A stretch of 64,000 nucleotides of DNA, taken from assembly GCF_003019675.1 (NCBI RefSeq), contig NZ_CP028105.1:2124282-2188281 (forward strand). The letters are read 5' to 3'. The notes under the pieces are model-generated. The model searched no databases and was not told the DNA's origin. It was given only the letters and a program-made list of their open reading frames with translations. The stretch is from Fusobacterium ulcerans (GTDB taxonomy: Bacteria; Fusobacteriota; Fusobacteriia; Fusobacteriales; Fusobacteriaceae). Positions 1 to 64,000 of the stretch are shown one piece after another (within the stretch, counting starts at the first letter, position 1; every line of letters begins with the position of its first letter). The position numbers and the translations under genes were made by a program.

Positions 1-28
1 ATAATCAGAACTTTTTAAGGAGGAAATT

Positions 29-973
29 ATGAAAATCGTTATTTTAGATGGATATACAGAAAATCCTGGTGATCTCTCTTGGGATATGTTCAAAAAATTG
101 GGGGATATAACAATATATGACAGGACTCCAGAAGAAGAAGTACTGGAAAGAATAGGAGATGCAGAAATTGTAATTACTAATAAAGTTCCTTTTGATAGAG
201 AAAGAATGGAGCAGCTTCCTAATTTAAAGCATATAGCTGTAACAGCAGCAGGATATAATATTATAGACTTAGGAGCAGCAAAGGAATTAGGAATAACAGT
301 AACGAATACTCCTAATTATGGATCGAGCGGTGTAGCACAAATGACTTTTGCTCATATACTTGAAATAACTAATAATGTAGCTCTTCATAGTGATTCAGTA
401 AAAAGAGGAGAATGGGCTAATAATATAGAGTGGTGTTACTGGTACAAACCAATTATCGGATTAAACGGAAAAAGAATAGGGATAATAGGTTATGGAAATA
501 TTGGTAAAGAGGTAGGAAACATAGCAAAGGCTTTTGGAATGGAAGTAGCAGTATATGACAGAAATACTCATTCAGATGTAATTAATTTATCTCTTGATGA
601 AATTTTTAAAACATCAGATATAATTACTCTTCATTGTCCTCTTCTTCCAGAAACTAAAAATCTTATATGCAGAGAAAATATAGAAAAGATGAAAGATGGG
701 GTAATAATAATTAATACATCAAGAGGACCGTTGGTAAATGGAGAAGATCTTGCAGAGGCTGTTAAAAGAGGAAAAGTATATGCAGCTGGAGTAGATGTCT
801 TGAGTGTCGAGCCTCCTGCTTTAAATGACCCAATGACAAGCTGTGAAGGAATAAATGTAACACCTCATATAGCATGGGCAGCTATAGAATCAAGACAAAA
901 TATAATGGATATCTGTTTTGATAATTTAAAATCATATTTAGAAGGAAATCCAAAGAATGTTGTAAATAAGTAA
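29..973 (+). CDS. D-2-hydroxyacid dehydrogenase (NAD-dependent)
   Basis: A 314-residue member of the D-isomer specific 2-hydroxyacid dehydrogenase family, a cytosolic enzyme that interconverts 2-oxoacids and D-2-hydroxyacids with NAD(H). The Rossmann glycine motif GYGNIG lies at residues 154-159. The catalytic Arg-Glu-His set is visible as Arg232 (in NTSRGP), Glu261 (in SVEPP) and His280 (in TPHIAW). Length is normal for the family. The start is fixed by an AAGGAGG just upstream. The sequence is closest in feel to glycerate/hydroxypyruvate reductases (HprA-like), but the substrate cannot be read from sequence. Upstream context is cut off by the window; downstream lies a long palindromic repeat that may end the transcript. 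Confidence 0.9.
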   Translation: MKIVILDGYTENPGDLSWDMFKKLGDITIYDRTPEEEVLERIGDAEIVITNKVPFDRERMEQLPNLKHIAVTAAGYNIIDLGAAKELGITVTNTPNYGSSGVAQMTFAHILEITNNVALHSDSVKRGEWANNIEWCYWYKPIIGLNGKRIGIIGYGNIGKEVGNIAKAFGMEVAVYDRNTHSDVINLSLDEIFKTSDIITLHCPLLPETKNLICRENIEKMKDGVIIINTSRGPLVNGEDLAEAVKRGKVYAAGVDVLSVEPPALNDPMTSCEGINVTPHIAWAAIESRQNIMDICFDNLKSYLEGNPKNVVNK

Positions 974-1183
974 TATAAAAAGAGGATGTGAAGATTAGAT
1001 TAATTTTTGGAAGTTTGGAAATTAGAAAGATTTGTGTAATTAATGAAGTGAGTAAAATGTGAAAAACAGTATGTCTGAACATAGTGAGTTTACTGTTTTT
1101 AGTTTTATGAACAAAATTAATAACAAACCTTTCTACTGGAAAACTTCTAAAATTATATCCTATTTCTATCCTCTTTTATATTA
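972..1183. repeat. Long imperfect palindromic element (MITE-like), copy A
   Basis: About 212 bases forming one large imperfect inverted repeat, beginning TAATATAAAAAGAGGAT and ending ATCCTCTTTTATATTA. The arms (about 95 bases each) match over most of their length when one is reverse-complemented. The centre is a perfect 10-bp hairpin, AAAAACAGTA/TACTGTTTTT, at about 1063-1100. No gene is supported inside it. Parts of the arms recur at 17285-17375 and 30200-30277. It starts inside the stop codon of the upstream dehydrogenase, so it could also terminate transcription. Confidence 0.6.
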
Positions 1184-1185
1184 AA

Positions 1186-1758
1186 TTAATTTTTTTTATT
1201 GTAATCTCTTAATCTTTTATACAGCATAGTTGCTGCTCCCTCTACCAGTCTTTCTTTTATAAAGTCATCTGATACATCTTTGAAATAATTAGTAGCTATC
1301 AATGTAGAAAAACCATGAGCATACATCCAGCAGTCTAGGAAAAGTTTTGTTTTAAACTCTTCATCTAATTTATCAAATCTGCTGTCTTTAGACATCTCAA
1401 CTTTTATTAAGTCTCTAAATTCCCTTACAAGTCCGCTGTATGAACTGTCTTTCAAGAAAATAGTATGGAAAAGCTGTTTTTCCTCTCTTGCAAACATACA
1501 CACACCTATTCCTATATTGAGAAATATATATTCTGTATTAGGTTTTTTTACATATTCCATGAATACATCTTTAGCTTTATTTATCAGATCCTTCTTTAAA
1601 ATATCCAATGAAGTATAAAAACTGTATATTGGAGCTGGAGAGGAATTCAGAGATTTTGCCAGATTTCTAGCAGTGATAGCTTCCAATCCATTCTGCTTGA
1701 ACACCTCAAAGGCTTTTTTAAATATTTGTTCTTTTGTAAATATGGCTTTTTTAGGCAC
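1186..1758 (-). CDS. TetR/AcrR family transcriptional regulator
   Basis: A 190-residue TetR-type repressor. Residues 1-55 form the N-terminal helix-turn-helix (the segment with GLEAITARNLAKSL, then the PIYSFYTS recognition-helix region); the rest is an all-helical ligand-binding domain without a recognisable ligand signature. The start is GTG, placed 6 bases after GGAGGAA. The gene lies 22 bases downstream of the FadL-like porin on the same strand, so the two are probably co-transcribed and the regulator may control its own operon through the repeats upstream of the porin gene. A fatty-acid or other hydrophobic ligand is a guess from this context only. Confidence 0.85.
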   Translation of the reverse strand: MPKKAIFTKEQIFKKAFEVFKQNGLEAITARNLAKSLNSSPAPIYSFYTSLDILKKDLINKAKDVFMEYVKKPNTEYIFLNIGIGVCMFAREEKQLFHTIFLKDSSYSGLVREFRDLIKVEMSKDSRFDKLDEEFKTKLFLDCWMYAHGFSTLIATNYFKDVSDDFIKERLVEGAATMLYKRLRDYNKKN

Positions 1759-1780
1759 TGTATTCCTCCTCCATTCTTAA

Positions 1781-3124
1781 TTAAAATTTCTTAGTAAATC
1801 CTAATCCAACTGCACTTATGCTCTTATCATATTTTTGTTCAACAACTTGTGCTTTACCAGGGTATTTTTCTACATAGTTCCCAGTTTTACCATCATAGAA
1901 GAAATGTGTAACTGTAGCTACCCATTCCATAGTATCATTTGGTTTATATTTCAATCCTGTACCTACCATAATAGAGTTTAAAGCATATTCTATATCATCA
2001 TATGAATTTTTCTTAGCTCCAGTATCAGCATAGTTGACACTTCCTATCCAAGTCCATTTATCAGTTAATTTATACTCTGTTCCAACTGCAATTTCCCAAC
2101 CATTATCATATTCAGGTTCTAAATGTTTTACTCCAAGTCCTTTTAACACAGCACTTTCTTTAGTTTTATCCATTTTAGCATCTTTATTAAAATAGTAGTT
2201 TCCACTTAGAGCCATAGTCCATCTGTCAGTTATCTTGTATGAAGCTCCAGCTGCTAAAATAGCAGGTAAGTCTCTTCTATATTTTGTTCCATCTTTATAT
2301 TCAGGATAAAAATCACTGAATCCTAAATTAAGGCTTTGACCAGGGCCAATGCCTAAAACTATTGGAGTTGGTTTTTCAGTACCAGAGGCTTTAAAATTCA
2401 TTTTGACTCTTGTATCATATCTTAAAGCTAAGTTTAATCTATCAGAAGCCTTATAGTTAAATCCTATCTGTCCTCCAAATCCCCAAGCAGTTCTTTCAGA
2501 ATCTATATCAGCATGAAGTTTTTGAGTAACCCCTGAAGAAGAAGCATCAACATTTAAATCTCCTTTAAGATTTCTCATTCCCAATACAGCTCTTGCAGCT
2601 ATTGACATAGAAAGTTTATCATTAATCATCCATGCTCTTCCTAAAGTATTTTGTACATACATATTAGTTCCTTCAGCAGATGAACCTATATCTTTTGCAC
2701 TTGAAAAACCAAGACTTGTTAAAATATCTGGAACTACAGCTATTCCTGCAACTCCATCTTTATATTCAAGGTCTCCACCTCCACCTAATGCACCAAATGT
2801 CCAGAATATAGCTCTTTCATCTCTTACACTGTATAGTGAAAAGTTTGGAATAGGTTGAAATAAATCAGCTTCATATTTTTTTCCTTTATATTTCATTTCT
2901 TCAGTACCAAATGCAATCTGCATTCCAGCATGGAAATATGTTCCTCTTTCTAGCTGCATAAGTCCAGCAGGGTTGTAGTAAACTGAAACGTTGTTTATCA
3001 TACCGTTTTGTGCTTGGTTACCTAAATATTCAGGGGTATAAGTCTGAATATGGTCAATTGATGCAGCATAAGCTCCTGTTCCTAATACAGCAGTTAGTGC
3101 AAGTATACCTAATTTTTTTCTCAT
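1781..3124 (-). CDS. FadL/TodX (OMPP1) family outer membrane transport protein
   Basis: A 447-residue predicted outer-membrane beta-barrel for hydrophobic substrates such as long-chain fatty acids. The reading frame extends 15 codons further upstream, but the Met at 3124 follows GGGAGGAAAA and begins a good signal peptide (MRKKLG, hydrophobic core, cleavage near GAYA-A). The mature N-terminus has the family NPAG element (VYYNPAGLMQLERG), followed by alternating amphipathic strands rich in Tyr, Trp and Gly, and ends in Phe (KKF) as expected for a barrel protein. It heads a two-gene unit with the TetR regulator. The substrate is not known from sequence. Confidence 0.85.
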   Translation of the reverse strand: MRKKLGILALTAVLGTGAYAASIDHIQTYTPEYLGNQAQNGMINNVSVYYNPAGLMQLERGTYFHAGMQIAFGTEEMKYKGKKYEADLFQPIPNFSLYSVRDERAIFWTFGALGGGGDLEYKDGVAGIAVVPDILTSLGFSSAKDIGSSAEGTNMYVQNTLGRAWMINDKLSMSIAARAVLGMRNLKGDLNVDASSSGVTQKLHADIDSERTAWGFGGQIGFNYKASDRLNLALRYDTRVKMNFKASGTEKPTPIVLGIGPGQSLNLGFSDFYPEYKDGTKYRRDLPAILAAGASYKITDRWTMALSGNYYFNKDAKMDKTKESAVLKGLGVKHLEPEYDNGWEIAVGTEYKLTDKWTWIGSVNYADTGAKKNSYDDIEYALNSIMVGTGLKYKPNDTMEWVATVTHFFYDGKTGNYVEKYPGKAQVVEQKYDKSISAVGLGFTKKF

Positions 3125-3142
3125 TTTTCCTCCCACGAATTT

Positions 3143-3168
3143 TGTAATATAACATATGTAATATAACA
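3143..3168 (-). promoter_or_regulatory. Tandem 12-bp direct repeats upstream of fadL-tetR
   Basis: TGTAATATAACA occurs twice, at 3143-3154 and 3157-3168, with a 14-base period, immediately 5' of the FadL-like gene. A further near-palindrome, TAACACTAGTTAGTTA, lies next to it. The position suits an operator for the co-transcribed TetR protein (inference). The -35/-10 boxes cannot be fixed in this AT-rich stretch. Confidence 0.35.
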
Positions 3169-3186
3169 CTAGTTAGTTAAAATAAA

Positions 3187-3224
3187 ATGAATAAAGCATT
3201 AAAATTTTTTAATGCTTTATTCAT
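3187..3224 (-). terminator. Rho-independent terminator of fbp
   Basis: A 38-base palindrome with two perfect 18-base arms (ATGAATAAAGCATTAAAA and its complement) and a 2-base loop. It overlaps the fbp stop codon and is followed, on the minus strand, by a T-rich run. It separates the gluconeogenic operon from fadL-tetR. Confidence 0.75.
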
Positions 3225-5181
3225 CATTACTCTTTATTATTCCTTTTCTGTAGGCATTCAGTAGCTTTTTTAAATCATTAATCTGATTTTGCAGCTCCTT
3301 ACCTATATCTGTATCTTTAACTCTTATTCTATTCTGACTAGTGTTTACTATACGGCTGGAAGAGATTATATCTTTTCCTTCCTTTATAGCTTTTTCTGTA
3401 GATTCAAAAGGTGCATGAGAAACTAATTTTAATCCATATGAATTATAAATTAGAGTATATCCTGCAATACCTGTTTCAGGTTGGTATGCTCTTGAAAAAC
3501 CACCATCAATGATGTATAATTTTCCATTTGCTTTTATAGGAGATTCACCTTTTTTTACTTTTACAGGAACATGTCCATTTACTATGTGAGATATTTTAGG
3601 ATTCAAGTCAAATTCTTCCAGCAACATATCACAAGTTGTTTCTTCATTATAGAAAGTATAATAGTGATTTTTCTTTTCAGTATGAGTAGCTTTATCTTCT
3701 ACAAAATATCTTTCAAAGGTTTTCATAGAATCTTTACCAAACATAGGAGAATCTTTACCACACCACATATACCATACATAGTCGCAATTTAATTTTTCTT
3801 TAGCACTGTTGGCTCTGTTGAAATATGCTTCTCTGCATATTTTTTCAGCAAGATCCAAATATTTTCTTCCTTTGACTTTCTGACCTCTTACATATACATC
3901 CTTTAATTTTCCATCTTCAGTCAGTGGGATACATCCATGATAAAGAAGATTGGAATTACATCTTAAATAGATGCTTCCTTTAGCAAAAAGGAATCTGATA
4001 TGTCTTTGTAATCTTTCACTTCTCAAGAAAGCAAGTCTAAGATTTTCCATAATTTCACTTTCTTCAGGAGTTAGTTTTAAAGGATTATTAATATCAACTG
4101 TTGGGAAATTTTTATCTCTTAACTCATATTCTACTCCATCAATTGTTACAATACCTCTTTCAAAATCAGTTTTTCTGAACATATTTCTATGATCCATATC
4201 AAATTCTGGATTTCTTTCAATTACATTTCCCTCTATTTTCATCTGTATAATAGTGATGGCTTTATGTATTTGAGCTTTTAGAGGAGTAGTTTTATTTGTT
4301 TTGATTTTAAAATGTTCACAAGGATCATTTGCATATTTTTCCATAGCAAAAGCTGCAAGAGGAAGAAGGTTTATTCCATAGCCATCTTCTAAGATATCAT
4401 TATTTCCATATCTTGCACATATCCTTATGACATTGGCAATACAGGCTTTACTTCCAAGCCCTGCACCCATCCAAAGAATGTCATGGTTTCCCCATTGAAT
4501 ATCCACATTATGATAATCTATAAGAGTATCCATTATAAGATGAGGACTAGGTCCTCTGTCATAGATATCTCCAACTATATGGAGTCTGTCTATTATCAGT
4601 CTTTGAATCAGATTAGAAATAGCTATTACGAAATCTTTAGCTCTTCCTATTGAAATGATAGTATCAATGATATTAGCTATGTACTCTCTTTTATTTCTGA
4701 GTTCTTTTCTTTCATATATTATTTCTTGAATGATATATGAAAAATCTTTTGGCATAGCTTTTCTTACTTTTGAACTTGTATATTTAGAAGATACAACACT
4801 GCACACTTCAATTAAACGGTATATGATAGTCTTATACCATTTATCCATATTTTTAAGTTCTTTTCCAAGAAATTCTATCTTTTCTTTAGGATAATATATA
4901 ACAGTAGCCAGTTCTTTTTTTTCAAAGGTGTTCAGGTCATCCCCAAACACCTCATCTATTTTTTGTCTTACTGCACCAGAACCATTTTTTAGCACATGGT
5001 TAAAAGCTTCATATTCTCCATGAATATCTGTAAGAAAATGTTCTGTTCCCTTAGGCAGATTCATTATTGCTTGAAGATTGATTATTTCAGTAGCAGTTTC
5101 TCCAATGTTTTTAAATTTAGTAGAAAGAAGAGTCAAATATTTTTTTTCTTGTTCAGCTATTTCTTTTTCTAATCCACTCAT
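3217..5181 (-). CDS. fbp: Class III fructose-1,6-bisphosphatase
   Basis: A 654-residue enzyme of the class III FBPase family known from Firmicutes, which hydrolyses fructose 1,6-bisphosphate in gluconeogenesis. Calcineurin-like metal motifs are present in order: DIH at 52-54, GDIYDRG at 204-210, GNHD at 231-234 and NGHVPV near the C-terminal third. Length is normal for the class. It lies about 30 bases downstream of ppdK, on the same strand and behind the CcpN-like regulator. The three genes therefore read as one unit that pushes carbon from pyruvate toward sugars and glycogen. Confidence 0.95.
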   Translation of the reverse strand: MSGLEKEIAEQEKKYLTLLSTKFKNIGETATEIINLQAIMNLPKGTEHFLTDIHGEYEAFNHVLKNGSGAVRQKIDEVFGDDLNTFEKKELATVIYYPKEKIEFLGKELKNMDKWYKTIIYRLIEVCSVVSSKYTSSKVRKAMPKDFSYIIQEIIYERKELRNKREYIANIIDTIISIGRAKDFVIAISNLIQRLIIDRLHIVGDIYDRGPSPHLIMDTLIDYHNVDIQWGNHDILWMGAGLGSKACIANVIRICARYGNNDILEDGYGINLLPLAAFAMEKYANDPCEHFKIKTNKTTPLKAQIHKAITIIQMKIEGNVIERNPEFDMDHRNMFRKTDFERGIVTIDGVEYELRDKNFPTVDINNPLKLTPEESEIMENLRLAFLRSERLQRHIRFLFAKGSIYLRCNSNLLYHGCIPLTEDGKLKDVYVRGQKVKGRKYLDLAEKICREAYFNRANSAKEKLNCDYVWYMWCGKDSPMFGKDSMKTFERYFVEDKATHTEKKNHYYTFYNEETTCDMLLEEFDLNPKISHIVNGHVPVKVKKGESPIKANGKLYIIDGGFSRAYQPETGIAGYTLIYNSYGLKLVSHAPFESTEKAIKEGKDIISSSRIVNTSQNRIRVKDTDIGKELQNQINDLKKLLNAYRKGIIKSNDE

Positions 5182-5209
5182 ATGTTATCCCCTTTACTGA
5201 ATAAATTTT

Positions 5210-7801
5210 CTATTTTTTGTTTTTGATGTAGCTTTGAGCAGCAGCAACAATAGCTACCAGTACTCTAAATGGAGAACAACTTACATAGTCAAGACCAGTT
5301 TCTTCAAAGAAGTTAATACTCTTAGGATCTCCACCATGCTCTCCACATATACCAATTTCAAGCTCAGGATTTGCTTTTTTACCTAAGTCAACACCAAGTT
5401 TAACAAGTTTTCCAACTCCTCTTACATCTATAGATGCGAATGGTTCAAGTTTGAAAATTCCATGCTCATGATATTCATCCATGAATTTAACAGAGTCGTC
5501 TCTAGAAAGTCCCATTGTAGTTTGAGTAAGGTCATTAGTTCCAAATGAGAAGAATTCAGCTTCACCAGCTATTTCATCTGCAAGAAGACAAGCTCTTGGA
5601 GTTTCCATCATTGTTCCTATTTTATATTCTACTTTCATTCCTTGCTCTTCAAAAACTTTATCTATTTCAGTTTTGATATTTCCTTTGATAAATTTAAGCT
5701 CTCCAACACCAATGATAAGAGGAATCATAATTTCAGGTTTAACTTTTATTCCTTCTCTTTCACATTGAATAGCAGCTTCAATTATTGCTCTAGCCTGAGT
5801 ATTATAGATTTCAGGATAAGTAACAGCAAGTCTGCATCCTCTGTGTCCTAACATTGGGTTTTCATCTTTCATATTTCTTATTCTTCTCTCAATTTCTATT
5901 AGAGGAAGATTTAATATCTCAGCCATTTTTTCTTTATCTTTTGGTTCTTTTGGTAAAAATTCATGTAGAGGTGGATCAAGAAGTCTAACTATTACTATTT
6001 CATCTCCAACTATTTTGAAAATGTTATAGAAGTCTTCTCTTTGCATTTCAAGCATTTTTTTCAAAGCCTCTGCTCTTTCTTCAGGATTCTCACTCATGAT
6101 CATTCCTCTGATAGTCCAGATCTTATCTTTTTGGAAAAACATATGCTCAGTTCTGCAAAGTCCAATTCCCTCTGCTCCAAATCCTTTTCCTAGGAAAGCA
6201 TCAGCAGGAGTATCAGCATTCATTCTTACACCCATTCTTTTTATTTCTTTACACCAAGAAACAAATTCTTTAAGGTTATCATCAAATTGTGGTTCAGTAA
6301 GTTTTACTTTACCTAAGAAAATTTCACCAGTGTATCCACTTATAGAGATGAAATCTCCCTCTTTAACTGTGTATCCACCAATATACATTTCTCTTTTTAT
6401 ATCATTAATTTGAATTTCTCCACATCCAGTAACACAGCATTTACCCATTCCTCTTGCAACAACTGCTCCGTGAGATGTAGCTCCACCTTTTACAGTTACA
6501 ATTCCTTGTGCAAGACTGATACCTTTGATATCCTCAGGAGAAGTTTCTTCTCTTACAAGGATAGAAAGTGCTCTAGTTTCAACTCTTTCAGAAGCGAACA
6601 TTACTCTTCCTATCGCCACTCCAGCAGATCCAGGAAGTCCTTTTCCAAGAAGTACAGCAGTTTTAGTAGCTTCTGGGTCAAAGTTTCCATGTAATAATTG
6701 AGGAAGTACACTAGGGTCAACTTTCATTATAGCTTCTTCTTTAGTAACGATTCCTTCATTAACCATATCAACAGCAATTTTTACAGCTGCATAAGGACTT
6801 CTTTTACCATTTCTTGTTTGAAGAAGATATAGTTTACCATTTTCAATAGTGAATTCAATATCCTGCATATCTTTGTTATGATCTTCAAGAACTTTAGCAA
6901 GTTTGATGAATTGATAATATATTTCAGGAAGCTGCTCTTTTAATTTAGATATAGGTTCAGGAGTTCTTATACCAGCAACAATATCTTCTCCCTGAGCCTT
7001 TAATAGATATTCTCCAAATACTTCTTTGTCACCATTAGAAGGGTTTCTAGAGAAAGCAACACCAGTACCTGATATTTCATTAAGGTTACCAAATACCATT
7101 TCTTGAATTACAACAGCAGTACCCATAGAATCATCTATTCCGTTTATTCTTCTGTAAAGGATAGCTCTGTCATTTTCCCAAGAGTTAAATATAGCATTTA
7201 CAGCCATAAATAATTGTTCTTTTGGAGATTCAGGGAAATCTTTTCCAGTTTCTTTTTTGTATAACTCTTTAGATGCTTTGATTACCATTTTATATGTTTC
7301 TATTTTATCTTCATCTTTTCTTTCAGCAAAAAGCTGTTCTTTTAATTTAAAGAAATGTTCTTTTTCTATTCCCATTACTATGTCAGAGAACATTTGAATA
7401 AATCTACTATATAATTCATAAACAAAAACTTTATCTTTGAATATAGCTATCATTTTTTCAGTTGTATTATCATTCATTCCAAGGTTTAATATAGTGTCCA
7501 TCATACCAGGCATCGAAACAGGTGCTCCTGATCTAACAGATACTAATAGAGGATTTTCACCTTCAAATCTCTTTCCAGTTACTTCTTGTAAATATTCTAA
7601 TTTTTCTAGAATTTCACTTTCCAGCTCTTTTGTAATTTTCTTCCCATCTTTAAAAAATTCTTTACATGCAGTAGTAGAGATAATAATACCTTCTGGTATA
7701 GGAAGACCTATTTTTTTCATTTCAGAAAGGTTACCACCTTTTCCTCCTAATATGTTTATTAAATCCTTACCACCTTCGTTAAATGCATAAACTTTTTTCA
7801 T
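5210..7801 (-). CDS. ppdK: Pyruvate, phosphate dikinase
   Basis: An 863-residue, full-length PPDK, which interconverts pyruvate + ATP + Pi and PEP + AMP + PPi. The N-terminal nucleotide-binding domain begins with the GGKGGNLSEM element. The swivelling phosphohistidine domain has GGATSHGA, with catalytic His444 and the adjacent regulatory Thr442. The C-terminal PEP/pyruvate barrel ends with SCSPFRV, whose Cys842 is the usual acid/base residue. An AAGGAGG precedes the ATG. It sits between a CcpN-like regulator and fbp. The usual bifunctional PPDK regulatory kinase (DUF299/YqfL type) is not in this window. Confidence 0.97.
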   Translation of the reverse strand: MKKVYAFNEGGKDLINILGGKGGNLSEMKKIGLPIPEGIIISTTACKEFFKDGKKITKELESEILEKLEYLQEVTGKRFEGENPLLVSVRSGAPVSMPGMMDTILNLGMNDNTTEKMIAIFKDKVFVYELYSRFIQMFSDIVMGIEKEHFFKLKEQLFAERKDEDKIETYKMVIKASKELYKKETGKDFPESPKEQLFMAVNAIFNSWENDRAILYRRINGIDDSMGTAVVIQEMVFGNLNEISGTGVAFSRNPSNGDKEVFGEYLLKAQGEDIVAGIRTPEPISKLKEQLPEIYYQFIKLAKVLEDHNKDMQDIEFTIENGKLYLLQTRNGKRSPYAAVKIAVDMVNEGIVTKEEAIMKVDPSVLPQLLHGNFDPEATKTAVLLGKGLPGSAGVAIGRVMFASERVETRALSILVREETSPEDIKGISLAQGIVTVKGGATSHGAVVARGMGKCCVTGCGEIQINDIKREMYIGGYTVKEGDFISISGYTGEIFLGKVKLTEPQFDDNLKEFVSWCKEIKRMGVRMNADTPADAFLGKGFGAEGIGLCRTEHMFFQKDKIWTIRGMIMSENPEERAEALKKMLEMQREDFYNIFKIVGDEIVIVRLLDPPLHEFLPKEPKDKEKMAEILNLPLIEIERRIRNMKDENPMLGHRGCRLAVTYPEIYNTQARAIIEAAIQCEREGIKVKPEIMIPLIIGVGELKFIKGNIKTEIDKVFEEQGMKVEYKIGTMMETPRACLLADEIAGEAEFFSFGTNDLTQTTMGLSRDDSVKFMDEYHEHGIFKLEPFASIDVRGVGKLVKLGVDLGKKANPELEIGICGEHGGDPKSINFFEETGLDYVSCSPFRVLVAIVAAAQSYIKNKK

Positions 7802-7810
7802 TTTTCCTCC

Positions 7811-8416
7811 TTAATTCTTAGATAAAGTTTCCATGAATAATTTTGCTATATTAGTTTTTGTCAAACGTCCCACTGTGTGATAGATTTTTTTCCCGCCTTT
7901 TTCTTCAATTCTTACTACAGGTAGAGAATCTATCTGATGTTTAATGAGTTTTTTTACACTTTCAAGAATAGTTTCATCTTCTTCAGCATAAATTATATTT
8001 GGCATCCTAGTCATTATAATATTTATTGGAATTTTTTCTATATCAGTTCTTCCAATAGCTATTTTTAAAAGGTCTTTTCTCGAGACAACTCCTACCAGTG
8101 AACCTTGATCAGTTATGAAAATAGTTCCTACATCCTTAGAGAATATATTAAGTATAGTTTCATAAACTGAAAGATTAGTGTCTACAGTTATAGAAGGTCC
8201 CATAATATCTTTTACTTTTTCAGAATCTTTTTTTTCAATATAGCTGTATCCAATTTTAGGTTTGGATTCCAATATTTTCATTCCTGTCAGTATTGAAAAA
8301 TCAGTTCTTAAAGCTGATCTTGTAAGATATAGCCTTTCCCCAATTTCTTTTCCAGTAATTGGTTGATATTTTTTTACAATATCTATAATTTCTTTCTGTC
8401 TTTCCGTTAGTGTCAA
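7811..8416 (-). CDS. CcpN-like transcriptional regulator (HTH plus two CBS domains)
   Basis: A 201-residue protein with an N-terminal winged helix (residues 1-60: TLTERQKEIIDIVKK, then GKEIGERLYLTRSALRTD) followed by two CBS domains (about 68-125 and 132-195). This is the layout of Bacillus CcpN/YqzB, a repressor of gluconeogenic genes that senses adenine nucleotides. The start appears to be TTG, 9 bases after AGGAGG. The next gene, 10 bases downstream, is ppdK, followed by fbp, so control of gluconeogenesis is a reasonable role (inference). Two matching palindromes upstream may be its operators. Confidence 0.85.
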   Translation of the reverse strand: MTLTERQKEIIDIVKKYQPITGKEIGERLYLTRSALRTDFSILTGMKILESKPKIGYSYIEKKDSEKVKDIMGPSITVDTNLSVYETILNIFSKDVGTIFITDQGSLVGVVSRKDLLKIAIGRTDIEKIPINIIMTRMPNIIYAEEDETILESVKKLIKHQIDSLPVVRIEEKGGKKIYHTVGRLTKTNIAKLFMETLSKN

Positions 8417-8435
8417 ATTTTTTTCCTCCTTTTAT

Positions 8436-8538
8436 ATAGTGTTCACTATTTAAAAGTGTAGTTGTTATTAATTGTTGTTAATATTATATTTACCACAGTT
8501 TTTAAAATATTTCAACTCTTTTTTATTGTGCACACTAA
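8436..8538 (-). promoter_or_regulatory. Paired palindromes TWGTGNNCACTA, candidate operators of the CcpN-like operon
   Basis: ATAGTGTTCACTAT (8436-8449, perfect 14-bp palindrome) and ATTGTGCACACTAA (8525-8538) share the pattern TWGTG-NN-CACTA. They flank the AT-rich promoter zone of the regulator-ppdK-fbp unit, 89 bases apart. The first lies just upstream of the ribosome binding site. Binding by the CcpN-like protein is inferred; the motif differs from the Bacillus CcpN site as I recall it. Confidence 0.4.
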
Positions 8539-8560
8539 AAAAAATACAAAAAATAAAAAA

Positions 8561-8597
8561 ACAGAAAGGGATATGACATTGTCAAAACCTCTCTGTT
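8561..8597 (-). terminator. Terminator of the lpxK-yfcE operon
   Basis: On the minus strand ACAGAGAGG pairs with CCTTTCTGT (one mismatch) and is followed by a long T run. It lies just after the phosphodiesterase gene. A second small inverted repeat, GTTAAAT-CTT-ATTTAAC, lies at 8606-8622. Confidence 0.65.
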
Positions 8598-8628
8598 GTA
8601 TACTCTGTTAAATCTTATTTAACAAAAA

Positions 8629-9171
8629 TCAGATTTTAAATTTTTTTATAATTTTTTCTTCAAGATTTTTTATAATAAAATAATCATCTTGAAAAATACC
8701 ATAAGTATTTTCAGAATTTTCTTTAGGCAGAGATATAGAGCCTGGGTTTAAAAATATTTTTCCGTTTATTTTTTCTGCCATTGGGATATGAAAATGACCA
8801 TATAAAAGTATATCTCCATCCTCCATTGAGGGAGGATTGTCCTTGTTAAATATATGTCCATGAGTCATAATTATTTTCCTGTTATTCCAGAATAGAATAT
8901 TATAATCACTCATAATAGGATAGTTAAGTACCATTTGATCTACTTCACTGTCACAGTTTCCTCTCACAGCAAGTATTTTATCTTTGTATTTATTCAGTAT
9001 TTCTATTACTTCCTTGGGAGAATAATCTCGAGGAAGAGGATTTCTAGGTCCGTGATAAAGCTCATCGCCAAGGATAAGTATTTTATCATATTTTTCTTTT
9101 TCAAATATTTCCATAACTTTTTTTAAATAATATAATGAGCCATGAATATCTGATATAACAAACAGTTTCAT
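8629..9171 (-). CDS. YfcE/MJ0936-type metallophosphoesterase
   Basis: A 180-residue cytosolic phosphodiesterase of the YfcE family. All the metal-binding blocks are present in order: SDIHG (Asp8, His10), GDELYHG, RGNCD, MTHGH and YGHFHIP. E. coli YfcE hydrolyses model phosphodiesters and has no firm physiological substrate, so the role is left open. It is the last gene of the lpxK operon, 23 bases after nadD, and is followed by a terminator. Confidence 0.88.
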   Translation of the reverse strand: MKLFVISDIHGSLYYLKKVMEIFEKEKYDKILILGDELYHGPRNPLPRDYSPKEVIEILNKYKDKILAVRGNCDSEVDQMVLNYPIMSDYNILFWNNRKIIMTHGHIFNKDNPPSMEDGDILLYGHFHIPMAEKINGKIFLNPGSISLPKENSENTYGIFQDDYFIIKNLEEKIIKKFKI

Positions 9172-9194
9172 TATTCTCCTTTCAAGATAAAAAA

Positions 9195-9761
9195 TTACCT
9201 GTACAGATTTTTTTCTTCTATAATTTTTTTTACTTTTTCAGGAACAAGGGTACTTATATCTATTTTATTTTTTATCTTTTCTCTTATTTCAGTGGAAGAA
9301 ACATCAAAAAAAGGACTTTCAAGATAAATCATATTTTTATGCTGAATCTCTCCAGTATATCCCTTTCTTCTAAGTACAACTACTTTACTTAGTTCAAGTA
9401 TCTCTTCATAATTTTTCCACTCTTTGAAATGATAAGCAGAATCTTCTCCTATTATTTCATAAAATTCATTCTTATTTCCATATATTTCTATGATTTTTTT
9501 TAATGTATTTATTGTATAGGAAGTTTTATCCTTATCAGTTTCTATTCCTGAAACTTCTACACCAGAGATATTTTCAAAAGCTGCTATGCACATCTCAGTT
9601 CTTAATGTACCTGCTTCTAAATTATTTGCTCTATGAGAAGGTCTTCCCACTGGAATGACAATAATTTTATCAAGATTTAATTGATTAAGAACATATTTAA
9701 CTATATTTAGATGTCCATTGTGGACGGGATCAAAACTACCGCCATATATGCCTATCTTCAC
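9195..9761 (-). CDS. nadD: Nicotinate-nucleotide adenylyltransferase
   Basis: A 188-residue NadD, which makes deamido-NAD from nicotinate mononucleotide and ATP. It shows the nucleotidyltransferase GSFDPVHNGH block (HNGH at 14-17) at the N-terminus, the TSYTIN element in the middle and the SSTEIR motif near the C-terminus. Length is typical. It overlaps the stop of the PTS IIA gene by four bases (ATGA), so the two are translationally coupled. Confidence 0.95.
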   Translation of the reverse strand: MKIGIYGGSFDPVHNGHLNIVKYVLNQLNLDKIIVIPVGRPSHRANNLEAGTLRTEMCIAAFENISGVEVSGIETDKDKTSYTINTLKKIIEIYGNKNEFYEIIGEDSAYHFKEWKNYEEILELSKVVVLRRKGYTGEIQHKNMIYLESPFFDVSSTEIREKIKNKIDISTLVPEKVKKIIEEKNLYR

Positions 9762-10213
9762 TTTTTCAACTCCGCTAGTATGCCGATAAGTTCCTGTTTG
9801 TCCCCAGCTTCAAAAATAGATGTTCTGGTTTTAGGATTTCTAAAAGCTCTCATTAAATCAGAAACAAGAGATAAGTATTCTTTTGTAGATTTTTTAGGAG
9901 CTCCCACTAAAACAACAAGTTTTACATTTTCTCCATCAAGTGAATTAAAATCTATACTTTCTTTTAAAAGTCCTACAGCAACTACTATTTGCTTTATGTT
10001 TTCACATCTGGCATGAGGAAGGGCTATACCCATACCTATCCCTGTACTGCCAACTTTTTCTCTGGCTAAGATATTATCATAGAAATCAGTTTCATTATCT
10101 AAAATATCAGAATTTTCTCTAATAAGATTTACTAAAATTTGCAATACTTCCTCTTTAGAATGTTTCCCCTCTATTGTAGTTATGAGTTTATTGTTGAAGT
10201 ATTTTAACATCAT
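9758..10213 (-). CDS. Fructose/nitrogen-type PTS EIIA domain protein (PtsN-like)
   Basis: A 151-residue free-standing EIIA of the mannitol/fructose/Ntr family. The phosphorylation site is His67 in the motif GIGMGIALPHAR. There is no membrane or EIIB partner nearby, and the gene is embedded in a lipid A/NAD housekeeping operon; both favour a regulatory PtsN-like job over sugar uptake (inference). Two ATG codons are adjacent. The second, at 10210, is better spaced from the AAGGGGGG ribosome binding site. Confidence 0.82.
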   Translation of the reverse strand: MMLKYFNNKLITTIEGKHSKEEVLQILVNLIRENSDILDNETDFYDNILAREKVGSTGIGMGIALPHARCENIKQIVVAVGLLKESIDFNSLDGENVKLVVLVGAPKKSTKEYLSLVSDLMRAFRNPKTRTSIFEAGDKQELIGILAELKK

Positions 10214-10221
10214 TTCCCCCC

Positions 10222-11034
10222 TTATAAAAAAGCTGCTGATAATTTTTTTGTAGTTTCATCTAAGGCAGTCAGATTTTTTAACATTCTGATTTCAACAGCT
10301 ATTTTTGATAAATATTTATCAAAATTTTTAAAGTTATACATTTCTAATGCTTTTAATGTAGAAAGTATTTCAAGTCCTTCTTTACTTTCCAGAAGCTCTT
10401 TGTTAAAAATTACACTTTCTTTCAATTTTTCAAGTTCAACAATGCTGTCATCTTTTTCACAGTTTTCATAGAAATAAAAGTTATCTCTATACTTAGTAAG
10501 ATAAGATATTAAAAGAAAAAATACATTTTCTTCATATTCTTTATTTTCAAAAAGTTTCTTGAAAGAAAGAACTAAAAGAGGTTTTAAACTTTTTGCATCT
10601 CCTAAAAGGCTAAATTCTAAAACTGTTTTATAAAATTCTTCTCTATCTCTTAAAAAAAGTTCTTTTCCATATCTTTTTGAAAAATCTAGATTTCCATTAG
10701 ACAAAGTTTTCATTAATTTTTCTTTAAGTTTTGGAATATCTATATTTGAAAATCTGTTGATACTGCTTATTTTTTCTCTTTCTCTTAAATCAGAAAAATT
10801 AATTACAGAATCAGCCAGATAATCAAAATCACCAGAAAAAGCAAATATCGGAAGAATAAAATTTAATTCTTTTCTTTTGATTTCACCTTCGCTATCTAAT
10901 GTGAAGTATGATCTTTTATCCAATACTTCAGCAAAAAATGAAAGTGTTTTTATTTTTCCATCTGTTTCAAGCATTTGAATTATTTCGCTTTTATTTTTTT
11001 CTTTTATTATTGTAAGTAGTCTATCATTACTCAT
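10222..11034 (-). CDS. Uncharacterised helical protein in the lpxK operon
   Basis: A 270-residue protein that I do not recognise. It is charged and mostly helical, with no signal peptide or membrane segment, suggesting a soluble helical-repeat fold. An upstream in-frame TTG at 11052 would put the start on top of the ribosome binding site. ATG at 11034, 11 bases after GGAGG, is preferred, so the gene overlaps the lpxK stop by 8 bases. Its tight position between lpxK and the PTS IIA gene suggests co-expression but not a function. Confidence 0.75.
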   Translation of the reverse strand: MSNDRLLTIIKEKNKSEIIQMLETDGKIKTLSFFAEVLDKRSYFTLDSEGEIKRKELNFILPIFAFSGDFDYLADSVINFSDLREREKISSINRFSNIDIPKLKEKLMKTLSNGNLDFSKRYGKELFLRDREEFYKTVLEFSLLGDAKSLKPLLVLSFKKLFENKEYEENVFFLLISYLTKYRDNFYFYENCEKDDSIVELEKLKESVIFNKELLESKEGLEILSTLKALEMYNFKNFDKYLSKIAVEIRMLKNLTALDETTKKLSAAFL

Positions 11035-12046
11035 TATCTGTTTTTCCTCCAATATCTTTGAGACTATTATCTTCTAAAACTGTAAATTCTATTTTTAATA
11101 CAAAAAGATTTTCAATGTTCAAATCCCTAGGAAGTTTTACAAGGTCTTTTTCAGTTGTTATAATGAAAGAAGCCTGCATACTGTCTGCTCTTTTTTGTAT
11201 AAGTTCAATATCTCTTTTTTTGAAATTATGGTGATCCATAAAATCAACTCGCTCTATATAAGAAGGTTCTAAAGAGATAACTGTTTTTTCAAAATTTAAC
11301 GGATTAGCTAAACCAGAAAATAAAAGGACTCTTTTTCCTTTTATCCAGAAAAGCGGTTTAGGATTTCCTTTTAAATCACAAAGTGAGGTTACTCCATGCT
11401 TAGCTGTCGAAACCTCTTTTTCTAATTTTTTTCTTAAATATTTTTTTATTCTTTCTACTTCTCTGTCACTTACAAGATCAGACTTTGTTATTATAAATTC
11501 GCTGGCTCTCTTAGCAGCTTTTTTAAAATCTTCTCTCAACATACCTTTAGGAAGCAGCTCTCCCCAACCAAAAGGATTTGTTGCATCTATAAGAACGATA
11601 TCTCTGTCTCTTGAAAGTTTTCTATGTTGAAATCCATCATCTAGGACTATAGTATCCACTCCAAAATGTTTTTTTGCAAATAGACATCCCTTATATCTAT
11701 TAGAGCTTACAATGACAGGTACTTTGAGATTGAGAGCATGTATAAATGGCTCATCACCACTTTCTCTTGTAGTGGCAAATATTTCTCGTCCATCACTTAC
11801 CAAGAGAGGCTCTCTTTTTCTTTTTCCTCTGTATCCTCTGGAAACTACAGCTACTTTTCGTCCCATCTTCTGAAGTTTTTTTGTAAAATATTGAACTGCT
11901 GGAGTTTTTCCTGTTCCCCCAACTGTTATATTTCCTATACAAATGATTTCTACTCCAGATACTTTTCTTGCTGGAAGGACTCCTTTGTCATAGAGAAAGT
12001 TTCTAAAAGAAGTTATTAAATAATATATAAATGATAATATCCTCAT
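11027..12046 (-). CDS. lpxK: Tetraacyldisaccharide 4'-kinase
   Basis: A 339-residue LpxK, which phosphorylates the 4' position of the lipid A disaccharide at the inner face of the cytoplasmic membrane. It shows an N-terminal hydrophobic helix (residues 1-20) and the P-loop NITVGGTGKTPA at about 39-50. The LDDGFQHRKLSRD segment typical of LpxK and the downstream ITTEKDLVKL element are also visible. The chosen ATG at 12046 follows GAGGGAATA; the frame is open 8 codons further upstream without a better site. It is first in a five-gene minus-strand operon. Small palindromes (CATGAT-AAA-ATCATG, ATCAAATTTGAT) lie just upstream. Confidence 0.95.
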   Translation of the reverse strand: MRILSFIYYLITSFRNFLYDKGVLPARKVSGVEIICIGNITVGGTGKTPAVQYFTKKLQKMGRKVAVVSRGYRGKRKREPLLVSDGREIFATTRESGDEPFIHALNLKVPVIVSSNRYKGCLFAKKHFGVDTIVLDDGFQHRKLSRDRDIVLIDATNPFGWGELLPKGMLREDFKKAAKRASEFIITKSDLVSDREVERIKKYLRKKLEKEVSTAKHGVTSLCDLKGNPKPLFWIKGKRVLLFSGLANPLNFEKTVISLEPSYIERVDFMDHHNFKKRDIELIQKRADSMQASFIITTEKDLVKLPRDLNIENLFVLKIEFTVLEDNSLKDIGGKTDNE

Positions 12047-12313
12047 TATTCCCTCACATATTGTTACCATGATAAAATCATGATCAAATTTGATTTTTGG
12101 TCTTTAAATAATGTTTTAAGTAAATAGAACTTTAATATTGAAAAAACGAAATAGATAAACTAGATAAAAGATGTATTTTATTGCGTTAAATCGGTATTTA
12201 AATCTAATTCATTATATAAAAAGCAAAATGGTTTTAGAATTAAGTGTTATTCCACAATTATAGAGTTTTCCACAAGAAAAGTCAATACAATATTTAGGAG
12301 TGAAAATACAACA

Positions 12314-12775
12314 TTATTTCTTTTTTTCAATAAATATCTGTACCCAGTAATTTTTTCCATCTTTATCTACAGCTTTTCCAATTCCTATTTCATTATAATT
12401 CTTGCTTAGTATATTATCTCTATGTCCCTTGGATTTCATCCATCTTTCCATAACAAATTCTGGAGTATCATGCCATCTTGCTATATTTTCAGCAGCTGAC
12501 TTATATTTTATATTTTCTTTTTTTATCAGATTGAAAGTCATTCCAAATTTTTTACTGTCATGAGAAAGTTTTTCTTCCTTAGCCATATCAGCAGCTTTTA
12601 TAACTGCTATTTTATTTAGCTTTTCATTCATAACAAGCGGTGCAAGTCTCTTGGCTTTTCTTTCTTGATTTACATATTTTAATATTGTTTTTTGATATCC
12701 TTCAGCAGAATACAGATTAGAAACTAAACTAAAAGTAATAATCACCATTAAAAATATTTTTGTAATTTTTCTCAT
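12314..12775 (-). CDS. Secreted CAP/SCP-domain protein
   Basis: A 153-residue exported protein of the CAP (cysteine-rich secretory/PR-1) superfamily. From Met at 12775 there is a clear signal peptide (MRKITKIFLMVIITFSLVSNLYSA), then a compact CAP domain with NQERKAKRLAPLVMNEKLN, HDSKKFG, AENIAR, GHRDNIL and NYWVQIF. The frame remains open 44 codons further upstream but without export features; GGGGGAATC before 12775 marks the start. Bacterial CAP proteins have no single known activity. It is divergent from glgX. Confidence 0.85.
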   Translation of the reverse strand: MRKITKIFLMVIITFSLVSNLYSAEGYQKTILKYVNQERKAKRLAPLVMNEKLNKIAVIKAADMAKEEKLSHDSKKFGMTFNLIKKENIKYKSAAENIARWHDTPEFVMERWMKSKGHRDNILSKNYNEIGIGKAVDKDGKNYWVQIFIEKKK

Positions 12776-12886
12776 TGATTCCCCCTTGAGTATTGTATAG
12801 TCTTTTATTTTCTGCTCAATACATTTTAACATAGATATTATTAAATATAAATTTAAGTTTAAGAAAATTAGGATTTTGAACTGTAA

Positions 12887-12915
12887 TTGACTTTTCACTG
12901 GCTGCATTATATAAT
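12887..12915 (+). promoter_or_regulatory. Sigma-70 promoter of glgX
   Basis: TTGACT (12887-12892), a 17-base spacer and TATAAT (12910-12915) lie about 40 bases before the glgX start. A second TATAAT is at 12921-12926. Confidence 0.7.
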
Positions 12916-12953
12916 TTACTTATAATGGAAGAAAAAATTTAAAAGGAGAACAT

Positions 12954-14918
12954 ATGTGTGTTTGGGAAGCTGGGGTTCCTAAATTAGGGGTAACCGTAGA
13001 AAATGAGGGAATTAATTTTGCTATATTTGCTAAAAATAAAAAGAAAGTAGTTTTGAATATTTATAGTTCAGGTTCAGATTTAGCTCCTAAAAAAAGCTTT
13101 GTTTTAGATCCGACTATGAATAAAACAGGAAATATATGGCATATTTATTTAAAAGGTGCTTCTGCAAAGACTTTATATACTTGGAAATTAGATGATTCTC
13201 CTGAATTATTAGACCCATATGCTTTATCATATACGAACAATAAAAATTATTCAAGAAGAAAAAGTATAGCTGTGAAAAAAGATCATATTAGAAAAAAGCA
13301 TTTAAATAGAGAGTTAGAAGATACAATTATTTACGAGGTACACATAAAACTTTTTACACAAAATTTTAATTCGATGGTAAAATTTCCAGGAACTTATAGT
13401 GGATTTATGGATAAAATACCATATTTAAAAGAATTGGGAATAACAGCTGTGGAATTTCTGCCAGTATATGAATGGGATGATTTTACAGGAAATACAGGAA
13501 TAACTAATGGAGCTAAATTAAAAAATGTGTGGGGATATAATCCTATAAGTTTTTTTGCACCAACTAAGAAATTTTCAAAAAATCAAACTTTGGATTCAGA
13601 TAGTGAAGTAGTTGAATTTAAAGAATTGGTAAAAGCTCTCCATGAACATGGGATAGAAGTGATTCTTGATGTGGTGTATAATCACACTGCTGAAGGTGGA
13701 AATGGAGGAAAAATATATAACTTTAAGGCAATGGATAATAAGACTTTTTATATGCTGGAAAATAAAGATACTCAATATAAAAATTATTCAGGCTGTGGAA
13801 ATACTTTTAATTGTAATAATAAAGTAGTAAAAGATGTGATTGTAGATTCTTTGAGATACTGGTATCTTGAAATGGGAGTAGATGGTTTTAGATTTGATCT
13901 GGCTTCTATTCTTGGAAGAGGAGAAGATGGCCAGTGGAATGAAGTTTCTCTTTTAAATGAACTTGTGCAGGATCCTATTTTATCACATTGTAAATTAATT
14001 TCAGAAAGCTGGGATCTTGGAGGGTACTATGTAGGAGATATGCCAGCTGGATGGAGTGAATGGAATGGAAAATATAGAGATGTTGTAAGAAAATTTATAA
14101 AGGGAGAGTTTGGGTTGATTCCTGAACTGCTAAAAAGAATATTTGGAAGTCCTGATATTTTTAAAAGAAATAACAGAGGACCAATGAGTAATATAAATTT
14201 TGTCACTTGTCATGATGGTTTTACCATGTGGGATCTTGTTAGTTATAATAACAAGCATAATCTTAGTAATGGAGAAAATAATAATGATGGGGAAAATAAC
14301 AACAATTCATATAATTATGGGGTAGAAGGTGGAACTGACGACCCTGCTATTCTTGAGCTGAGAAAAAGGCAGATTAAAAATATGTTTTTAATACTTTTTA
14401 TTTCTCAGGGAGTCCCTATGCTTCTTATGGGAGATGAAATGGGAAGAACCCAGTTTGGAAATAATAATGCTTACTGCCAAAATAACCGTTCTACATGGGT
14501 GGACTGGGAAAGAGGTTCAAAATTTTCTGAAATAACCAACTTTGTAAAAAATATGATAAAAATTCGTAAAAAGTATTCTATTTTTAGAAGAAAAAATTAT
14601 TTAGAACTTAATGAATGTGAAAATTGTGAGGTTTCTCTGCATGGAGTGAAACTTAATACACCAGATTATTCATATTATTCATTGAGTATAGCATTTGTTT
14701 TACATGATACTGAAACAGATACATCATTTTATGTAGCTTTAAATTCTTATCATGGCGAATTAACATTTGAGCTTCCAATTCTTCAAGAAAAAAAATGGCA
14801 TTTGTTAGTTGATACTTCCAAGACAGAGAAGGAAAATTTTAGAGAAGATACAAAAGCTTTAATAGATAGAAAATATCTTGTAAAACCAAGAAGTTCTATA
14901 ATTTTAATAAGTAAATAA
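12954..14918 (+). CDS. glgX: Glycogen debranching enzyme / isoamylase-type GH13
   Basis: A 654-residue GH13 enzyme with an N-terminal CBM48-like domain (about 1-100), the catalytic barrel and a C-terminal beta domain. The four conserved GH13 regions are visible: DVVYNH (about 239-244), DGFRFD with nucleophile Asp315, SESWD with acid/base Glu351, and CHDG with His420-Asp421. The overall pattern (VWGYNPISFFAPTKKF, MLLMGDEMGRTQ.GNNNAYCQ) is that of GlgX-type debranching enzymes acting on alpha-1,6 branches of glycogen. It is a single gene between its own promoter and terminator; no other glycogen genes are in the window. Confidence 0.9.
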   Translation: MCVWEAGVPKLGVTVENEGINFAIFAKNKKKVVLNIYSSGSDLAPKKSFVLDPTMNKTGNIWHIYLKGASAKTLYTWKLDDSPELLDPYALSYTNNKNYSRRKSIAVKKDHIRKKHLNRELEDTIIYEVHIKLFTQNFNSMVKFPGTYSGFMDKIPYLKELGITAVEFLPVYEWDDFTGNTGITNGAKLKNVWGYNPISFFAPTKKFSKNQTLDSDSEVVEFKELVKALHEHGIEVILDVVYNHTAEGGNGGKIYNFKAMDNKTFYMLENKDTQYKNYSGCGNTFNCNNKVVKDVIVDSLRYWYLEMGVDGFRFDLASILGRGEDGQWNEVSLLNELVQDPILSHCKLISESWDLGGYYVGDMPAGWSEWNGKYRDVVRKFIKGEFGLIPELLKRIFGSPDIFKRNNRGPMSNINFVTCHDGFTMWDLVSYNNKHNLSNGENNNDGENNNNSYNYGVEGGTDDPAILELRKRQIKNMFLILFISQGVPMLLMGDEMGRTQFGNNNAYCQNNRSTWVDWERGSKFSEITNFVKNMIKIRKKYSIFRRKNYLELNECENCEVSLHGVKLNTPDYSYYSLSIAFVLHDTETDTSFYVALNSYHGELTFELPILQEKKWHLLVDTSKTEKENFREDTKALIDRKYLVKPRSSIILISK

Positions 14919-14932
14919 AGATAACAATTCAG

Positions 14933-14970
14933 GCAGACTTTTAAGTAAAACTTTGAAGTCTGCTTTTTCC
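14933..14970 (+). terminator. Terminator of glgX
   Basis: GCAGACTT (14933-14940) pairs with AAGTCTGC (14956-14963), followed by TTTTT. Confidence 0.8.
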
Positions 14971-14980
14971 ATAGTATAAT
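14953..14980 (+). promoter_or_regulatory. Promoter of the DUF2157-GDYXXLXY operon, overlapping the glgX terminator
   Basis: TTGAAG (14953-14958), a 16-base spacer and TATAAT (14975-14980). The -35 box lies in the right arm of the glgX terminator. Confidence 0.5.
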
Positions 14981-15023
14981 ATACTGAAATATAATTTTCC
15001 TGTCTTAAATAGGAGGTAATAAA

Positions 15024-16802
15024 ATGTTAAGCAAATTAAAAAATTCTTTTTTATATTTTTCTATATTATTTGTCATAACAGGAGTATCATGCTTTGTTGC
15101 ATATAACTGGAATAAAATGGGAAATTTTACAAAAATGACCATTCCAATGTCTTTGATTATATTAGGAATAATTGGCTGGTTCATTTTTCAAAATAAAAAA
15201 TTATACAGAGAGCTTTCACTTTTTTCATCGTCATTTTTTATAGGGACATTATTTGCTGTATTTGGACAGATATATCAGACAGGAGCTGATCCATATACAC
15301 TCTTCAGAAACTGGGGGATATTTATACTGATTTTTTCTTTTGTAGAAAAATTTTATCCACTCTGGACTCTGAATGTAACAGTTTTTACAATAAGTGGAAT
15401 GCTTTATTCGAGGCTATATGGAAATTTTACAATGATATGTATTACAGGCTCTATAGTTGTTCTATTTTTCCTTCTTATTTACATTATCATGATAAAAAAA
15501 ATGTCATTGGAAATAAAAGAATGGTTTTTCTATATTCTTGCTTTTTCTTCAACAGCTTTAATGACTGTAGGAATATTCTGGAATGTTTTAGGGATAGGAT
15601 ACTATAGAAATATTAATATCTATGGACCATTATATCTATTGATATATGTTGTATTTATAGGATTATTATTTTTGCTTGGAAAAAGAATAATGAAAAAGCA
15701 AGGCTTGATTATTTTGGATATAGTTTCAATAACCTTCGTTATTTCTTCTTGCATAATGAGAGAAATATCAGGTATAGGATCAGGTGTTGCTGGAGTATTT
15801 TTAATTATATGTATTTTTGTAGGAAGTACTATAATTATTACTAAAAATTATTTATCCTCAAATTCAGTAAGACTTATTTTAAATTTTTTCAAAGTAATTT
15901 TGGTAGTGTTGACAATAGCTTTTTTCTCATTATTAATGTCTTTCTTCAAACTTGGAGAAGAGGCGATTTTAATAGCAGGAATAGGGCTTCTTGCAGCATC
16001 TTGTTTTTTGCCAAGAATTTTAGAGTATAAAGAGGAAAAAAATGAAATTATAACATTTGTATCAGGTTTGATACTAATTCTTGTGTATCTTCAATGGAAA
16101 ATGAGATTACCAACAACAACAATAGTTGTAATAGGCTGGTTGATATATGGAGGATTCTATATTTTAAGACATTCAAAAATTTTAGATTTTTTAGTTGTTC
16201 CTACAATAATTTCAGGACTGATAATGATTTTCCCAAGTACAAGAGGATATTCAGAGACTATAGTGCTTGTAATTCCACTTATCTTCATTTTAGTATCTTG
16301 CTGCAAGGAGAAAATGGAGATAATAAAAATGGAAAGAGTGAAGAGAATGGTCAGAGGAGCAGAGATAACTGCTATTATTCAAGCAATAGTGGTCAATAGC
16401 AGAATATTTAGATATAGTTATTATGACTCATATATTATTAATGGAATAATACTAGCAATAGCATTGGGATTACTTTATAAAGTATTTGATAGAAAAAATT
16501 ATTTTACATTTTTTATTATAGCTATACTAATAGGATTTTTGAGTTTTTTCTGTTTAAGTGTATATGGAATAAATCTAGGAATAATGTTGATTTTGCTGTA
16601 TATGTATAGAAATGAAAAATACATGATAGGAGCAGCAGTAATATTTTTAGGAGGTGAGATATCCTTCTATTACTATAATCTTCATATAACATTGCTTGAA
16701 AAATCTTATCTTATGATAAAAAGCGGTGCCTTATTATTTGTGGGGTTTCTTATTCTATCTAAGTTTGCTTGTAAAGAAAAAGAGAAGGAGGAAGAGCTAT
16801 GA
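15024..16802 (+). CDS. DUF2157 family polytopic membrane protein
   Basis: A 592-residue integral membrane protein, almost entirely hydrophobic helices (about 15 or more), starting with the FSILFVITGVSCFVAYNW segment typical of DUF2157 proteins. The C-terminal half resembles the membrane domain often fused to it (DUF4401-like, less certain). An AGGAGG precedes the ATG. It overlaps by four bases (ATGA) the following GDYXXLXY gene, an association seen widely for this family. No biochemical function is established for these proteins. Confidence 0.8.
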   Translation: MLSKLKNSFLYFSILFVITGVSCFVAYNWNKMGNFTKMTIPMSLIILGIIGWFIFQNKKLYRELSLFSSSFFIGTLFAVFGQIYQTGADPYTLFRNWGIFILIFSFVEKFYPLWTLNVTVFTISGMLYSRLYGNFTMICITGSIVVLFFLLIYIIMIKKMSLEIKEWFFYILAFSSTALMTVGIFWNVLGIGYYRNINIYGPLYLLIYVVFIGLLFLLGKRIMKKQGLIILDIVSITFVISSCIMREISGIGSGVAGVFLIICIFVGSTIIITKNYLSSNSVRLILNFFKVILVVLTIAFFSLLMSFFKLGEEAILIAGIGLLAASCFLPRILEYKEEKNEIITFVSGLILILVYLQWKMRLPTTTIVVIGWLIYGGFYILRHSKILDFLVVPTIISGLIMIFPSTRGYSETIVLVIPLIFILVSCCKEKMEIIKMERVKRMVRGAEITAIIQAIVVNSRIFRYSYYDSYIINGIILAIALGLLYKVFDRKNYFTFFIIAILIGFLSFFCLSVYGINLGIMLILLYMYRNEKYMIGAAVIFLGGEISFYYYNLHITLLEKSYLMIKSGALLFVGFLILSKFACKEKEKEEEL

Positions 16803-17275
16803 AAAAAATATTTGTAGTACTTAATCTCCTGTTATTGATGCTGGCTTTTGGATATTCAGTAATAAAAGAGGAGAGAAATTTAAAACAGGAAACTTTCTAT
16901 ATAAAAACAGCTCCTGTTGATCCTCGTTCTTTGATACAAGGAGATTATATGATTCTTAATTATGATATTACAGAATCAGCCAGAAAAGAAGCAAGGGGTC
17001 TAAGAAAAGGATATATAAGAGTTAGGATAAATGACTTGAAAGTTGCAGAATTTGTAAGAGTGGATAACAAATATCTTCCATCATCAGATAATGAAATTTC
17101 TATTCAATTTCATCAAAATAATTCTACTATGGATATAGGTGTTAATTCATATTTATTTCAAGAAGGAACTGGAAATAGATTTCAAAAGGCACAATATGCA
17201 GAAGTTATAAAATTAAAAAATGGTGAGCTAAGATTAAAACATTTATTGGACAGAAATTTTGATAGAATAAAATAA
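16799..17275 (+). CDS. GDYXXLXY domain protein
   Basis: A 158-residue protein with one N-terminal membrane anchor or signal (MKKIFVVLNLLLLMLAFGYSV) and the diagnostic GDYMILNY motif in the extracytoplasmic part. The family is named for this motif and is usually encoded directly after a DUF2157/DUF4401 membrane protein, as here, with overlapping stop and start. The pair probably forms a membrane complex of unknown function (inference). Confidence 0.85.
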   Translation: MKKIFVVLNLLLLMLAFGYSVIKEERNLKQETFYIKTAPVDPRSLIQGDYMILNYDITESARKEARGLRKGYIRVRINDLKVAEFVRVDNKYLPSSDNEISIQFHQNNSTMDIGVNSYLFQEGTGNRFQKAQYAEVIKLKNGELRLKHLLDRNFDRIK

Positions 17276-17284
17276 GAAAATAAT

Positions 17285-17375
17285 CCAGAGTTTTTAGTAG
17301 AAAGGTTTGTTATTAATCTCACTTTTAATGATTAATTATACAAATCTTTCTACTTTTTAATTTCCCAAATTTATT
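17285..17375. repeat. Palindromic element, copy B (related to 972-1183)
   Basis: Inverted arms AGTAGAAAGGTTTGTTATTAAT (17296 on) and ATTAATTATACAAATCTTTCTACT (to 17354) enclose a short centre. The left arm matches the right arm of copy A (read on the other strand) over about 23 bases, and the right arm matches copy A's left arm. It lacks copy A's central hairpin and its GAGGAT ends. It lies between convergent genes. Confidence 0.55.
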
Positions 17376-17431
17376 TATTAACTTTTTTAAAAATTTTAAT
17401 ATAGAATAGAACTTCAATTTAAAATAAGATA

Positions 17432-18931
17432 TTATTTTTTTCTAAAAGAAACAGCTTCCATCAAATGTTGCTTTTTTATATCTTTACATCCTTCTAAATC
17501 AGCAATAGTTCTTGCTACTTTCAAAATTTTATCATAACCTCTTGCAGATATTTCCATTATTTTCATGGCGTTTTTAAAATATTCCTTATCTTCATCAGCT
17601 ATTTTACAATATGTTTTTATTTCTTTTTGACCTAAGTTTCCATTTAAGAGATCAGTGCCATATCTTTCTCTCTGTATTTTTCTGGCTTTAATTACTCTGT
17701 CTTTTATAGTATTTGAATTTTCTACATCAGATGAATTCATTAATTCATCTTCAGATAATCTTCTCATTTCAATGTGGATATCAATTCTATCCATAATAGG
17801 ACCAGAAAGTTTTTTCATGTATTTATTTACTTCATGTTGAGTGCAGGTACAAGAAGCTCCTTCATAATAGTTTCCACAGAAACAGGGATTACTTGTAGCA
17901 AGCAGCTGAAATTTACTTAGAAATTCAACTCTGTATTGAGCTCTTGTAATGGAAACCATTCCATCTTCTAAGGGCTGTCTTAAACTCTCTAAAACACTTC
18001 TAGGAAATTCTGCAAGTTCATCTAATAATAAGACTCCATTAGAAGCCAAGCTTATTTCTCCAGGTTTTATTCTTTTACCTCCTCCTATGATGGAAGTAAG
18101 TGAGCTAGTGTGGTGAGGAGACCGAAAAGGTCTTTGGTTGATTATAGGTTTTTTACTATTGAGTTCCCCAGCAACACTGTATATTTTTGTAGATTCAATT
18201 ATTTCCTCCTCACTCATTGCAGGGAGAATTGTTATCATTCTTTTAGCAAGCATTGATTTTCCAGAACCAGGACTTCCTATTAGAATTATATTATGTCCTC
18301 CAGCAGCAGCAATTTCCAATCCTCTTTTTCCTAATGCCTGACCTTTTACCTCTGAGAAATCAATACTGTAATCTTTTTCTTCAAGAAATGGCTCTATATT
18401 TAATGGTTTTATTTCACCTTTAGAAATAAAATCAGCGACTTCTCTTAGTGTTGAAACAGGAATAATATCTATTCCCTTGATAAGAGAAGCCTCTTGGACA
18501 TTATCTTCTGGAATAATTACACCTTTATATCCTTTTTCTCTTACTAAAATCATTGTATTTATTATTCCTTTTACTCCTCTGATTTTTCCATCTAAAGAAA
18601 GTTCTCCAAGAAAAAGATAATTATCAAGAATAGAATTTCTGTCCCTTACAAATCCCATAGCAACCATAATTCCAACAGCTATGGGGAGATCAAATTGAGC
18701 TCCTTCTTTTTTTATTCCAGCTGGGGAAAGATTTACTATTATTTTTTTGGGTTCCATTCTGAAATCACTATTTTTTAGGGCAGTTCTTACTCTATCTTTA
18801 CTTTCTGAAATGGCAGTATCTCCTAGACCTACTATTGAAAAGAAGGGAAGTCCGCTGCTGATATCTACTTCTGCCTCTACTAAAAAAGGTTCTACTCCTA
18901 AATAACTGGAACTTAAAACTCTTATATTCAT
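17432..18931 (-). CDS. comM: ComM/YifB family Mg-chelatase-like AAA+ ATPase
   Basis: A 499-residue AAA+ protein of the YifB/ComM family. The N-terminal Lon-protease-like fold (about 1-170) is followed by an AAA+ module with Walker A GSPGSGKSMLA, the RPFRSPHHTSS element and Walker B LLLDELAEF, then a C-terminal helical lid. ComM homologues are hexameric helicases that extend branch migration during natural transformation in Vibrio and Haemophilus; the role in Fusobacterium is untested. The GAGGAG upstream is rather far (about 12 bases) from the ATG. A single gene between the repeat and the oxidoreductase terminator. Confidence 0.9.
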   Translation of the reverse strand: MNIRVLSSSYLGVEPFLVEAEVDISSGLPFFSIVGLGDTAISESKDRVRTALKNSDFRMEPKKIIVNLSPAGIKKEGAQFDLPIAVGIMVAMGFVRDRNSILDNYLFLGELSLDGKIRGVKGIINTMILVREKGYKGVIIPEDNVQEASLIKGIDIIPVSTLREVADFISKGEIKPLNIEPFLEEKDYSIDFSEVKGQALGKRGLEIAAAGGHNIILIGSPGSGKSMLAKRMITILPAMSEEEIIESTKIYSVAGELNSKKPIINQRPFRSPHHTSSLTSIIGGGKRIKPGEISLASNGVLLLDELAEFPRSVLESLRQPLEDGMVSITRAQYRVEFLSKFQLLATSNPCFCGNYYEGASCTCTQHEVNKYMKKLSGPIMDRIDIHIEMRRLSEDELMNSSDVENSNTIKDRVIKARKIQRERYGTDLLNGNLGQKEIKTYCKIADEDKEYFKNAMKIMEISARGYDKILKVARTIADLEGCKDIKKQHLMEAVSFRKK

Positions 18932-18974
18932 AAATTAAGGTGCTCCTCTAATAAGTATTTTTGTACAAAAAATG

Positions 18975-18995
18975 AGTGGGACCTTAGGTCCCACT
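18975..18995 (-). terminator. Terminator of the oxidoreductase operon
   Basis: Perfect 9-bp stem AGTGGGACC/GGTCCCACT with a 3-base loop, followed on the minus strand by CATTTTTTG. Confidence 0.85.
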
Positions 18996-19018
18996 TTTGC
19001 ATTAAATTTCATATTTAA

Positions 19019-19957
19019 TTAAAGCTCTTCTCCACATCTTTTAAGAAGTCTTTCCCATTTCAAATCTACATCTTTTTGAATTCTATCTATGATGTGTCTG
19101 TTTTGTGGTTTAAATAGATGCTTGAATCTTCCTTGTTTCTTTAAGAACTCTTCTACAGGTAGTTTTACTTTTGGTCTGTAGCTTAATTTCCATTCTCCAT
19201 CTATTACTTCAAATAGTGGCCAGTAGCAAGTTTCTACTGCTAATTTACACATTTCCATTAGGTCTTCACCTTCATATCTCCATCCTCTTGGGCATGGTGC
19301 TAATATGTTTAGGAATGCTGCTCCTTCTGTATAGATTGCTTTTTCTGCTTTCTCATGAAGGTCTTTAAAGTTTCCTATAAATGTTGTCTGAGCTACATAT
19401 GCTACATTGTGAGCTGATATTACATCTGTAAGATCTTTTCTTCCTTGTGGTTTTCCAGCGCTTTCTTTTCCTATTGGAGTTGTAGTTGTATCTGCTCCTA
19501 TAGGTGTCGCTGATGATCTTTGGATACCTGTATTCATGTATGCTTCGTTATCGTAACATACATAAACCATGTCATGTCCTCTTTCCATTGCTCCAGAAAG
19601 TGATTGGAATCCTATATCGTAAGTTCCTCCGTCTCCTCCGAAAGCTATGAATTTATATGACTCGTCTATTTTACCTTTTTTCTTTAATACTTTGTATGCA
19701 GTCTGCGCTCCACTTATTGTTGCTGCTGCGTTTTCAAATGCTGAGTGAATAAATGAATCTTTCCATGCTGTATATGGATAAAGGAAAGTTGATACTTCAA
19801 GACAGCTTGTTGCACTGCATATTACTGCCTCATCTTCCTCTTTTAATGCTCTTAATACTCCTCTTACTGCTACTGGTGCTCCACACCCTGCACACATTCT
19901 GTGTCCTCCAGTAAGTCTTTCAGGTTTTTCCATTTCTTTTTTGAAATTATATGCCAT
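19019..19957 (-). CDS. porB: 2-oxoacid:ferredoxin oxidoreductase, beta (TPP) subunit
   Basis: A 312-residue thiamine-pyrophosphate subunit. The cofactor motif GDGGTYDIGFQS through DNEAYMNTG is clear (TPP-binding GDG...N). Conserved cysteines appear in HRMCAGCGAP and further downstream, as in pyruvate and 2-ketoisovalerate ferredoxin oxidoreductases. It is the last of four genes (gamma-delta-alpha-beta), 11 bases after the alpha gene. Subunit sizes favour the pyruvate type (POR), but a branched-chain 2-oxoacid enzyme (VOR) cannot be excluded by eye. Confidence 0.88.
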   Translation of the reverse strand: MAYNFKKEMEKPERLTGGHRMCAGCGAPVAVRGVLRALKEEDEAVICSATSCLEVSTFLYPYTAWKDSFIHSAFENAAATISGAQTAYKVLKKKGKIDESYKFIAFGGDGGTYDIGFQSLSGAMERGHDMVYVCYDNEAYMNTGIQRSSATPIGADTTTTPIGKESAGKPQGRKDLTDVISAHNVAYVAQTTFIGNFKDLHEKAEKAIYTEGAAFLNILAPCPRGWRYEGEDLMEMCKLAVETCYWPLFEVIDGEWKLSYRPKVKLPVEEFLKKQGRFKHLFKPQNRHIIDRIQKDVDLKWERLLKRCGEEL

Positions 19958-19968
19958 ATCCTTTCCTC

Positions 19969-21147
19969 CTACCCTCTTACACCAAAATGTCTATATGTAT
20001 CTTTTACTTCTTGATCTTTCTCTGCCAATAGAGTATTAAAGATCTCTTTTATATGATTTACAGTTATATCTCTTCCTCCAAGTCCGTATACATAGTTGAT
20101 CATTTTAGGTCTTGGGCTACAGTCATAAAGTGCTGATCTTACCTCTGCAAAAACTGGTCCTCCAGCTGCTGAGAATCCTTCACATTTATCCATTACTGCT
20201 ACCATTTTTACATTTTTAAGCGCTTGTGCTATTTCTTCCATAGGGAATGGTCTGAATACTCTGATTTTTAGAAGTCCAACTTTTTTACCTTCTTTTCTCA
20301 TTTCTTCTATAGCTGCTTTAGCTGTTCCAGCAGTTGAGTTGATAACTACTATTGCTACTTCTGCATCGTCCAATTTATATTCTTCAAATAGTCCATATTT
20401 TCTTCCAGTAAGTTTTTCATACTCTGCTGCTACTTCAAGAATTACTTTTTTAGCATTCATCATAGCATGAGCTTGACTTACTTTATGTTCCATATAGTAA
20501 GAAACGATATCATATGGTCCTACTGCTGTAGGTCTTTTTGCATTTAGAAGATAATCTTCTGGGTTGTATTCTCCAACAAAAGCTTTAGCTTTGTCATCTT
20601 CTAATAATTCTATATTTTCAACAGCGTGGCTTGTGATAAATCCATCTTGACATACCATTACAGGAAGCTGAACATCTGGATGCTCTCCTATTCTGTTAGC
20701 TTGAAGCATATTATCATAAGCTTCTTGGTTTGTTTCACTATATAGCTGAATCCATCCAGCATCTCTTGCACCCATAGAGTCACTATGATCTGCATTGATA
20801 TTGATAGGTCCTGTAAGGGCTCTGTTTACACAAGCTAAAGTTACAGGTAATCTTGCTGAAGATACTACATAAAGCATTTCCCACATCAATGCAAGTCCGC
20901 ATGATGAAGTAGCAGTCATAGTTCTTGCTCCTGCTGCCTGTGATCCCATTGCAGCTGACATAGCGCTGTGCTCTGATTCCACTGGAATAAATTCACTGTC
21001 TACTGAACCATCAGCAACATATTGAGAGAAATATTGTGGTATTTCTGTCGATGGAGTGATTGGAAAAGCAGGCACTACATCTGGATTTATTTGTCTCATT
21101 GCTATTGCAATAGCTTCGTTTCCTGACATTCTTTCTCTTATACTCAT
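19969..21147 (-). CDS. porA: 2-oxoacid:ferredoxin oxidoreductase, alpha subunit
   Basis: A 392-residue alpha subunit with the PYR-type domain at the N-terminus (GNEAIAIAMRQINPDVVPAFPITPSTE), the SSCGLALMWEM segment, the domain II signature GLLKIRVFRPFP, and a C-terminal VYGLGGRD segment. The complex decarboxylates a 2-oxoacid to an acyl-CoA and reduces ferredoxin, a central step in amino-acid and sugar fermentation. It lies between the delta and beta genes with short spacing. Confidence 0.9.
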   Translation of the reverse strand: MSIRERMSGNEAIAIAMRQINPDVVPAFPITPSTEIPQYFSQYVADGSVDSEFIPVESEHSAMSAAMGSQAAGARTMTATSSCGLALMWEMLYVVSSARLPVTLACVNRALTGPININADHSDSMGARDAGWIQLYSETNQEAYDNMLQANRIGEHPDVQLPVMVCQDGFITSHAVENIELLEDDKAKAFVGEYNPEDYLLNAKRPTAVGPYDIVSYYMEHKVSQAHAMMNAKKVILEVAAEYEKLTGRKYGLFEEYKLDDAEVAIVVINSTAGTAKAAIEEMRKEGKKVGLLKIRVFRPFPMEEIAQALKNVKMVAVMDKCEGFSAAGGPVFAEVRSALYDCSPRPKMINYVYGLGGRDITVNHIKEIFNTLLAEKDQEVKDTYRHFGVRG

Positions 21148-21163
21148 TAATTCTACCTCCGAA

Positions 21164-21466
21164 CTACTCTTTTATCAATTCTATTGCTTTGAATGGACAT
21201 GCTTTAACGCAGATTCCACATCCTTTGCAATGATCCATATCGAAATCTAATCTCTTTCCATCTTTTACAGGTATCGCTGAATCTGGGCAGCAAGGAACAC
21301 ATAAAAGACAGTCAATACATTTATCTCTCAAAAGAACTGGCTTCATTGATCTCCAGTCTCCAGTTCTGAAGTGCTGAGCACTTCCAGCTTCATAAACCAC
21401 TCCACCAGGAGTTATATCTCTCCAGCTAATATCTTCAGTAATTGGTACACCAGCTTTATTTTTCAT
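21164..21466 (-). CDS. porD: 2-oxoacid:ferredoxin oxidoreductase, delta (ferredoxin) subunit
   Basis: A 100-residue subunit carrying two [4Fe-4S] cluster motifs: CIDCLLCVPCCP and CKGCGICVKACP. Such subunits pass electrons from the TPP site to free ferredoxin. It abuts the gamma gene (shared base at 21466) and is followed 16 bases later by the alpha gene. Confidence 0.93.
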   Translation of the reverse strand: MKNKAGVPITEDISWRDITPGGVVYEAGSAQHFRTGDWRSMKPVLLRDKCIDCLLCVPCCPDSAIPVKDGKRLDFDMDHCKGCGICVKACPFKAIELIKE

Positions 21467-22041
21467 TATTCTTTCACCTCATTCATAGAACGTACTAATG
21501 CAGCCATATTTCCTTTTAGTACTTCTGGTTTACTTGCAAATTTGTGCGCAAAAGAGTTTTCCATTGCTTCAAGGAAAGCTTTCTCTTCCATAACTCCACT
21601 TACTTTTACTACTGCTCCAAGCATAGGAGTGTTAGGGAAGTTCTTACCAAGAGTTTCCTCAGAAATAGTTCTTGCATCACAAGTACATACTCTTCCTTTG
21701 TATCCTTTTAAAAGAGCTTTAAATTCAGAAGCAGGTTTAGAACTATTGATAATGATAGCTCCATCCTCTTTAAGACCTTTAGTAACATCTACACTTTCGA
21801 TAAGAGTTTCATCAACAACAACTACGAAATCAGGTTCATAAATGTTAGAATGAACAGTAACTCTTTCTTTAGAGATACGATTGTAAGCTGTAATAGGAGC
21901 ACCCATTCTCTCAGGTCCATACTCTGGGAACCCTTGAACGAACATTCCACCACTGAATGCTGCATCTGCCAATAGTAGAGAAGCTGTTTTTGCTCCTTGC
22001 CCACCTCTTCCATGCCATCTTATTTCAAAAATTTCTTTCAT
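21466..22041 (-). CDS. porC: 2-oxoacid:ferredoxin oxidoreductase, gamma subunit
   Basis: A 191-residue gamma subunit, recognised by its N-terminal RWHGRGGQGAKTAS motif followed by QGFPEYGPERMGAP. It is the first gene of the four-gene operon. A strong terminator-like hairpin lies just upstream in the leader (22070-22103), so expression may be attenuated. Confidence 0.92.
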   Translation of the reverse strand: MKEIFEIRWHGRGGQGAKTASLLLADAAFSGGMFVQGFPEYGPERMGAPITAYNRISKERVTVHSNIYEPDFVVVVDETLIESVDVTKGLKEDGAIIINSSKPASEFKALLKGYKGRVCTCDARTISEETLGKNFPNTPMLGAVVKVSGVMEEKAFLEAMENSFAHKFASKPEVLKGNMAALVRSMNEVKE

Positions 22042-22069
22042 AAATCCCCTTCCCTTTCTAAAATTTTTT

Positions 22070-22103
22070 AAAAAAGAGAAAGACTGAAATTGCCCCTCTC
22101 TTT
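22070..22103 (-). promoter_or_regulatory. Leader hairpin with T-tract upstream of the oxidoreductase operon
   Basis: On the minus strand AAAGAGA pairs with TCTCTTT across a 17-base loop, then TTTAAAAAATTTT, ending about 29 bases before the porC start. It could be an intrinsic leader terminator or a second terminator of the upstream AbgT gene. Confidence 0.4.
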
Positions 22104-22260
22104 ACTTGTTACACGCCAAAATTTAACCACTTTAAACATGTTCGCATAGAATTATTATATACCATTTTCAATCTAAATGCTATATTTTTTTAACAAATGA
22201 TTTGAAAAAAACACTTAAAATTTTTAAAAAAAGAAAATATATATATTAAATAAATTATTA

Positions 22261-22305
22261 AAAAACTTTCTGCTCTGAAAAAGTATCTCAAAACAGAAAG
22301 TTTTT
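22261..22305. terminator. Terminator of the AbgT transporter gene (symmetrical)
   Basis: A 12-bp stem, AAAAACTTTCTG/CAGAAAGTTTTT, with a 21-base loop and T-rich sequence on either strand. It lies directly after the stop of the minus-strand gene. Confidence 0.75.
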
Positions 22306-22319
22306 TTATCTATCATTTA

Positions 22320-23930
22320 TTACATAAACATATGCACTCCAGGTCCAATAGGAATACCTAAGAAAGTCCATGCTAAGAATAAGATTGTCCAAGCTACTAA
22401 GAATACCATTGAGTATGGAAGCATCATTGCAATAACAGTTCCTAATCCCATATCTTCTTCATTTTTAGCATACTTAGCTGCAAATCCAACTATAATTGGG
22501 AAGTATGACATTAATGGAGAAATAATATTTGTAGTAGAATCTCCTATTCTATAAGCTAACTGGGTATATTCAGGAGTAAGTCCAAGTTCTACAAACATTG
22601 GAATAAATACAGGAGAAAGCATAAGCCATTTTGAAGAAGCTCCTCCAATAAACAGATTTACAAAAGCTGTAAGGAAAATAAGTCCTACTGCTGCTGCAAC
22701 TCCTGTGATACCCATATCTTTTAGGATATTTGCTAATTTTACAGCTATTACAATTCCGATATTAGATTTTGTAAATACGTAAACAAACTGAGCTGAAATA
22801 AAGATGATAACAAATACTTGTCCACATGAAGCCATGGCTTTTACCAAAGCTTTAATAACATCTTTGTGTGATTTAACAGTTCCAGCAGAAATTCCATAGA
22901 ATAAACCAGGAATGAAAAATGCAAGCATTAATACAAATACAATAGATTCACTGAAGAATGGTTTTAAAAGCTCCATTGTACCAGGTTGTCTGTGGTTGGC
23001 AGCAACAAAAGCTTCAATTTCTTTTGCATTTAATTTGAAAATAGCATTTTCAGGTAATACCATGAATAAAATAACTCCAACAAAAATAATTATTGAAACA
23101 GCAGAAACTCTTAGTCCTTTTTTCTCTCCAGTAGTTAGTTGAGAATTACTGTCAACTTCTAATCTTGGTCCTGTGTATTCTCCAAGTCTAGGTTCAACTA
23201 TCTTATCAGTAATCCATGCTCCAATTATAGTAATAAGGAAAGTAGAAGCAAACATGAAGAAGTAGTTTGCAGTTGCATCAACAGAATATCCTGGAAGAAC
23301 TATTTGAGCAGCAGATGTACTGATACCTCCTAAAAGTGGGTCAGTAGTTCCTATAAGAAGGTTAGCTGAGAATCCTCCAGATACTCCAGCAAATGCAGCA
23401 GCTATACCAGCTAATGGGTGTCTTCCAAATGAAGCAAATATTACTGCTCCTAATGGAATCAAAACAACATATCCAGCATCAGAAGCTATATTTGACATAA
23501 CTCCAGCAAATACAACTATAGCAGATACCATAACTTTTGGTGTAGATAAAACTAATTTTTTAATAAGAGCACTTAAAAGCCCTGTTCCATCAGCAAGTCC
23601 AACTCCAAGCATAGCCACAACTATTGATCCAAGAGCAGCATGTCCTGTAAAGTTTTTAACAGCTGAAGTAAAAATTCCCCTAATGCCACTTACAGTTAAA
23701 AGATTTTGTACCATAGTAGTTTTTTGAACTACTTTACCAGTACCTTTAGCAATTTCTGAATAAGTAACAGAAACTCCTGCTTTTGATAGTATAAACGAGA
23801 AAATAATAGTTATTACGAAAAATCCGAAGAACATTGCTACTGGATGAGGTAATTTGTTTCCTGCAACTTCAACAAAGTTCAAGAATCTTTCAAACAATCC
23901 ATTTTTTTTCATTTGTACATTTTTTTCCAT
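22320..23930 (-). CDS. AbgT family transporter (p-aminobenzoyl-glutamate type)
   Basis: A 536-residue polytopic membrane protein of the AbgT family. The N-terminus (LNFVEVAGNKLPHPVAMFFGF), the SNIASDAGYVVLIPLGA segment and the GTTDPLLGGIST segment are family hallmarks, as is the late RIGDSTTNIISPLMSYFP segment. E. coli AbgT takes up p-aminobenzoyl-glutamate; other members (MtrF, YdaH) have been reported to export sulphonamides, so direction and substrate are open. AAGGGATG precedes the ATG. Single gene, divergent from mntP. Confidence 0.9.
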   Translation of the reverse strand: MEKNVQMKKNGLFERFLNFVEVAGNKLPHPVAMFFGFFVITIIFSFILSKAGVSVTYSEIAKGTGKVVQKTTMVQNLLTVSGIRGIFTSAVKNFTGHAALGSIVVAMLGVGLADGTGLLSALIKKLVLSTPKVMVSAIVVFAGVMSNIASDAGYVVLIPLGAVIFASFGRHPLAGIAAAFAGVSGGFSANLLIGTTDPLLGGISTSAAQIVLPGYSVDATANYFFMFASTFLITIIGAWITDKIVEPRLGEYTGPRLEVDSNSQLTTGEKKGLRVSAVSIIIFVGVILFMVLPENAIFKLNAKEIEAFVAANHRQPGTMELLKPFFSESIVFVLMLAFFIPGLFYGISAGTVKSHKDVIKALVKAMASCGQVFVIIFISAQFVYVFTKSNIGIVIAVKLANILKDMGITGVAAAVGLIFLTAFVNLFIGGASSKWLMLSPVFIPMFVELGLTPEYTQLAYRIGDSTTNIISPLMSYFPIIVGFAAKYAKNEEDMGLGTVIAMMLPYSMVFLVAWTILFLAWTFLGIPIGPGVHMFM

Positions 23931-24412
23931 TTGTTCACATCCCTTTGTATTATTTTATTTAGTTTGCATATTGTGTTGAAAATTTATTTTTACTATTTTT
24001 TTTAATAAAATATTATTTTATTAATATTTAAAAATAATTACAATTAGTATATATATGTTAAAATTTATAATATAAATTTACTGATGTACAAAAATTATTC
24101 TATCACATGTTGTGTCTTTTTTCAACTTTTTTTGTTTTGAAATAGTCTCTGAATTTGAAAAATAATATTATTTTTAATGTAAATTAAAATTAATTTTCAA
24201 TAAAAGTGTTTAAAAAAATGACATAAAATTTATAAAAAGTTCAAAAAATAGTAAAAATAGAAATAGGATAAGTGTTGTTTATTTTTTTAGACTAAATTAT
24301 TCAAAAGTTATATAAATGAAATAATTTTATTATTTTTTAAATATCATTTAATTTCTATAAATATTATGGTAAAATAAAAAGGTTATAAAATTTAAAATAC
24401 GAGGTGTTTGGA
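23931..24412. other. 482-base AT-rich divergent intergenic region (abgT/mntP)
   Basis: No gene is supported. The stretch is extremely AT-rich. The clearest structure is an inverted repeat, TTAATAAAAT-ATT-ATTTTATTAA, at 24002-24024, which could be an operator. Promoter boxes cannot be assigned with confidence in either direction. I looked for a manganese (yybP-ykoY) riboswitch before mntP and saw none. Confidence 0.5.
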
Positions 24413-24970
24413 TTGGGATTTTTTCAAATTTTTCTAATAGGAGTAGGTCTTTCAATGGATGCTTTTGCTATTTCTTTATGTCAAGGACTTATAATGGGAA
24501 AAGTAAAAATAGGAAAAACTGCAAAGATAGCATTTACCTTTGGAATATTTCAGGCAATTATGCCAATATTAGGATATTATGTAGGAAGTATTTTTAGTGG
24601 AAAAGTTTCACAATACAGCAATATTATAGCTTTTATTATTTTAGGATATTTAGGATTTAACATGATAAGAGAAGCTAGAAAAGAAAATGACTGCTGTACA
24701 GATGAAGGATGCAGCTCAAAGGCTCTTTTAGCATTGGGAATAGCTACAAGTATTGATGCCTTAGCAATAGGTTTTACTTTTTCATTTTTAAAGAATTTCA
24801 ATATTTTTGTATCTTCTATTGAAATTGGAATAATTACTTTTATAATTTCAGCTGTTGGAGTAGTTTTAGGAACAAAGTTTGGAACTCTGCTAGAAAGTAA
24901 AGCCCAATATTTAGGAGGAATTATTCTTATACTTATAGGAATAAAAAGTCTGGCAGGAAATTTTGCTTAA
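24413..24970 (+). CDS. mntP: MntP-like manganese efflux pump
   Basis: A 185-residue membrane protein of the MntP (DUF204) family with six predicted helices in two repeats. Each repeat has the acidic intramembrane motif: GLSMDAFAISL near the N-terminus and ATSIDALAIGF in the second half. A cysteine-rich loop (DCCTDEGCSS) joins the repeats. Start: GTG at 24404 would overlap the GAGGTG ribosome binding site. TTG at 24413, 6 bases after it, gives the usual MGFFQ-type N-terminus and is preferred. It exports Mn2+ by family analogy. Confidence 0.9.
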   Translation: MGFFQIFLIGVGLSMDAFAISLCQGLIMGKVKIGKTAKIAFTFGIFQAIMPILGYYVGSIFSGKVSQYSNIIAFIILGYLGFNMIREARKENDCCTDEGCSSKALLALGIATSIDALAIGFTFSFLKNFNIFVSSIEIGIITFIISAVGVVLGTKFGTLLESKAQYLGGIILILIGIKSLAGNFA

Positions 24971-25117
24971 TTTTTTAGAAATATAAATTTTGAATAAAAT
25001 GAGATTAATTTAAATGGTGATTTAGAAAGTTAAAGCAGGCTGTAGAGATTTCTTTATTGAAAAAATCTAAAGCTGTATTTATCTTAATGAATCACTATTT
25101 TTATTTCTAAAAAATTA
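24968..25117. repeat. Palindromic element D with 16-bp perfect terminal inverted repeats
   Basis: TAATTTTTTAGAAATA at 24968-24983 (including the mntP stop codon) is exactly complementary to TATTTCTAAAAAATTA at 25102-25117. The interior continues as an imperfect palindrome, with an inner AGATTT/AAATCT hairpin. No ORF inside. It could be a small mobile palindrome or an elaborate terminator; it is not evidently related to copies A and B. Confidence 0.5.
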
Positions 25118-25147
25118 TATTTTGATATTTTATTTATTATTTTATAA

Positions 25148-25157
25148 GTGGTATAAT
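25148..25157 (+). promoter_or_regulatory. Extended -10 promoter of the CoA-disulfide reductase gene
   Basis: TGGTATAAT (TGnTATAAT) ending at 25157, about 75 bases before the start. The -35 region is weak. Confidence 0.45.
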
Positions 25158-25232
25158 ATTTATCATAGAAATTGGATGCTTATTTAAATTATAGAATCAT
25201 TTCAACTTAAATTGTTAAGGAGGATGTTAGAT

Positions 25233-26858
25233 ATGAAAGTAATAATAGTAGGTGGTGTGGCAGCAGGAACTAAAGTTGCAGCAAAACTAAAAAGAGAAGA
25301 TCGCAGTAATGAAGTAATCATTTTGACTAAAAGTAAAGAAATTTCTTATGCAGGATGTGGATTGCCTTATTATGTTGGAGATGTAATAAAAAATAAAGAA
25401 CAGCTTATTGTAAATACTCCTGAAAAATTTTCTAAACTTACTGGAGCAGAAGTCCATAATGAAATAGAAGTTACTGGTTTGGATAGAGAGAAGAAAATTA
25501 TAAAAGCTAAAGATTTGAAAACTGGTAAAGAGGTTGTATATCCTTATGATAAATTAGTTATTTCCACAGGAACAAGACCTGTAAAACCTCCATTAAAAGG
25601 AATAGATCTTCCAGGAGTATATTTTATGAGAACTCCAGATGATGCTGTTAATTTGAAAGCTGATATAGAAGCTGGAAAAATAAAAAGAGCAGCTGTAATT
25701 GGAGGAGGATACATAGGTCTTGAAGTAGCTGAAAACCTAGCTCTTCAAAATATAAAAGTATCAGTTATAGAAATGGCTCCTCATATTCTTACAGGGTTTG
25801 ATAAAGAATTTGCAGAGTATGCAGAAGATCATTTAGCAGAGCATGGAATAATGGTTTTTTCTGGAACTAAGTTAGAATCAATAGAAGGAACTGACAGAGT
25901 AGAAAAGATACAGACTTCAAAAAAAACTATGGAGGTAGATGCTGTAATTATGTCAGTTGGTATTCGTCCAAATACAGAATTCTTAGCTGATAGTGGAATA
26001 GAACTTCTGCCTAATAAAACAATAAAAGTAAATGAATATTTACAGACAAATGACGAAAATATATATGCTGCTGGAGATTGTGTTTCAGTAAAAAATATAC
26101 TTACTGATAAATTAGTGTGGTCTCCAATGGGATCTTCAGCAAATATAGAGGGGCGTATTTTAGCTCAAAATTTAAATGGAAAAAAAATTAAATTCAAAGG
26201 TGTTCTTGGAACTGCTGTAGCAAAACTTCCAGAATTAAATGTTGGAAGAACAGGACTTACAGAAGCTGCTGCTAAAGAGATGGGATTTGATGCTGTAAGT
26301 GTTATAACTGTTGAAGATGATAAAGCTCATTATTATGCTGGAGCTGCTAATTTTATAATAAAGCTTATTGCTGACAGAAAAACTTTAAAAATACTTGGAG
26401 TACAAGTCTTTGGTAAAGGAGCAGTGGATAAAGTAGTTGATATAGTAGTAACAGCTATGTCTATGAGAGGAACACTTCACGATATAGAGGACTTGGATCT
26501 GGCTTATGCACCGCCATTTTCTACTGCAATACATCCAATAGTTCATACAGTAAATGTTCTTTTTAATAAAATAAATGGAGCACTTGAAACTATAACACCA
26601 GCTGAATATTTAGAAGGTAAAGGAAATGGATATGCAGTATTTGATTCATGCAGTGTTGCAACAATAGAGGGAGCTCCTTATTTAGAGCTTACAGATATAA
26701 ATGGAAAACTTGAAGGTTATGATTTAGATGATAGATTATTGCTGGTATGTAATAAAGGAAAAAAAGCATATCTTGTTCAAAATCGTTTGAAATACTATGG
26801 ATATACAAATACAAGAGTATTGGAAGGTGGAGTTACTTTTAATAAAGTTAAAGTTTAA
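25233..26858 (+). CDS. CoA-disulfide reductase with C-terminal rhodanese-like domain
   Basis: A 541-residue flavoprotein of the pyridine nucleotide-disulfide oxidoreductase class. Residues 1-440 carry the FAD motif (VGGVAAGTK), the single active-site Cys42 in SYAGCGLPYYVGD, the NAD(P)H motif IGGGYIGLE and the second FAD motif (IYAAGDC). The dimerisation domain ends near AYAPPFSTA. The last 90 residues are rhodanese-like, with a candidate Cys in LLLVCNKGKKAY. This is the CoADR-RHD layout, which acts on CoA disulfide, persulfide or polysulfide. The frame opens 7 codons earlier, but AGGAGG sits before Met 25233. Single gene with a strong terminator. Confidence 0.9.
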   Translation: MKVIIVGGVAAGTKVAAKLKREDRSNEVIILTKSKEISYAGCGLPYYVGDVIKNKEQLIVNTPEKFSKLTGAEVHNEIEVTGLDREKKIIKAKDLKTGKEVVYPYDKLVISTGTRPVKPPLKGIDLPGVYFMRTPDDAVNLKADIEAGKIKRAAVIGGGYIGLEVAENLALQNIKVSVIEMAPHILTGFDKEFAEYAEDHLAEHGIMVFSGTKLESIEGTDRVEKIQTSKKTMEVDAVIMSVGIRPNTEFLADSGIELLPNKTIKVNEYLQTNDENIYAAGDCVSVKNILTDKLVWSPMGSSANIEGRILAQNLNGKKIKFKGVLGTAVAKLPELNVGRTGLTEAAAKEMGFDAVSVITVEDDKAHYYAGAANFIIKLIADRKTLKILGVQVFGKGAVDKVVDIVVTAMSMRGTLHDIEDLDLAYAPPFSTAIHPIVHTVNVLFNKINGALETITPAEYLEGKGNGYAVFDSCSVATIEGAPYLELTDINGKLEGYDLDDRLLLVCNKGKKAYLVQNRLKYYGYTNTRVLEGGVTFNKVKV

Positions 26859-26916
26859 AATCTAACAATAAAAAAGATTGTGATAAAAAATTAATTAACT
26901 TATTTGAAAATATAAG

Positions 26917-26946
26917 GAGGCACCATAAAAAAAGTGCCTCTTTTTT
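26917..26946 (+). terminator. Terminator of the CoA-disulfide reductase gene
   Basis: GAGGCAC pairs with GTGCCTC across a 10-base A-rich loop, then six T. Confidence 0.85.
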
Positions 26947-27071
26947 CATTTTTATATTTAATTTTTAGACTTAAAAAACAGAGTATTATATTTATAAAGT
27001 GAATATTGAGCAAATTTTAATCTGATTTATAAAAAAATACAAGCTTTCTTCAAGTTCTGAGAATATTTTAT

Positions 27072-27100
27072 TTGATTATGGACTCCTGTTGTGGTAGTAT
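27072..27100 (+). promoter_or_regulatory. Promoter of the ATP-grasp/hydrolase operon
   Basis: TTGATT (27072-27077), 17-base spacer, TAGTAT (27095-27100), with TGG before the -10. It lies 45 bases before the first start codon. Confidence 0.55.
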
Positions 27101-27145
27101 GTAAAGAAAATATTTTTTAAACTTAACAAAAAAGGGGGGAGCTGT

Positions 27146-28336
27146 ATGAATTTTATTTTTATTTCACCAAACTTTCCAAAAAACTATTGGAATTTTTGCA
27201 GAGGATTAAAAAACAATGGAGTAAATACTTTAGCAATAGGAGAAGAGGAGTATTATAGTCTGACGCCAGAATTAAGGAGCTCATTAAATGAATATTACAA
27301 AGTTTCTTCATTGGAAAATTACGATGAAGTTTATCGTGCATGTGCATACTTTGCATATAAATATGGGCGTATAGACTGGTTGGAATCGAATAATGAATAT
27401 TGGCTTTTAAGAGATGCACAGCTTCGTACAGATTTTAATATTAATACAGGACTTAAAAATGATAAGATAGCTGGAATAAAATATAAAAGTGTAATGAAGA
27501 AATTTTATGAAAAAGCTGGAGTGCCAAGTGCTCGTTATCATATTGTAACTAATTATGAAGAGGGAAAAGCATTTATAGATAAAGTTGGATATCCTGTAGT
27601 TGTAAAGCCTAATAATGGTGTAGGTGCAGCAGCTACATACAAATTGATAAATGATGTAGAATTAGGGTATTTTTATAGAGATCTTCCACCAGTTGAATAT
27701 ATTATGGAAGAATATGTAAATGGAGAGCTTTTATCATATGATGGAATAGCAGGAAAAGATAAAGAAATAATATTTGAAACTGCTCATGCATATCCTATTC
27801 CAATAATGGATATAGTAAATGAACAGGCAGATGTAATGTACTATTCGTATAAAGATATTCCTGAAGATTTAAAAGAAGCTGGAAGAAAGGTAGTACAAGC
27901 TTTTGATACTAACAGTCGTTTTTTTCATTGTGAATTTTTCAGACTGTCAGAAGATAAAAAAGGGCTTGGAAAAAAAGGTGATATAATAGGACTTGAAGTA
28001 AATATGCGTCCACCTGGTGGATATACTCCTGACATGATGAACTTTGCAAATGATATAGATGTTTATCAGATATGGGCAAATATGGTAGCATATAATCAAG
28101 GATATTTTGATACAGAGTCTAGACCATATAATTGTGTATATGCAGCTAGAAGAGATGCTCACAGATATGTTTACAGCAAAGAGGAAATTTTAGCTAAATA
28201 TAGAGACAATATAGTAATGAAAGAAAGAATGCCAGAGATTTTTTCAGTAGCTATGGGGAATGATATGCTTACTGCGAGATTCTGTGACTTAGAAGAATGC
28301 TTTGAATTTATTGATTTGTATTTAAAAAAATATTAG
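27146..28336 (+). CDS. ATP-grasp family carboxylate ligase of unknown substrate
   Basis: A 396-residue ATP-grasp enzyme. The N-terminal Rossmann-like part (1-110) is followed by the ATP-grasp core: VGYPVVVKPNNGVGAAATY (the Lys and glycine loop that bind ATP), YIMEEYVNGELLSYDG, and the metal-binding end GLEVNMRPPGGYTPDM. Such enzymes join a carboxylate to an amine through an acyl phosphate. A GGGGGGA precedes the ATG. It leads a tight operon with two alpha/beta hydrolases and a small protein, which suggests an enzyme set that makes and unmakes an ester or amide. The substrate cannot be inferred. Confidence 0.8.
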   Translation: MNFIFISPNFPKNYWNFCRGLKNNGVNTLAIGEEEYYSLTPELRSSLNEYYKVSSLENYDEVYRACAYFAYKYGRIDWLESNNEYWLLRDAQLRTDFNINTGLKNDKIAGIKYKSVMKKFYEKAGVPSARYHIVTNYEEGKAFIDKVGYPVVVKPNNGVGAAATYKLINDVELGYFYRDLPPVEYIMEEYVNGELLSYDGIAGKDKEIIFETAHAYPIPIMDIVNEQADVMYYSYKDIPEDLKEAGRKVVQAFDTNSRFFHCEFFRLSEDKKGLGKKGDIIGLEVNMRPPGGYTPDMMNFANDIDVYQIWANMVAYNQGYFDTESRPYNCVYAARRDAHRYVYSKEEILAKYRDNIVMKERMPEIFSVAMGNDMLTARFCDLEECFEFIDLYLKKY

Positions 28337-28356
28337 AATGTAGGAGGAGATAGAAT

Positions 28357-29112
28357 ATGCATACTGCTTATTATAAAGAATACAGTCATATACTGGGAAG
28401 AGAAATGGAATTTACAGTATATGGACATAGTGGAAAACCTTGCATAGTTTTTCCTGCACAAGATGGAAGATTTTATGATTTTTTTAATTTTGGAATGGTA
28501 GATGCTTCTTCAAAATTTATTGAAGAGGGAAAATTACAGCTATTTTGTGTAGATGGAATTGATTGGGAAAGCTGGTCAAAAATAGGGGGAGACTACCATT
28601 GGAGAATAATGCAGCATGAGAAATGGTTTAATTATATAACTGAAGAGGCTGTTCCAAGATTTAGAGAAATTCACGGAGAAACTTCTGGAGAGTATTACAG
28701 AGGAAAATTTTTAACAACAGGATGCAGCATGGGAGCATATCATGCATTGAATTTTTTCCTTCGTCGTCCAGATATTTTTGATGGAGTAATTGCTTTGAGC
28801 GGACTTTATCATGCTGGATACTTCTTCCCAAATTATAGTCATGAGATGATTTATAATAATTCTCCAGTTGATTATATGAAAAATATGCCATGGAATCATT
28901 ATTATTTAGATATGTATAGAAACTCAAAAATAATTCTTTGCTGTGGTCAGGGAAGATGGGAAAAAGAATGTATAGAGGATACTAACAGTTTGAAAGAAAG
29001 TTTTAAACGTCTTCAAGTTCCAGCATGGACAGATTTTTGGGGATATGATGTAGACCATGACTGGCCTTGGTGGAGAATACAATTTCCATATTTCTTAGAT
29101 ATAGTACTATAA
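28357..29112 (+). CDS. Esterase-like alpha/beta hydrolase
   Basis: A 251-residue alpha/beta hydrolase of the esterase D-like type. The nucleophile elbow is GCSMGAYHA with Ser124, and His234 in DVDHDWPWW is the probable catalytic His. No signal peptide, so cytosolic. AGGAGGAG lies before the ATG, 20 bases after the ATP-grasp gene. The paired occurrence of this esterase with an ATP-grasp gene and a second esterase suggests a shared pathway; the substrate is unknown. Confidence 0.8.
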   Translation: MHTAYYKEYSHILGREMEFTVYGHSGKPCIVFPAQDGRFYDFFNFGMVDASSKFIEEGKLQLFCVDGIDWESWSKIGGDYHWRIMQHEKWFNYITEEAVPRFREIHGETSGEYYRGKFLTTGCSMGAYHALNFFLRRPDIFDGVIALSGLYHAGYFFPNYSHEMIYNNSPVDYMKNMPWNHYYLDMYRNSKIILCCGQGRWEKECIEDTNSLKESFKRLQVPAWTDFWGYDVDHDWPWWRIQFPYFLDIVL

Positions 29113-29131
29113 ATTACTGAAGGAGCTTACT

Positions 29132-29890
29132 ATGGTTTTAAAACATGAAATTTTTATTGAACCTTTTGGTCTAAATAGAATTTTACATATATATATTCCT
29201 GATAATATAAAAGAGGGAGAAAGATTTCCTGTAATGTATATGTTTGATGGACATAATCTGTTTTTTGATTCAGAAGCAACCTATGGAAAATCTTGGGGAA
29301 TAAAAGATTTCTTGGATAATTCCAATACAAGAATAATAGTGGTAGGATTAGAGTGCAATCATGAAGGAAATAAGAGACTTTGGGAATTTTCCCCTTACTC
29401 TTTTAAAGATAAACATTTTGGAACTGTTAAAGGATATGGTAAAATATTAATAGACTGGATGGCTGATTTTTTAAAACCAATGATAGACAAAAATTTTCCA
29501 ACACTGCCAGAAAGAGAATTTACTGGTCTTGGAGGAAGTTCTATGGGAGGACTTATGTCAGTATATGGAACTGCCATGAGGTCAGATATTTTTTCTATGG
29601 GAGCTTGTCTTTCTCCTTTTTATGATCATATATTTAAAAAGCTGGTAGAGGAGCTTTCAGCAGCAGAAGTAAATTCAGCTACAAAGTTTTATATCAGTTG
29701 GGGAAGATATGAAGTACACTCTAAAAAGCAATTAGCTGTAGAATCTGAAAAAAATCTTATTATAAGCAGAATATTGACTTTTAAAGGAGTTCAGGTATTT
29801 CCTCATTTAATGGTAGAGGGTGCACATAATGAAGCTTCATGGGAAACAGAAAATCCTATATGGATGACAGAACTGGGGCTTATAAAATAA
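29132..29890 (+). CDS. Second esterase-like alpha/beta hydrolase
   Basis: A 252-residue hydrolase of the putative esterase (esterase D/enterochelin esterase-like) type. It has PVMYMFDGHNLFFD near the N-terminus, the nucleophile elbow GGSSMGGLMS with Ser137, and His232 in EGAHNEASW. It is cytosolic and lies 19 bases after the preceding hydrolase. The two hydrolases differ clearly in sequence and are not a recent duplication. Confidence 0.82.
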   Translation: MVLKHEIFIEPFGLNRILHIYIPDNIKEGERFPVMYMFDGHNLFFDSEATYGKSWGIKDFLDNSNTRIIVVGLECNHEGNKRLWEFSPYSFKDKHFGTVKGYGKILIDWMADFLKPMIDKNFPTLPEREFTGLGGSSMGGLMSVYGTAMRSDIFSMGACLSPFYDHIFKKLVEELSAAEVNSATKFYISWGRYEVHSKKQLAVESEKNLIISRILTFKGVQVFPHLMVEGAHNEASWETENPIWMTELGLIK

Positions 29891-29910
29891 TATTAAATAT
29901 GGAGGGGTAT

Positions 29911-30192
29911 ATGTATTATAGTATTTTTTTAGAAATGAAAAATGATCCTGAAATAAAGAAATGGCTCAATATGAATACTAAAGATAAAGTTACTGAAATA
30001 TTAAAAGGATTGTCTGATGAAGGAATAAAAAAATTAAAAATAGTTGAAACTTCTACTGAAACTAATGGAGAATATGATCTTATAAAAAGATTCATTAGAG
30101 AAACTCAAATTTTAGGAGAGAAATTTTTTAATGAGAAATATCCTTTTTATTATGCTAAAGATATTACAGAAGAAATTATAAAAAGAAAATAG
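29911..30192 (+). CDS. Small uncharacterised protein closing the ATP-grasp operon
   Basis: A 93-residue charged soluble protein that I do not recognise. The frame is open into the preceding hydrolase, but GGAGG just before ATG 29911 sets the start. It is helical, with Tyr and Phe near the C-terminus and no membrane segment. It may be a partner of the three preceding enzymes, judged only from position. Confidence 0.65.
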   Translation: MYYSIFLEMKNDPEIKKWLNMNTKDKVTEILKGLSDEGIKKLKIVETSTETNGEYDLIKRFIRETQILGEKFFNEKYPFYYAKDITEEIIKRK

Positions 30193-30199
30193 TGAGTAC

Positions 30200-30277
30200 A
30201 AGAGGATGGCTTGTAGATAGAAATATAATTTTAGAATTAAAGTTTAATCTAGCTTCTTAGCCATCCTCTTTTTTTAA
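30200..30277 (+). terminator. Terminator of the ATP-grasp operon (resembles repeat A)
   Basis: A perfect 12-bp stem, AAGAGGATGGCT/AGCCATCCTCTT, with an inner TAGAT/ATCTA pairing and a run of seven or more T. The left half shares AAGAGGAT, GATAGAAATA and ATAATTTTAGAA, in the same order, with an arm of the palindrome at 972-1183. It may derive from that element. Confidence 0.7.
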
Positions 30278-30300
30278 ACTGAAAGGGGAGAAAAGGAAAA

Positions 30301-31653
30301 ATGATACATCATTTGATAAAAAAGTTATTTGTAATTTTTTATATACCTGCTGCTGCTAATATTCCTTTGCTCATATATTACTATTATAAGAATGGCGGAA
30401 ATATTTTATTATTAGTTTTAATTAGTATGATGGTATTTATTTTGTGGGGGTATATTAATATTTTTCCATATAAAAAAGAAAAATATGCAAGAAAGCGATT
30501 GAGAATAATGATGGGTGGAAGAGCTTTATGCTTTTATTCTTTTTATGGTTTTCTAGCTCAAATAGGAATAATTGTATTTTTATATCCTTTATTGAGAGAA
30601 AAAATAAATAATAGTGAAATATTATGGTTCAATGGATTGTATGCTTTAGGAACAAACTTTTTTCTTTTTTTTAATGGAATTATACGGATATTTTTCACTT
30701 CAAAATGGCTAAGCTTTAGAAAAAGAGTTCTGTTGATACTTACTATTTGGATTCCTTTTATAAATATCTTGGTTCTTTTTTATATTTTAAGAATTATAAA
30801 GTGGGAGTATGAATTTGAATGTTATAAAGTTTCTTTGAGGGAAACAAGAGCAGAATCAGATATGTGTAAAACTAAATATCCTATAATACTTGTACATGGA
30901 GTAGGGTTCAGAGATTTCAGACATTTCAATTATTGGGGGCGTATTCCAAGAGAATTGATAAGATATGGAGCTTCTATTTATTATGGAAATCAAGAAGCTT
31001 TTGGAACTATCGAATACAATGGAGAGGATATTAAGAAAAAAATATTAGAAGTGATAGAGAAAACAGGGTGTGAAAAAGTAAATATAATAGCACATTCAAA
31101 AGGTGGATTGGATTCACGATATGCTATAAGTATATTGGGAATGGATAAATATACAGCTTCTCTTACAACTATAAGTACTCCACATAGAGGATGTCTTTTT
31201 GTTGATAAAATGTGCAGGCTGCCTGAAAAGTTACATAGAGGAGTTGCTAAGTTTTATGATAATATGTTTAAAAGATTAGGAGATAAAAATCCAGACTTTT
31301 ATGGTGCAACTCATCAATTTACTACTCACAACAGTAAAGAATTTAATGAAAAAGTAATAGATTCTCCAGAAGTTTATTATCAAAGTTATATCTCTGTAAT
31401 GAAAGATTGTTTAAGTGATGTTTTGCTTACTATACCATATTGTTTTATCAAGAAAGTAGATGAAGAAAATGATGGTTTGGTAAGCATTTCTTCTGCCAAG
31501 TGGGGAAATTTTAAAGGAGTTATAAGAAATAAATATCATAGAGGAATATCTCATGGAGATATTATAGATTTGAAAAGACAGGATTATAAAGGCTTTGATG
31601 TTATAGAATTTTATATACAGCTTGTTTCTGAATTGAAAGAAATGGGTTTTTAA
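30301..31653 (+). CDS. Membrane-anchored lipase (alpha/beta hydrolase)
   Basis: A 450-residue protein in two parts. Residues 1-170 hold about four hydrophobic helices, and residues 190-450 form a triacylglycerol-lipase-type alpha/beta hydrolase. It has the oxyanion motif ILVHGVGFRD and the nucleophile elbow AHSKGG with Ser266. The likely triad partners are Asp391 (EENDGLVS) and His418 (ISHGD), the order seen in Pseudomonas/Burkholderia-type lipases. There is no signal peptide in the usual sense; the helices probably anchor it in the inner membrane. It lies behind a terminator, so it is likely transcribed alone. Confidence 0.85.
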   Translation: MIHHLIKKLFVIFYIPAAANIPLLIYYYYKNGGNILLLVLISMMVFILWGYINIFPYKKEKYARKRLRIMMGGRALCFYSFYGFLAQIGIIVFLYPLLREKINNSEILWFNGLYALGTNFFLFFNGIIRIFFTSKWLSFRKRVLLILTIWIPFINILVLFYILRIIKWEYEFECYKVSLRETRAESDMCKTKYPIILVHGVGFRDFRHFNYWGRIPRELIRYGASIYYGNQEAFGTIEYNGEDIKKKILEVIEKTGCEKVNIIAHSKGGLDSRYAISILGMDKYTASLTTISTPHRGCLFVDKMCRLPEKLHRGVAKFYDNMFKRLGDKNPDFYGATHQFTTHNSKEFNEKVIDSPEVYYQSYISVMKDCLSDVLLTIPYCFIKKVDEENDGLVSISSAKWGNFKGVIRNKYHRGISHGDIIDLKRQDYKGFDVIEFYIQLVSELKEMGF

Positions 31654-31689
31654 AGAGATTATCATAAATTTAAAATAGCCCAATTATTA

Positions 31690-31728
31690 AAAAGCTGACT
31701 TGAAGTTTTTCTTCTTGTCAACTTTTTT
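31690..31728 (+). terminator. Terminator of the lipase gene
   Basis: An interrupted stem (AAAAG-TGAC-GAAG pairing with CTTC-GTCA-CTTTT) followed by TTTTTT. Confidence 0.55.
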
Positions 31729-31742
31729 CTTTTAAAATAAAA

Positions 31743-31790
31743 AGGGATACTATATTAAAAAATTTTTCAAATTTCTAATACAGTATTCCT
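31743..31790 (-). terminator. Terminator of the phosphonate transport/LicD operon
   Basis: On the minus strand AGGAATACT pairs with AGTATCCCT (one wobble), extended by further A/T pairs, then TTTTTATTTT. Confidence 0.7.
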
Positions 31791-31808
31791 ATAAAATTCA
31801 GTTAATAA

Positions 31809-34031
31809 TTATATGTCTTTAATTTTTTCAGAAATATATCTGCTTGGACTCATCTCTTCTTTCCAGTTAGGGTCAGAAATATTAAAATTCTTACCATATA
31901 TTTCAAGAAGCCTCTTTAAAGAATTTCTTGGAATATATGTATCAATTCCCATAAACTTAATCTCTTTCAATGTAGAGTTTGACAGCTTGTAAGCCGAAAT
32001 AATTCCATTCTTATCTTCAAGATAGCAAACTACCTTATCATCTTCTCTGTCAAAAAGAAATATCTCAATTTCAATTCCTTTGTATTCATATTTGATATTT
32101 TTAAGTCCTTCATTTTTTAAGCTCAACGAAGAAATTCTTTTAAATCCTTCACTTTCTATATCTATTATGAATTTAGGAATAAGTTCTTCCTTCATTATTC
32201 CAATGTCAAAGTTAATGTCATGTCCTATAAAATTATTTTCTCTGATTTTTCCAAGAAGAGTTCCAAATTCAAGCCAATATTTTACACCTGTTTTTTGAGA
32301 AGTTTTATTCAAAATTTCAAGGACTTCCTTACCTGTTAAAAGTAAATTTTCTCCTTGTTTTTCCTTCTTTATTGAATCTTTTCTCTTTTTATTATAGATT
32401 CTATTTCTTATATATTTCATTGAAAGATCAAAAACTACTTTGAAAAATATATTTACAAGAATGATCATTACAGATATTGCTGCTGCCGCCCCAATATCTC
32501 CAGCATCATTTTTACTTATCATCATTACAGAAATAAGTCTTGTTTTTGTTGTATAAAGAAAAATAACTGCTGAAATAGTTATCATAGAATTTATAAAATA
32601 ATATGAAAAGCTTTCAAGGATAGAATCTATTGATAAAGGAATAATAACTTTAAAAATAGTTCTGTACCATGGAACTCCCATGATATTAGATATAGTTTCA
32701 TACTCACTGTCTAAAGTTTTTAATCTTGCAGTTATAGCTAAAAAAGGTGTTGCAAAGAAATGAACTATATTTGCAAGTATAATTATTCCAAAGCTTCCAT
32801 AGAGGAAATTCAGAATATTATCTTTAGAGTTGAAGAAGAAAATATATGCAAGTCCTATTGTCAATCCAGGGAGAGCATTAGGAAGGATAGAAAGAAAATA
32901 TCCTATTTTTCTTACAACTATGTAATCCTTTTCTCTTTCAATCATATATGCAGTAAGGAAGCATAAAAAAGTACCAAGTATTGCAGAGAAAACTGAGACA
33001 AGAATACTGTTCCCGAATATTCTCCAGATACTTTCACCCATTATTGTAAAATTATATGATTTAAAAGATAAAGTCATATCATAAGGCCATGTTTTTACAA
33101 GAGAAGCCAAAATAACTATTCCGAAGAAAGATACTATAATCAAGCTTAAAATATAATTGAAAAGTTTAAAAAAGATATCTCTTGCTTTATTTTCTTTTAT
33201 AATATATTTAGTAGATTTTGAATCTATTTTCGAACTTTTGCTTTTAATGACAATATCAAACACAAAGGCAATAAAAGCAGGGATTATAAGTAGTATTCCA
33301 ACAGCTGATCCCATGGAAAAATTTTGCTGCCCTATTACTTGTTTAAATATATCAGTAGCAAGGACATTATAATTTCCTCCAACTACCTTTGGAGCTCCAA
33401 AGTCTGTAAAGCTTAAAGTAAAGCCAGAGAAAAAACAAGTGATCAATGTATATTTAATGTTAGGAATTGTTATTGTGAAAAATTGTTTTAATCTGCATAT
33501 TCCCATTATTTCTGCCATTTCATATTTTCTATAATCCTCTGAATCAAAAGCTAGTACCAGCATAAAGAAAAGCACTGGGAATATAAAGATAGTTTCTGCA
33601 AAAACTATTCCCCAGAATCCATATATAGAAATTGAAAGATCAAAAGCTTTAGTAATAATTCCCTGTCTTCCAAAAAGGTATATAAGAGCAATACCATGTG
33701 TCATAGTAGGAGAAAACAAAGGTAAAAGTGCAATTCCTTTTAAAAGAGATTTTCCTCTCAAATTACTTCTGTTTATTCCATAAGAAAAAAGGAAAGCCAG
33801 TATTATTGTAAGAATAGTTACAGTTATAGAAACTTTCAAACTGTTAGTAAGAGAACTTGCTGTAACTGGGTTGCTGAAATATTCAGCAAAGTTTTTTAAA
33901 CCTATATAATTACCATTCTTTCCTTGAAAAGCTTTTATAAAAAGATTGAAAATAGGAAAAATTATGGAAATAACAAGAAAAAGAACTAAAACTAAAGAAA
34001 GCATTATTTTTATTAATTTATCTTTTTTCAT
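31809..34031 (-). CDS. ABC importer double permease fused to a LicD-like transferase domain
   Basis: A 740-residue fusion. Residues 1-550 are a two-module ABC permease with about 12 helices, of the layout seen in the 2-aminoethylphosphonate PhnU2-type and iron/thiamine importers. The first EAA-like loop region follows YRKYEMAEIMG, the second LDSEYETISNIMG. After a Lys-rich linker, residues 560-740 form a LicD-like nucleotidyl/phosphotransferase domain: YWLEFGTLLGKIRENNFIGHD, then FDIGI. LicD enzymes move phosphocholine from CDP-choline to glycans. The middle acidic residue of the usual LicD Asp cluster is Asn here. There is no internal start codon at the junction, so one polypeptide is expected, with the transferase in the cytosol. 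GGAGA precedes the ATG. Confidence 0.82.
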   Translation of the reverse strand: MKKDKLIKIMLSLVLVLFLVISIIFPIFNLFIKAFQGKNGNYIGLKNFAEYFSNPVTASSLTNSLKVSITVTILTIILAFLFSYGINRSNLRGKSLLKGIALLPLFSPTMTHGIALIYLFGRQGIITKAFDLSISIYGFWGIVFAETIFIFPVLFFMLVLAFDSEDYRKYEMAEIMGICRLKQFFTITIPNIKYTLITCFFSGFTLSFTDFGAPKVVGGNYNVLATDIFKQVIGQQNFSMGSAVGILLIIPAFIAFVFDIVIKSKSSKIDSKSTKYIIKENKARDIFFKLFNYILSLIIVSFFGIVILASLVKTWPYDMTLSFKSYNFTIMGESIWRIFGNSILVSVFSAILGTFLCFLTAYMIEREKDYIVVRKIGYFLSILPNALPGLTIGLAYIFFFNSKDNILNFLYGSFGIIILANIVHFFATPFLAITARLKTLDSEYETISNIMGVPWYRTIFKVIIPLSIDSILESFSYYFINSMITISAVIFLYTTKTRLISVMMISKNDAGDIGAAAAISVMIILVNIFFKVVFDLSMKYIRNRIYNKKRKDSIKKEKQGENLLLTGKEVLEILNKTSQKTGVKYWLEFGTLLGKIRENNFIGHDINFDIGIMKEELIPKFIIDIESEGFKRISSLSLKNEGLKNIKYEYKGIEIEIFLFDREDDKVVCYLEDKNGIISAYKLSNSTLKEIKFMGIDTYIPRNSLKRLLEIYGKNFNISDPNWKEEMSPSRYISEKIKDI

Positions 34032-34039
34032 GAGATCTC

Positions 34040-35005
34040 CTAAATACTATTTTTTTCATTTAATTTAATGTAAAGAGAATCGTTAATTTTAAGATTTAAC
34101 TTTTCTTTTTCTTTAGAAAGTATATCAATGTAGATATTATCTCCAAATAGTTCTAATGTAATTCTATAAAAAGCGCCTCTAAATTCAATATTTTTTATAA
34201 CACCTCTATGTGTTTCTTCTTTTTCCTCTGTAAAATATTCTACATCCTCAGGTCTTACAGTATATATATCATTGTTTTTATCAGTGATAAAATTTATTTT
34301 CCCTATAAAATCGGCTACAAATATATCTTTAGGTTTACTGTAAATTTCTTCAGGTGTGCCAAATTGAACTATTTCTCCACCATTGATAATAGCAATTTTA
34401 TCTCCCATTGTAAGAGCTTCCTCTTGATCATGAGTTACCATAATTGTAGTTATTTTTAATTTCTGCTGAATTTCTCTTATTTCTTTTCTCAGGGATTCTC
34501 TTACTTTTGCATCTAAAGCTGACAGAGGTTCATCAAGTAACAAGATATTAGGTTCAAGAGCTAGAGCTCTGGCTAGAGATACTCTTTGCTGTTGACCTCC
34601 ACTCATTTCATCTGGATATTTAGAAATTATATGATCAAGTCCTACCATTTTAAGAACTTCCATAATTTTTTCTTTTCTCTGTTGTTTATCTTTTATTTTC
34701 TTTTTTAATCCGTATTCTATATTTTCAAATACTGTCATATTTGGAAAGAGAGCATAGGATTGAAATACCATACTTAAATTTCTTTGAGAAGGTTCCAAAG
34801 TTGTTATCTCTTTTTCATTAATTAAGATATTTCCAGAATCAAGCTTTTCAAGTCCAGCTATTATACGAAGCAGAGTTGTTTTACCACATCCGCTTGGACC
34901 TAAAAAACATATAAATTCTCCTTTTTCTATTTCCAAATCAATACCTTTTAAAACTTCTACTTTATTAAATTGTTTTTTTACTTTTTTTATAGCTAAGTAA
35001 GGCAT
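34040..35005 (-). CDS. ABC transporter ATP-binding protein (2-aminoethylphosphonate/spermidine-iron type)
   Basis: A 321-residue importer ATPase. Walker A is GPSGCGKTT, the Q-loop is VFQSYALFP, the signature is MSGGQQQR, Walker B is ILLLDEP and the switch His is in VTHDQ. A C-terminal TOBE-type regulatory domain (about 240-321) is present. It pairs with the permease 8 bases downstream and with the substrate-binding lipoprotein upstream. The substrate class is inferred from the binding protein, not from this subunit. Confidence 0.92.
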   Translation of the reverse strand: MPYLAIKKVKKQFNKVEVLKGIDLEIEKGEFICFLGPSGCGKTTLLRIIAGLEKLDSGNILINEKEITTLEPSQRNLSMVFQSYALFPNMTVFENIEYGLKKKIKDKQQRKEKIMEVLKMVGLDHIISKYPDEMSGGQQQRVSLARALALEPNILLLDEPLSALDAKVRESLRKEIREIQQKLKITTIMVTHDQEEALTMGDKIAIINGGEIVQFGTPEEIYSKPKDIFVADFIGKINFITDKNNDIYTVRPEDVEYFTEEKEETHRGVIKNIEFRGAFYRITLELFGDNIYIDILSKEKEKLNLKINDSLYIKLNEKNSI

Positions 35006-35007
35006 TT

Positions 35008-36030
35008 TTATTCTCCTTTACCATATCTTATTTCCCATTCTTTAAGCAATCTTTCCCTATTATCTGAAGCCCATTTGAAATCTATTTTGGCTAATTTTTC
35101 TTTGAAATCTGCTGGATAACCCTCAAGTTTAGTAGTGACTCCTTTATATGAAACCAGTCCAATATTTTTAGAATATTCTTCCATCATTTTTTTAGAAAGA
35201 GCCCATTTAATAAAATCAACAGCTTCTGGTTTGATTGTATCTTTTTTTACAAGAGCAATTCCTTCCATATCCCATCCATATCCTTCAGCAGGCAGAATAG
35301 TAACTATAGATTCATTAGTTTTTCCAAGTCTTATACTTTCACTGTCCATTCCAATTCCAATTAATTGTTCCCCTTGCATAGCCATTTTAACTGGAGCACT
35401 TCCTGAATGAGTATATTGAGATATGTTTTTATGAAGCTGATCCATGTATTCCCATGCTTTTTCTTCACCCCAAATACTTATCCATCCTAATATTGTAAGA
35501 TAACCTGTTCCAGAAGAAGCTGGATTAGGCATAACTATTTCTTTAGAATACTTCTCATCAAGAAGATCTGTATATGAAGTTGGAATAGGTAAATTTTTAG
35601 CTGCAAGTTCATATTTATTAGCTGTAATAGCAGATGTCCAAGCAGTCATACCTGTCCATTGAGGTTTTTCACTGATAGAATCAATATATGTAGGATCAAT
35701 ATTTGTCAACCATTCATTATTCAATTCAGATAATCTTCCTTCTTTAGCAAGATCAATAAGGTTGATACTTGCCATACCCCATAAGACATCAGCTACAGGA
35801 TTATTTCCTTCAGCAATTACTTTAGCAGCAATAGCTCCTTGAGAATCTCTTATTATATTAAGCTCTACATTGGGGAAATCTGCTTTGTACATTTCAATGT
35901 AATGATTTAGATATTCTTCTTCAAGTCCAGTATAAACATTTAAGACAGTTTTATTTTCTTTACTCCCACATCCAAAAAGAAATGCTGAAAGAATAAAAAG
36001 AACAGAAATTTTTAATAGCTTTTTCATCAT
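35008..36030 (-). CDS. Substrate-binding lipoprotein, 2-aminoethylphosphonate (PhnS-like) type
   Basis: A 340-residue solute-binding protein. A signal peptide with lipobox FLFGC (lipidated Cys21) anchors it in the membrane. The Fbp-like fold shows LNVYTGLEEEYL near the N-terminus and a MPNPASSGTGYL segment, which I associate with the 2-aminoethylphosphonate-binding PhnS2 family; iron(III)-binding relatives are the main alternative. The start lies 7 bases after AAGGAG. It shares one base with the stop of the upstream nucleotidyltransferase, so transport and activation genes are tightly coupled. Confidence 0.85.
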   Translation of the reverse strand: MMKKLLKISVLFILSAFLFGCGSKENKTVLNVYTGLEEEYLNHYIEMYKADFPNVELNIIRDSQGAIAAKVIAEGNNPVADVLWGMASINLIDLAKEGRLSELNNEWLTNIDPTYIDSISEKPQWTGMTAWTSAITANKYELAAKNLPIPTSYTDLLDEKYSKEIVMPNPASSGTGYLTILGWISIWGEEKAWEYMDQLHKNISQYTHSGSAPVKMAMQGEQLIGIGMDSESIRLGKTNESIVTILPAEGYGWDMEGIALVKKDTIKPEAVDFIKWALSKKMMEEYSKNIGLVSYKGVTTKLEGYPADFKEKLAKIDFKWASDNRERLLKEWEIRYGKGE

Positions 36031-36758
36031 TAATTTTCTCCTTTTTCTAATAATTTAGGGTAAATAGTTTCCATTACTCTATTTAATTGAAACTCATCAT
36101 CTATTTCAGACCAGATAATACCATCTACTCTTTTACAAAATATTCTTCTTTCTTTTGCTATTTTTTCTATACAATATTCATAACCTAATTTAAGATTTTT
36201 TTCATCTTCATATTTTTTGAACATAAGCTGGCACAATTCATTAGATAATTTTTGTAATCCAGTAAGTTCACCATATTCTCCTTTGATCTCAAAAAGGTTG
36301 AAAGTAAGTTTTCCAATACTATTGTCTATAATTTCATAGTAATAATCATCAGACATTTTTTTATCTTCTGATAAAAGAATAGTATCTTTTTCAGGAGAGG
36401 TAATTAATATATCAAGACAGTTTTTTTCATAGATAAGATCCCCTTCTAAAAGCAGAATATCTTCATCACCAATTAATTCTTTAGCACAATAAAAACTTCC
36501 CATACTGCTTGTATTAGCATAGTTGCTGTTTTTTATTGTAACAACACTGCTGTATTTTTTCTTTAAAGGTTCAAAAAAATAATCTAAATGTCCTGTTACT
36601 AATATTATTTTTTTAATTCCTGAGTCTAAAAGCTTCTCTATTGATCTTTCAATAAGAGATAATCCATTTATTGCTAAAAAAGGTTTTGGAATCTCATCAT
36701 TAGTTATTCCTCTGAGTCTCGTTCCCATACCTGCTACAAGTATTACTGCTGTTTTCAT
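36030..36758 (-). CDS. LicC/PntC-like CTP-dependent nucleotidyltransferase
   Basis: A 242-residue sugar-nucleotidyltransferase-fold enzyme. The catalytic signature AGMGTRLRGITNDEIPKPFL is intact (Gly-X-Gly-X-Arg, then Pro-Lys). NYANTSSMGSF, LLEGDLIYE and the late WSEIDDEFQL match the layout of CTP:phosphocholine cytidylyltransferase (LicC) and of phosphonate cytidylyltransferase PntC. Given the adjacent 2-aminoethylphosphonate-type importer and the LicD domain, the likely product is a CMP-activated aminophosphonate or phosphocholine (inference). It overlaps the upstream HTH gene by four bases. Confidence 0.82.
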   Translation of the reverse strand: MKTAVILVAGMGTRLRGITNDEIPKPFLAINGLSLIERSIEKLLDSGIKKIILVTGHLDYFFEPLKKKYSSVVTIKNSNYANTSSMGSFYCAKELIGDEDILLLEGDLIYEKNCLDILITSPEKDTILLSEDKKMSDDYYYEIIDNSIGKLTFNLFEIKGEYGELTGLQKLSNELCQLMFKKYEDEKNLKLGYEYCIEKIAKERRIFCKRVDGIIWSEIDDEFQLNRVMETIYPKLLEKGEN

Positions 36759-37696
36759 AAATCTTTCTCCTTTTTATATAAACTTTTGACTATATTATTT
36801 TTAATATATTCATATTGTTTTTGATTATCTATTTCTCCCCAAATATTTTCTTTGGAGGATATGCATTTTAGATCAGAAAAAATATTTTTATCTAAAAAAC
36901 TATATTCATAAAAAAATAATTTATTTTCTATTTGTGTGAATTTATCCAACATTTTTAAGTAGGAACTATATTTTAATTTGCTGATTCCTATAAGCTCACC
37001 TGAAATTTTTTCAAGGCTGTATTTTCCTTTTGAAATATTTAAAAGTTCATTTTTTTTAGTAGTAACATAGAGAGAATCTTCTTTGTCTGATATGGAAGTA
37101 TCTATCATAGTTACATTCTTATCTTTTGAGTTCAGCAAAAGAGATATTATATTTTCTTCGAAAATAAGGTCCCCTTCTAAAAGGATAAAATCTTCCTGTA
37201 AATGTTTTCTTAAAAGATAGAGAGAGTACATATTTCCTGTGGTCTTATATTTTTTATTTTCTATTATTTTAAGGTTAGAATATTCTTTAGCTAGTTTTTT
37301 ATAATATTCTGCTTTGTATCCAGCAGCAATTATTATTTTATCTATATTATATTTTGATAGTAGTTTTATAGTTCTTTTAATGAGAGTTGAATTTAAAATT
37401 TCAAGAAATCCTACTGGTTTATCAAAATCTAAAGTTTCTCCAGCAGCCAAAATAACCGCAGTTTTTATTCTATTATTATTAGACTTCAAAAGCTCATTTC
37501 CAGAATCTGTAATAATATATTTAGTTTCTCTGTATGAAATATTTTCTTTAATAAGGCAGCCCTCGTTTAAAAGAGAATTAATATATTTATTAACAGAACC
37601 AAGAGAAATATTTAGATATTCAGATATTTTTCTCTGACTTATTATGCTGTTCTCATGTATAAGAGATATGATTTTTTCTTTTATCTGAATCACCAC
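36755..37696 (-). CDS. Winged-helix protein fused to a degenerate nucleotidyltransferase domain
   Basis: A 313-residue protein. Residues 1-65 are a MarR/Lrp-like winged helix (SQRKISEYLNISLGSVNKYINSL). Residues 78-313 have the same fold as the next gene product, but the catalytic loop reads AAGETLDFDKPVG, lacking the Gly-X-Arg of active enzymes; FILLEGDLIFE and WGEIDNQKQY are kept. It may therefore be a sensor that binds an activated ligand and regulates the operon, or a weak enzyme. The start is uncertain: GTG 37696 and GTG 37693 both overlap the AAGGTGG, and no ATG is available. Confidence 0.75.
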   Translation of the reverse strand: MVIQIKEKIISLIHENSIISQRKISEYLNISLGSVNKYINSLLNEGCLIKENISYRETKYIITDSGNELLKSNNNRIKTAVILAAGETLDFDKPVGFLEILNSTLIKRTIKLLSKYNIDKIIIAAGYKAEYYKKLAKEYSNLKIIENKKYKTTGNMYSLYLLRKHLQEDFILLEGDLIFEENIISLLLNSKDKNVTMIDTSISDKEDSLYVTTKKNELLNISKGKYSLEKISGELIGISKLKYSSYLKMLDKFTQIENKLFFYEYSFLDKNIFSDLKCISSKENIWGEIDNQKQYEYIKNNIVKSLYKKEKDL

Positions 37697-37709
37697 CTTA
37701 TGTTAAAAA

Positions 37710-37750
37710 TGAACGATTATATTTTTACACTGTGAACGATTTTTGTCAAG
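37710..37750 (-). promoter_or_regulatory. Promoter and TGAACGATT direct repeats of the phosphonate/LicD operon
   Basis: TGAACGATT occurs at 37710-37718 and 37733-37741 (23-base period). On the minus strand a perfect TTGACA (37745-37750) lies just 5' of the outer repeat, and AT-rich -10 candidates (TAAAAA, TATAAT) fall between the repeats. The layout suits an operator for the HTH protein encoded first in the operon (inference). The rest of the 301-base divergent region is AT-rich, with GAACAAA variants at about 37843 and 37912. Confidence 0.5.
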
Positions 37751-37997
37751 AATAAAATATTTACAACTCTCATTCTAAAAAATAATCACAAAAGAAATAA
37801 AAGATAATGTAAGAAAATAAAAAAAACAAATTTTTTATATCGAACAAATTATTTTAATAAAAATAAATGAAAATTCTTAAAAAATAGAGAGTTATATTGA
37901 AAAGATACGAACAAAAAATATTTTTTTTTGAAGGTGTTAATTTGTATCAAATAATGTTAATATATAAGTTAAGAAAAATTGTCAGGAGGAAATTAGT

Positions 37998-39344
37998 TTG
38001 GAAAGTATAAGATCAATAATCAATTTTGTAAATAATTTGTTGTGGGGGAAAAATATATTAGTTGTTATGTTGATAGGTACAGCTGTATATTTTACTTTTA
38101 AGACAAAATTTATGCAATTTAGATTATTTGGAGATATAATAAGAATATTGAAGGGAAATGGAGATGAGAAAAGAGATGGAATCAGCTCATTGGAAACATT
38201 TTTTCTTGGAACAGCTTGCAGAGTAGGAGCAGGAAATATCTCAGGAGTTGTTGCAGCAGTTTCTATTGGAGGACCAGGAGCACTTTTCTGGATGTGGCTG
38301 GTAGCACTTCTTGGAGCAGCAACTTCTTTTGTTGAATCAAGTCTTGCTGTTATGTATAGAACTAAAATAAAAGATGGTGAATACCAGGGAGGAACTCCTT
38401 GGATTATAAAAAAAAGACTTAATATGAAATGGCTTGGGGCTATATATGTAGTTGCTTCTATTATATGCTATATAGGAGTTATACAGGTAATGTCCAATTC
38501 AGTAACAGAATCAGTAGTCAGTGCATATGGATTCAATCCTAAGATAATAGCTGTTGTATTGGCTCTCGTTGTAGGTTTGATAATATTTGGAAAAAGTAAA
38601 AAAGATAAAATAATATTAGCACTTAATAAGATAGTTCCTGTAATGGCTATCATGTATCTTTTGGTAGTTATTTATGTTATTATTACTAATCTGACAGGAA
38701 TTCCAGCAATGATAGGGAATATATTTTATCAGGCCTTTGGAGGAAAAGAATTCTTAGGTGGAGCTGTAGGTGGAATTATAATGCAGGGTGTAAGAAGAGG
38801 ATTATTTTCTAATGAGGCTGGAAGTGGAAATTCAAACTATGCAGCAGCAGTGGTTGATATAGATGAACCAGCTAAGCAGGGAATGGTACAGGCTTTAGGT
38901 GTTTTTGTTGATACTCTTATAATATGTAGTGCTACAGCATTCGTTATTCTATTAGCTGATAAAGATGTAGTAAATGGACTTACAGGAATGACTCTTTTTC
39001 AAGAAGCATTAAAAAATCATATTGGATGGATTGGGATACCTTTTACTGTAATTGTCTTATTTTTCTTTTCTCTTAGTACAATATTGGGAGTTACATATTA
39101 TGGGAAAAATGCTATGAATTTTATAAGCTCAAAGGCAATTGTAAAAGAAGTATATCATGTAGTAGTGGTTATTATGGTATATATAGGTGGAATTGAGCAA
39201 AATTTCTTCGTTTGGTCTCTGGCAGATTTTGGATTGGGAATAATGACAGTAATTAATATATTGTGTATTATACCTATTTCAGGAGAGGCTTTAAATGAAT
39301 TGAAAAAATATGAAATAAAATTGAAAAGTAAAAAGAGAGCCTAA
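37998..39344 (+). CDS. AGCS family sodium:alanine/glycine symporter
   Basis: A 448-residue amino-acid:cation symporter with about 11 helices. Family hallmarks are GTACRVGAGNISGVVAAVSIGGPGALFWMW, the GGTPW segment, and MQGVRRGLFSNEAGSGNSNYAAA. The start is TTG, 8 bases after AGGAGG. It is divergent from the phosphonate/LicD operon and convergent with the two-component genes, so it could serve either neighbouring system or neither. It imports small neutral amino acids by family analogy. Confidence 0.92.
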   Translation: MESIRSIINFVNNLLWGKNILVVMLIGTAVYFTFKTKFMQFRLFGDIIRILKGNGDEKRDGISSLETFFLGTACRVGAGNISGVVAAVSIGGPGALFWMWLVALLGAATSFVESSLAVMYRTKIKDGEYQGGTPWIIKKRLNMKWLGAIYVVASIICYIGVIQVMSNSVTESVVSAYGFNPKIIAVVLALVVGLIIFGKSKKDKIILALNKIVPVMAIMYLLVVIYVIITNLTGIPAMIGNIFYQAFGGKEFLGGAVGGIIMQGVRRGLFSNEAGSGNSNYAAAVVDIDEPAKQGMVQALGVFVDTLIICSATAFVILLADKDVVNGLTGMTLFQEALKNHIGWIGIPFTVIVLFFFSLSTILGVTYYGKNAMNFISSKAIVKEVYHVVVVIMVYIGGIEQNFFVWSLADFGLGIMTVINILCIIPISGEALNELKKYEIKLKSKKRA

Positions 39345-39354
39345 AAGCTCTCTT
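39333..39354. terminator. Bidirectional terminator between the symporter and response regulator
   Basis: AAGAGAGC pairs with GCTCTCTT across a 6-base loop. It overlaps the symporter stop codon, with T-rich tails in both directions. Confidence 0.8.
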
Positions 39355-39994
39355 ATTTTTTCCATGAATACTCGTTTCTAGGTCTTCCAATTTTTCCATA
39401 AATAATTTTCAAGTCGACCATTTCTATTTCAACAAGATAGTTCATATATTTATTTACTGTTTGAGAAGCAAGACCAGTAGCTTCTGATATTTCCTCAATT
39501 GTAATGTATGAATTAATTTGTTTCATTTTATTTTCAATTAATGAAATAGTGTTGACACTTATTCCTTTTTTATAATCCCCATACTTTTCTTTTTTTGCTG
39601 TAGAAATTTCAGGAAAAGATTCTGTTGTTTTTTTCTTATTAAGGTGTACATTTACTCTCGAGTATAAATCAAGAACTTTAATAGGTTTGATAGCAAAATC
39701 ATCAGCTCCAGCAAGGAAAAATTCCTCAGCAATGTTTTCTAATCCTTCAATAGTAAGAGCTATTATAGATACATTTTCATTCATCTGTCTTATTAATTTT
39801 ACTCCAAGTACTCCATTTATATAAGGCATATGATAATCAATTATTATGATATCAAGCTCTTTAGTACTCACTATTTTTAAAGCTTCTTCCATTGAAAGTG
39901 CTGTGTACACTTCCCAATCCTTCATAAGAAAAAATTCTGAGACAGCAAAGATAATATCCTTAGAATCATCTATGATAAGAATTTTATTTTTCAT
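39353..39994 (-). CDS. Response regulator with CitB/DctR-like HTH output domain
   Basis: A 213-residue regulator. The receiver (about 1-120) has the acidic pair IDDSKD, phospho-acceptor Asp in IIIIDYHMP, the Thr in IIALT and the Lys in AIKP. The C-terminal helix-turn-helix (about 165-200: ITIEEISEATGLASQTVNKYMNYL, then GKIGRPRNEY) resembles CitB/DcuR-type regulators of organic-acid and amino-acid uptake. It overlaps the kinase gene by 11 bases. Likely targets are the adjacent symporter and the divergent gamma-glutamyl gene cluster (inference). Confidence 0.88.
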   Translation of the reverse strand: MKNKILIIDDSKDIIFAVSEFFLMKDWEVYTALSMEEALKIVSTKELDIIIIDYHMPYINGVLGVKLIRQMNENVSIIALTIEGLENIAEEFFLAGADDFAIKPIKVLDLYSRVNVHLNKKKTTESFPEISTAKKEKYGDYKKGISVNTISLIENKMKQINSYITIEEISEATGLASQTVNKYMNYLVEIEMVDLKIIYGKIGRPRNEYSWKK

Positions 39995-41381
39995 TTCCTA
40001 AAACCTCCCCCTGCATAACGATATATACTCCAATCCCTCTTTTTTTTCTATTTTTAATAAATATTTTAGATTTATGTTCTTCCATAACTGTTTTTACAAA
40101 ATTTAACCCCACTCCACTGGAATTTTTAGTTGAAAAACCATTTATAAAAGCATTTTCAAGTTCTTTTTCAGACATTCCTTTTCCATAATCTTCAATTTTT
40201 ATAAGTACAAATTTTTTATAATCTTTTATAGTAAGCTCAATTTTGTTATTTTCATATTCTGTAAAAGCTTCATAAGAATTTATAATTAAATTAGTGATAG
40301 CTCTTGAAAAAACTATTTTATTAACTTTTATTTTTCTTCCAGTGCAGTAATTGTTATAGATTAAAAATTCAATGCACTTATGTGTTGAAAGATAAGAAAG
40401 AATAAAATTGAATACTTTGTTTATATCAATAGGATTTTTGTGTGTATCCCTTAAAATTTCAGATACCATTATATTACATCTTTCCAGAGATTTTTCAATT
40501 CTGTTATAATAATCTTTTTTCTTTTCATTTTCTTCCTGCATATCAAGTATTTCAATAAGAGTCCCCATAGAAAATAATGGAGTTTTTAAATCGTGAACTA
40601 AATATTGAATTTCTTTTAGATATCTATTTTCAACTTCTTGTAATTTCAAATCTGAAAGAGCTTTTGTCATATCTTTTTCTTTTTCATATATATTCTGCCT
40701 TCTCTCCTGCTCGAAAAATACAAGGAGGAGAGTTATGGAAAATATAAAGAAAAGGATAAAGAATAAAAAACCAATAAGGTTTAAGATGTTATCAGCTTCC
40801 ATTAATGAAGAAATATTTTTTAGATCAAAAAAGATTTCTCCAGTTGATTTATAGTCCAATACAGAAAAATATTTTGTAATATCAAGCCATTGGATACCAG
40901 TAAATACAAGGAGAAGAACAACATTTCTTTTAAATAAACTAATATTCTTAAAACGATTGCTTGAATGAAATGCTAGATAAATCATTTCAAGTATAGATAC
41001 TTTACCAAAATAATAATCCATATCATAGTATACTTTGTATATTATAAAATAAATTGCCTGAATTATCAACATTCCAAAAATAACCTTTAAAGTATTATTC
41101 AATTTACCATTTATTTCTATATCGATAGAATCCATGAGGAGGAAAACAGAAAAAAATATTGGAAATGATTTTATTGTATTTAGAAAAACTAAACCAAATG
41201 CAGCATGGAGAAGATATTCTTTATCCCAAAAGTCTATACTTTTTTCTAAAGAATCATAAATATCAAAATTTTTATATAATAAAAAATTAGGCAGGACAAT
41301 ACTTATTAAAACCATTAGTATTCCTAATGAAAGTTCTGTTTTATGAATTTGAATATGAAATTTTTTCCCCAAAATTTTCAT
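39984..41381 (-). CDS. Membrane sensor histidine kinase
   Basis: A 465-residue kinase with about six to seven N-terminal membrane helices (about 1-230), a short coiled linker, and a kinase core. The core shows the H-box LVHDLKTPLFSMG, N-box NLIINSYEAF, G1 DYGKGMS and G2 GVGLNFVK. No PAS, HAMP or large extracellular domain is evident, so sensing is probably within or through the membrane part. Two ATGs are close; the second (41381) is properly spaced from AAGGGG. It forms a pair with the response regulator and is divergent from the gamma-glutamyltransferase cluster. Confidence 0.9.
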   Translation of the reverse strand: MKILGKKFHIQIHKTELSLGILMVLISIVLPNFLLYKNFDIYDSLEKSIDFWDKEYLLHAAFGLVFLNTIKSFPIFFSVFLLMDSIDIEINGKLNNTLKVIFGMLIIQAIYFIIYKVYYDMDYYFGKVSILEMIYLAFHSSNRFKNISLFKRNVVLLLVFTGIQWLDITKYFSVLDYKSTGEIFFDLKNISSLMEADNILNLIGFLFFILFFIFSITLLLVFFEQERRQNIYEKEKDMTKALSDLKLQEVENRYLKEIQYLVHDLKTPLFSMGTLIEILDMQEENEKKKDYYNRIEKSLERCNIMVSEILRDTHKNPIDINKVFNFILSYLSTHKCIEFLIYNNYCTGRKIKVNKIVFSRAITNLIINSYEAFTEYENNKIELTIKDYKKFVLIKIEDYGKGMSEKELENAFINGFSTKNSSGVGLNFVKTVMEEHKSKIFIKNRKKRGIGVYIVMQGEVLGNEK

Positions 41382-41464
41382 GATCATTCCCCTTAAATCT
41401 AGAAATTATTAATTTCTTCTTTATGATTACAAATTAAATTAATGATACCACATTTTAAGTAAAA

Positions 41465-41567
41465 ATAGTAGGAAAAAGATGAGAGGAAAAAGAGGAAAAA
41501 GAGAAATAAAAGTATAAGATTTACTTTTTATATATCTTGAAATATAATTAATAGTAGGAAAAAAGAT
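41465..41567 (+). promoter_or_regulatory. Promoter of the gamma-glutamyl cluster with flanking direct repeats
   Basis: TTTACT (41520-41525), 17-base spacer, TATAAT (41543-41548). ATAGTAGGAAAAAGAT is found at 41465-41480 and again, with one extra A, at 41551-41567, 86 bases apart, bracketing the promoter. The stretch between is purine-rich. A binding site for the divergent two-component regulator is plausible (inference). Confidence 0.45.
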
Positions 41568-41612
41568 ATAAAAATTTCAAAATAGAACAAAAAAATAAAA
41601 AAGGGGGAACAT

Positions 41613-43316
41613 ATGATTTCGTTGAAGAGATTTATGAAAGTTGGGAGTGTAATAGTTGGTTTAATGGTAAGTGTTTTTACTGTGTCTAGTGCAGCCAACC
41701 CTGACAATCTTTATGGAAGACATGCTGAAGGGAAAAATGGAGTGGTAGCAGCAGCTAATCCAGAAGCATCTAAAATAGGTGTAGAAGTGATGAAAAAAGG
41801 TGGAAATGCAGTGGATGCAGCAGTTGCAACAGCATTTGCTATCAGTGTATTTGAACCTAATGCATCAGGAATTGGTGGAGGAGGATTCATGTTAATCAGA
41901 ATGGCTAAAACTGGTAAAACAGTAGTCATAGATTATAGAGAAAAAGCTCCAGCTAAAGCAACACCTGATATGTTTGTACTTGATGAAAATGGAAAAGTAG
42001 TAAATGATGAAATAACTGTTGGAGGAAAAGCTTCAGGAGTTCCTGGAACAGTAGCAGGACTTTTAACAGCATTAGAAAAATATGGAACTATGAAAAGAGC
42101 AGATGTTATGGCTCCAGCTATAAAACATGCAGGTGAAGGAATAATAGTTTCAAAGAACTTAGAAGGAATAATTCAAGACAACTATGAGAAATTAGTTAAA
42201 TTTGATGCAGCATCAGAAGTATATTTAAAAGATGGATTACCATATGAAGCTGGAGACAGACTTGTAAATAAGGATTTAGCAGCAACTCTTACAAAAATAT
42301 CAAAAGAGGGTAAAAAAGCTTTCTATGAAGGAGAAATAGCTAAGAAAATAGCTGATGAAGTTCAAAAACAAGGCGGTCTTATGACAGTTGAAGACCTTAA
42401 AAATTATACAATTGAAGAAAGAGAGCCAGTAGTTGGAAAATACAGAGATTATACAATTATATCTTGTCCACCAGCAAGTTCTGGAGGAACTCATATAGTA
42501 CAACTTTTAAATATGGTAGAAAATTATGACCTTAAAGCAATGGGAGACAACACTCCTGAGAGCTGGCATATATGGGCTGAAAGTATGAAACAAGCTTTTG
42601 CAGACAGAGCAGAATATATGGGAGATACAGCTTATGTAAAAGTTCCTTTAAAAGGTCTTACTTCTAAAGAATATGCAAAAGAAGTAGTTAAGAAAATAGA
42701 TCTGGAAAAAGCTGGAAAAGATATTAAAATTGGAGATCCTAGCAAATATGAAAGTGGAAGTACAACTCACTTTTCTGTAATGGACAAAGATGGAAATATG
42801 GTTGCAGTAACTCAAACTATTAACTATTTCTTTGGTTCTGGAGTTGTAGTGCCAGGAACTGGAATAATGATGAATAATGAGATGGACGACTTTGTTCCAC
42901 AAAAAAATATGAAAAACTCTATTGAAGGTGGAAAAAGACCTCTAAGCAGCATGTCACCTACTTTAGTTCTTGATCCTAAAAACAGACCATTAATGACAAT
43001 TGGTTCTCCAGGGGCTACAAGAATTATACCAGCAGTAGCATTGACTATAAGTAACGTAATAGATCATGGAATGACTCTTCAAGAAGCTATCAATGCACCT
43101 AGAATTGCTCAATTCCAATCAGGAAAATTAAATGCTGAAGGAAGAATGTCTTTTGAATCTTATAATAAATTACAAGAAATGGGACATGAGATTAACATGA
43201 GAGGAACTTATGATAATTACTTTGGTGGAGTACAAGGAATTATGATGGACTATGATACAAAAACTCTTCAAGGTGGAGCAGATCCAAGAAGAGATGGACA
43301 AGCAGCAGCATTCTAA
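41613..43316 (+). CDS. ggt: Exported gamma-glutamyltransferase
   Basis: A 567-residue GGT precursor with a signal peptide (core VGSVIVGLMVSVFTVSSAA). Large and small subunits arise by self-cleavage before the catalytic Thr in GSTTHFSVMDKDGN. Substrate loops PLSSMSPT and GSPGATRI, and the N-terminal GGNAVDAAVATAFA and GIGGGGFM, are intact. GGTs hydrolyse or transfer gamma-glutamyl groups of glutathione, glutamine or poly-gamma-glutamate. It is followed by a second GGT gene and lies upstream of pgsBCW, so action on poly-gamma-glutamate (like CapD) is an alternative to glutathione use. Confidence 0.93.
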   Translation: MISLKRFMKVGSVIVGLMVSVFTVSSAANPDNLYGRHAEGKNGVVAAANPEASKIGVEVMKKGGNAVDAAVATAFAISVFEPNASGIGGGGFMLIRMAKTGKTVVIDYREKAPAKATPDMFVLDENGKVVNDEITVGGKASGVPGTVAGLLTALEKYGTMKRADVMAPAIKHAGEGIIVSKNLEGIIQDNYEKLVKFDAASEVYLKDGLPYEAGDRLVNKDLAATLTKISKEGKKAFYEGEIAKKIADEVQKQGGLMTVEDLKNYTIEEREPVVGKYRDYTIISCPPASSGGTHIVQLLNMVENYDLKAMGDNTPESWHIWAESMKQAFADRAEYMGDTAYVKVPLKGLTSKEYAKEVVKKIDLEKAGKDIKIGDPSKYESGSTTHFSVMDKDGNMVAVTQTINYFFGSGVVVPGTGIMMNNEMDDFVPQKNMKNSIEGGKRPLSSMSPTLVLDPKNRPLMTIGSPGATRIIPAVALTISNVIDHGMTLQEAINAPRIAQFQSGKLNAEGRMSFESYNKLQEMGHEINMRGTYDNYFGGVQGIMMDYDTKTLQGGADPRRDGQAAAF

Positions 43317-43334
43317 ATAAAAATGTAAGTTATA

Positions 43335-43368
43335 AAACTGCTTCTGAAATAAGTTTCAGAAGCAGTTT
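43335..43368 (+). other. Intercistronic hairpin between the two GGT genes
   Basis: A perfect 15-bp stem, AAACTGCTTCTGAAA/TTTCAGAAGCAGTTT, with a 4-base loop. The sequence after it is ATAAAAATAAAC, not a T-tract, so it looks more like an mRNA processing or stabilising hairpin, or a leaky terminator, than a full terminator. Confidence 0.65.
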
Positions 43369-43397
43369 ATAAAAATAAACAAATTGGAGGAAAGATA

Positions 43398-45152
43398 ATG
43401 AAAAAAAGATTCTTTTTTGCAAGTGTTATAGCAGCATTAGCATTATCAATAGCTGCATGTACAACTACTCAAACAAATCTGGGGTCTAAGGGTACAGCTT
43501 CAACAATTCAACAGTCAAAAGAATGGGTTCCTTATGATGCCGCAGGAAATATTTTAAGAAGTGACAGAGATGCAACTGGGGTAAATGGAGTAGTATCAAC
43601 AGGGAAATACGAAGCAACAAAAATAGGAGTAGATATAATAAAACAAGGTGGAAACGCAATAGATGCTGCGGTTGCTGCTGGATTTGCATTAGGAATATGT
43701 GAACCTCAATCTTCTGGAATTGGTGGTGGAGGATTTATGGTAATTCGTTTCGCTAAAACTGGAGAAACTAAATTTATAGATTTTAGAGAAATAGCTCCTA
43801 AAAATGCAACTCCAGATATGTGGAAAGAAGATAAAGATGGAAATGTAATAGGAAATGAAAAAGTTGTTGGAGGAAAATCTATAGGAGTTCCAGGAGAAGT
43901 AAAGGGAATGCTGTATGCATTAGAAAAATATGGAACTATGTCAAGAGAAAAAGTTATGCAGCCAGCAATTGATTTAGCAGAAAATGGATATAAAGTATCA
44001 GCAGTACTGAATAGGGATATGAAGAATTCTTTTGAGAGAATAGAACAATATCCTGAAACAGCTGAAATATACCTAGATGGAGGACTTCCTTTTGAAGTTG
44101 GTTCTACATTAAAAAATCCTGATTTGGCTAATACATTGAAAAAAATAATGAAAAATGGAGAAAAAGCCTTTTATGAAGGGGAAATAGCAGAGGCAATAGT
44201 AAAATCAGCACAAGATGCTGGTGGGCCTTTAACTATGGAAGATATGAAAAATTATAATATAAGAGTTAGTGATCCTTTAGTAGGACATTATAGAGGATAT
44301 GAAATAATAACATCAGCACCACCTTCATCTGGGGGAGCACATATAGTCCAAATTCTTAATATTTTAGAAAATTATAATATGAAAGATATAAAACCAGGAT
44401 CAGCAGAATATTATCATCTATTCTCAGAAGCAATTAAAATGGCATTTGCAGATAGAGCTAAGTTCTGTGGAGATACTGAGTTTGTAGATGTTCCAGTTGA
44501 TGGAATAATTTCTAAAGATTATGCAAAAGAACTTGTAAAAAAATTAGACATGAAAAAATCTAAAGATTATTTAGCAGGGAATCCATGGAAATGGAATGAA
44601 TCAAAAGATACAACTCACTATTCAATAGTTGATAAAGAAGGAAATATAGTAGCTGTTACAAAAACTGTAAATGATGTTTTTGCTTCTGGAGTAGTAGCAG
44701 AAGGAACTGGAATACTTTTAAATGATGAAATGGATGATTTTGATACTGGACATGGGAAAGCTAACTCAGTAGAACCAGGGAAAAAACCGTTAAGTTCAAT
44801 GAGTCCTACAATAGTATTAAAAGATGGAAAACCAGTAATGAGTTTAGGTGCTCCAGGGTCTACTAGAATTATAACAGGAGTAGCTCAAGTAATAAGTCTT
44901 GTTCTTGACTATGGAATGGATATTCAGGAAGCGATAAACTTCCCGAGAATTCATGATGATTATCAAGAATTAGTATATGAAACAAGAATAGATCCAGCAG
45001 TTGTAGCAAAATTAAAAGCTATGGGACATACAGTAGTAGAAGAGGGAGAATGGTTTGAATATCCTTGCGTTCAAGGTGTAACAATGGGAGAAGATGGAAA
45101 ACTTAGAGGAGGGGCAGACCCAAGAAGAGATGGTAAAGCTCTGGGATTCTAA
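43398..45152 (+). CDS. Lipoprotein gamma-glutamyltransferase (second copy)
   Basis: A 584-residue GGT paralogue with a lipoprotein signal (LSIAAC, lipidated Cys21), so it is membrane-tethered, unlike its soluble neighbour. Catalytic Thr in KDTTHYSIVDKEGN, GGNAIDAAVAAGFA, GIGGGGFM, PLSSMSPT and GAPGSTRI are all intact. The two proteins are clearly homologous along their length but diverged, so the duplication is old. An anchored and a free GGT side by side suggests division of labour, for instance one trimming or attaching polymer and the other releasing glutamate (inference). Confidence 0.92.
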   Translation: MKKRFFFASVIAALALSIAACTTTQTNLGSKGTASTIQQSKEWVPYDAAGNILRSDRDATGVNGVVSTGKYEATKIGVDIIKQGGNAIDAAVAAGFALGICEPQSSGIGGGGFMVIRFAKTGETKFIDFREIAPKNATPDMWKEDKDGNVIGNEKVVGGKSIGVPGEVKGMLYALEKYGTMSREKVMQPAIDLAENGYKVSAVLNRDMKNSFERIEQYPETAEIYLDGGLPFEVGSTLKNPDLANTLKKIMKNGEKAFYEGEIAEAIVKSAQDAGGPLTMEDMKNYNIRVSDPLVGHYRGYEIITSAPPSSGGAHIVQILNILENYNMKDIKPGSAEYYHLFSEAIKMAFADRAKFCGDTEFVDVPVDGIISKDYAKELVKKLDMKKSKDYLAGNPWKWNESKDTTHYSIVDKEGNIVAVTKTVNDVFASGVVAEGTGILLNDEMDDFDTGHGKANSVEPGKKPLSSMSPTIVLKDGKPVMSLGAPGSTRIITGVAQVISLVLDYGMDIQEAINFPRIHDDYQELVYETRIDPAVVAKLKAMGHTVVEEGEWFEYPCVQGVTMGEDGKLRGGADPRRDGKALGF

Positions 45153-45207
45153 TAGAAAAAATATTCATATGAGAAGGCAATAATAAAATACAGGAGGAAT
45201 AAATAAA

Positions 45208-45741
45208 ATGAAAAAATTATTAACAGTATTGATGTTTGTATTAACAGCAATGGCAGCAATGGCAGCAAAATTTGAAAAACCAATAATGCTTACTTCAGTA
45301 GGACAAAGTGCTGATGTACAAATGGTAAAAGCTCTATTGAAAAAAGGTGGATTGGAATCTGAATTTGACAAATCAATAACAGCAGAAGGATTAACAAATG
45401 AGAAAACTTTAATTCTTGCTATAGGAGGAAGTTCTAAAGGGCTTGGAGCAGCTGGAATAAAAGTTGAAGATGAACTTGACAGAACTGCTAAATTAATAAA
45501 AGGTGCAAGAGATAAAGGGATAAAAATAATTGGAATGCACATTGGTGGAGCAGCAAGAAGAGGAGAATTATCTGATAAATTCGTAAATGCAGCAGCACCA
45601 AATGTAGATTATTTAATCATTGTAGAAGAAGGAAATAAAGACGGTTTATTTACAAAAATGTCAACTGAAAAGAATATTCCTATGGACACAGTTCCAAAGA
45701 TTACTAATGCAGTAGATCCATTGAAAAAAGCATTTGAATAA
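45208..45741 (+). CDS. Small exported protein (DUF6305-like)
   Basis: A 177-residue secreted protein with a signal peptide (MKKLLTVLMFVLTAMAAMAA). The mature part has a Rossmann-like pattern (PIMLTSVGQSADVQMVKALL, LILAIGGSSKGLGAAG, IKIIGMHIGGAARRG, DYLIIVEEG). I believe this is the family catalogued as DUF6305, usually found beside a TRAP-type permease as here. It may be a periplasmic partner of the permease, but it does not look like DctP-type binding proteins. Function unknown. Confidence 0.7.
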   Translation: MKKLLTVLMFVLTAMAAMAAKFEKPIMLTSVGQSADVQMVKALLKKGGLESEFDKSITAEGLTNEKTLILAIGGSSKGLGAAGIKVEDELDRTAKLIKGARDKGIKIIGMHIGGAARRGELSDKFVNAAAPNVDYLIIVEEGNKDGLFTKMSTEKNIPMDTVPKITNAVDPLKKAFE

Positions 45742-45748
45742 TTTGATT

Positions 45749-45776
45749 AATAGGGGACAATGCATTGTCCCCTATT
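45749..45776 (+). other. 28-bp perfect palindrome between the DUF6305-like and permease genes
   Basis: AATAGGGGACAAT-GC-ATTGTCCCCTATT is a perfect 28-base palindrome with a GC centre, and no T-tract follows. In an operon position it would form a strong mRNA hairpin that could lower expression of the downstream permease. Confidence 0.65.
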
Positions 45777-45798
45777 ATTTAAAGGAGGGAAAGAAGAT

Positions 45799-47070
45799 AT
45801 GTCACTTGAACTTATATTATTTTTAGCTATGGTAGCTGTCTTTATGATTGCATGTTTTGCAGCAAAATTACCAGTAAGTATAGCTATGGTATTATCATCT
45901 ATAACAGCAACACTTATAGCAGGGAAAGGTATCCCTGTTAGACATTTAATTGAAGGAACTTTTGGATATATAGATACAATTCTTGTAATAGCAACAGCTA
46001 TGATTTTTATGAAAGTTATTCAGGAAATAGGAACATTGAATGCTTTGAGTGCTTCAATAATTCGTAAATTTCATAAAACATCTTGGCTTTTACTTGTATT
46101 ATTAATGTTTATATCAATGTTCCCAGGAATGATAACTGGATCATCAACAGCATCTGTATTAACAGCAGGAAGTATAGTTGCTCCTATCTTGATGCTTATA
46201 GGAATACCTATGGTAGAAACAGCTACTATTATAGCTCTTGGAGGGATATTAGGGATGATAGCTCCTCCAGTTAACGTACCAGCTATGATTATAGGTGGAG
46301 GAATAGATATGCCTTATGTTGGATTTACTATTCCATTATTACTATTGACAGTACCAGTAGCAATATTCTCAGTATTGTATCTTGGGTTGAAACATGTAAA
46401 TAAAATAGATTACAGCGAAATAAAAAATGAAATAGATTTTACAGCAATTGATGAATATGGAATGAAGCTGTATATACCTATCATTATAGCAATGTTTTTA
46501 ATGACTATGGATAAAGTTGCTCCAAGCCTATTTGGTTTGGGAATGCCTCTGATATTTATTTTGAGTGCTATATCAGGACTTTTCTGTGGTAAAAAAATAA
46601 ACTTCTTTAAAGTTTCAAAAGAAGCAGTTAATCAAACTCTTCCAGTAATGGGAATCTTAATGGGAGTTGGGATGTTTATTCAGGTAATGACATTAACAGG
46701 AGTGAGAGGATATATTGTTGTTAGCAGCTTAAGTCTTCCTCCATCTTTGATATATGTTGCAATGGCTATAACTATACCGTTATTTGGAGCAGTATCATCA
46801 TTTGGAGCAGCTTCAGTTCTTGGAGTTCCTTTTTTAATGGTATTTTTATCACAAAATCAAATTATCACAGGTTCAGCTATATCTTTTATAGCTTCTCTTG
46901 GAGATTTGATGCCGCCTACAGCACTTGCAGGAATATTTGCAGCTCAAGTAGTAGGAATGAAAGACTATACTCCTGTGCTAAGAAAAGCAGCAGTTCCAGC
47001 AGTAGTTATCATAATTTATTCTATAGTTATGATAATTTTCTCTAACCAATTAGGATCTATCATATACTAG
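45799..47070 (+). CDS. TRAP-type large permease (DctM-like)
   Basis: A 423-residue membrane protein with about 12 helices, related to TRAP transporter large subunits. Typical features are PVSIAMVLSSITATL, the GMITGSSTASVLTAGSI segment, GILGMIAPPVNVPAMIIGGGIDMP and GDLMPPTALAGI. Met at 45799 follows AAAGGAGGG; the longer frame starts inside the palindrome. No classical DctP or DctQ gene accompanies it. The DUF6305-like protein and the 48-residue membrane protein occupy the usual partner positions. Glutamate, gamma-glutamyl peptides or a dicarboxylate are candidate substrates from context. Confidence 0.85.
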   Translation: MSLELILFLAMVAVFMIACFAAKLPVSIAMVLSSITATLIAGKGIPVRHLIEGTFGYIDTILVIATAMIFMKVIQEIGTLNALSASIIRKFHKTSWLLLVLLMFISMFPGMITGSSTASVLTAGSIVAPILMLIGIPMVETATIIALGGILGMIAPPVNVPAMIIGGGIDMPYVGFTIPLLLLTVPVAIFSVLYLGLKHVNKIDYSEIKNEIDFTAIDEYGMKLYIPIIIAMFLMTMDKVAPSLFGLGMPLIFILSAISGLFCGKKINFFKVSKEAVNQTLPVMGILMGVGMFIQVMTLTGVRGYIVVSSLSLPPSLIYVAMAITIPLFGAVSSFGAASVLGVPFLMVFLSQNQIITGSAISFIASLGDLMPPTALAGIFAAQVVGMKDYTPVLRKAAVPAVVIIIYSIVMIIFSNQLGSIIY

Positions 47071-47087
47071 GATGAGGTGATGAAAAT

Positions 47088-47234
47088 ATGATGATGTATA
47101 TATACTTAGCTTTAGTTTTATATGTTTTAGTAATGGTTGTTTTAAATCTATTAGAGGAAAAAGATTTGATGAAACAAGTAAATGCAGCTCTTGTTATAAT
47201 TCCTCTATTATTGAGAATATTAATGATAAAATAA
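47088..47234 (+). CDS. 48-residue membrane protein between the permease and AstE-like genes
   Basis: A short gene starting ATGATGATG 17 bases after the permease stop, with GAGGTGA suitably spaced upstream. The protein has two hydrophobic segments (YIYLALVLYVLVMVVLNLL and ALVIIPLLLRILMI) joined by a charged loop, EEKDLMKQ. Operon position, a good ribosome binding site and a protein-like composition support it. It might substitute for the small DctQ subunit of the TRAP permease, but it is much shorter, with two rather than four helices. Confidence 0.6.
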   Translation: MMMYIYLALVLYVLVMVVLNLLEEKDLMKQVNAALVIIPLLLRILMIK

Positions 47235-47246
47235 GGGGGAAAGAAA

Positions 47247-48374
47247 ATGAAAGGAAATAGAGGAACAGGAATTGCAATGATTTTTCTTTCTCTGATTGTT
47301 GCATTTCTAGCAGGAAAAGAATTTTTAAAAATGAGAGAGGCAGAGCCTATAGTAAAAGGTGAAGGTGTAACTTCAATGCAAAAATTAAGTGACTATCTTC
47401 CAGCATTAAAAGGGACTTCTGGAGACAGTGATGTCTATATCCTTCAAGGAAAAGAAGAAGGTGGAAGTGTTCTTGTATTAGGAGGAACTCATGGAAATGA
47501 ACCTTCAGGATATATGACAGCAATACTTATGATAGAAAATCTAAAAGTTGATAAAGGAACTGTTTATATTCTTCCAAGAACTAATGGAAGCGGACTTACA
47601 CACAATGACCCTCAAGAAGGATCACCACAAAGATTTACATTAAAAACTCCATATGGAGAAAGATGGTTTAGATATGGATCAAGAGCAACTAACCCTCTGG
47701 ACCAATGGCCTGACCCTGATGTATATATTCATGCTGCATCTGGTCAGCAACTTTCAGGAAATGAAACTAGAAATATCAACAGAGCATATCCAGGAAGACC
47801 TGATGGAACTTATACTGAAAAAATGGCTTATGCAATAACAGAAATGATAAGACAAAATAAAATAGATATGACTATTGACCTTCATGAAGCATCTCCTGAA
47901 TACCCAGTAATTAATGCTATAGTATCTCATGAAAGAGCAATGCCTATAACATCACAAGTGGTTATGAATATGGAATTTGATGATATAGCAATTGGATTAG
48001 AGCCATCTCCAGTATCTTTGAGAGGACTTACTCACAGAGAATTAGGAGATTATACAGATACTTATGCTGTACTTATGGAATCAGCAAATGCTGCTCAGGG
48101 AAGACTTAGAGGAAAAACAGATGAAGCTCTTGTATTAACAGGAAAAGATCCTAGATATGTAGAAGCTCAAAAGTTAGGAAGATTATTTGTACCTTATGAT
48201 GAAAATGGACATCCTTTAGAAGAAAGAGTAGGAAGACACTTGACAGGAGTTGTTCAACTTGTTACAGTAATGGGTGAAAATGAACCTGAAAAAGAAATTA
48301 TACTAGAAGGAGCACCATCTTATTCAGAGCTTCTTGAAAACGGTGTAGGATATTATTTAAAAGAGGTAAAATAA
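47247..48374 (+). CDS. Membrane-anchored M14/AstE-like zinc hydrolase
   Basis: A 375-residue protein with one N-terminal membrane helix (IAMIFLSLIVAFLAG) and a succinylglutamate desuccinylase/aspartoacylase-type zinc carboxypeptidase domain. Metal ligands are His82 and Glu85 (GGTHGNEPSG) and His213 (IDLHEASPEYP); NINRAYPG supplies the usual Arg. The enzyme probably faces the periplasm. In the setting of GGT and poly-gamma-glutamate genes it may cleave gamma-glutamyl or N-acyl-glutamate bonds (inference). It lies 12 bases after the small membrane protein. Confidence 0.85.
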   Translation: MKGNRGTGIAMIFLSLIVAFLAGKEFLKMREAEPIVKGEGVTSMQKLSDYLPALKGTSGDSDVYILQGKEEGGSVLVLGGTHGNEPSGYMTAILMIENLKVDKGTVYILPRTNGSGLTHNDPQEGSPQRFTLKTPYGERWFRYGSRATNPLDQWPDPDVYIHAASGQQLSGNETRNINRAYPGRPDGTYTEKMAYAITEMIRQNKIDMTIDLHEASPEYPVINAIVSHERAMPITSQVVMNMEFDDIAIGLEPSPVSLRGLTHRELGDYTDTYAVLMESANAAQGRLRGKTDEALVLTGKDPRYVEAQKLGRLFVPYDENGHPLEERVGRHLTGVVQLVTVMGENEPEKEIILEGAPSYSELLENGVGYYLKEVK

Positions 48375-48394
48375 TTTAAAAAAGAGGTAGAAAT

Positions 48395-49072
48395 TTGATA
48401 AAAAAAATCTTGTTTATATTGATATTTAATTCTATCATATGCTATCCAAATGAAAAAGTTTCATTATCTGAAATTGATTATTTTAAAACTGGAAGGGGAA
48501 AGCCAGTGGTTATGATAATTGGTGGAATACATGGTGATGAAATATCTGGAATAGAAAAAGCCAGAGAGTTTAAAGAATATAAAATTTCAAAAGGAACTCT
48601 TGTAATAATTCCAGAAGCAAATAAAGAAGCAGTAAGAAGTGGAAATAGAACTGAATATTATATGCAAGATTTGAATAGATCTTTTTTTCAAAATAATAAT
48701 GATAAATCTTCTAAAAAAGCTCAAGAAATTATAAAAGTAATAGAGCAGTACAAACCAAATATAATATTAGATTGTCATGAATCCTATTATAATTATGATG
48801 AAAATAAAGACCCAAATTTTTATATTGGAAATACCTTAATATTTCAGCAAAATACAATGGATGAATATCCAGAACTTATATTCAGCCTGCTTGAAGAGGG
48901 ATTTATTCCTCTTCAAGGGGCAGAAAAAGGAAGCCTCAATAGAGAGGTTTCAGAAAAAATGAATATTTCAGTAATAACTATTGAAAGTTCTAGAGAAGAT
49001 ACAGTAGAAGTGAGAAAAGAAAAATATGAAACTGTTTTTAAGAAAACCTTAAAATATTTAAAAATGGAGTAA
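48395..49072 (+). CDS. Second, secreted M14/AstE-like zinc hydrolase
   Basis: A 225-residue protein with a signal peptide (MIKKILFILIFNSIICYP) and a compact zinc carboxypeptidase-like fold: GGIHGDEISG (His, Glu), QDLNRSFF and ILDCHESY (third ligand His). It is shorter than the preceding paralogue. The start is TTG with AGAGGTAG upstream. Phage gamma-PGA hydrolase PghP is also an M14-like zinc enzyme, so a role in trimming poly-gamma-glutamate fits the position just before pgsB, but this is inference. Confidence 0.82.
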   Translation: MIKKILFILIFNSIICYPNEKVSLSEIDYFKTGRGKPVVMIIGGIHGDEISGIEKAREFKEYKISKGTLVIIPEANKEAVRSGNRTEYYMQDLNRSFFQNNNDKSSKKAQEIIKVIEQYKPNIILDCHESYYNYDENKDPNFYIGNTLIFQQNTMDEYPELIFSLLEEGFIPLQGAEKGSLNREVSEKMNISVITIESSREDTVEVRKEKYETVFKKTLKYLKME

Positions 49073-49076
49073 AATT

Positions 49077-50222
49077 ATGGAAAAAATAATTCTTATACTA
49101 TGTTTTATCTGCATAGGGTATCTTTTTTTTGAGAAAAAAAGAGCCACGAATCAGAGAAAAACTTTTAAATATGTCATCCATGTAAATGGAATCAGGGGGA
49201 AATCAACAGTTTCCAGGCTTATAGATGCAGGAGTACGTGCTGGAGGCTATAAGACATTCACAAAAACTACTGGAACATCTCCTAGAACTATTTCTGTTTT
49301 TGGAGAAGAAAAAGAAATAAGCAGAAAAGGTAAGGCGAATATAAAAGAGCAGATAAAAGCAATAAACTGGGCTTATAAAGAAGGAGCAGAGGTTCTGATT
49401 TTAGAATGTATGGCTGTAAAACCAGAGTTGCAGCATATATGTGAGAATAAAATATTAGATTCTGACATTGGAGTAATTACTAATGTAAGAGAAGATCATC
49501 TTGATGAAATGGGGAAAACTTTAGATGAGATAGCAGAATCGCTTTCCAATACAGTTCCAAAAAATGGAGCTTTTTTCACAAGTGATAAAAAATATTTTGA
49601 ATTTTTTAAAAGAAAAGCTGAAGAAAAAAATTCTAAAGCATTTATAAATGAAAAAGAAAAAAAAGAGTATTGGGAGATTGATTTTGCCAACAATGTGGCT
49701 TTAGCAGTAGAGGTATGTAAATACATGGGTATAGATGAAGAAAAGGCTTTAAAAGGAATGAGAGAATATTACAAAGACCCTGGATGTTTAAAAACTTTAG
49801 CATATAAAAATGAAAAGGGACATGAAGTGTTTTTTGTAAATGCTATGGCTGCAAATGATCCGAATTCTACAGATATAATTTTAGAAAGAATATCTAAAAG
49901 ACCTTACTGGAAAAATAAAAGATATCTTTTAGTAAATAACAGAGGAGATAGAGTAAGCAGATGGGAGCAGTACATAAAATTTGTAAAGAGTGTTGAAGAT
50001 AAATTTGATAAAATAGTAGTTTCTGGAGAAAATAGAGAGCTTTTTAAAAAATATTTATTAAAAAACAGAGTAGATGAAAATAAAATAGAAATATTACAAA
50101 ATGAAAAATATTTTGATGAAATAGAAGATGGAATACTTATTTTTGCTGTTGGAAATATATGTGGGCATGGGAAAAAATTAGTGGACTATCTGGAGAACAA
50201 GGGGGAGATAATAGATGGCTAA
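49077..50222 (+). CDS. pgsB: Poly-gamma-glutamate synthase subunit PgsB/CapB
   Basis: A 381-residue Mur-ligase-like amide ligase. After one N-terminal membrane helix come the P-loop NGIRGKST (residues 38-44), TKTTGTSPR, LECMAVKPE, and NVREDHLDEMG. This is the pattern of PgsB/CapB, which activates and adds glutamate to the gamma-linked polymer at the membrane. It begins 4 bases after the zinc hydrolase and overlaps pgsC. Fusobacterium nucleatum has been reported to make polyglutamate, which supports the assignment. Confidence 0.93.
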   Translation: MEKIILILCFICIGYLFFEKKRATNQRKTFKYVIHVNGIRGKSTVSRLIDAGVRAGGYKTFTKTTGTSPRTISVFGEEKEISRKGKANIKEQIKAINWAYKEGAEVLILECMAVKPELQHICENKILDSDIGVITNVREDHLDEMGKTLDEIAESLSNTVPKNGAFFTSDKKYFEFFKRKAEEKNSKAFINEKEKKEYWEIDFANNVALAVEVCKYMGIDEEKALKGMREYYKDPGCLKTLAYKNEKGHEVFFVNAMAANDPNSTDIILERISKRPYWKNKRYLLVNNRGDRVSRWEQYIKFVKSVEDKFDKIVVSGENRELFKKYLLKNRVDENKIEILQNEKYFDEIEDGILIFAVGNICGHGKKLVDYLENKGEIIDG

Positions 50223-50673
50223 TGACATAATAATATTTGGTATTATACTTAGTATAATATTTTATGAAATTACAGAAATATCTCCTGGAGGTTTAATTGT
50301 ACCAGCATATATAGCTTTTTATATAAATACGCCTCAGAGAATTATTATAACTATAATTGCTGGAATACTGACTTTTCTTATTGTGAAATTTATATCAAAT
50401 CATACTATAATTTATGGAAGAAGAAAATTTGCACTATGTATCATGATAAGCTTTATGATAAGACTCATATTAAAATATTTCAATATTTATATAGTGAACG
50501 AATATGAGATTTATATTTTAGGCGGAAGTGTAATAGGAGTAATAATTCCAGGAATAATGGCACAGGAAATGGATAGACATGGAATAGTAAGAACTGTGTC
50601 TTCTCTTATGATACTTTCAATATTTATAAAAGCTGTAGTAGAGGTTATCTATAAGGCAGGTGGAGTCAATTGA
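50215..50673 (+). CDS. pgsC: Poly-gamma-glutamate synthase subunit PgsC/CapC
   Basis: A 152-residue membrane protein with about five helices and the PgsC start (ISPGGLIVPAYIAFYI), then GSVIGVIIPGIMAQEMDRHGI. PgsC forms the membrane core of the polyglutamate synthase with PgsB. It overlaps pgsB by 8 bases and pgsW by 4, so the three genes are translationally coupled. Confidence 0.92.
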   Translation: MANDIIIFGIILSIIFYEITEISPGGLIVPAYIAFYINTPQRIIITIIAGILTFLIVKFISNHTIIYGRRKFALCIMISFMIRLILKYFNIYIVNEYEIYILGGSVIGVIIPGIMAQEMDRHGIVRTVSSLMILSIFIKAVVEVIYKAGGVN

Positions 50674-51722
50674 ATAAAAAAATCAATAATATCACCCTTG
50701 CAGTTATAGCTTTACTGTTTATTTTTATTCAATATGGATTGAAAAATAAAGAGATAAAAGTGAAGAGCCCTTATTATAATGAGATGATAGAAGCTTCTAC
50801 GAAAATGAAAAATATGAGTGCAGAAATAAAAAGTGAAAGAATAAGAAGAGGAATAGAGATAGATAAAAGTCTGGATATTAATGAAACTGGACTTATTGGA
50901 GAAGAATGGAGTGGAATAACAACTACTCTTGGGAATCTTGAAAGTAAAAGAACAAGTACAAATCCTGATTTTGCAGCTCTTATGGTAAAATTATTCAAAG
51001 AAAAAGGTTTGAAAAAAGGTGATATAATAGCTGCAAATATTTCAAGTTCTTTTCCAGCTCTAAATTTATCGTTAATAGCTGCTGCTGATACTCTTGGACT
51101 GAATGCAATAATGGTAAATTCAGTTGGAGCCTCTACATATGGAGGAAATATTGAAAACTTTACATATCTTGATATGGAAAATCATCTTTTTTCTAAGGGA
51201 ATGATTCAAAATAGGAGCAGAGGATTTTCTTTGGGAGGAATAGGAGACATTGGAAGAGAATTTGAAGATGAGATAAAAGAAAAAATAATAGAGAAAAACA
51301 AAGGATATGGACTCCATTTTTTTTATAATGAAAATTTAGAAAAAAATATAGAGGAAAGATATAGTTATTTCGTAAAAGAAAGTAACAATAAAATAAAAGC
51401 TTTTGTAAATATAGGAGGAAATCTTTTAGCTATTGGAGACAGTGTAGATATCATAGTAAATTCAAAAGTACTTTTGGATAAAAATACAAATATGAAAAAG
51501 GGATTAGTAGGGAAATTTTTAAAAGATGAAATTCCAGTTTTTTATCTTCTAAACCTCAAAGGAATAGCAACAGCATATAATTTACCTTTTGATCAATCTA
51601 ATCTTCAAAACAAAACAATTTCTGATATTTATTTTAAAAAAAATGGCAATATATGGAACTATTTGATCATTGTAATTTTCTTAGTGTTTATATTGAAAAC
51701 GATATTTATGAAAAAAAAATAA
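50670..51722 (+). CDS. pgsW: Poly-gamma-glutamate system protein PgsW
   Basis: A 350-residue protein with membrane helices at both ends (INNITLAVIALLFIFIQYG and IWNYLIIVIFLVFILKTIF) and an extracytoplasmic middle. The middle contains IGEEWSGITTTLGNLESKR, NPDFAALMVKLF, GDIIAANISSSFPALNLS and NIGGNLLAIG. I recognise this as the PgsW family, found with PgsB and PgsC in systems lacking a CapA/PgsA lipoprotein. No capA-like gene is present in the window. The start is probably TTG in the context GTCAATTGAATAAAAA. Confidence 0.82.
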   Translation: MNKKINNITLAVIALLFIFIQYGLKNKEIKVKSPYYNEMIEASTKMKNMSAEIKSERIRRGIEIDKSLDINETGLIGEEWSGITTTLGNLESKRTSTNPDFAALMVKLFKEKGLKKGDIIAANISSSFPALNLSLIAAADTLGLNAIMVNSVGASTYGGNIENFTYLDMENHLFSKGMIQNRSRGFSLGGIGDIGREFEDEIKEKIIEKNKGYGLHFFYNENLEKNIEERYSYFVKESNNKIKAFVNIGGNLLAIGDSVDIIVNSKVLLDKNTNMKKGLVGKFLKDEIPVFYLLNLKGIATAYNLPFDQSNLQNKTISDIYFKKNGNIWNYLIIVIFLVFILKTIFMKKK

Positions 51723-51760
51723 AAAAATTTATGAAAAGTATTGAGTTTATTGAAAAAAAA

Positions 51761-51782
51761 TGCTACTGTAATAGTAGTAGCA
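51761..51782 (+). promoter_or_regulatory. Inverted repeat in the HU promoter region
   Basis: TGCTACT (51761-51767) and AGTAGCA (51776-51782) are exact inverted copies 8 bases apart, about 36 bases before the HU start. A TATAAA at about 51794 could be the -10. It may be an operator; it is also a possible weak hairpin after pgsW. Confidence 0.35.
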
Positions 51783-51818
51783 ACACAATATCATATAAAA
51801 TAGTTGGGAGTGATAAGA

Positions 51819-52139
51819 ATGACAAAAAAAGAATTTGTAGAATTATTTGGAACTAAAGCTGGAATAAAAACTAAAGTAGAAGCAGACAAACTTACAAAAG
51901 CATTTATAGATACTCTTGAAGAAATTTTAGTAAAAGGTGAAAATGTGTCATTCATAGGATTTGGAAAATTCGAAGCTGCTGAAAGAGCTGCTAGAACTTG
52001 TGTTAACCCACAAACTAAAAAACCTATGAAAGTAGAAGCTAAAAAAGTTGCTAAATTTAGAGCTGGAAAAAATTTATTAGAAAAAATGAATCCAGTTGTT
52101 GAAAAGAAAGCTGCAAAATCTAAGAAAAAAGGAAAATAG
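51819..52139 (+). CDS. hup: HU family DNA-binding protein
   Basis: A 106-residue HU/IHF-type nucleoid protein. The N-terminus MTKKEFVELFG, the FIGFGKFEAAERAARTCVNPQTKKP beta-arm region and FRAGKNLLEKM are typical. A Lys-rich tail (EKKAAKSKKKGK) extends beyond the usual 90 residues. Met at 51819 follows a GGGAGTGATAAGA; the frame opens five codons earlier. Monocistronic with its own terminator. Confidence 0.93.
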   Translation: MTKKEFVELFGTKAGIKTKVEADKLTKAFIDTLEEILVKGENVSFIGFGKFEAAERAARTCVNPQTKKPMKVEAKKVAKFRAGKNLLEKMNPVVEKKAAKSKKKGK

Positions 52140-52154
52140 TTAAATATATGAAAT

Positions 52155-52179
52155 AGCTGCTTACGGGCAGCTGTTTTTT
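52155..52179 (+). terminator. Terminator of the HU gene
   Basis: AGCTGC pairs with GCAGCT across a 6-base loop, then GTTTTTTA. Two more A/T hairpins follow in the 282-base gap: CAAATTTT/AAAATTTG (52215-52239) and AAAACTTTG/CAAAGTTTT (52257-52280). Confidence 0.8.
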
Positions 52180-52333
52180 ATATATCTGCTTATATTTTAT
52201 TAGCAAGTGCAAATCAAATTTTTATTAAAATAAAATTTGTACAAAAAACAGGACTAAAAACTTTGAAAAAACAAAGTTTTATGCGCAAGATATAGAGAAT
52301 TTTGAATTCTAGCTTTATACTTCTTTTTTTATA

Positions 52334-52342
52334 TGATATAAT
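52334..52342 (+). promoter_or_regulatory. Extended -10 promoter of plsY-gpsA
   Basis: TGATATAAT (TGnTATAAT) at 52334-52342, 80 bases before plsY; the -35 is weak (TTTATA). Confidence 0.45.
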
Positions 52343-52421
52343 TTAAAGTGAGAAAAAATTTATTTGAAAATTAATAGAAGTCTATACGGTATAGAAGAGA
52401 TATAAACATAGGAGAGAAATC

Positions 52422-53024
52422 ATGAAAGAAATATTATTTTTAGTTTTAGGTTATGTAATGGGAGCGCTTCCAAACGGTGTATGGATAGGAAAATATTTTA
52501 AAAAAATAGATATAAGAGAGCATGGCAGTAAAAATTCAGGAGCAACAAATGCTTACAGAGTATTGGGGCCTAAATATGGACTTATGGTACTGGCAGCAGA
52601 TGCATTAAAAGGATTTCTGCCTCCATTTATAGCTAGTAGATATGGAGTGACGGGAAATATGCTGTTATTAATAGGAGTTTTAGCTATTGTTGGACATTCT
52701 CTATCTTTCTTCCTTCATTTTAAAGGTGGAAAAGGAGTAGCAACAAGTTTAGGAGTATTTCTTTTTCTAATCCCAAATGTAACTCTTGCTCTATTAATAG
52801 TTTTTATATTAGTGGTTTATTTTACAAGATATATTTCTTTAGGATCAATTATAGCGGCAGCAGCACTACCTATTCTTACTGCATTAAGTCCAGTAGGATA
52901 TGGAATAGGAAAGACCCCTCTTCTAGTAATGACTACTTTAATAGGAGTTTTCGTAATATACAGACATAGAACTAACATCAAAAGGCTTATGGAAGGAACA
53001 GAAAATAAATTTAAGCTTAAATAA
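52422..53024 (+). CDS. plsY: Glycerol-3-phosphate acyltransferase PlsY
   Basis: A 200-residue membrane acyltransferase with about five to six helices. It uses acyl-phosphate to acylate glycerol 3-phosphate, the first step of phospholipid synthesis. Conserved blocks: GALPNGVWIGKYF, the GSKNSGATNAYRVLG segment, HFKGGKGVATSLG and IYRHRTNIKRL. GGAGAG precedes the ATG. It is followed 12 bases later by gpsA, which makes its substrate. Confidence 0.95.
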   Translation: MKEILFLVLGYVMGALPNGVWIGKYFKKIDIREHGSKNSGATNAYRVLGPKYGLMVLAADALKGFLPPFIASRYGVTGNMLLLIGVLAIVGHSLSFFLHFKGGKGVATSLGVFLFLIPNVTLALLIVFILVVYFTRYISLGSIIAAAALPILTALSPVGYGIGKTPLLVMTTLIGVFVIYRHRTNIKRLMEGTENKFKLK

Positions 53025-53036
53025 GGAGTGATTGGC

Positions 53037-54038
53037 ATGAAAAAAGTAGTAATCATAGGAGCGGGAAGCTGGGGAACAGCTTTAGGATTGGTACTAGCTA
53101 GAAAAGGTTATGATATTACTTTATGGGAATTCAATAAAGAGAGAGCTGAAGAAATACAAAACAATAGAGAAAATAAGAGATATTTACCAGGAATAAAGTT
53201 TCCAGATAATTTAAATGTTACATATGAAAAAGAAGGTCTTTTAGAAGGAATAAAATATGTAGTATTCTCAGTTCCGTCACAAGTATTAAGAGGAGTAATA
53301 AGAGGATTTTCAAATGATTTGACAGAAGATATGCTTCTTGTAAATACAGCAAAAGGAATAGAAGTATCAACAGGAATGAGACTTTCAGAAGTAATGAAAG
53401 ATGAAATAAAAGGAAAATTTCATAAGAATATAGTAGTTTTATCAGGACCTACACATGCAGAAGAAGTAGCAGTAGGAATACCAACAACAATAGTTGCAGC
53501 AGGAGAAAAAGAAAAAGCAGCAGAAATACAGGAACTTTTCAACAGTAAAGTATTCAGAGTATATTTAAGTGAGGATGTAGTAGGAGTTGAATTAGGAGCT
53601 GCTGTAAAAAACTGCCTGGCTATAGGAGCTGGAATAGCTGATGGAATGGGATTTGGAGATAACACAAAAGCAGCCTTGATAACTAGAGGAATAGCTGAAA
53701 TGATAAGATATGGAAAGGCTTGTGGAGCTAAAGAAATAACTTTCTCTGGACTTAGTGGAATAGGAGACTTAATAGTAACATGTGCAAGTAAACACAGTAG
53801 AAACAGACATGTTGGTGAATGTTTAGGAAAAGGTCAGGATATACAAACTATTTTAAATGAGATGACTATGGTTGCTGAAGGTGTCCCTACAGTAAAAGCA
53901 GTGTATGAGCAAATTCAAAAACTAAATATCTCAATGCCGATATTAGAAGCTACATACAATATTATATATAAAAATGCAAATGCTGGAAATATGGTAGAAG
54001 AACTTATGGAGAGAACTTTGAAAGAGGAATTTTACTAA
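53037..54038 (+). CDS. gpsA: Glycerol-3-phosphate dehydrogenase [NAD(P)+]
   Basis: A 333-residue cytosolic enzyme that reduces dihydroxyacetone phosphate to sn-glycerol 3-phosphate for phospholipid synthesis. It has the Rossmann motif GAGSWGTALG at the N-terminus, NTAKGIE, the SGPTHAEEVA segment, the catalytic Lys in GAAVKNCLAIGAG, and FSGLSGIGDLIVTC. An in-frame GTG at 53028 lies inside the AAGGAG ribosome binding site; ATG 53037 is the real start. It forms an operon with plsY. Confidence 0.96.
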   Translation: MKKVVIIGAGSWGTALGLVLARKGYDITLWEFNKERAEEIQNNRENKRYLPGIKFPDNLNVTYEKEGLLEGIKYVVFSVPSQVLRGVIRGFSNDLTEDMLLVNTAKGIEVSTGMRLSEVMKDEIKGKFHKNIVVLSGPTHAEEVAVGIPTTIVAAGEKEKAAEIQELFNSKVFRVYLSEDVVGVELGAAVKNCLAIGAGIADGMGFGDNTKAALITRGIAEMIRYGKACGAKEITFSGLSGIGDLIVTCASKHSRNRHVGECLGKGQDIQTILNEMTMVAEGVPTVKAVYEQIQKLNISMPILEATYNIIYKNANAGNMVEELMERTLKEEFY

Positions 54039-54067
54039 AATAAAATTGACAAAAGCGGGGAATGGCA

Positions 54068-54889
54068 ATGATAGAGAAGGATCTTATTTCACTTTATTTA
54101 GCAGATATAAGAAAATATAAAATATTAGATAAAGATGAGGAATTAAACCTTTTAATTAAAGCTAAAGCTGGAGATGAAGAGGCTAAAAATCAGCTGATTT
54201 TATCAAATCTCAGATTAGTTGTTAATATTGCAAAAGGATATATAAACAAAGGATTGAGTTTTATAGATTTAATCAGTGAAGGAAATTTAGGTCTTATTTA
54301 TGCAATAGAAAAATTTGATATTACAAAAGGGTTTAGATTTTCAACATATGCAGTATGGTGGATAAAGCAATCTATAAGTAAAGCTGTTATAGTAAAAGGA
54401 AGAGAAATAAGAATTCCGTCATATAAATACGACCTGTTAAATAAAGTAAATCGTTATGTTATGTCAAGATTGAAAGATGAGGGCAATTATCCTTCAGTAG
54501 AAGAAATAGCGGCAGAGCTGAATATTGAAGCTGATAAGGTGCAGGATATAATAATGGACTTTCAAGATCCTATGTCTTTAAGTACACAGATAGGAGATGA
54601 TATATATCTGGAAGATACTTTAGCTCAACAGGAAGATTTTTCTATGGAAGAGGAAATCTTTAATGAAATGGGTAGAAAACAAGTAAGAGATATGGTCAAT
54701 CAATTGGAAGAACGTGAAAAAGAAATATTGAAATTGAGATATGGGTTAGATGGGTATGAAATACATACTTTAGAAGAGATTGGAAATACTCTTAATATAA
54801 CTAGGGAAAGAGTAAGGCAGATAGAGAAAAAAACTTTACAAAAGCTTAGATCAAAATATACTAAAGAATTAAAAGGGGACCTTTTTTAG
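54068..54889 (+). CDS. RpoD/SigA-family RNA polymerase sigma factor (group 2-like)
   Basis: A 273-residue sigma-70 factor without region 1.1. Region 1.2 is at the N-terminus (LISLYLADIRKYKILDKDEE), and region 2 has LRLVVNIAKGY and FRFSTYAVWWIKQSI. Region 3 covers about 125-180, and the region 4 helix-turn-helix is HTLEEIGNTLNITRERVRQIEKK. Its small size suggests an alternative group 2 factor rather than the primary one, but the housekeeping neighbours leave this open. Two close ATGs; 54068 is better spaced from GCGGGGA. dnaN follows 23 bases later. Confidence 0.85.
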   Translation: MIEKDLISLYLADIRKYKILDKDEELNLLIKAKAGDEEAKNQLILSNLRLVVNIAKGYINKGLSFIDLISEGNLGLIYAIEKFDITKGFRFSTYAVWWIKQSISKAVIVKGREIRIPSYKYDLLNKVNRYVMSRLKDEGNYPSVEEIAAELNIEADKVQDIIMDFQDPMSLSTQIGDDIYLEDTLAQQEDFSMEEEIFNEMGRKQVRDMVNQLEEREKEILKLRYGLDGYEIHTLEEIGNTLNITRERVRQIEKKTLQKLRSKYTKELKGDLF

Positions 54890-54912
54890 AAGCTTAAACA
54901 GGAGGAAAAAAA

Positions 54913-56043
54913 GTGATTGTAAAATTAAAAAGACAGGATTTTTTAAAAAGATTAAAAATAGTTGAAAAAGCTATAAATGAAAATAAGATAAAGCCTATAA
55001 TTTCTTGTGCTTACATAGAAACAAGAGGAGAAAATCTATTTTTTTGTGGGACTAATCTTGAAACTACTATTACTACTGAAATGAAATGTGAAGAGATAGT
55101 AGAAGAAGGAAGAATAGTGTTTCAGCATCAATTAGTAGATGAGTATTTAAGAGAGATTAAAGATGAAATTGTGACTTTAAGTGTAAGAGATAATAATCTT
55201 TTTATAGAAAGTTCTGATTCTTCTTCTGAATTTTCTCTTATGGAAGCAGAAGATTTTCCAAAAATACTTGTAGAAGCTGACTTTTTTCAAAGACAGGAAG
55301 ATTTTAAAATGAACAGTGTAGAGCTGGCTGATATATTTGAAAAGGTAAAATTTGCTGCATCTACTTCTAGTGATAATCTTTCTATAAATTGTGTAAGATT
55401 AGAAAGCGAAGTAAATAACTTAAAGTTTATAACAACTGATACTTACAGACTTGTATTTTTAGAAAAAGAATTAGAAAAAGTAAATGAAAAGCTTGAAGTA
55501 AGCATTCCTTTAAATACAATTGAAGCTTTAACAAAACTTTTAAGAAGTATAGAAGAAACAGAAATAAAATTCTATTTTTACAATAAACAGGTGTATTTTA
55601 AATTAGAAGATACTCTTATAATAAGTAGAGTTATTGATTTGGCATTCCCTAATTACAAAGGAATATTAGGAAATAATACATATAATAAAACTCTTCTTAT
55701 AAACAGTGAAAAGTTTTTAAAAGTTCTTAGAAGAATAATAATCTTTGTAAGAAATAATGCTGAGTCAAAATATGGGGCAACATTTGAACTGGAAGGAAAG
55801 GATCTTAAAGTAAATGGTGTAAATGATATTGCTAAAATAAATGAGCAATTAGAAGTAGAATATGAGGGAGATAGAATAAAGATATCTCTTAATGCTAAGT
55901 TTCTTTCTGATTTTATACAAAACTTAAATAAAGAAAGTAATATTATGCTTAATTTCATTAGTTCAAATGGTTCAGTTAAAATAAAAAAAGAAAATGATGA
56001 TAATTATCTTTACATAGTAATGCCATTGGCGTTAAAAGATTAA
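54913..56043 (+). CDS. dnaN: DNA polymerase III beta sliding clamp
   Basis: A 376-residue clamp made of three similar domains of about 120 residues. It starts MIVKLKRQDFLKRLKIVEKAI, contains SCAYIETRGENLFFCGTNLET, KFAASTSSDNLSINCVRLE and TTDTYRLVFLEKE, and ends with YLYIVMPLAL, the usual C-terminal peptide-binding edge. The start is GTG, seven bases after AGGAGGA. It is encoded behind a sigma factor and not next to dnaA, unlike the classic origin arrangement. Confidence 0.95.
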   Translation: MIVKLKRQDFLKRLKIVEKAINENKIKPIISCAYIETRGENLFFCGTNLETTITTEMKCEEIVEEGRIVFQHQLVDEYLREIKDEIVTLSVRDNNLFIESSDSSSEFSLMEAEDFPKILVEADFFQRQEDFKMNSVELADIFEKVKFAASTSSDNLSINCVRLESEVNNLKFITTDTYRLVFLEKELEKVNEKLEVSIPLNTIEALTKLLRSIEETEIKFYFYNKQVYFKLEDTLIISRVIDLAFPNYKGILGNNTYNKTLLINSEKFLKVLRRIIIFVRNNAESKYGATFELEGKDLKVNGVNDIAKINEQLEVEYEGDRIKISLNAKFLSDFIQNLNKESNIMLNFISSNGSVKIKKENDDNYLYIVMPLALKD

Positions 56044-56053
56044 TTTTAAATGA

Positions 56054-56084
56054 GAGCTAATAGAAAATATTAGCTCCATTTTTT
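56054..56084 (+). terminator. Terminator of dnaN
   Basis: GAGCTAATA pairs with TATTAGCTC across a 5-base loop, then CATTTTTTC. Confidence 0.85.
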
Positions 56085-56108
56085 CTTTAATGATTAATTT
56101 TTGATTGT

Positions 56109-56137
56109 TTGAAATATGGACTCAAATATGATATAAT
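56109..56137 (+). promoter_or_regulatory. Promoter of the DUF116-TPR-ExbBD-TonB operon
   Basis: TTGAAA (56109-56114), 17-base spacer, TATAAT (56132-56137) with a TG extension. Confidence 0.75.
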
Positions 56138-56166
56138 TTCCTTAATAATTTTGAAGAGGTAAAAAG

Positions 56167-56715
56167 ATGAGCAGTAATTTTTTCAGAAAAATGGTATATG
56201 ATTTTTATTATCTGCTATTTTTATTTGTGGATAGGAAAAAAAGAGAAGTAGAGACGAATGACGTAGCTGTGAAATTTTTAGATTACAATAATAAAAAAGT
56301 AATGGCTTCTTTAAAAGGAAAGGATATAAAAAAACTATTAATTTTGCTTCCTCACTGTGTTCAAAAATATACATGTCCATATAAAGTAACTTCCAATATA
56401 GAAAACTGTAGGAATTGTGGACAATGTGTAATAGGTGAACTTTTGAGCATGAAAAAAGAATTTCCGATAGAGATAAGAATAGCTACTGGAGGGACTCTTG
56501 CAAGAAAACACATAAAGGAATTAAAACCAGATTTAGTAGCAGCGGTTGCCTGCAAGAGAGATCTTATGTCTGGGATACATGATGCATTTCCAGTGAAAGT
56601 TTATGGGATATTCAATAAAATTATTAATGAACCCTGTGTAGATACAACGGTTTCTGGAGAAAAAATAAGGAGTTTTTTAAAAGAAATATACAAAACTCAA
56701 GGAGGAGAAATGTGA
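56167..56715 (+). CDS. DUF116 family cysteine-rich protein
   Basis: A 182-residue protein of the DUF116 family. The core carries LLPHCVQKYTCPYKV, then the CRNCGQCVIGEL cluster-like motif, RIATGGTLARKHI, and AVACKRDLMSG. The cysteine pattern suggests a bound iron-sulfur cluster or metal, but no activity is established for the family. The N-terminal 25 residues (MVYDFYYLLFLFVDRKKR) may sit at the membrane. Its stop overlaps the GTG start of the TPR gene, so the two are coupled. Confidence 0.82.
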   Translation: MSSNFFRKMVYDFYYLLFLFVDRKKREVETNDVAVKFLDYNNKKVMASLKGKDIKKLLILLPHCVQKYTCPYKVTSNIENCRNCGQCVIGELLSMKKEFPIEIRIATGGTLARKHIKELKPDLVAAVACKRDLMSGIHDAFPVKVYGIFNKIINEPCVDTTVSGEKIRSFLKEIYKTQGGEM

Positions 56716-59564
56716 AAAAGATACACTTGATACTTGCATTATTATTAAGCACAAATATCATTTTAGCTGCCTCAGAGAGAGAAGATATTGCATTCTTGGA
56801 TGAACTTTATAAGCAGAAAAAATTCTCAATGGCTATAACAGAGTCGGTGAGTTTTTTAAAAAGATATCCTGATTCTAGATATACAAGAAATATTCAAGAT
56901 AGAATAGCAAAGACATACTTTCTTCAGGAAGATTATAATAATGCCATAAAATATTTTAAAATAATTCTAATGAATAATGATGTGAAAGCAAAAGAAAAAG
57001 ACGAGATAAACTTTTATCTTATGAGAAGTTATACAGCATTGGGAGATGCTAAAAATAGTGATTTCTTTATGGAGTCTTTAGATAAAAATGGAGATTTTTA
57101 TGAGAGAGCATTGTATGATTCAGGAATGACTTATTTAGCTAAAGAAAATTATAAAAAAGCAGAGGAATTATTTCAAAGAGTTATACAGCTAAACAAAAAA
57201 TATTATAGTGAAGCTGTTTTAAGTATGGCAATGTCAGCGTACAATCAAGCAGATTATAAAAGGACTCTTCTATTTTTAAATGAGTACTCAAATGGAAAAG
57301 ATAAAAATAAAAATCAGTCTCTTTTTAATTATCTTTATGGTTCAGCTTATTACAAACTTAACTCAACTGATGATGCAATAACATATTTTCAAAAAGTTAC
57401 CAGCAAAGATAAAACAAGTTCTTATGGGAAAAAATCTGTATTAAGTTTGATAGAGATCTATAGCAATAGAGGAGATGTCAACTCTATGCAGAAATATCTT
57501 GCTATGCTTGAAAATACTAAAGAGTATGGAGAAGCAATGAGAATGATAGGAGATCTTTATGCTACAAGAGGAGAATATGAAAAAGCTGTAAGCTATTATT
57601 CAAAAACAAATACTCCAAATGATCCAAAGCTTATGTATGGATATGGATTTTCATTGTATAAGTTAAATAGATTAAAAGAAGCTCAAAAATATTTTGAAGG
57701 ATTAAGAAATACTACTTATTATAATCAGTCTATATATTATATCTTTGCAATTGATTATAAATTAAAAAATTATAAAAAGATAGTGAGAAATAGAGATGAA
57801 GTAAAAAGAGTAGTTGTAAATCAACAGGATACTGACAATATCAATTTAATGATAGCTAACTCAGCATATGAAATTGGTGAGTATGCTCTCTCAAAAGATT
57901 ACTATGGAAGACTTTATGCAAGAAATGCTAATAAAGAAAATCTTTATAGAATAATCGTTATAGATAATAAAGTTGGAGATACTGATGATATTGCAAAGAG
58001 ATTTAATGAGTACAAAACTAAATACCCAGATGACAAAGAATATAAAAGAAATATATATTTTTCTGTAGGAGAAGCATATTACAAAAAAAATAAAGTGCCA
58101 GAAGCAATAGATGTATATAAAGAATTCCTAGCAACAGATAAAGATTTCAGCATTTTAAATAATCTTATTGTTTCATTGCTTAGTGAACAAAGATATGATG
58201 AAATGCTTGTGTATCTTAATGATGAAGGAACAGAAAATACAAAAGATAATATATATCTAAAAGGAATAGCTTTTGTAGGAATGGGAAAATATGCAGAAGC
58301 AGATACAGCTTTTAATCAATTAGAGGCAGATACAACTTCTGATGCAGCTCTTCTGACAAAAGTAAAGTTTAATAAAATGAGAAATTATTTTCTATGGGGA
58401 AAATATGAAGATGCGATAAAATATGGAGAAGAGTATCTTACATTAGAAAATCCAGAAGGAAAAAATGAAATAATGGATAAATTGGCTATCAGTTATTTTA
58501 GAATAGACAATTTTGAAAAGAGCAGAGAATATTACAACAAACTTTCTGCTGTTCCAGAATATGAAGCATATTGCAGATTCCAAATAGCAGATACTTATTA
58601 TGCTGAAAAGAATTTTGAGAAAGCTAAAGAAGAATATAAGCATGTTGCAGAGCAATATGGAGATGGACAGTATGGAGAAAAAGCATACTACTGGTATTTA
58701 ACTACTTTAATTAATTTAGGAGAAACAGAAACTTTTGAAAAAGAAAAAGATGCATTTCTTGTGAAGTATCCAGGAAGTAAAATGAGAGATAATCTTCTTA
58801 TACTATCTGGAGAAGTATATGAAAGTGGAAATAATAATGACAAAGCACTTGAAAATTACAAAGAACTTCTTTCAACTTCAGAGGATAAAGTGGTTAAAGA
58901 AAATACAGCTTCTAAAATATTAGATATACACTTAAGTAAAAATAATATAGAGGAGGCTAAAAAGTATATAGAAGATATTACTAACATAGATACTAAGAAT
59001 TACTATAATTCACTTATCTATGAAAAACAGAATAATAAAGAAGCTGCAATGAAGGAATATGAAAAACTTTTGGAAAGCAGCAGATATAAAGATTATGCTT
59101 GTGTAAATATAGCCTCTAAACTATTTACTGAAAAGAACTATAAAAAGGCGAGAGAATACTATGAGCAGGTAAATAATATGGAAAATAGTATTTATAAAGA
59201 TCTTGTATTATTCCAAATAGCTTCTATTGATGAGATAGAAAAGAAAAACGAAGAAGCTTTGAGAGGCTATACAAAAGGTTATGTAATGTACAATGGAAAA
59301 TATTCTCAAGTATCAAAATTGAAGGCAGCTCAATTGACCGAAAAAATGGGTAAGGAAAAAGATGCAAAAGTATTATACAAAGAACTTTATGACCTTGATA
59401 AAAAATTAATTTATAAAGAGTTTATACTTGAAAAAATGATCTATTTTGCTTTAAAAGATGAAAATAAAACAGATGGTAAAAAATATTATTTAGAATTAAA
59501 AGCAATTAACCCTAAAAAAGCAGAAAAATATGCAGATTTTTTTAAAGAGGAGGAAAATAAATGA
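56712..59564 (+). CDS. Exported 950-residue tetratricopeptide-repeat protein
   Basis: A long periplasmic protein with a signal peptide (MKKIHLILALLLSTNIILAA) followed by TPR and TPR-like repeats along its whole length. Examples are SVSFLKRYPDSRYT, YKKAEELFQRVIQLNKKYYSEA, YEKAVSYYSKTN, FEKAKEEYKHVAEQYGDGQYGEKA and YKKAREYYEQVN. It is a GTG start overlapping the DUF116 stop. Many repeats have the spacing seen in BamD/CpoB-like envelope proteins. Encoded directly before ExbB/ExbD/TonB genes, it may be a scaffold linking the energised inner-membrane motor to the outer membrane (inference). Confidence 0.85.
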   Translation: MKKIHLILALLLSTNIILAASEREDIAFLDELYKQKKFSMAITESVSFLKRYPDSRYTRNIQDRIAKTYFLQEDYNNAIKYFKIILMNNDVKAKEKDEINFYLMRSYTALGDAKNSDFFMESLDKNGDFYERALYDSGMTYLAKENYKKAEELFQRVIQLNKKYYSEAVLSMAMSAYNQADYKRTLLFLNEYSNGKDKNKNQSLFNYLYGSAYYKLNSTDDAITYFQKVTSKDKTSSYGKKSVLSLIEIYSNRGDVNSMQKYLAMLENTKEYGEAMRMIGDLYATRGEYEKAVSYYSKTNTPNDPKLMYGYGFSLYKLNRLKEAQKYFEGLRNTTYYNQSIYYIFAIDYKLKNYKKIVRNRDEVKRVVVNQQDTDNINLMIANSAYEIGEYALSKDYYGRLYARNANKENLYRIIVIDNKVGDTDDIAKRFNEYKTKYPDDKEYKRNIYFSVGEAYYKKNKVPEAIDVYKEFLATDKDFSILNNLIVSLLSEQRYDEMLVYLNDEGTENTKDNIYLKGIAFVGMGKYAEADTAFNQLEADTTSDAALLTKVKFNKMRNYFLWGKYEDAIKYGEEYLTLENPEGKNEIMDKLAISYFRIDNFEKSREYYNKLSAVPEYEAYCRFQIADTYYAEKNFEKAKEEYKHVAEQYGDGQYGEKAYYWYLTTLINLGETETFEKEKDAFLVKYPGSKMRDNLLILSGEVYESGNNNDKALENYKELLSTSEDKVVKENTASKILDIHLSKNNIEEAKKYIEDITNIDTKNYYNSLIYEKQNNKEAAMKEYEKLLESSRYKDYACVNIASKLFTEKNYKKAREYYEQVNNMENSIYKDLVLFQIASIDEIEKKNEEALRGYTKGYVMYNGKYSQVSKLKAAQLTEKMGKEKDAKVLYKELYDLDKKLIYKEFILEKMIYFALKDENKTDGKKYYLELKAINPKKAEKYADFFKEEENK

Positions 59565-59902
59565 AAAAATTAGTAGTATCTTTATTTTTATTAAGTGCCC
59601 TTGTAGTGAGTGCAGAAGACAGTATGACTGCAATAGACAAAGAAGTAACTGGTGTAAACAAAGAACAGCTTGAAATGAAAGAGATAGAAACAAAAGAAAT
59701 GTTGCTGAAAGGACAAAAAATTGATTCTGGCTCAGTTGAGTTATCAGGAGAAAATCTTAAAAATCAACAACAAAAAATAAAAGTAGTTCAAAATGAGAAA
59801 TCAGCTTTAGAAGATGAGTTATCACAAGGAGTGGAGAAAAAATCATTCCTTAAATATGTAATAGGAGCATTAGGAGTAGTAGTTTTAATTATAGCACTTT
59901 AA
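59561..59902 (+). CDS. Small exported coiled-coil protein with C-terminal membrane anchor
   Basis: A 113-residue protein that I do not recognise. It has a signal peptide (MKKLVVSLFLLSALVVSA), a charged helical stretch likely to form a coiled coil (residues 25-90), and a C-terminal membrane helix (YVIGALGVVVLIIAL). It overlaps the TPR gene stop (ATGA) and precedes exbB by 37 bases. Its topology would suit an adaptor between the TPR protein and the ExbB/ExbD complex. Confidence 0.7.
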   Translation: MKKLVVSLFLLSALVVSAEDSMTAIDKEVTGVNKEQLEMKEIETKEMLLKGQKIDSGSVELSGENLKNQQQKIKVVQNEKSALEDELSQGVEKKSFLKYVIGALGVVVLIIAL

Positions 59903-59939
59903 TTAAATTTACATAAGAGAGTATAAAGGAGAAATAGAT

Positions 59940-60551
59940 ATGTATTGGATTAAAAATGGTGGAATTCTAATGTATTTTATTTTAGCTATGTCTATCATAG
60001 GACTGGCTGTAGTAATAGAGAGATTTATTTATTTTAAATTAAGTGAGAGAGATAGTTTCAATAAAATAAATCCAGAGCTTAGACAGCTTATAGAAAAAGG
60101 GTCTGTAAAGGAAGCAATAGTTTTACTTAATAATCAAAAAGCTTCAGCAGCTAGAGTTTTAAAAGATATATTAATACAATATTATAAAAGCAACAGTAAG
60201 GATCCTGTAATGTTGGAAGAGAAGGGGAAAGAAAGTGCAATGGCACAGGTACCTCTTTTAGAAAAACATATGTGGATGCTTTCATTGGTTGCTCATATAA
60301 CTCCTTTATTGGGATTATTAGGAACTGTTACAGGAATGATCAAAGCATTCCAGGCAGTATCTGTTCATGGAACTGGAGATGCTTCAGTTCTTGCAAAAGG
60401 AATATCAGAAGCACTGTTTACTACTGCTGGAGGACTTTTTGTAGCTATTCCTGCTACTATTTTCTATAACTATTTTAATAAAAAAATAGATGAAACAATA
60501 AATGATATGGAAAAAACTAGTACAGAGTTGATAAACTACTTCAGAAGATAG
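59940..60551 (+). CDS. exbB: ExbB/TolQ/MotA-type proton channel protein
   Basis: A 203-residue inner-membrane protein with three predicted helices: one near the N-terminus (GGILMYFILAMSIIGLAVVIERFIYF) and two in the second half, separated by a cytoplasmic loop. The family hallmark HITPLLGLLGTVTGMIKAF and the following TTAGGLFVAIPATIFYNYF are intact. With ExbD it forms the proton-driven motor energising TonB. The next gene is exbD, 8 bases downstream. Confidence 0.92.
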   Translation: MYWIKNGGILMYFILAMSIIGLAVVIERFIYFKLSERDSFNKINPELRQLIEKGSVKEAIVLLNNQKASAARVLKDILIQYYKSNSKDPVMLEEKGKESAMAQVPLLEKHMWMLSLVAHITPLLGLLGTVTGMIKAFQAVSVHGTGDASVLAKGISEALFTTAGGLFVAIPATIFYNYFNKKIDETINDMEKTSTELINYFRR

Positions 60552-60559
60552 GAGAAATT

Positions 60560-60997
60560 ATGAAAATCGAAAGAACGAAAAGACGTGGAAAGGGAGAACT
60601 AGCATTAGAGATAACTCCCCTTATTGATGTTGTGTTTCTTTTATTGATATTTTTTCTGGTTGCAACTACTTTTGAAGATATTAACAGTGGGATTAAAATA
60701 GATTTACCACAATCGACGATCAGAGAGATAAAAAATATAAAAGAAATACAAGTTGCAATAAATAAAAATAAAGAGATTATTCTTAATTTTAAAGATAAAG
60801 GAAAAAGTCAAAAGATTAAAGTTAATAAGAATAATTTAAAGGCAGAACTTGAAAATAAATTGAAGGAATCTGAAGAGAAAAATATAGTGATAAGTGCTGA
60901 TAAAAGTCTGGATTATGGATTTATAGTGGAAATAATGACTATTTCTAAAGAAGCAGGAGCAGCCTCACTGGATATTGATACAGCAAGCAGTAAATAA
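60560..60997 (+). CDS. exbD: ExbD/TolR-type biopolymer transport protein
   Basis: A 145-residue protein with a short cytoplasmic N-terminus, one membrane helix and a periplasmic domain. The helix carries the essential Asp in ITPLIDVVFLLLIFFLVATTF. The C-terminal part (ISADKSLDYGFIVEIMTISKEAG) matches the ExbD fold. It is partner of the preceding ExbB. The tonB gene starts 10 bases after its stop. Confidence 0.93.
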   Translation: MKIERTKRRGKGELALEITPLIDVVFLLLIFFLVATTFEDINSGIKIDLPQSTIREIKNIKEIQVAINKNKEIILNFKDKGKSQKIKVNKNNLKAELENKLKESEEKNIVISADKSLDYGFIVEIMTISKEAGAASLDIDTASSK

Positions 60998-61007
60998 GGA
61001 GAGGATT

Positions 61008-61943
61008 ATGAAAAGAGTCGATTATGTAAGTTTTGGTCTTTCTATACTTCTGAACCTGCTTATCATACTGCTTATACCTGGTCTTTCAGTGGAAACTATA
61101 GTTGATAAAAAAATTAAAGTTGGATTAGTTTCTTATGATAATAACAGTAGACTAAAGATGGAAGGAACTAAAAATACTAACTCTAAAACTAAAAATCTGA
61201 CAGCTGAGACTAGAAAAAAGACAGAAAAAATTGAAACTCAGGTGAAGAAAGAAAGTACAGTAAAAAAAGAACCTGTTACTCAGGTAAAAGCAAAAGAACC
61301 TGAAAAGAAACCAACTTTAAGTGATATAGCTAAATCTATATCAGGTCCTGAAATAGACGTTTTATCTGGAATAAGTGATATAAGCCATCCTGTTGTCAGA
61401 GAAAAAGTAAAAACAATTCCTAAAAGACAAAATGATAATAAAGAAGGAGTGGTTTCAAAAGATAATCTTGTTGGAGAAAAACTAGATTTAGCATCTGATT
61501 CCGATATGAATATTCAAGGAAAGGAACAATTCTTAGTCAAGGAAGATGGAAAGCTTGCCTTTAACTCAGAAGAGGGAAAAGATTTGGAATTTGAAAGAAT
61601 ATTGAAAGCAGATGGTGATGTAGAGGGTTTACCAAGTGGATATAGACTTGGAACAGAAGATGGAAATATTGTTGCTAGATGGGATAATACTAACAGGGAG
61701 CCTGTGTATCCAGAAAGTGCTCAATTAAGAGGGCTTCATGGAACAGTGAAGATAAGAATGAATATTGATGAAAACGGAAATGTAAATTCTTTATTTCTTG
61801 AAAAAGGAAGTGGAGTTCCAGAAATCAATAGTGCTATAGAAGAGATAGGAAGAACTTGGAAGATATATTTGAGTAAAAATGGAATGAATGTAAAAGGTGA
61901 TGTTATATTGGAATATAACTTTACATTAAGAGGAAAAAATTAA
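61008..61943 (+). CDS. tonB: TonB family energy transducer
   Basis: A 311-residue protein with one N-terminal membrane helix (FGLSILLNLLIILLIPGLSV), a long Lys/Glu/Thr-rich periplasmic linker (about 45-130), and a C-terminal TonB domain: PVYPESAQLRGLHGTVKIRMNIDENG, then GSGVPEINSAIEEIGRTWK. The linker is KE/KT-rich rather than Pro-rich. The start at 61008 follows AAGGAGAGG; an open frame upstream overlaps exbD but has no ribosome binding site. The outer-membrane receptor it serves is not in the window. Confidence 0.9.
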   Translation: MKRVDYVSFGLSILLNLLIILLIPGLSVETIVDKKIKVGLVSYDNNSRLKMEGTKNTNSKTKNLTAETRKKTEKIETQVKKESTVKKEPVTQVKAKEPEKKPTLSDIAKSISGPEIDVLSGISDISHPVVREKVKTIPKRQNDNKEGVVSKDNLVGEKLDLASDSDMNIQGKEQFLVKEDGKLAFNSEEGKDLEFERILKADGDVEGLPSGYRLGTEDGNIVARWDNTNREPVYPESAQLRGLHGTVKIRMNIDENGNVNSLFLEKGSGVPEINSAIEEIGRTWKIYLSKNGMNVKGDVILEYNFTLRGKN

Positions 61944-61960
61944 TTTGTGAGGTGGATGGT

Positions 61961-63352
61961 TTGATTCTTTTAGGGTTTAGATTAGATAAAAGTTTAAAAG
62001 AGGAATTAGAAAATAATTTTGAAAACGAATTAACTTTCGCAGAAAATATAACTGATTTTATAGAATATCTAAAAAACAAAAAGTATGAAACTATAGTTAT
62101 AGAGGAGAGAAATCTTCAAGAAGAAGCTCTTATTAATTTAGTAAAAAAAGTTGGAGAACATCAAAAAAAAGGTGTTATAATAATTCTTGGAGAAACTTCT
62201 AATTTAAAAGTAGTTGCAGGAAGTGTAAAGGCAGGAGCTTATGATTATATATTAAAACCAGTGGATAATAATACTGTTATAAAAATAATAGAAAAATCTG
62301 TAAAAGATTATAAATTATTGGCTGAAAGAGTAGATAAACATAAAAGCTCTGGAGATAAACTTATAGGACAGACAAAAGAAATAGTAGAACTTTATAAAAT
62401 GATAGGAAAAGTTGCAAGCAGTAGAGTACCAGTTTTAGTAGTGGGAGAAAAGGGAACTGGGAAAACAAGTGTAGCAAAATCTATTCATCAATTCAGTGAC
62501 TGGTCAAATGAACCTCTTATAAGTATTAACTGTACTTCTTTCCAGAATGAGTTATTAGAAAGAAAGATGTTTGGTTATGAAAAAGGTGCTTTTACAGGAG
62601 CTGTTTTTTCTCAGATAGGAGATCTCGAAAAAGCTAATGGAGGAACACTTCATCTAGGAAATGTAGAGTCTTTAAGCTTGGATTTACAATCTAAGATACT
62701 ATATTTTTTAGAAGAGGGAGAATTTTTCAGAATGGGTGGAGCAGACCCTATAAAGATTGATTTAAGAGTAGTAGCAAGTACAAGTGAAAATCTCGAAGAA
62801 CTTATAAATCAGGGTAAATTTATTGATGAACTATATAGAAAATTAAAAGTTCTTGAAGTAAATATCCCACCATTAAGAGAAAGAAAAGATGACATACCTT
62901 TGATAATAGATCACTATTTAATAGAGTGTAATGAAGAGCTTCATAAAAATGTAAAAGGTGTGAGTAAGCCAGCGTTAAAGAAAATATTAAGATATGACTG
63001 GCCTGGAAATGTAAATGAACTTAAAAATGCGGTTAAATCTGCTGTAGCATTGTGCAGAGGAGGTTCTATACTTATAGAAGATCTTCCAAGCAATGTACTG
63101 GGTACAAAGGTCACAAAGAGAAAAGGAGATGCACAGACGAGTGCACTTAAAGAATGGGTAAAAGTAGAGATGGAAATGTATAAAACAGGTAATCAAAAAG
63201 GTTATTATGGAAATATTATCTCAAAAGTAGAAAAGGAACTTATCCATCAAGTATTGGAAATGACTAATGGAAAAAAAGTAGAGACAGCAGAGATACTAGG
63301 AATAACAAGAAATACATTGAGAACAAAAATGAGTAACTATGGTTTGGAGTAG
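61961..63352 (+). CDS. NtrC-like AAA+ regulator with degenerate receiver and Walker B motifs
   Basis: A 463-residue protein with the NtrC layout: pseudo-receiver (about 1-115), AAA+ domain (about 135-370), Fis-like helix-turn-helix (about 425-463, ETAEILGITRNTLRTKM). The receiver lacks the phosphorylated Asp (IVIEER instead) and the N-terminal acidic pair. The AAA+ part keeps Walker A (GEKGTGKT) and the sigma-54 loop GAFTGA. However, Walker B reads GTLHLGNVES where active enzymes have a DE pair, and the FR of the arginine-finger segment is FI. Start: TTG 61961 is better spaced from GAGGTGG than GTG 61952. ATP hydrolysis is doubtful. Confidence 0.82.
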   Translation: MILLGFRLDKSLKEELENNFENELTFAENITDFIEYLKNKKYETIVIEERNLQEEALINLVKKVGEHQKKGVIIILGETSNLKVVAGSVKAGAYDYILKPVDNNTVIKIIEKSVKDYKLLAERVDKHKSSGDKLIGQTKEIVELYKMIGKVASSRVPVLVVGEKGTGKTSVAKSIHQFSDWSNEPLISINCTSFQNELLERKMFGYEKGAFTGAVFSQIGDLEKANGGTLHLGNVESLSLDLQSKILYFLEEGEFFRMGGADPIKIDLRVVASTSENLEELINQGKFIDELYRKLKVLEVNIPPLRERKDDIPLIIDHYLIECNEELHKNVKGVSKPALKKILRYDWPGNVNELKNAVKSAVALCRGGSILIEDLPSNVLGTKVTKRKGDAQTSALKEWVKVEMEMYKTGNQKGYYGNIISKVEKELIHQVLEMTNGKKVETAEILGITRNTLRTKMSNYGLE

Positions 63353-63358
63353 GATGAA

Positions 63359-64000
63359 ATGCATATAACATTATATAGAAAATATAGACCTAAAAACTTT
63401 GAGGAGATAGCAGGACAAAAGGAAATAGTAAAGACTCTGAAAGCATCATTGAGAAATGGTAAAACTTCCCATGCATATCTTTTCACAGGTCCTAGAGGTG
63501 TGGGAAAAACTACAATAGCCAGACTTATAGCTAAAGGTGTCAATTGCTTGGAAAATGGTATTACTGATGAGCCATGTAATAAATGTGAAAACTGTCTTTC
63601 TATAAATGATGGAAGTTTTATGGATATGATTGAAATTGACGCTGCTTCTAATAGAGGAATAGATGAAATCAGACAACTGAAAGAAAAAATAAATTATCAA
63701 CCCTCAAAGGGAAGAAAAAAAATATATATTATAGATGAGGTTCACATGCTGACAAAGGAAGCTTTTAATGCTCTTTTGAAAACATTGGAAGAACCACCTG
63801 AACATGTAATATTTATACTTGCAACAACAGAAGCAGATAAAATACTTCCAACTATTATTTCAAGATGTCAGAGATATGATTTTAAAACTCTTTCTCCAGC
63901 TGAAATGAAAGAAAAACTTGGAGAAATATCTGAAAATGAAGGAGTTTCTGTACCAGATGATGTATTGGACCTGATTTATGAAAATTCTGGCGGAAGTATG
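63359..64000 (+). CDS. dnaX: DNA polymerase III gamma/tau subunit, 5' part (cut by window end)
   Basis: The first 214 residues of DnaX, the clamp-loader ATPase. It has the start MHITLYRKYRPKNFEEIAGQ, Walker A GPRGVGKTT, the four-cysteine zinc module (NCLENG..., PCNKCENC), Walker B with IIDEVHMLT, and the SRC sensor motif in IISRCQRYDF. The ATG at 63359 follows GGAGTAGGA; the ATG four bases before it meets a stop after four codons. The C-terminal remainder lies beyond the window. Confidence 0.95.
   Translation, partial: MHITLYRKYRPKNFEEIAGQKEIVKTLKASLRNGKTSHAYLFTGPRGVGKTTIARLIAKGVNCLENGITDEPCNKCENCLSINDGSFMDMIEIDAASNRGIDEIRQLKEKINYQPSKGRKKIYIIDEVHMLTKEAFNALLKTLEEPPEHVIFILATTEADKILPTIISRCQRYDFKTLSPAEMKEKLGEISENEGVSVPDDVLDLIYENSGGSM

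What the first reader, a model, noticed from the sequence alone, without database searches (positions are those of the whole stretch)
31809..37696. Possible aminophosphonate (or phosphocholine) capture, activation and transfer operon
Five tightly packed minus-strand genes combine an ABC importer whose binding protein resembles the 2-aminoethylphosphonate PhnS2 type, a LicC/PntC-like cytidylyltransferase, a LicD-like transferase and an HTH-linked nucleotidyltransferase homologue. Known Lic systems make phosphocholine on glycans from imported choline via a kinase; known PntC systems activate aminoethylphosphonate made in the cell by PEP mutase. Here neither a choline kinase nor a PEP mutase is present in the window. 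The simplest model is direct uptake of ready-made 2-aminoethylphosphonate, CMP activation and transfer to lipopolysaccharide or capsule. Gene content is seen; substrate and flow are inferred.
Basis: partly seen in the sequence, partly recalled or inferred. Interest (0 to 1): 0.85.

Follow-up and report, generated by a model that had tools for sequence, protein, structure and literature searches.

The report
Scavenged-phosphonate surface-decoration operon with pseudoenzyme sensors
A Fusobacterium-type bacterium carries an operon that appears to import a ready-made aminophosphonate and activate it with CTP for its surface sugars, instead of making it, and two of the operon's 'enzymes' look like dead copies kept as sensors.

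Summary
The operon is real, with one correction: the LicD-like part is not a separate gene but the C-terminal 192 residues of the permease, a fusion found in five genomes of two genera. The importer belongs to the PhnS2/T2/U2 group; the same genome has a second copy beside phosphonatase and AEP transaminase. The cytidylyltransferase is closest to Treponema PntC and keeps its catalytic and amine-binding residues, but has lost Lys153. None of the five genomes has PEP mutase. G033, where the operon sits in an O-antigen locus, also lacks phosphonatase and PhnW, so activation is the only visible fate of the import. An unfused counterpart lies in a Clostridiaceae flagellin-glycosylation island. Capture and activation are well supported; AEP as the exact substrate is likely but unproven. 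Transfer is not supported as written: the fused LicD domain has lost a catalytic Asp (Asp362 of FKRP), yet is under the operon's strongest purifying selection. The HTH-linked gene is a pseudo-cytidylyltransferase in a 24-member clade that lost catalytic Arg/Lys, kept the substrate pocket, and usually carries a GTTCA-N5-TGAAC palindrome upstream: probably a substrate-sensing repressor.

The parts
36755..37696 (-). Winged-HTH joined to a degenerate cytidylyltransferase domain (HTH-NT, 313 aa); first gene, probable substrate-sensing repressor
   Evidence: PF13412 and PF12804; Arg15->Asp, Lys25->Val, but Glu104, Asp106, Lys153, Glu196 kept; sister of HTH-NT genes heading PEP-mutase clusters
36030..36758 (-). 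PntC-like cytidylyltransferase, 242 aa, catalytic signature intact
   Evidence: 6pd1 E 1e-44; Arg15, Lys25, Glu104, Asp106, Glu196 kept, Lys153->Phe
35008..36030 (-). PhnS2-like substrate-binding lipoprotein, 340 aa
   Evidence: TIGR03261 373.1 bits, just under cut-off; AfuA and P5PA nearest by sequence and fold
34040..35005 (-). PhnT2-like ABC ATPase, 321 aa
   Evidence: TIGR03265 438.9 bits, just under cut-off
32388..34031 (-). PhnU2 permease part (residues 1-548) of the fused gene
   Evidence: TIGR03262 638.8 bits, over cut-off
31809..32387 (-). LicD-fold tail (residues 549-740) of the fused gene, probably non-catalytic
   Evidence: PF04991; FKRP fold Z 13.9-14.4; Asp362->Asn, Asp416->Glu; dN/dS about 0.02 between congeners
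37721..37749 (-). Predicted promoter TTGACA-17-AAAAAT with TG before the second hexamer
   Evidence: a consensus match; 47 such matches found in the region against 39.6 expected; conserved in four genomes
37733..37739 (-). TCGTTCA, candidate operator half-site inside the promoter spacer
37710..37716 (-). TCGTTCA, second candidate half-site, 23 bp downstream

Best explanation
The operon takes up a ready-made small aminophosphonate, most likely 2-aminoethylphosphonate (AEP), through a dedicated PhnS2/T2/U2-type ABC importer. A PntC-like enzyme (36030-36758) couples it to CMP, giving an activated phosphonate for attachment to a surface glycan (LPS O-chain or core) by a transferase encoded elsewhere; in the window's own genome the candidates are two intact LicD genes in an LPS-type locus. 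It works like a phosphonyl-tailoring (Pnt) pathway in which scavenging replaces synthesis by PEP mutase. The first gene is a winged-HTH protein whose cytidylyltransferase domain has lost catalysis but kept the substrate pocket; it probably senses the substrate (or CMP-substrate) and represses the operon from TCGTTCA sites overlapping the promoter. The LicD-fold tail of the permease is probably also non-catalytic and may sense the activated product on the cytoplasmic side and restrain import. Shown by sequence: gene content, fusion, residue changes, absence of PEP mutase, genomic context. Inferred: substrate, flux, surface target, repressor action, feedback.
For: PhnU2 over cut-off with PhnS2/PhnT2 as best models of the partners. 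The same genome has a paralogous importer beside PhnX and PhnW, so the transporter group fits AEP. CTase closest to T. denticola PntC with Arg15, Lys25 and the two amine-facing Glu kept. No PEP mutase in five genomes, with positive controls; no phosphonatase or PhnW over cut-off in G033 and 14S0207, leaving activation as the only visible fate. O-antigen context in G033. Independent importer plus HTH-PntC in Clostridiaceae 14S0207. HTH-NT clade: 24 of 24 lost Arg15 and Lys25 and kept the pocket; palindrome GTTCA-N5-TGAAC upstream of that family. LicD tail: Asp362->Asn in 5 of 5 against 0 of 17 standalone LicDs, strong purifying selection.
Against: Lys153, present in most catalytic relatives and needed for full activity of T. 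denticola PntC, is Phe or Ser in all four intact Fusobacteriaceae CTases. SBP and ATPase fall just short of the curated cut-offs. The SBP pocket differs from the catabolic SBP (Gln64 for Thr, Ser230 for Tyr, Glu231 for Pro). No transferase can be named in G033. No surface phosphonate is known to me for these species. The window's own operator is imperfect (two mismatches to the family palindrome, a level 11% of background regions reach). PhnS2T2U2 specificity rests on context, not on an assay of this family that I could cite.
Confidence: 0.62

Rival explanations
1. Same logic with a different phosphorylated amine: the importer captures phosphocholine, phosphoethanolamine, aminopropanol phosphate or a modified aminophosphonate, and the CTase makes the corresponding CMP-conjugate for surface attachment.
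For: Lys153 lost as in LicC-type enzymes, where it is Val or Ile; SBP pocket differs from the catabolic AEP-linked SBP; related fold members bind sugar phosphates and pyridoxal phosphate; CTase homologues fused to other partners exist in the family (CobD/HisC-like in L074).
Against: Glu104 and Glu196 are PntC-type, not the Asp pair of LicC; the importer group is linked to AEP catabolism in the same genome; T. denticola PntC is by far the closest solved relative; the HTH-NT protein groups with those heading PEP-mutase clusters.
Confidence: 0.25
2. One reading: the LicD tail is an active transferase, placing uptake and transfer in one membrane protein.
For: LicD/FKRP fold; Asp360 and the hG motif region kept, Asp364 kept in four of five copies; very strong purifying selection; in G033 no other LicD is found.
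Against: Asp362, which binds both metals in FKRP and is needed for activity, is Asn in all five; Asp364 is also Asn in G033; Asp416 is Glu. Seventeen standalone LicDs keep 362 and 364.
Confidence: 0.2
3. The importer serves nutrition (AEP as P, N or C source) and the cytidylyltransferase is an unrelated passenger.
For: PhnS2T2U2 importers are linked to catabolic genes in this order, and G000 does have PhnX and PhnW elsewhere.
Against: G033 and 14S0207 keep importer plus CTase with no PhnX or PhnW over cut-off; the CTase is adjacent in two phyla; SBP and CTase genes overlap by 1 bp; a separate catabolic copy already exists.
Confidence: 0.06

Closest known systems
Pnt phosphonyl-tailoring pathway (PntC; PMC6697681)
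   Same: CTP activation by a PntC-like enzyme with the same catalytic and amine-facing residues; linked to surface glycan genes in G033
   Different: No PEP mutase, phosphonopyruvate decarboxylase or AEP transaminase in the operon; an importer instead; Lys153 replaced
Lic-1 phosphocholine pathway (LicA-LicB-LicC-LicD)
   Same: Import, CMP activation and a LicD-fold part; HTH-NT relatives occur in lic-type operons
   Different: No choline kinase and no LicB in the operon; ABC importer; CTase pocket is PntC-type; LicD part fused to the permease and degenerate
PhnS2-PhnT2-PhnU2 importer (TIGR03261/03265/03262) with PhnX and PhnW
   Same: Same importer family; 42-58% identity to the catabolic copy in the same genome
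   Different: No catabolic genes attached; permease carries a LicD-fold tail; pocket residues differ
AfuA/P5PA phospho-organic binding proteins
   Same: Nearest solved binding-protein folds; phosphate-holding Ser-Gly-Thr and Ser residues shared
   Different: Sugar-binding His205 of AfuA is Ser; presumed ligand and gene context differ
FKRP/LicD phosphotransferases
   Same: Same nucleotidyltransferase fold in the permease tail
   Different: Central catalytic Asp lost; fused to an ABC permease

Membership tests
PntC (CTP:AEP cytidylyltransferase) | GXG(T/S)R...PK signature with Arg15 and Lys25 | tested here: met
PntC (CTP:AEP cytidylyltransferase) | Glu104 and Glu196 facing the AEP amine | tested here: met
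PntC (CTP:AEP cytidylyltransferase) | Lys153 (partially conserved, contacts phosphonate oxygen) | tested here: not met
   Phe in window, G025, G027; Ser in G033
PntC (CTP:AEP cytidylyltransferase) | Preference for AEP over phosphocholine | not testable with these tools
   needs enzyme assay
Pnt pathway | PEP mutase in the cluster or genome | tested here: not met
   PF13714 absent in G000, G025, G026, G027, G033; controls found
Lic-1 phosphocholine pathway | Choline kinase and LicB with the cytidylyltransferase | tested here: not met
   neither in the operon; only a weak choline-kinase match elsewhere in G000
PhnS2T2U2 AEP importer | Permease over the PhnU2 cut-off | tested here: met
   638.8 against 593.25 bits
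PhnS2T2U2 AEP importer | Binding protein and ATPase over the PhnS2 and PhnT2 cut-offs | tested here: not met
   373.1 against 392.75 and 438.9 against 457.7; the catabolic PhnT2 also misses, 432.0
PhnS2T2U2 AEP importer | Transport of AEP | not testable with these tools
   needs binding and uptake assays
Iron (FbpA-type) importer | Binding protein closest to iron binders by sequence and fold | tested here: not met
   AfuA-type and P5PA rank first
LicD/FKRP phosphotransferase | Nucleotidyltransferase fold of FKRP | tested here: met
   Z 13.9-14.4
LicD/FKRP phosphotransferase | Catalytic Asp at FKRP 362 and 416 | tested here: not met
   Asn and Glu in all five fused domains

The most novel reading that the evidence does not exclude
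A scavenging-fed phosphonate surface coat whose control parts are retired copies of its own pathway enzymes: a winged-HTH pseudo-PntC as ligand-sensing repressor, belonging to a widespread regulator class of pnt and lic operons for which I found no description (operator GTTCA-N5-TGAAC), and a pseudo-LicD domain fused to the ABC permease that senses CMP-phosphonate and throttles import.
Probability: 0.33. Interest if true: 0.86.

Novelty: new variant of a known kind. Interest (0 to 1): 0.72.

Why it matters
Surface phosphonates in bacteria are described as made in the cell by PEP mutase, so surveys look for that gene. If some bacteria can dress their surface with phosphonate taken from diet, host or neighbours, such surveys miss them, and surface chemistry would depend on what is available outside. 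The HTH-pseudo-cytidylyltransferase clade also gives a testable regulator and operator for many phosphocholine and phosphonate operons in Bacillota and Fusobacteriota. An importer ending in a probably dead transferase domain would be a new way of tying uptake to downstream demand.

Tried and rejected
Chance or artefact: rejected, the operon and the fusion are conserved in two genera. Iron or thiamine importer: rejected by profile and fold ranking. PEP mutase elsewhere in the genome: looked for, not found. Choline kinase partner elsewhere: only a weak match in a 235-aa frame. The LicC-like frame at G000:907051 is a sugar nucleotidyltransferase fused to a GT2 glycosyltransferase. The ~600-aa 'PntC fusion' of G021 (L074) is not a PntC-AEP-transaminase: it carries a CobD/HisC-like aminotransferase; the similar frames of G023 and G053 were not scanned. 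The G008 frame is HTH-NT-choline kinase; G048 and G036 look alike by alignment. O-antigen paper of F. nucleatum ATCC 51191: no phosphonate mentioned. Literature searches for import-fed AEP decoration or an HTH-NT regulator found none; the library is open-access only, so absence there is weak. The exact place of the CTase within the PntC tree is not resolved (open forks).
Full report
OBSERVATION. Five minus-strand ORFs at 31809-37696 are as described, with gaps of at most 8 bp or small overlaps. One correction: there is no separate licD gene. The LicD-like sequence is the C-terminal 192 residues of the permease ORF (31809-34031, 740 aa). The first 548 residues match PhnU2 (TIGR03262, 638.8 bits, cut-off 593.25) and the tail matches LicD (PF04991, 25.1 bits, gathering 22.6). 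The same fusion (frames of 743-745 aa) occurs in G025, G026 and G027 (same genus) and G033 (another genus of the family); it was seen in none of the other genomes among the 96 searched in the order.

IMPORTER. The SBP (373.1 bits, cut-off 392.75) and ATPase (438.9, cut-off 457.7) have PhnS2 and PhnT2 as best NCBIfam models but just miss the cut-offs; the catabolic PhnT2 of the same genome also misses (432.0). The SBP is nearest to the AfuA-type sugar-phosphate binders and the pyridoxal-phosphate binder P5PA by sequence and fold (AF2 pLDDT 87.4), ahead of iron binders. Ser173-Gly174-Thr175 and Ser209, at phosphate-holding positions of AfuA and P5PA (PMC4546632; PMC8427247), are invariant in nine relatives. 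At the other end of the pocket the decoration-type SBPs (window, G025, G027, G033, Clostridiaceae 14S0207) and the standalone G049 SBP have Glu231 where the three catabolic SBPs have Pro. The window genome carries a second PhnS2-T2-U2 set followed by phosphonatase (TIGR01422, 347 bits) and AEP transaminase (TIGR02326, 566 bits). The permeases of the two sets fall in separate groups (a quick tree with long branches).

CYTIDYLYLTRANSFERASE. The closest solved structure is T. denticola PntC (E 1e-44), ahead of LicC (E 8e-14). In T. denticola PntC, Ala at Arg15, Lys25 or Lys153 leaves under 10% activity, and Glu104 and Glu196 face the AEP amine, with Asp at both places in LicC (PMC6697681). The window enzyme keeps Arg15, Lys25, Glu104, Asp106 and Glu196 but has Phe at 153 (Ser in G033). 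In a tree of 114 nucleotidyltransferase domains it groups with clostridial PntC and HTH-NT sequences, with weakly resolved inner forks. I therefore call it PntC-like.

NO SYNTHESIS, AND IN SOME GENOMES NO DEGRADATION. PEP mutase (PF13714) gives no match in G000, G025, G026, G027 and G033, while two PntC-bearing control genomes give 193 and 199 bits. G033 has no phosphonatase or PhnW over cut-off (best 33 and 32 bits), unlike G000, G025, G026, G027, G008 and G034. In G033 the order CTase-SBP-ATPase-permease/LicD lies between glycosyltransferase genes and CDP-sugar genes (RfbH 725 bits, CDP-glucose 4,6-dehydratase 497 bits). Of the 80 closest CTase relatives fetched from the genome collection, 56 lie with a PEP mutase, 7 with choline kinase only, and one with the importer. 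That one, Clostridiaceae bacterium 14S0207, has SBP-ATPase-permease-HTH-PntC with an intact catalytic signature. It lies between what read as pseudaminic-acid-type genes and flagellin genes (my reading of the translations) and is followed by a sulfatase-superfamily protein (PF00884). It has no PEP mutase, PhnX or PhnW over cut-off. Importer plus PntC therefore occurs in two phyla.

HTH-NT GENE. The 36755-37696 protein is a winged HTH joined to a nucleotidyltransferase domain with Arg15->Asp and Lys25->Val, but with Glu104, Asp106, Lys153 and Glu196 kept. All 24 members of its clade (support 99/99), many fused to choline kinase in Lic-type operons, have lost both Arg15 and Lys25 and keep D/E104, D106, K153 and E196. 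Its nearest relatives in the tree (97/91) are two clostridial HTH-NT genes that lie directly upstream of PEP mutase genes (L219, L220). An unbiased k-mer test of upstream regions put GTTCA first (17 of 19 against 0.276 in background, nominal P 3e-8). The palindrome GTTCA-N5-TGAAC is exact in 8, with one mismatch in 5 and two in 3 of 19 upstream regions, against 6, 2 and 31 of 362 control regions, and has no exact hit at any other spacing. The window has TCGTTCA twice, once inside the spacer of a TTGACA-17-AAAAAT promoter, in a block conserved across four genomes; its best palindrome match has two mismatches, a level that 11% of background regions reach. The reading as a substrate-sensing repressor is inference.

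LICD TAIL. The domain has the FKRP fold (pLDDT 83.6; E 2.6e-7; Z 13.9-14.4). In FKRP, Asp360, Asp362, Asp364 and Asp416 are each needed for activity (PMC6965139). In the fused domains 362 is Asn in all five, 364 is Asn in G033, and 416 is Glu in all five. Seventeen standalone LicDs keep 362 and 364, and sixteen keep 416 (correspondence by motif). Yet dN/dS of the tail is 0.018-0.021 between congeners, the lowest of the operon in both comparisons. A conserved but probably non-catalytic domain on an importer suggests a cytoplasmic sensor, for instance of CMP-AEP; an atypical active transferase is not excluded. Two intact standalone LicDs lie in an LPS-type locus of the window genome. None passes in G033 or 14S0207 apart from the fused one in G033, so their transferase is open.

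VERDICT. Capture plus CTP activation of an aminoalkyl phosph(on)ate is well supported (about 0.85); AEP itself is about 0.6. Transfer by the operon's own LicD part is doubtful. The system works like a Pnt pathway fed from outside. It is not filed as a Pnt cluster (no PEP mutase) nor as a Lic-1 operon (no choline kinase, no LicB).

Noticed in passing
L071:8973-10757, L139, L144, L147, L150, L160, L224, L226 and others: HTH-pseudo-cytidylyltransferase-choline kinase fusions in lic-type operons of Bacillota and Fusobacteriota, all with lost catalytic Arg and Lys and a kept substrate pocket, most with a GTTCA-N5-TGAAC palindrome close upstream.
   Followed up: partly
L077:7039-10612 (G061): PhnW/AepZ-like aminotransferase, PntC-like enzyme and two LicD genes in a row, in a genome where TIGR02320 finds no PEP mutase.
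   Followed up: no
L070:8977-9648 (G033 C14): A second, degenerate copy of the cytidylyltransferase with the GXG motif changed, far from the operon.
   Followed up: no
L080 and L046 (G049, G050): PhnS2T2U2 sets (permease 59% identical) that group with the fused permeases but have no LicD tail; L080 has no cytidylyltransferase nearby.
   Followed up: no
L083:12237-18169 (Clostridiaceae 14S0207): Two sulfatase-superfamily-type proteins of about 670 aa, one after the importer-HTH-PntC genes and one after a LicC-choline kinase pair: candidate phosphonate and phosphocholine transferases (only the first was profile-scanned).
   Followed up: partly
L074:3956-5770 (G021): Cytidylyltransferase fused to a CobD/HisC-like aminotransferase, perhaps activating another phospho-amine.
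   Followed up: no
27146-31653: Plus-strand run of an ATP-grasp-like protein (my reading), two PF00756 esterases and a lipase-like membrane protein (PF05057), conserved beside the operon in the same-genus genomes.
   Followed up: no

What the first reader, a model, noticed from the sequence alone, without database searches (positions are those of the whole stretch)
31809..34031. ABC importer permease fused in frame to a LicD-like transferase
The 740-residue product continues past a complete two-module permease into a domain with the LicD block FGTLLGKIR and FDIGI. I know of no described transporter whose permease carries a glycan-modifying transferase. The fusion would put import and use of the substrate in one membrane complex and suggests substrate channelling. 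There is no internal Met at the junction, so separate translation is unlikely.
Basis: partly seen in the sequence, partly recalled or inferred. Interest (0 to 1): 0.8.

Follow-up and report, generated by a model that had tools for sequence, protein, structure and literature searches.

The report
Phosphonate importer carrying degenerate LicD-like domain
In a Fusobacteriaceae genome, the membrane part of a predicted 2-aminoethylphosphonate importer is truly fused to a sugar-decorating-enzyme-like domain that has lost a key catalytic residue, inside an operon that seems to import and activate this compound for surface decoration instead of making it.

Summary
The fusion is real: one 740-residue ORF, on the minus strand. 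Full-length orthologues occur in 5 of 98 Fusobacteriota genomes and two genera, so it is no assembly error. Residues 8-545 are a PhnU2-type permease (2-aminoethylphosphonate, AEP), above the curated cut-off. Residues about 562-740 are a complete small LicD/FKRP-type nucleotidyltransferase fold. The operon also encodes PhnS2- and PhnT2-like subunits, a cytidylyltransferase closest to the CMP-AEP-forming PntC, and a winged-helix protein with a PntC-like domain. No genome examined in the phylum has an AEP-making PEP mutase above cut-off, so I read this as import-based phosphonyl tailoring.

The metal-binding DxDxD motif found in every other LicD examined is DxNxD in four fusions and DxNxN in the fifth, yet within the genus the domain is under strong purifying selection. 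I favour a non-catalytic donor-binding domain that regulates or tethers the importer, with an unusual active transferase as main rival; one fused genome has no other LicD, which supports the rival. Function is inferred, not shown.

The parts
31809..34031 (-). Fusion gene, 740 aa: PhnU2-type permease plus C-terminal LicD-fold domain
32397..34031 (-). Residues 1-545: both permease modules (TIGR03262 PhnU2 match 8-545)
32349..32396 (-). Residues 546-561: basic linker (K/R 10 of 27 in residues 536-562; taken as cytosolic by the positive-inside rule)
   Evidence: the rule is recalled
31812..32348 (-). Residues 562-740: small LicD/FKRP-type nucleotidyltransferase-fold domain
32205..32219 (-). Residues 605-609 D-I-N-F-D where other LicDs examined have D-x-D-x-D
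32064..32066 (-). Glu656, at the third acidic position (Asp in 22 of 25 viral relatives)
34040..35005 (-). PhnT2-like ABC ATPase (438.9 bits, below the 457.7 cut-off)
35008..36030 (-). PhnS2-like solute-binding protein (373.1 bits, below the 392.75 cut-off); N-terminus reads like a lipoprotein signal (LFGC)
36030..36758 (-). PntC-like cytidylyltransferase with intact GMGTRL...PKP loop
36755..37696 (-). Winged helix fused to a PntC-like domain whose nucleotide loop is deleted: probable ligand-sensing regulator
37710..37739 (-). Candidate operator TCGTTCA-N16-TCGTTCA beside a TTGACA hexamer; exact pair once in each of four genomes, at this promoter

Best explanation
The locus is an import-based phosphonyl-tailoring operon. 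A PhnS2/T2/U2-type ABC importer brings in 2-aminoethylphosphonate (AEP) or a close analogue; the PntC-like enzyme activates it as the CMP conjugate; a LicD-type transferase, in the Fusobacterium-like genomes probably one of the separate canonical LicDs, puts it on a surface glycan. The LicD-fold domain at the cytosolic end of the permease most likely no longer catalyses transfer. It binds the activated donor (or a donor-using partner) and adjusts or localises import, a form of trans-inhibition or docking. The winged-helix protein with a degenerate PntC-like domain would sense the same ligand at transcription. Shown: the fusion, its conservation, the (predicted) fold, the residue loss, purifying selection on the domain within the genus, operon content. 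Inferred: AEP as substrate, surface decoration, ligand binding and regulation.
For: Permease above the PhnU2 cut-off. The same genome has a second PhnS2/PhnU2 transporter above cut-off beside PhnX and PhnW, a catabolic AEP locus. PntC-like enzyme closest to PntC 6pd1 (E 1.3e-44) rather than LicC 1jyk (8.1e-14), with Glu at both positions that contact AEP in Tde-PntC (PMC6697681 section 8). A PntC match at E<=1e-60 is found in exactly the 5 fused genomes and 0 of the other 93. No PEP mutase above cut-off in 98 genomes. In G076 the cassette sits in a polysaccharide locus: GT9, Kdo/WaaP-type kinase, GT2 genes. Tail: FKRP fold (Foldseek E 4.7e-8; VIA Z 15.5, rmsd 3.4, 167 aligned). DxDxD is intact in 25 of 25 viral relatives in the alignment and in all 44 non-fused distinct motifs, while 10 of the 11 columns that are at least 90% conserved are kept in the window tail. 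Tail dN/dS 0.016-0.08 in the six pairs within the genus. FKRP Asp360/362/364/416 reported critical (PMC6965139, passages).
Against: G076 has no other LicD at the thresholds used, so if AEP is attached there by a LicD it must be by the fused domain. Asn can coordinate Mg (recalled), and the first Asp plus the third acidic position (as Glu) are kept. PhnS2 and PhnT2 scores fall short of their cut-offs, so the substrate may differ from AEP. PhnU2 carries both modules in one chain, so one transporter would hold one tail, unlike the paired regulatory domains of MetNI and ModABC (PMC10710835, passages). No ligand binding was tested.
Confidence: 0.48

Rival explanations
1. The fused domain is an active but unusual LicD-type transferase using Asp605, Asn607, Asp609 and Glu656, so import and transfer are coupled in one membrane complex.
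For: Complete LicD/FKRP fold. Glycine loop, Arg597, Asp605 and a third acid (Glu) kept. G076 has no other LicD. Close small LicD relatives on viral contigs are fused to cytidylyltransferase domains, some also to GT2 domains (5 of 5 proteins scanned).
Against: Asp362 equivalent is Asn in 5 of 5 fusions and Asp364 equivalent is Asn in G076. FKRP D362A and D364A were assayed and the Asp residues reported critical (PMC6965139, passages).
Confidence: 0.3
2. The domain is a docking module that pairs with an active LicD or with the PntC-like enzyme at the importer, giving channelling without its own catalysis.
For: FKRP works as an oligomer whose acceptor site uses two subunits (PMC6965139, passages). 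The four Fusobacterium-like genomes have canonical LicDs elsewhere: 2 in G000, 1 in G001, 2 in G002, 3 in G007.
Against: No canonical LicD in G076. No interaction tested.
Confidence: 0.15
3. The importer and PntC-like enzyme handle another organophosphorus compound (phosphoethanolamine, phosphocholine, a sugar phosphate), not AEP.
For: PhnS2 and PhnT2 below cut-offs. Best solved relatives of the binding protein are named iron-compound or Fe3+-type binding proteins and a pyridoxal-5-phosphate-binding protein.
Against: Permease above the PhnU2 cut-off. PntC-like enzyme has Glu, not LicC's Asp, at the amine-contact positions.
Confidence: 0.15
4. Artefact or decaying remnant: an assembly join, or a passenger sequence with no function.
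For: Only the loss of an otherwise invariant Asp.
Against: Five genomes, two genera, no stops; tail dN/dS 0.016-0.08 within the genus, lower than the permease in each of the six pairs.
Confidence: 0.02

Closest known systems
PhnSTU2 / TIGR03261-03265 AEP transporters (AepXVW is a characterised AEP importer of similar build)
   Same: One-chain two-module permease, ABC ATPase and solute-binding protein; permease above the curated cut-off.
   Different: Carries a 179-residue LicD-fold tail; binding protein and ATPase score below their cut-offs. Equivalence to AepXVW was not tested (one search returned no annotation).
Pnt pathway (Ppm ... PntC ... LicD-like; Treponema denticola, Atopobium rimae; PMC6697681)
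   Same: PntC-like cytidylyltransferase near a LicD-type domain.
   Different: No PEP mutase; an importer takes the place of biosynthesis.
lic1 choline system (LicA kinase, LicB importer, LicC, LicD)
   Same: Logic of import, cytidylyl activation, LicD. In the related genome G066 a winged-helix/NTase/choline-kinase protein stands beside an EamA importer and an NTase.
   Different: No kinase in the operon; ABC importer; LicD-fold domain fused to the permease and lacking the DxDxD motif.
FKRP / LicD ribitol-phosphate and phosphocholine transferases
   Same: Nucleotidyltransferase fold, glycine loop, Arg, third acid.
   Different: Asn in place of the second Asp (and of the third in G076); small size; fused to a transporter.
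MetNI and ModABC trans-inhibition domains
   Same: Cytosolic domain fused to an ABC importer, proposed here to sense a cytosolic ligand.
   Different: Those are on the ATPase and bind the transported substrate at a dimer interface (PMC10710835, passages); here on the permease, one copy, with an enzyme-derived fold.

Membership tests
PhnU2 AEP permease (TIGR03262) | Score above curated cut-off | tested here: met
   638.8 vs 593.25; G076 654.3
PhnSTU2 transporter | Binding protein and ATPase above their cut-offs | tested here: not met
   PhnS2 373.1 vs 392.75; PhnT2 438.9 vs 457.7; the same shortfall in G076. I therefore say PhnSTU2-like.
PhnSTU2 transporter | Transports AEP | not testable with these tools
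   no assay
LicD (PF04991) | Pfam score above gathering cut-off | tested here: met
   25.1 in the full protein and 30.0 for the tail alone, cut-off 22.6
LicD / FKRP transferase | Nucleotidyltransferase fold like FKRP | tested here: met
   pLDDT 86.3, pTM 0.83; FKRP top, E 4.7e-8, Z 15.5, rmsd 3.4, 167 aligned
LicD / FKRP transferase | Metal-binding D-x-D-x-D | tested here: not met
   DxNxD in 4 fusions, DxNxN in G076; Asp at all three positions in 25 of 25 viral relatives
LicD / FKRP transferase | Third acid in h[DE]h | tested here: met
   Glu656; Asp in 22 of 25 relatives
LicD / FKRP transferase | Transferase activity | not testable with these tools
   no assay
PntC (36030-36758) | Closest to PntC, AEP-contact Glu residues, intact nucleotide loop | tested here: met
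   residue correspondence read from the alignments
PntC (36755-37696) | Intact nucleotide loop | tested here: not met
   loop deleted in 4 of 4 orthologues and in 3 winged-helix/NTase relatives of other genera
Pnt biosynthetic pathway | PEP mutase in the genome | tested here: not met
   0 of 98 over cut-off; none in the 5 fused genomes at E<=0.001; 3 of 98 weak hits in another genus; no control genome over the cut-off, so no true positive control

The most novel reading that the evidence does not exclude
A pathway's own last enzyme was turned into a sensor and welded to the importer: the LicD-fold tail keeps the donor-binding shell but not the full catalytic metal site, reads the CMP-activated phosphonate and gates uptake, while a parallel pseudo-PntC on a winged helix reads the same ligand and controls transcription. 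Import, activation and decoration would then be fed back through two pseudoenzymes made from the pathway's two enzymes.
Probability: 0.3. Interest if true: 0.87.

Novelty: new variant of a known kind. Interest (0 to 1): 0.66.

Why it matters
It points to phosphonate decoration of the cell surface by scavenging rather than biosynthesis, which gene-cluster mining anchored on PEP mutase would miss. It also offers a testable case of an ABC importer permease bearing an enzyme-derived domain, and of two degenerate enzymes in one operon that may act as ligand sensors.

Tried and rejected
Assembly error or frameshift: rejected. Chance LicD-like stretch: rejected. Decay: rejected by within-genus dN/dS; comparisons with G076 have near-saturated synonymous sites, and give 0.14-0.27. 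Ordinary phosphocholine lic locus: no kinase in the operon, and the only two PntC/LicC-like genes found in this genome at E<=1e-12 are in this operon. Search for the fusion outside the phylum: 446 plasmid records match, 0 cover 80% of the query; a search centred on another phylum was not possible; genome contigs gave 2 loci, both permease only. Tree of 12 permeases: the fused ones and three tail-less ones (G036, G022, G079) form one group whose inner order is unresolved, so gain or loss of the tail was not decided. Sinorhizobium region: no annotated features returned, so no link to AepXVW was tested. Regulon search: the exact operator-like pair occurs only at this promoter in four genomes and not in G076, which has no winged-helix gene in its cassette; near matches elsewhere are fewer than the reversed control pattern gives. 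Promoter scan: 43 found against 39.2 expected, so no evidence by count. Rfam and tRNA scans empty. Full-length modelling of the fusion was not done. Motif count caveat: the pattern admitted only D, N or E at the first scored place and D, N, E or S at the other two; three loci missed by it (L103, L113, L150) read DxDxD by eye.

Full report
Observation. The reported ORF is at 31809-34031 on the minus strand, 740 codons. NCBIfam gives PhnU2, a 2-aminoethylphosphonate (AEP) ABC permease, over residues 8-545 at 638.8 bits, cut-off 593.25. Pfam gives two BPD_transp_1 stretches and LicD at residues 579-617 with 25.1 bits, cut-off 22.6; for the tail alone the LicD score is 30.0. The window lies in a closed 3.54-Mb genome. 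The family is probably Fusobacteriaceae: a contig of G036, which one search places in the same family, has the length and match of a record titled Fusobacteriaceae. The genus name Fusobacterium used here is my inference.

Conservation. Of 98 Fusobacteriota genomes, 17 have a match at E<=1e-60 and 5 have the full two-part protein: this genome, G007 (95%), G001 (94%), G002 (90%), all of one genus, and G076 (68%) of another genus. The close permeases of G022, G079 and G036 lack the tail. The fusion was not found outside the phylum, but only plasmids (0 of 446 matching records cover 80% of the query) and one scan of genome contigs (2 loci, both permease only) were searched.

Operon. Five genes run on the minus strand with overlaps or gaps of at most 8 bases: a winged helix with an NTase domain, an NTase, PhnS2-like, PhnT2-like, and the fusion. 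PhnS2 (373.1, cut-off 392.75) and PhnT2 (438.9, cut-off 457.7) are the best models but below cut-off, and fall short in G076 too. The NTase at 36030-36758 is closest among solved structures to the PntC/aminotransferase protein 6pd1 (E 1.3e-44), far ahead of LicC (8.1e-14). The paper on PntC (PMC6697681; abstract, sections 7, 8, 10 and passages read) reports that Tde-PntC Glu104 and Glu196 are placed to contact the AEP amine, where LicC has Asp. Read from the HMMER alignments, both positions are Glu in the window enzyme and in the winged-helix protein. The winged-helix protein has lost the nucleotide loop in 4 of 4 orthologues, and so have three winged-helix/NTase relatives in other genera; one of these, in G066, was scanned and carries a choline kinase domain, next to an EamA importer and an NTase. 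A PntC match at E<=1e-60 occurs in the 5 fused genomes and in 0 of the other 93; in G001 the gene is in two frames, in a stretch where other genes are also cut.

No biosynthesis, and a catabolic twin. PEP mutase (TIGR02320) is over its cut-off in 0 of 98 genomes; 3 of 98, all of one other genus, have weak matches; no control genome passed the cut-off either, so there is no true positive control. The same genome carries a second PhnS2/T2/U2 set without a tail, beside phosphonoacetaldehyde hydrolase (347.2, cut-off 220) and AEP transaminase (565.7, cut-off 400.8). In G076 the cassette lies among GT9, Kdo/WaaP-type kinase and GT2 genes and a DegT-type sugar aminotransferase. I read the locus as uptake-based phosphonyl tailoring of a surface glycan, distinct from the catabolic locus; this is inference.

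The tail. AlphaFold2 on the window's tail with 25 viral-contig relatives gives pLDDT 86.3, pTM 0.83. The top solved match is FKRP: Foldseek E 4.7e-8; VIA Z 15.5, rmsd 3.4, 167 aligned, against 12.3 for the next kind. FKRP is reported to need Asp360, Asp362, Asp364 and Asp416 (PMC6965139, passages). The HMMER alignment to FKRP puts Asn607 opposite Asp362, the numbering carried over from the Gly344-Gly345-Ser346 given in the paper. In the alignment of 25 viral relatives, taken from 28 loci (one duplicate and two short ones left out), all 25 have Asp at all three positions. Across the loci, 44 distinct non-fused motifs are DxDxD and only the fused proteins differ: DxNxD in four, DxNxN in G076. 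Of the 11 columns at least 90% conserved, the window tail keeps 10. The closest full-length standalone relatives, in G080, keep DxDxD and sit by an NTase-aminotransferase protein.

Selection. Within the genus, tail dN/dS is 0.016-0.080 over the six pairs (permease 0.070-0.131), so the tail is maintained. Retained ligand-binding shell, lost metal ligand and strong constraint are what a ligand-binding pseudoenzyme would show; they are also compatible with altered catalysis.

Evidence against my reading. G076 has no other LicD by Pfam or by the tail as query at E<=0.001. If it decorates glycans with AEP through a LicD, the fused domain must do it. The four others have 1 to 3 canonical LicDs elsewhere.

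Regulation. Two direct copies of TCGTTCA, 23 bases apart, beside a TTGACA hexamer are invariant upstream of the operon in four genomes; the exact pair occurs once in each of these genomes and not in G076. The promoter count itself is not above chance.

Literature. Searches for AEP with LicD, AEP with cytidylyltransferase, transporter and glycan, phosphonate with cytidylyltransferase, LicD and ABC transporter, and LicD with permease, fused and ABC transporter listed no paper whose title or abstract start describes this fusion or import-based tailoring; one search listed none. AEP importers AepXVW, AepP and AepSTU are known (PMC8316502, passages). Trans-inhibition domains of MetNI and ModABC sit on the ATPase (PMC10710835, passages).

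Verdict. A real, conserved and unusual fusion; the pathway reading is fairly strong; the role of the fused domain is open, with a non-catalytic binding role favoured over an unusual active transferase.

Noticed in passing
L128, L131, L137, L138, L143 (viral contigs): Small LicD domains fused to a CTP_transf_like cytidylyltransferase domain, in three of the five also to a GT2 domain: donor synthesis, transfer and glycosyl transfer in one chain.
   Followed up: partly
L120:8976-10757, L121:7627-9411, L123:5342-7138: Winged helix plus loop-less NTase in proteins of 594-598 aa; the L120 protein has a choline kinase domain. A possible family of pseudo-NTase regulators of zwitterion tailoring.
   Followed up: partly
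L118:5236-7056 with L118:10208-10927 and 13188-13865: NTase fused to a class I/II aminotransferase near two small LicDs, the closest standalone relatives of the fused tail.
   Followed up: partly
L124:7977-8648: Second PntC-like gene in G076 whose nucleotide loop is altered (KMSTK): another possible degenerate copy.
   Followed up: no
L052:11059-11786: The PntC-like gene of G001 is split between frames, in an assembly stretch with several other cut genes; sequence quality or real loss.
   Followed up: no
37998-39344 and 39353-41387: AgcS-type symporter and a two-component pair next to the operon, kept in order in G007, G001 and G002; link to the operon unknown.
   Followed up: no

What the first reader, a model, noticed from the sequence alone, without database searches (positions are those of the whole stretch)
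41613..51722. Integrated poly-gamma-glutamate island: synthesis, two GGTs, two zinc hydrolases and a TRAP-type uptake permease
PgsB, PgsC and PgsW make and export gamma-linked glutamate polymer; GGT (CapD-like) enzymes cut or transfer gamma-glutamyl bonds; M14-like zinc enzymes include known gamma-PGA hydrolases. Finding free and lipid-anchored GGT, anchored and secreted zinc hydrolases, a TRAP-like permease and a divergent two-component system in one run suggests a complete make, trim, attach and recycle system. F. nucleatum is reported to make polyglutamate, but the hydrolase-permease part is, to my knowledge, not described as part of it.
Basis: partly seen in the sequence, partly recalled or inferred. 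Interest (0 to 1): 0.75.

Follow-up and report, generated by a model that had tools for sequence, protein, structure and literature searches.

The report
Polyglutamate make-and-recycle gene island
A fusobacterial gene cluster pairs the machinery that makes a glutamate polymer with a fixed set of enzymes, a transporter and a tiny membrane protein that probably break the polymer down and take the pieces back in, and the same set travels together in several distant groups of bacteria.

Summary
In 98 Fusobacteriota genomes, PgsB, DUF6305 and the microprotein occur in the same 17 genomes and none of the other 81. Around 80 permease homologues from about six phyla, the zinc enzyme follows the permease in 72 of 72 assessable loci, and the microprotein is present in 79 of 80, the exception ending inside the permease. 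At genome level the module nearly always comes with PgsW, linked or not. The reverse fails: 9 of 10 PgsW-bearing Spirochaetota genomes lack DUF6305 and show no module genes beside PgsBCW. So the module looks like an add-on that needs the polymer. DUF6305 also occurs without pgs in Clostridia, next to a related two-component system, suggesting sensing. Best reading: trimming and re-import of gamma-glutamyl polymer under two-component control; substrate and transport direction are inferred. The permease has the ion-transporter-superfamily fold but is not a canonical TRAP system. A new variant of known PgsBC polymer systems.

The parts
39353..39994 (-). response regulator (receiver plus winged helix, weak DpiA-like HTH)
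   Evidence: PF00072 74 bits; homologue in 14 of 15 fusobacterial loci, the other cut by a contig end
39984..41387 (-). multi-pass sensor histidine kinase
   Evidence: HisKA and HATPase_c; hydropathy peaks at 14-32, 66-84, 99-117, 207-225
41613..43316 (+). GGT1, exported gamma-glutamyltransferase, without lid loop
   Evidence: TIGR00066 567.7 bits; 15-residue linker before PLSSM
43398..45152 (+). GGT2, probable lipoprotein gamma-glutamyltransferase, without lid loop
   Evidence: TIGR00066 573.4 bits; aligned with E. coli and Bacillus-type GGT chains
45208..45741 (+). secreted DUF6305 protein, alpha/beta Rossmann-like
   Evidence: PF19823 185.2 bits; AF2 model mean pLDDT 88.3
45799..47070 (+). 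permease of the ion-transporter superfamily (longest ORF starts at 45760)
   Evidence: PF06808 38 bits; AF2 model pLDDT 81.5; NaS1 Z 25.9, TRAP-M Z 21.0
47088..47234 (+).
47247..48374 (+). ZnA, membrane-anchored AstE/AspA-type zinc amidohydrolase
   Evidence: PF24827 36.6 bits; H82, E85, H213, E278 invariant in 38 sequences; N-terminal hydrophobic segment
48395..49072 (+). ZnB, small AstE/AspA/M99-like enzyme, optional
   Evidence: PF24827 46.6 bits, PF17033 35.1 bits; 6 of 15 fusobacterial loci
49077..50222 (+). PgsB polymer ligase
   Evidence: TIGR04012 445.4 bits, cut-off 222.7
50215..50673 (+). PgsC membrane subunit
   Evidence: TIGR04011 142.4 bits, cut-off 96.45
50670..51722 (+). PgsW, TIGR04332 poly-gamma-glutamate system protein, one hydrophobic segment at each end
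   Evidence: TIGR04332 377.7 bits, cut-off 100; hydropathy

Best explanation
The island joins a polymer-making unit (PgsB, PgsC, PgsW) to a dedicated recovery module (GGT, DUF6305, permease, microprotein, ZnA). PgsB with PgsC and PgsW polymerise glutamate through gamma bonds and move the chain across the inner membrane. Outside it, GGTs without a lid loop and the membrane-anchored zinc enzyme ZnA cut the chain. The permease, with its 48-aa partner, brings glutamate or short gamma-glutamyl pieces back in by ion-coupled transport. DUF6305 and the kinase-regulator pair sense the state of the pool and adjust expression. Shown: gene content, domain identity, cross-phylum linkage, genome-level dependence of the module on PgsW, purifying selection on the microprotein. 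Inferred: the polymer's identity in this organism, ZnA's substrate, direction of transport, microprotein-permease contact, sensing role of DUF6305.
For: The same 17 of 98 Fusobacteriota genomes hold PgsB over cut-off, DUF6305 over cut-off and the microprotein at E <= 1e-19; PgsW is in 16 of these, the 17th having PgsB at a contig end. Around 80 permease homologues: ZnA directly downstream in 72 of 72 with 1.2 kb or more after the permease; DUF6305 directly upstream in 66 of 72; GGT in 73 of 80; PgsW within the flank in 40 of 80; microprotein in 79 of 80. Where PgsW was not nearby it is elsewhere in 34 of 38 genomes. The GGT linker has 15 residues where measured (window 2 of 2; 20 of 21 fusobacterial; 67 of 80 others, 11 unmeasurable, 2 odd), as in the Bacillus-type GGT segment (15) and unlike E. 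coli (25); a paper abstract states that B. subtilis GGT lacks the lid loop and E. coli GGT carries it (PMC6202685, passages). ZnA keeps its zinc-site residues in all 38 sequences aligned. The permease fold is that of ion-coupled carboxylate and anion carriers. PgsBCW without the module exists (9 loci) while the module without PgsW is limited to 3 bins, as expected for an add-on that uses the polymer.
Against: No assay of polymer, transport or transcription. ZnA's nearest solved relatives cover only part of it and by name act on acyl-amino acids (diaminobutyrate deacetylase); neither zinc enzyme matched a phage gamma-PGA hydrolase family in Pfam. DUF6305 with this kind of kinase pair occurs without pgs in 15 of 391 Clostridia genomes, where inspected beside peptide-binding proteins, so it is not polymer-specific. 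The 80 loci were chosen by permease similarity (best 80 of 182) and most are bins, so linkage counts are not an unbiased sample. GGT is not within reach in 7 of 80 loci. The microprotein-permease link rests on position alone.
Confidence: 0.6

Rival explanations
1. Supply, not recovery: the permease imports glutamate or a related dicarboxylate as precursor for PgsB, while GGT and ZnA shape or attach the finished polymer, as CapD does in Bacillus.
For: The permease fold is typical of dicarboxylate and anion carriers, GGT is related to CapD chains, and a precursor supplier would also depend on PgsBCW.
Against: PgsBCW occurs in 9 spirochaete loci without the permease nearby. ZnA follows the permease in 72 of 72 assessable loci while PgsB does not always lie near, which ties transport to hydrolysis more than to synthesis.
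Confidence: 0.22
2. General gamma-glutamyl or peptide scavenging (for example host glutathione) that merely shares regulation with pgs.
For: GGTs act on glutathione in many bacteria (recalled). In Clostridia DUF6305 and the kinase pair sit with peptide-binding proteins, M20 peptidases or an AbgT-type carrier in the loci inspected.
Against: Genome-level dependence on PgsBCW across phyla, including genomes where the two parts lie apart, is not expected for a glutathione pathway.
Confidence: 0.1
3. The permease, microprotein and DUF6305 form an export or quality-control route for the polymer rather than an importer.
For: How gamma-PGA crosses the membrane in PgsBC systems is not settled (recalled), and the module genes sit in one strand-wise run with pgsBCW.
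Against: PgsBCW without the permease nearby exists, so export should not need it; the fold is that of small-substrate elevator carriers.
Confidence: 0.05

Closest known systems
Bacillus PgsBCA(E) / CapBCADE gamma-PGA systems
   Same: PgsB and PgsC over NCBIfam cut-offs; GGT-family enzyme in the cluster, as with CapD (recalled)
   Different: No PgsA/CapA-family (PF09587) hit in the window's genome and 12 of the 16 other fusobacterial carriers, PgsW present instead; adds permease, microprotein, DUF6305, ZnA and a two-component pair; DUF6305 rings in none of the 14 control genomes, Bacillus subtilis being one of the controls
F. nucleatum polyglutamate (Candela et al. 2009; seen only as cited in PMC3815933 and PMC4497714)
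   Same: A fusobacterial polyglutamate producer said to be homologous to the B. subtilis machinery (passage)
   Different: Whether that species has this island was not determined here
TRAP transporters (DctPQM, SiaPQM)
   Same: Permease passes the DctM Pfam cut-off and matches TRAP-M structures (Z 21.0 for 7qha_B)
   Different: No DctP-type binding protein or DctQ found in the island; the small partner has 48 aa and two hydrophobic segments
DASS / NaS1 / ArsB carriers
   Same: Highest structural scores (NaS1 Z 25.9, ArsB 25.7)
   Different: Sequence identity 11-12 percent in those alignments; no solved chain found by the sequence profile
PghP gamma-PGA hydrolase
   Same: Zinc enzyme related to carboxypeptidase A by report (passage of PMC4497714)
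   Different: ZnA and ZnB match AstE/AspA (PF24827) and no PghP family in Pfam

Membership tests
PgsBC-type poly-gamma-glutamate synthase | PgsB ligase and PgsC membrane protein, adjacent | tested here: met
   TIGR04012 445.4 bits, TIGR04011 142.4 bits, genes overlapping by 8 nt
PgsBC-type poly-gamma-glutamate synthase | makes gamma-linked polyglutamate | not testable with these tools
   needs polymer chemistry
PgsBCA (Bacillus) subtype | PgsA/CapA protein (PF09587) | tested here: not met
   no hit in the window's genome
gamma-glutamyltransferase | family match and autoprocessing Thr region | tested here: met
   TIGR00066 over cut-off; STTHFSV and TTHYSI found
polymer-capable GGT subgroup | no lid loop | tested here: met
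   15-residue linker in both, as in the Bacillus-type chain, against 25 in E. coli
polymer-capable GGT subgroup | activity on gamma-PGA | not testable with these tools
   needs enzyme assay
AstE/AspA (M14-like) zinc amidohydrolase | HxxE...H zinc site and family match | tested here: met
   PF24827 36.6 and 46.6 bits over 25; H82, E85, H213 invariant in ZnA
TRAP transporter | DctM-type large subunit | tested here: met
   PF06808 38 bits over 23.8
TRAP transporter | DctP binding protein and DctQ small subunit beside it | tested here: not met
   Pfam gives DUF6305 for the upstream gene and nothing over cut-off for the 48-aa protein
DUF6305 | PF19823 match | tested here: met
   185.2 bits, cut-off 25

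The most novel reading that the evidence does not exclude
The permease, the 48-aa microprotein and DUF6305 form a new kind of carrier dedicated to gamma-glutamyl polymer fragments, coupled to ZnA and GGT, so that these bacteria run a closed make-cut-reimport cycle of polyglutamate under two-component control. The microprotein would be a conserved minimal subunit of an ion-transporter-superfamily permease, shared by about six phyla.
Probability: 0.4. Interest if true: 0.75.

Novelty: new variant of a known kind. Interest (0 to 1): 0.62.

Why it matters
It turns a one-genome gene list into a conserved module with a testable dependence on polyglutamate synthesis, gives candidate functions to DUF6305 and to a permease family with no NCBIfam model, and adds a small membrane protein found at 79 of 80 loci and matching nothing over cut-off in Pfam or NCBIfam. 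It also predicts that PgsBCW systems come in two forms, with and without recovery, which can be tested directly in culturable bacteria.

Tried and rejected
Canonical TRAP system: rejected, no DctP or DctQ. DUF6305 as a classical solute-binding protein: not supported; its model matches small alpha/beta folds only weakly (best Z 9.0; Foldseek TM-scores mostly under 0.45), which excludes nothing. DUF6305 as a pgs-specific protein: rejected by 15 Clostridia genomes without PgsW. Module as a necessary part of synthesis: rejected by 9 spirochaete loci. PgsA in place of PgsW: not in this genome. A structured RNA in the permease-ZnA gap: Rfam gave no match over 39000-53000, and the gap proved to be coding. 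Promoter scan: counts no better than shuffles (81 against 78.2, sd 8.7), so operon limits are not resolved. Search of solved structures with the permease profile: no hit; with the DUF6305 profile: only chance-level hits. Literature: DUF6305 in 0 papers; 'poly-gamma-glutamate system protein' in 1, a mutation table; polyglutamate with TRAP, Fusobacterium or GGT terms (listings only) and a small-subunit search (no paper) gave no title or abstract that describes this island; a review searched for these terms had none. The library lacks most subscription papers, so absence from print is not claimed. The 2009 F. nucleatum paper was not read.
Full report
What is there. The run 41613-51722 on the + strand encodes, in order, GGT1, GGT2 (lipoprotein-type start), DUF6305, a DctM-like permease, a 48-aa microprotein, ZnA, ZnB, PgsB, PgsC and PgsW; the kinase-regulator pair at 39353-41387 is divergent. 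Gaps between neighbours are 81, 55, 57, 17, 12, 20, 4, -8 and -4 nt, and most starts have a purine-rich site before them. This fits co-transcription but does not prove it; the promoter scan was no better than shuffles.

The 176-nt stretch between permease and ZnA holds an ORF in the window and in all 14 other fusobacterial gaps examined. In the window it is 47088-47234, preceded by GAGGTGAT. Over the 15 sequences the median dN/dS is 0.175 in its frame against 0.49 and 2.5 in the other two, and differences fall 1200/413/1937 on codon positions 1/2/3; these pairs are not independent, so the figures describe selection rather than test it. An HMM search of 21,230 small ORFs in 80 loci from about six phyla gave 79 hits, one per locus; 73 passed my position filter and the other 6 lie in the same gap by their coordinates; the one locus without it, L094, ends inside the permease. 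It matched no Pfam or NCBIfam family over cut-off. It has two hydrophobic segments and, in 18 diverse sequences, an invariant Tyr near the start and an invariant LR and IK near the end.

Linkage within Fusobacteriota. PgsW (TIGR04332) is over cut-off in 16 of 98 genomes, PgsB in 17 of 98, DUF6305 in 17 of 98, the microprotein at E <= 1e-19 in 17 of 98; the three sets of 17 are the same genomes and include the 16. Weaker matches in those calls were dropped: 60 genomes with low PgsB scores (the model also catches Mur-type ligases), 2 for DUF6305, 3 for the microprotein at E about 1e-3. In the 15 other loci fetched, permease, ZnA, PgsB, PgsC and PgsW are present in 15 of 15, and GGT, DUF6305 and the kinase pair in 14 of 15, the exception (L023) ending in the permease; ZnB in 6 of 15, both GGTs in 6 of 15, the carrier AGCS in 3 of 15. 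Permease, ZnA and DUF6305 are better conserved (mean column identity 84, 84 and 78 percent) than PgsC and PgsW (down to 40 and 41 percent identity to the window).

Linkage outside. A scan of named species genomes with the permease alignment found 182 relatives and returned the best 80; their titles name Bacillota/Clostridia, Spirochaetes, Synergistaceae, Aminicenantes, Bipolaricaulota and fusobacteria. ZnA lies directly downstream in 72 of 72 loci with room for it, DUF6305 directly upstream in 66 of 72, GGT somewhere in 73 of 80, PgsW in 40 of 80, kinase and regulator in 37 of 80. Of 40 loci without PgsW nearby, 39 (38 genomes) were searched whole: 34 genomes have PgsW over cut-off, one (G134) a fragment at a contig end, three (G104, G122, G127) none; these last three do have the microprotein. 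The fortieth, L054, has PgsB beside the module. Where PgsW is elsewhere, PgsC or PgsB accompanies it in 28 of the 30 short PgsW loci looked at.

Results that limit the claim. In 391 Clostridia genomes PgsW is over cut-off in 2 and DUF6305 in 18. The 15 genomes with DUF6305 and no PgsW signal have no permease, ZnA, PgsB, PgsC or PgsW beside it in 16 loci, and no microprotein in 15 of 15 genomes. There DUF6305 sits directly beside a kinase of the same kind in 14 of 16 loci, the other two contigs ending just after DUF6305, and, in the six loci whose ORFs I listed, after a family-5-like binding protein (one confirmed by Pfam), with M20 peptidases, ABC transporters, an AbgT-type or a GntP-type carrier near. 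So DUF6305 is shared between this kind of two-component system and the permease, which points to sensing. In 198 Spirochaetota genomes PgsW is over cut-off in 10 and DUF6305 in 2, one of them (G193) marginal; 9 PgsW genomes lack DUF6305, and their PgsBCW loci show no module gene in up to 20 kb. The dependence is one-way: the module needs PgsBCW, PgsBCW does not need the module.

Parts and mechanism. Both window GGTs lack the E. coli-type lid loop: 15 residues to the PLSSM motif, as in the Bacillus-type chain 4y23, against 25 in E. coli 2e0w (the species of these chains are recalled). B. subtilis GGT is reported to lack the lid loop (abstract and passages of PMC6202685); that such GGTs act on gamma-PGA is recalled and not from a call. 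ZnA keeps H82, E85, H213 and E278 in 38 of 38 sequences and has an N-terminal hydrophobic segment; that these are the zinc and catalytic residues is by analogy with the AstE/AspA family (recalled). The permease model has the ion-transporter-superfamily fold, with NaS1 (Z 25.9, 4.1 A over 404 residues), ArsB (25.7, 4.1 A, 396), NaDC3 (23.4, 4.7 A, 405) and the TRAP-M chain of SiaQM (21.0, 5.0 A, 392) all close. The DUF6305 model is alpha/beta with weak matches only (best Z 9.0, 3.1 A over 143). No PgsA-family protein is found in the window's genome, so PgsW probably stands in for it (inference). From this the most likely mechanism is export by PgsBCW, cutting by GGT and ZnA outside the inner membrane, and ion-coupled re-import of the products, regulated by DUF6305 with the kinase pair. 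Some named carriers (Clostridium tetanomorphum, C. symbiosum) are known glutamate fermenters (recalled), which would give a reason to bank and recover glutamate; this is speculation.

Verdict. It is a conserved, PgsBCW-dependent module of about six phyla, with an extra small membrane protein. Substrate, direction and physiological purpose are open.

Noticed in passing
L217-L232: In 15 Clostridia genomes DUF6305 lies beside a histidine kinase and regulator of the window's kind and, where inspected, after a family-5-like binding protein: a sensing module without pgs genes.
   Followed up: partly
L070:380-2236: One ORF carries three tandem DUF6305 domains joined by Ala/Pro-rich linkers in a Lachnospiraceae bin.
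   Followed up: no
L150, L153, L155, L156, L158, L160, L162: Loci from Lachnospiraceae bins with two tandem PgsW genes next to PgsC.
   Followed up: no
L252-L260: Spirochaetota genomes with PgsBCW but no recovery module nearby; in L252 the neighbours look like a glutamate-cysteine-ligase-type and a RimK-type protein (by eye, not searched).
   Followed up: partly
L100:7198 and L100:9807: The Bipolaricaulota locus has a ZnA-like gene on both sides of the permease.
   Followed up: no
L021 (G027:C1:458700-478600): DUF6305, permease and GpsA are each split by a frame change in this assembly, perhaps sequencing error.
   Followed up: no
window 35008-37696: A solute-binding lipoprotein and two nucleotidyltransferase-like ORFs on the minus strand (by eye, not searched).
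   Followed up: no
window 37998-39344: An AGCS amino-acid carrier next to the regulator gene (TIGR00835), conserved beside the island only in the 3 closest of 15 loci.
   Followed up: partly
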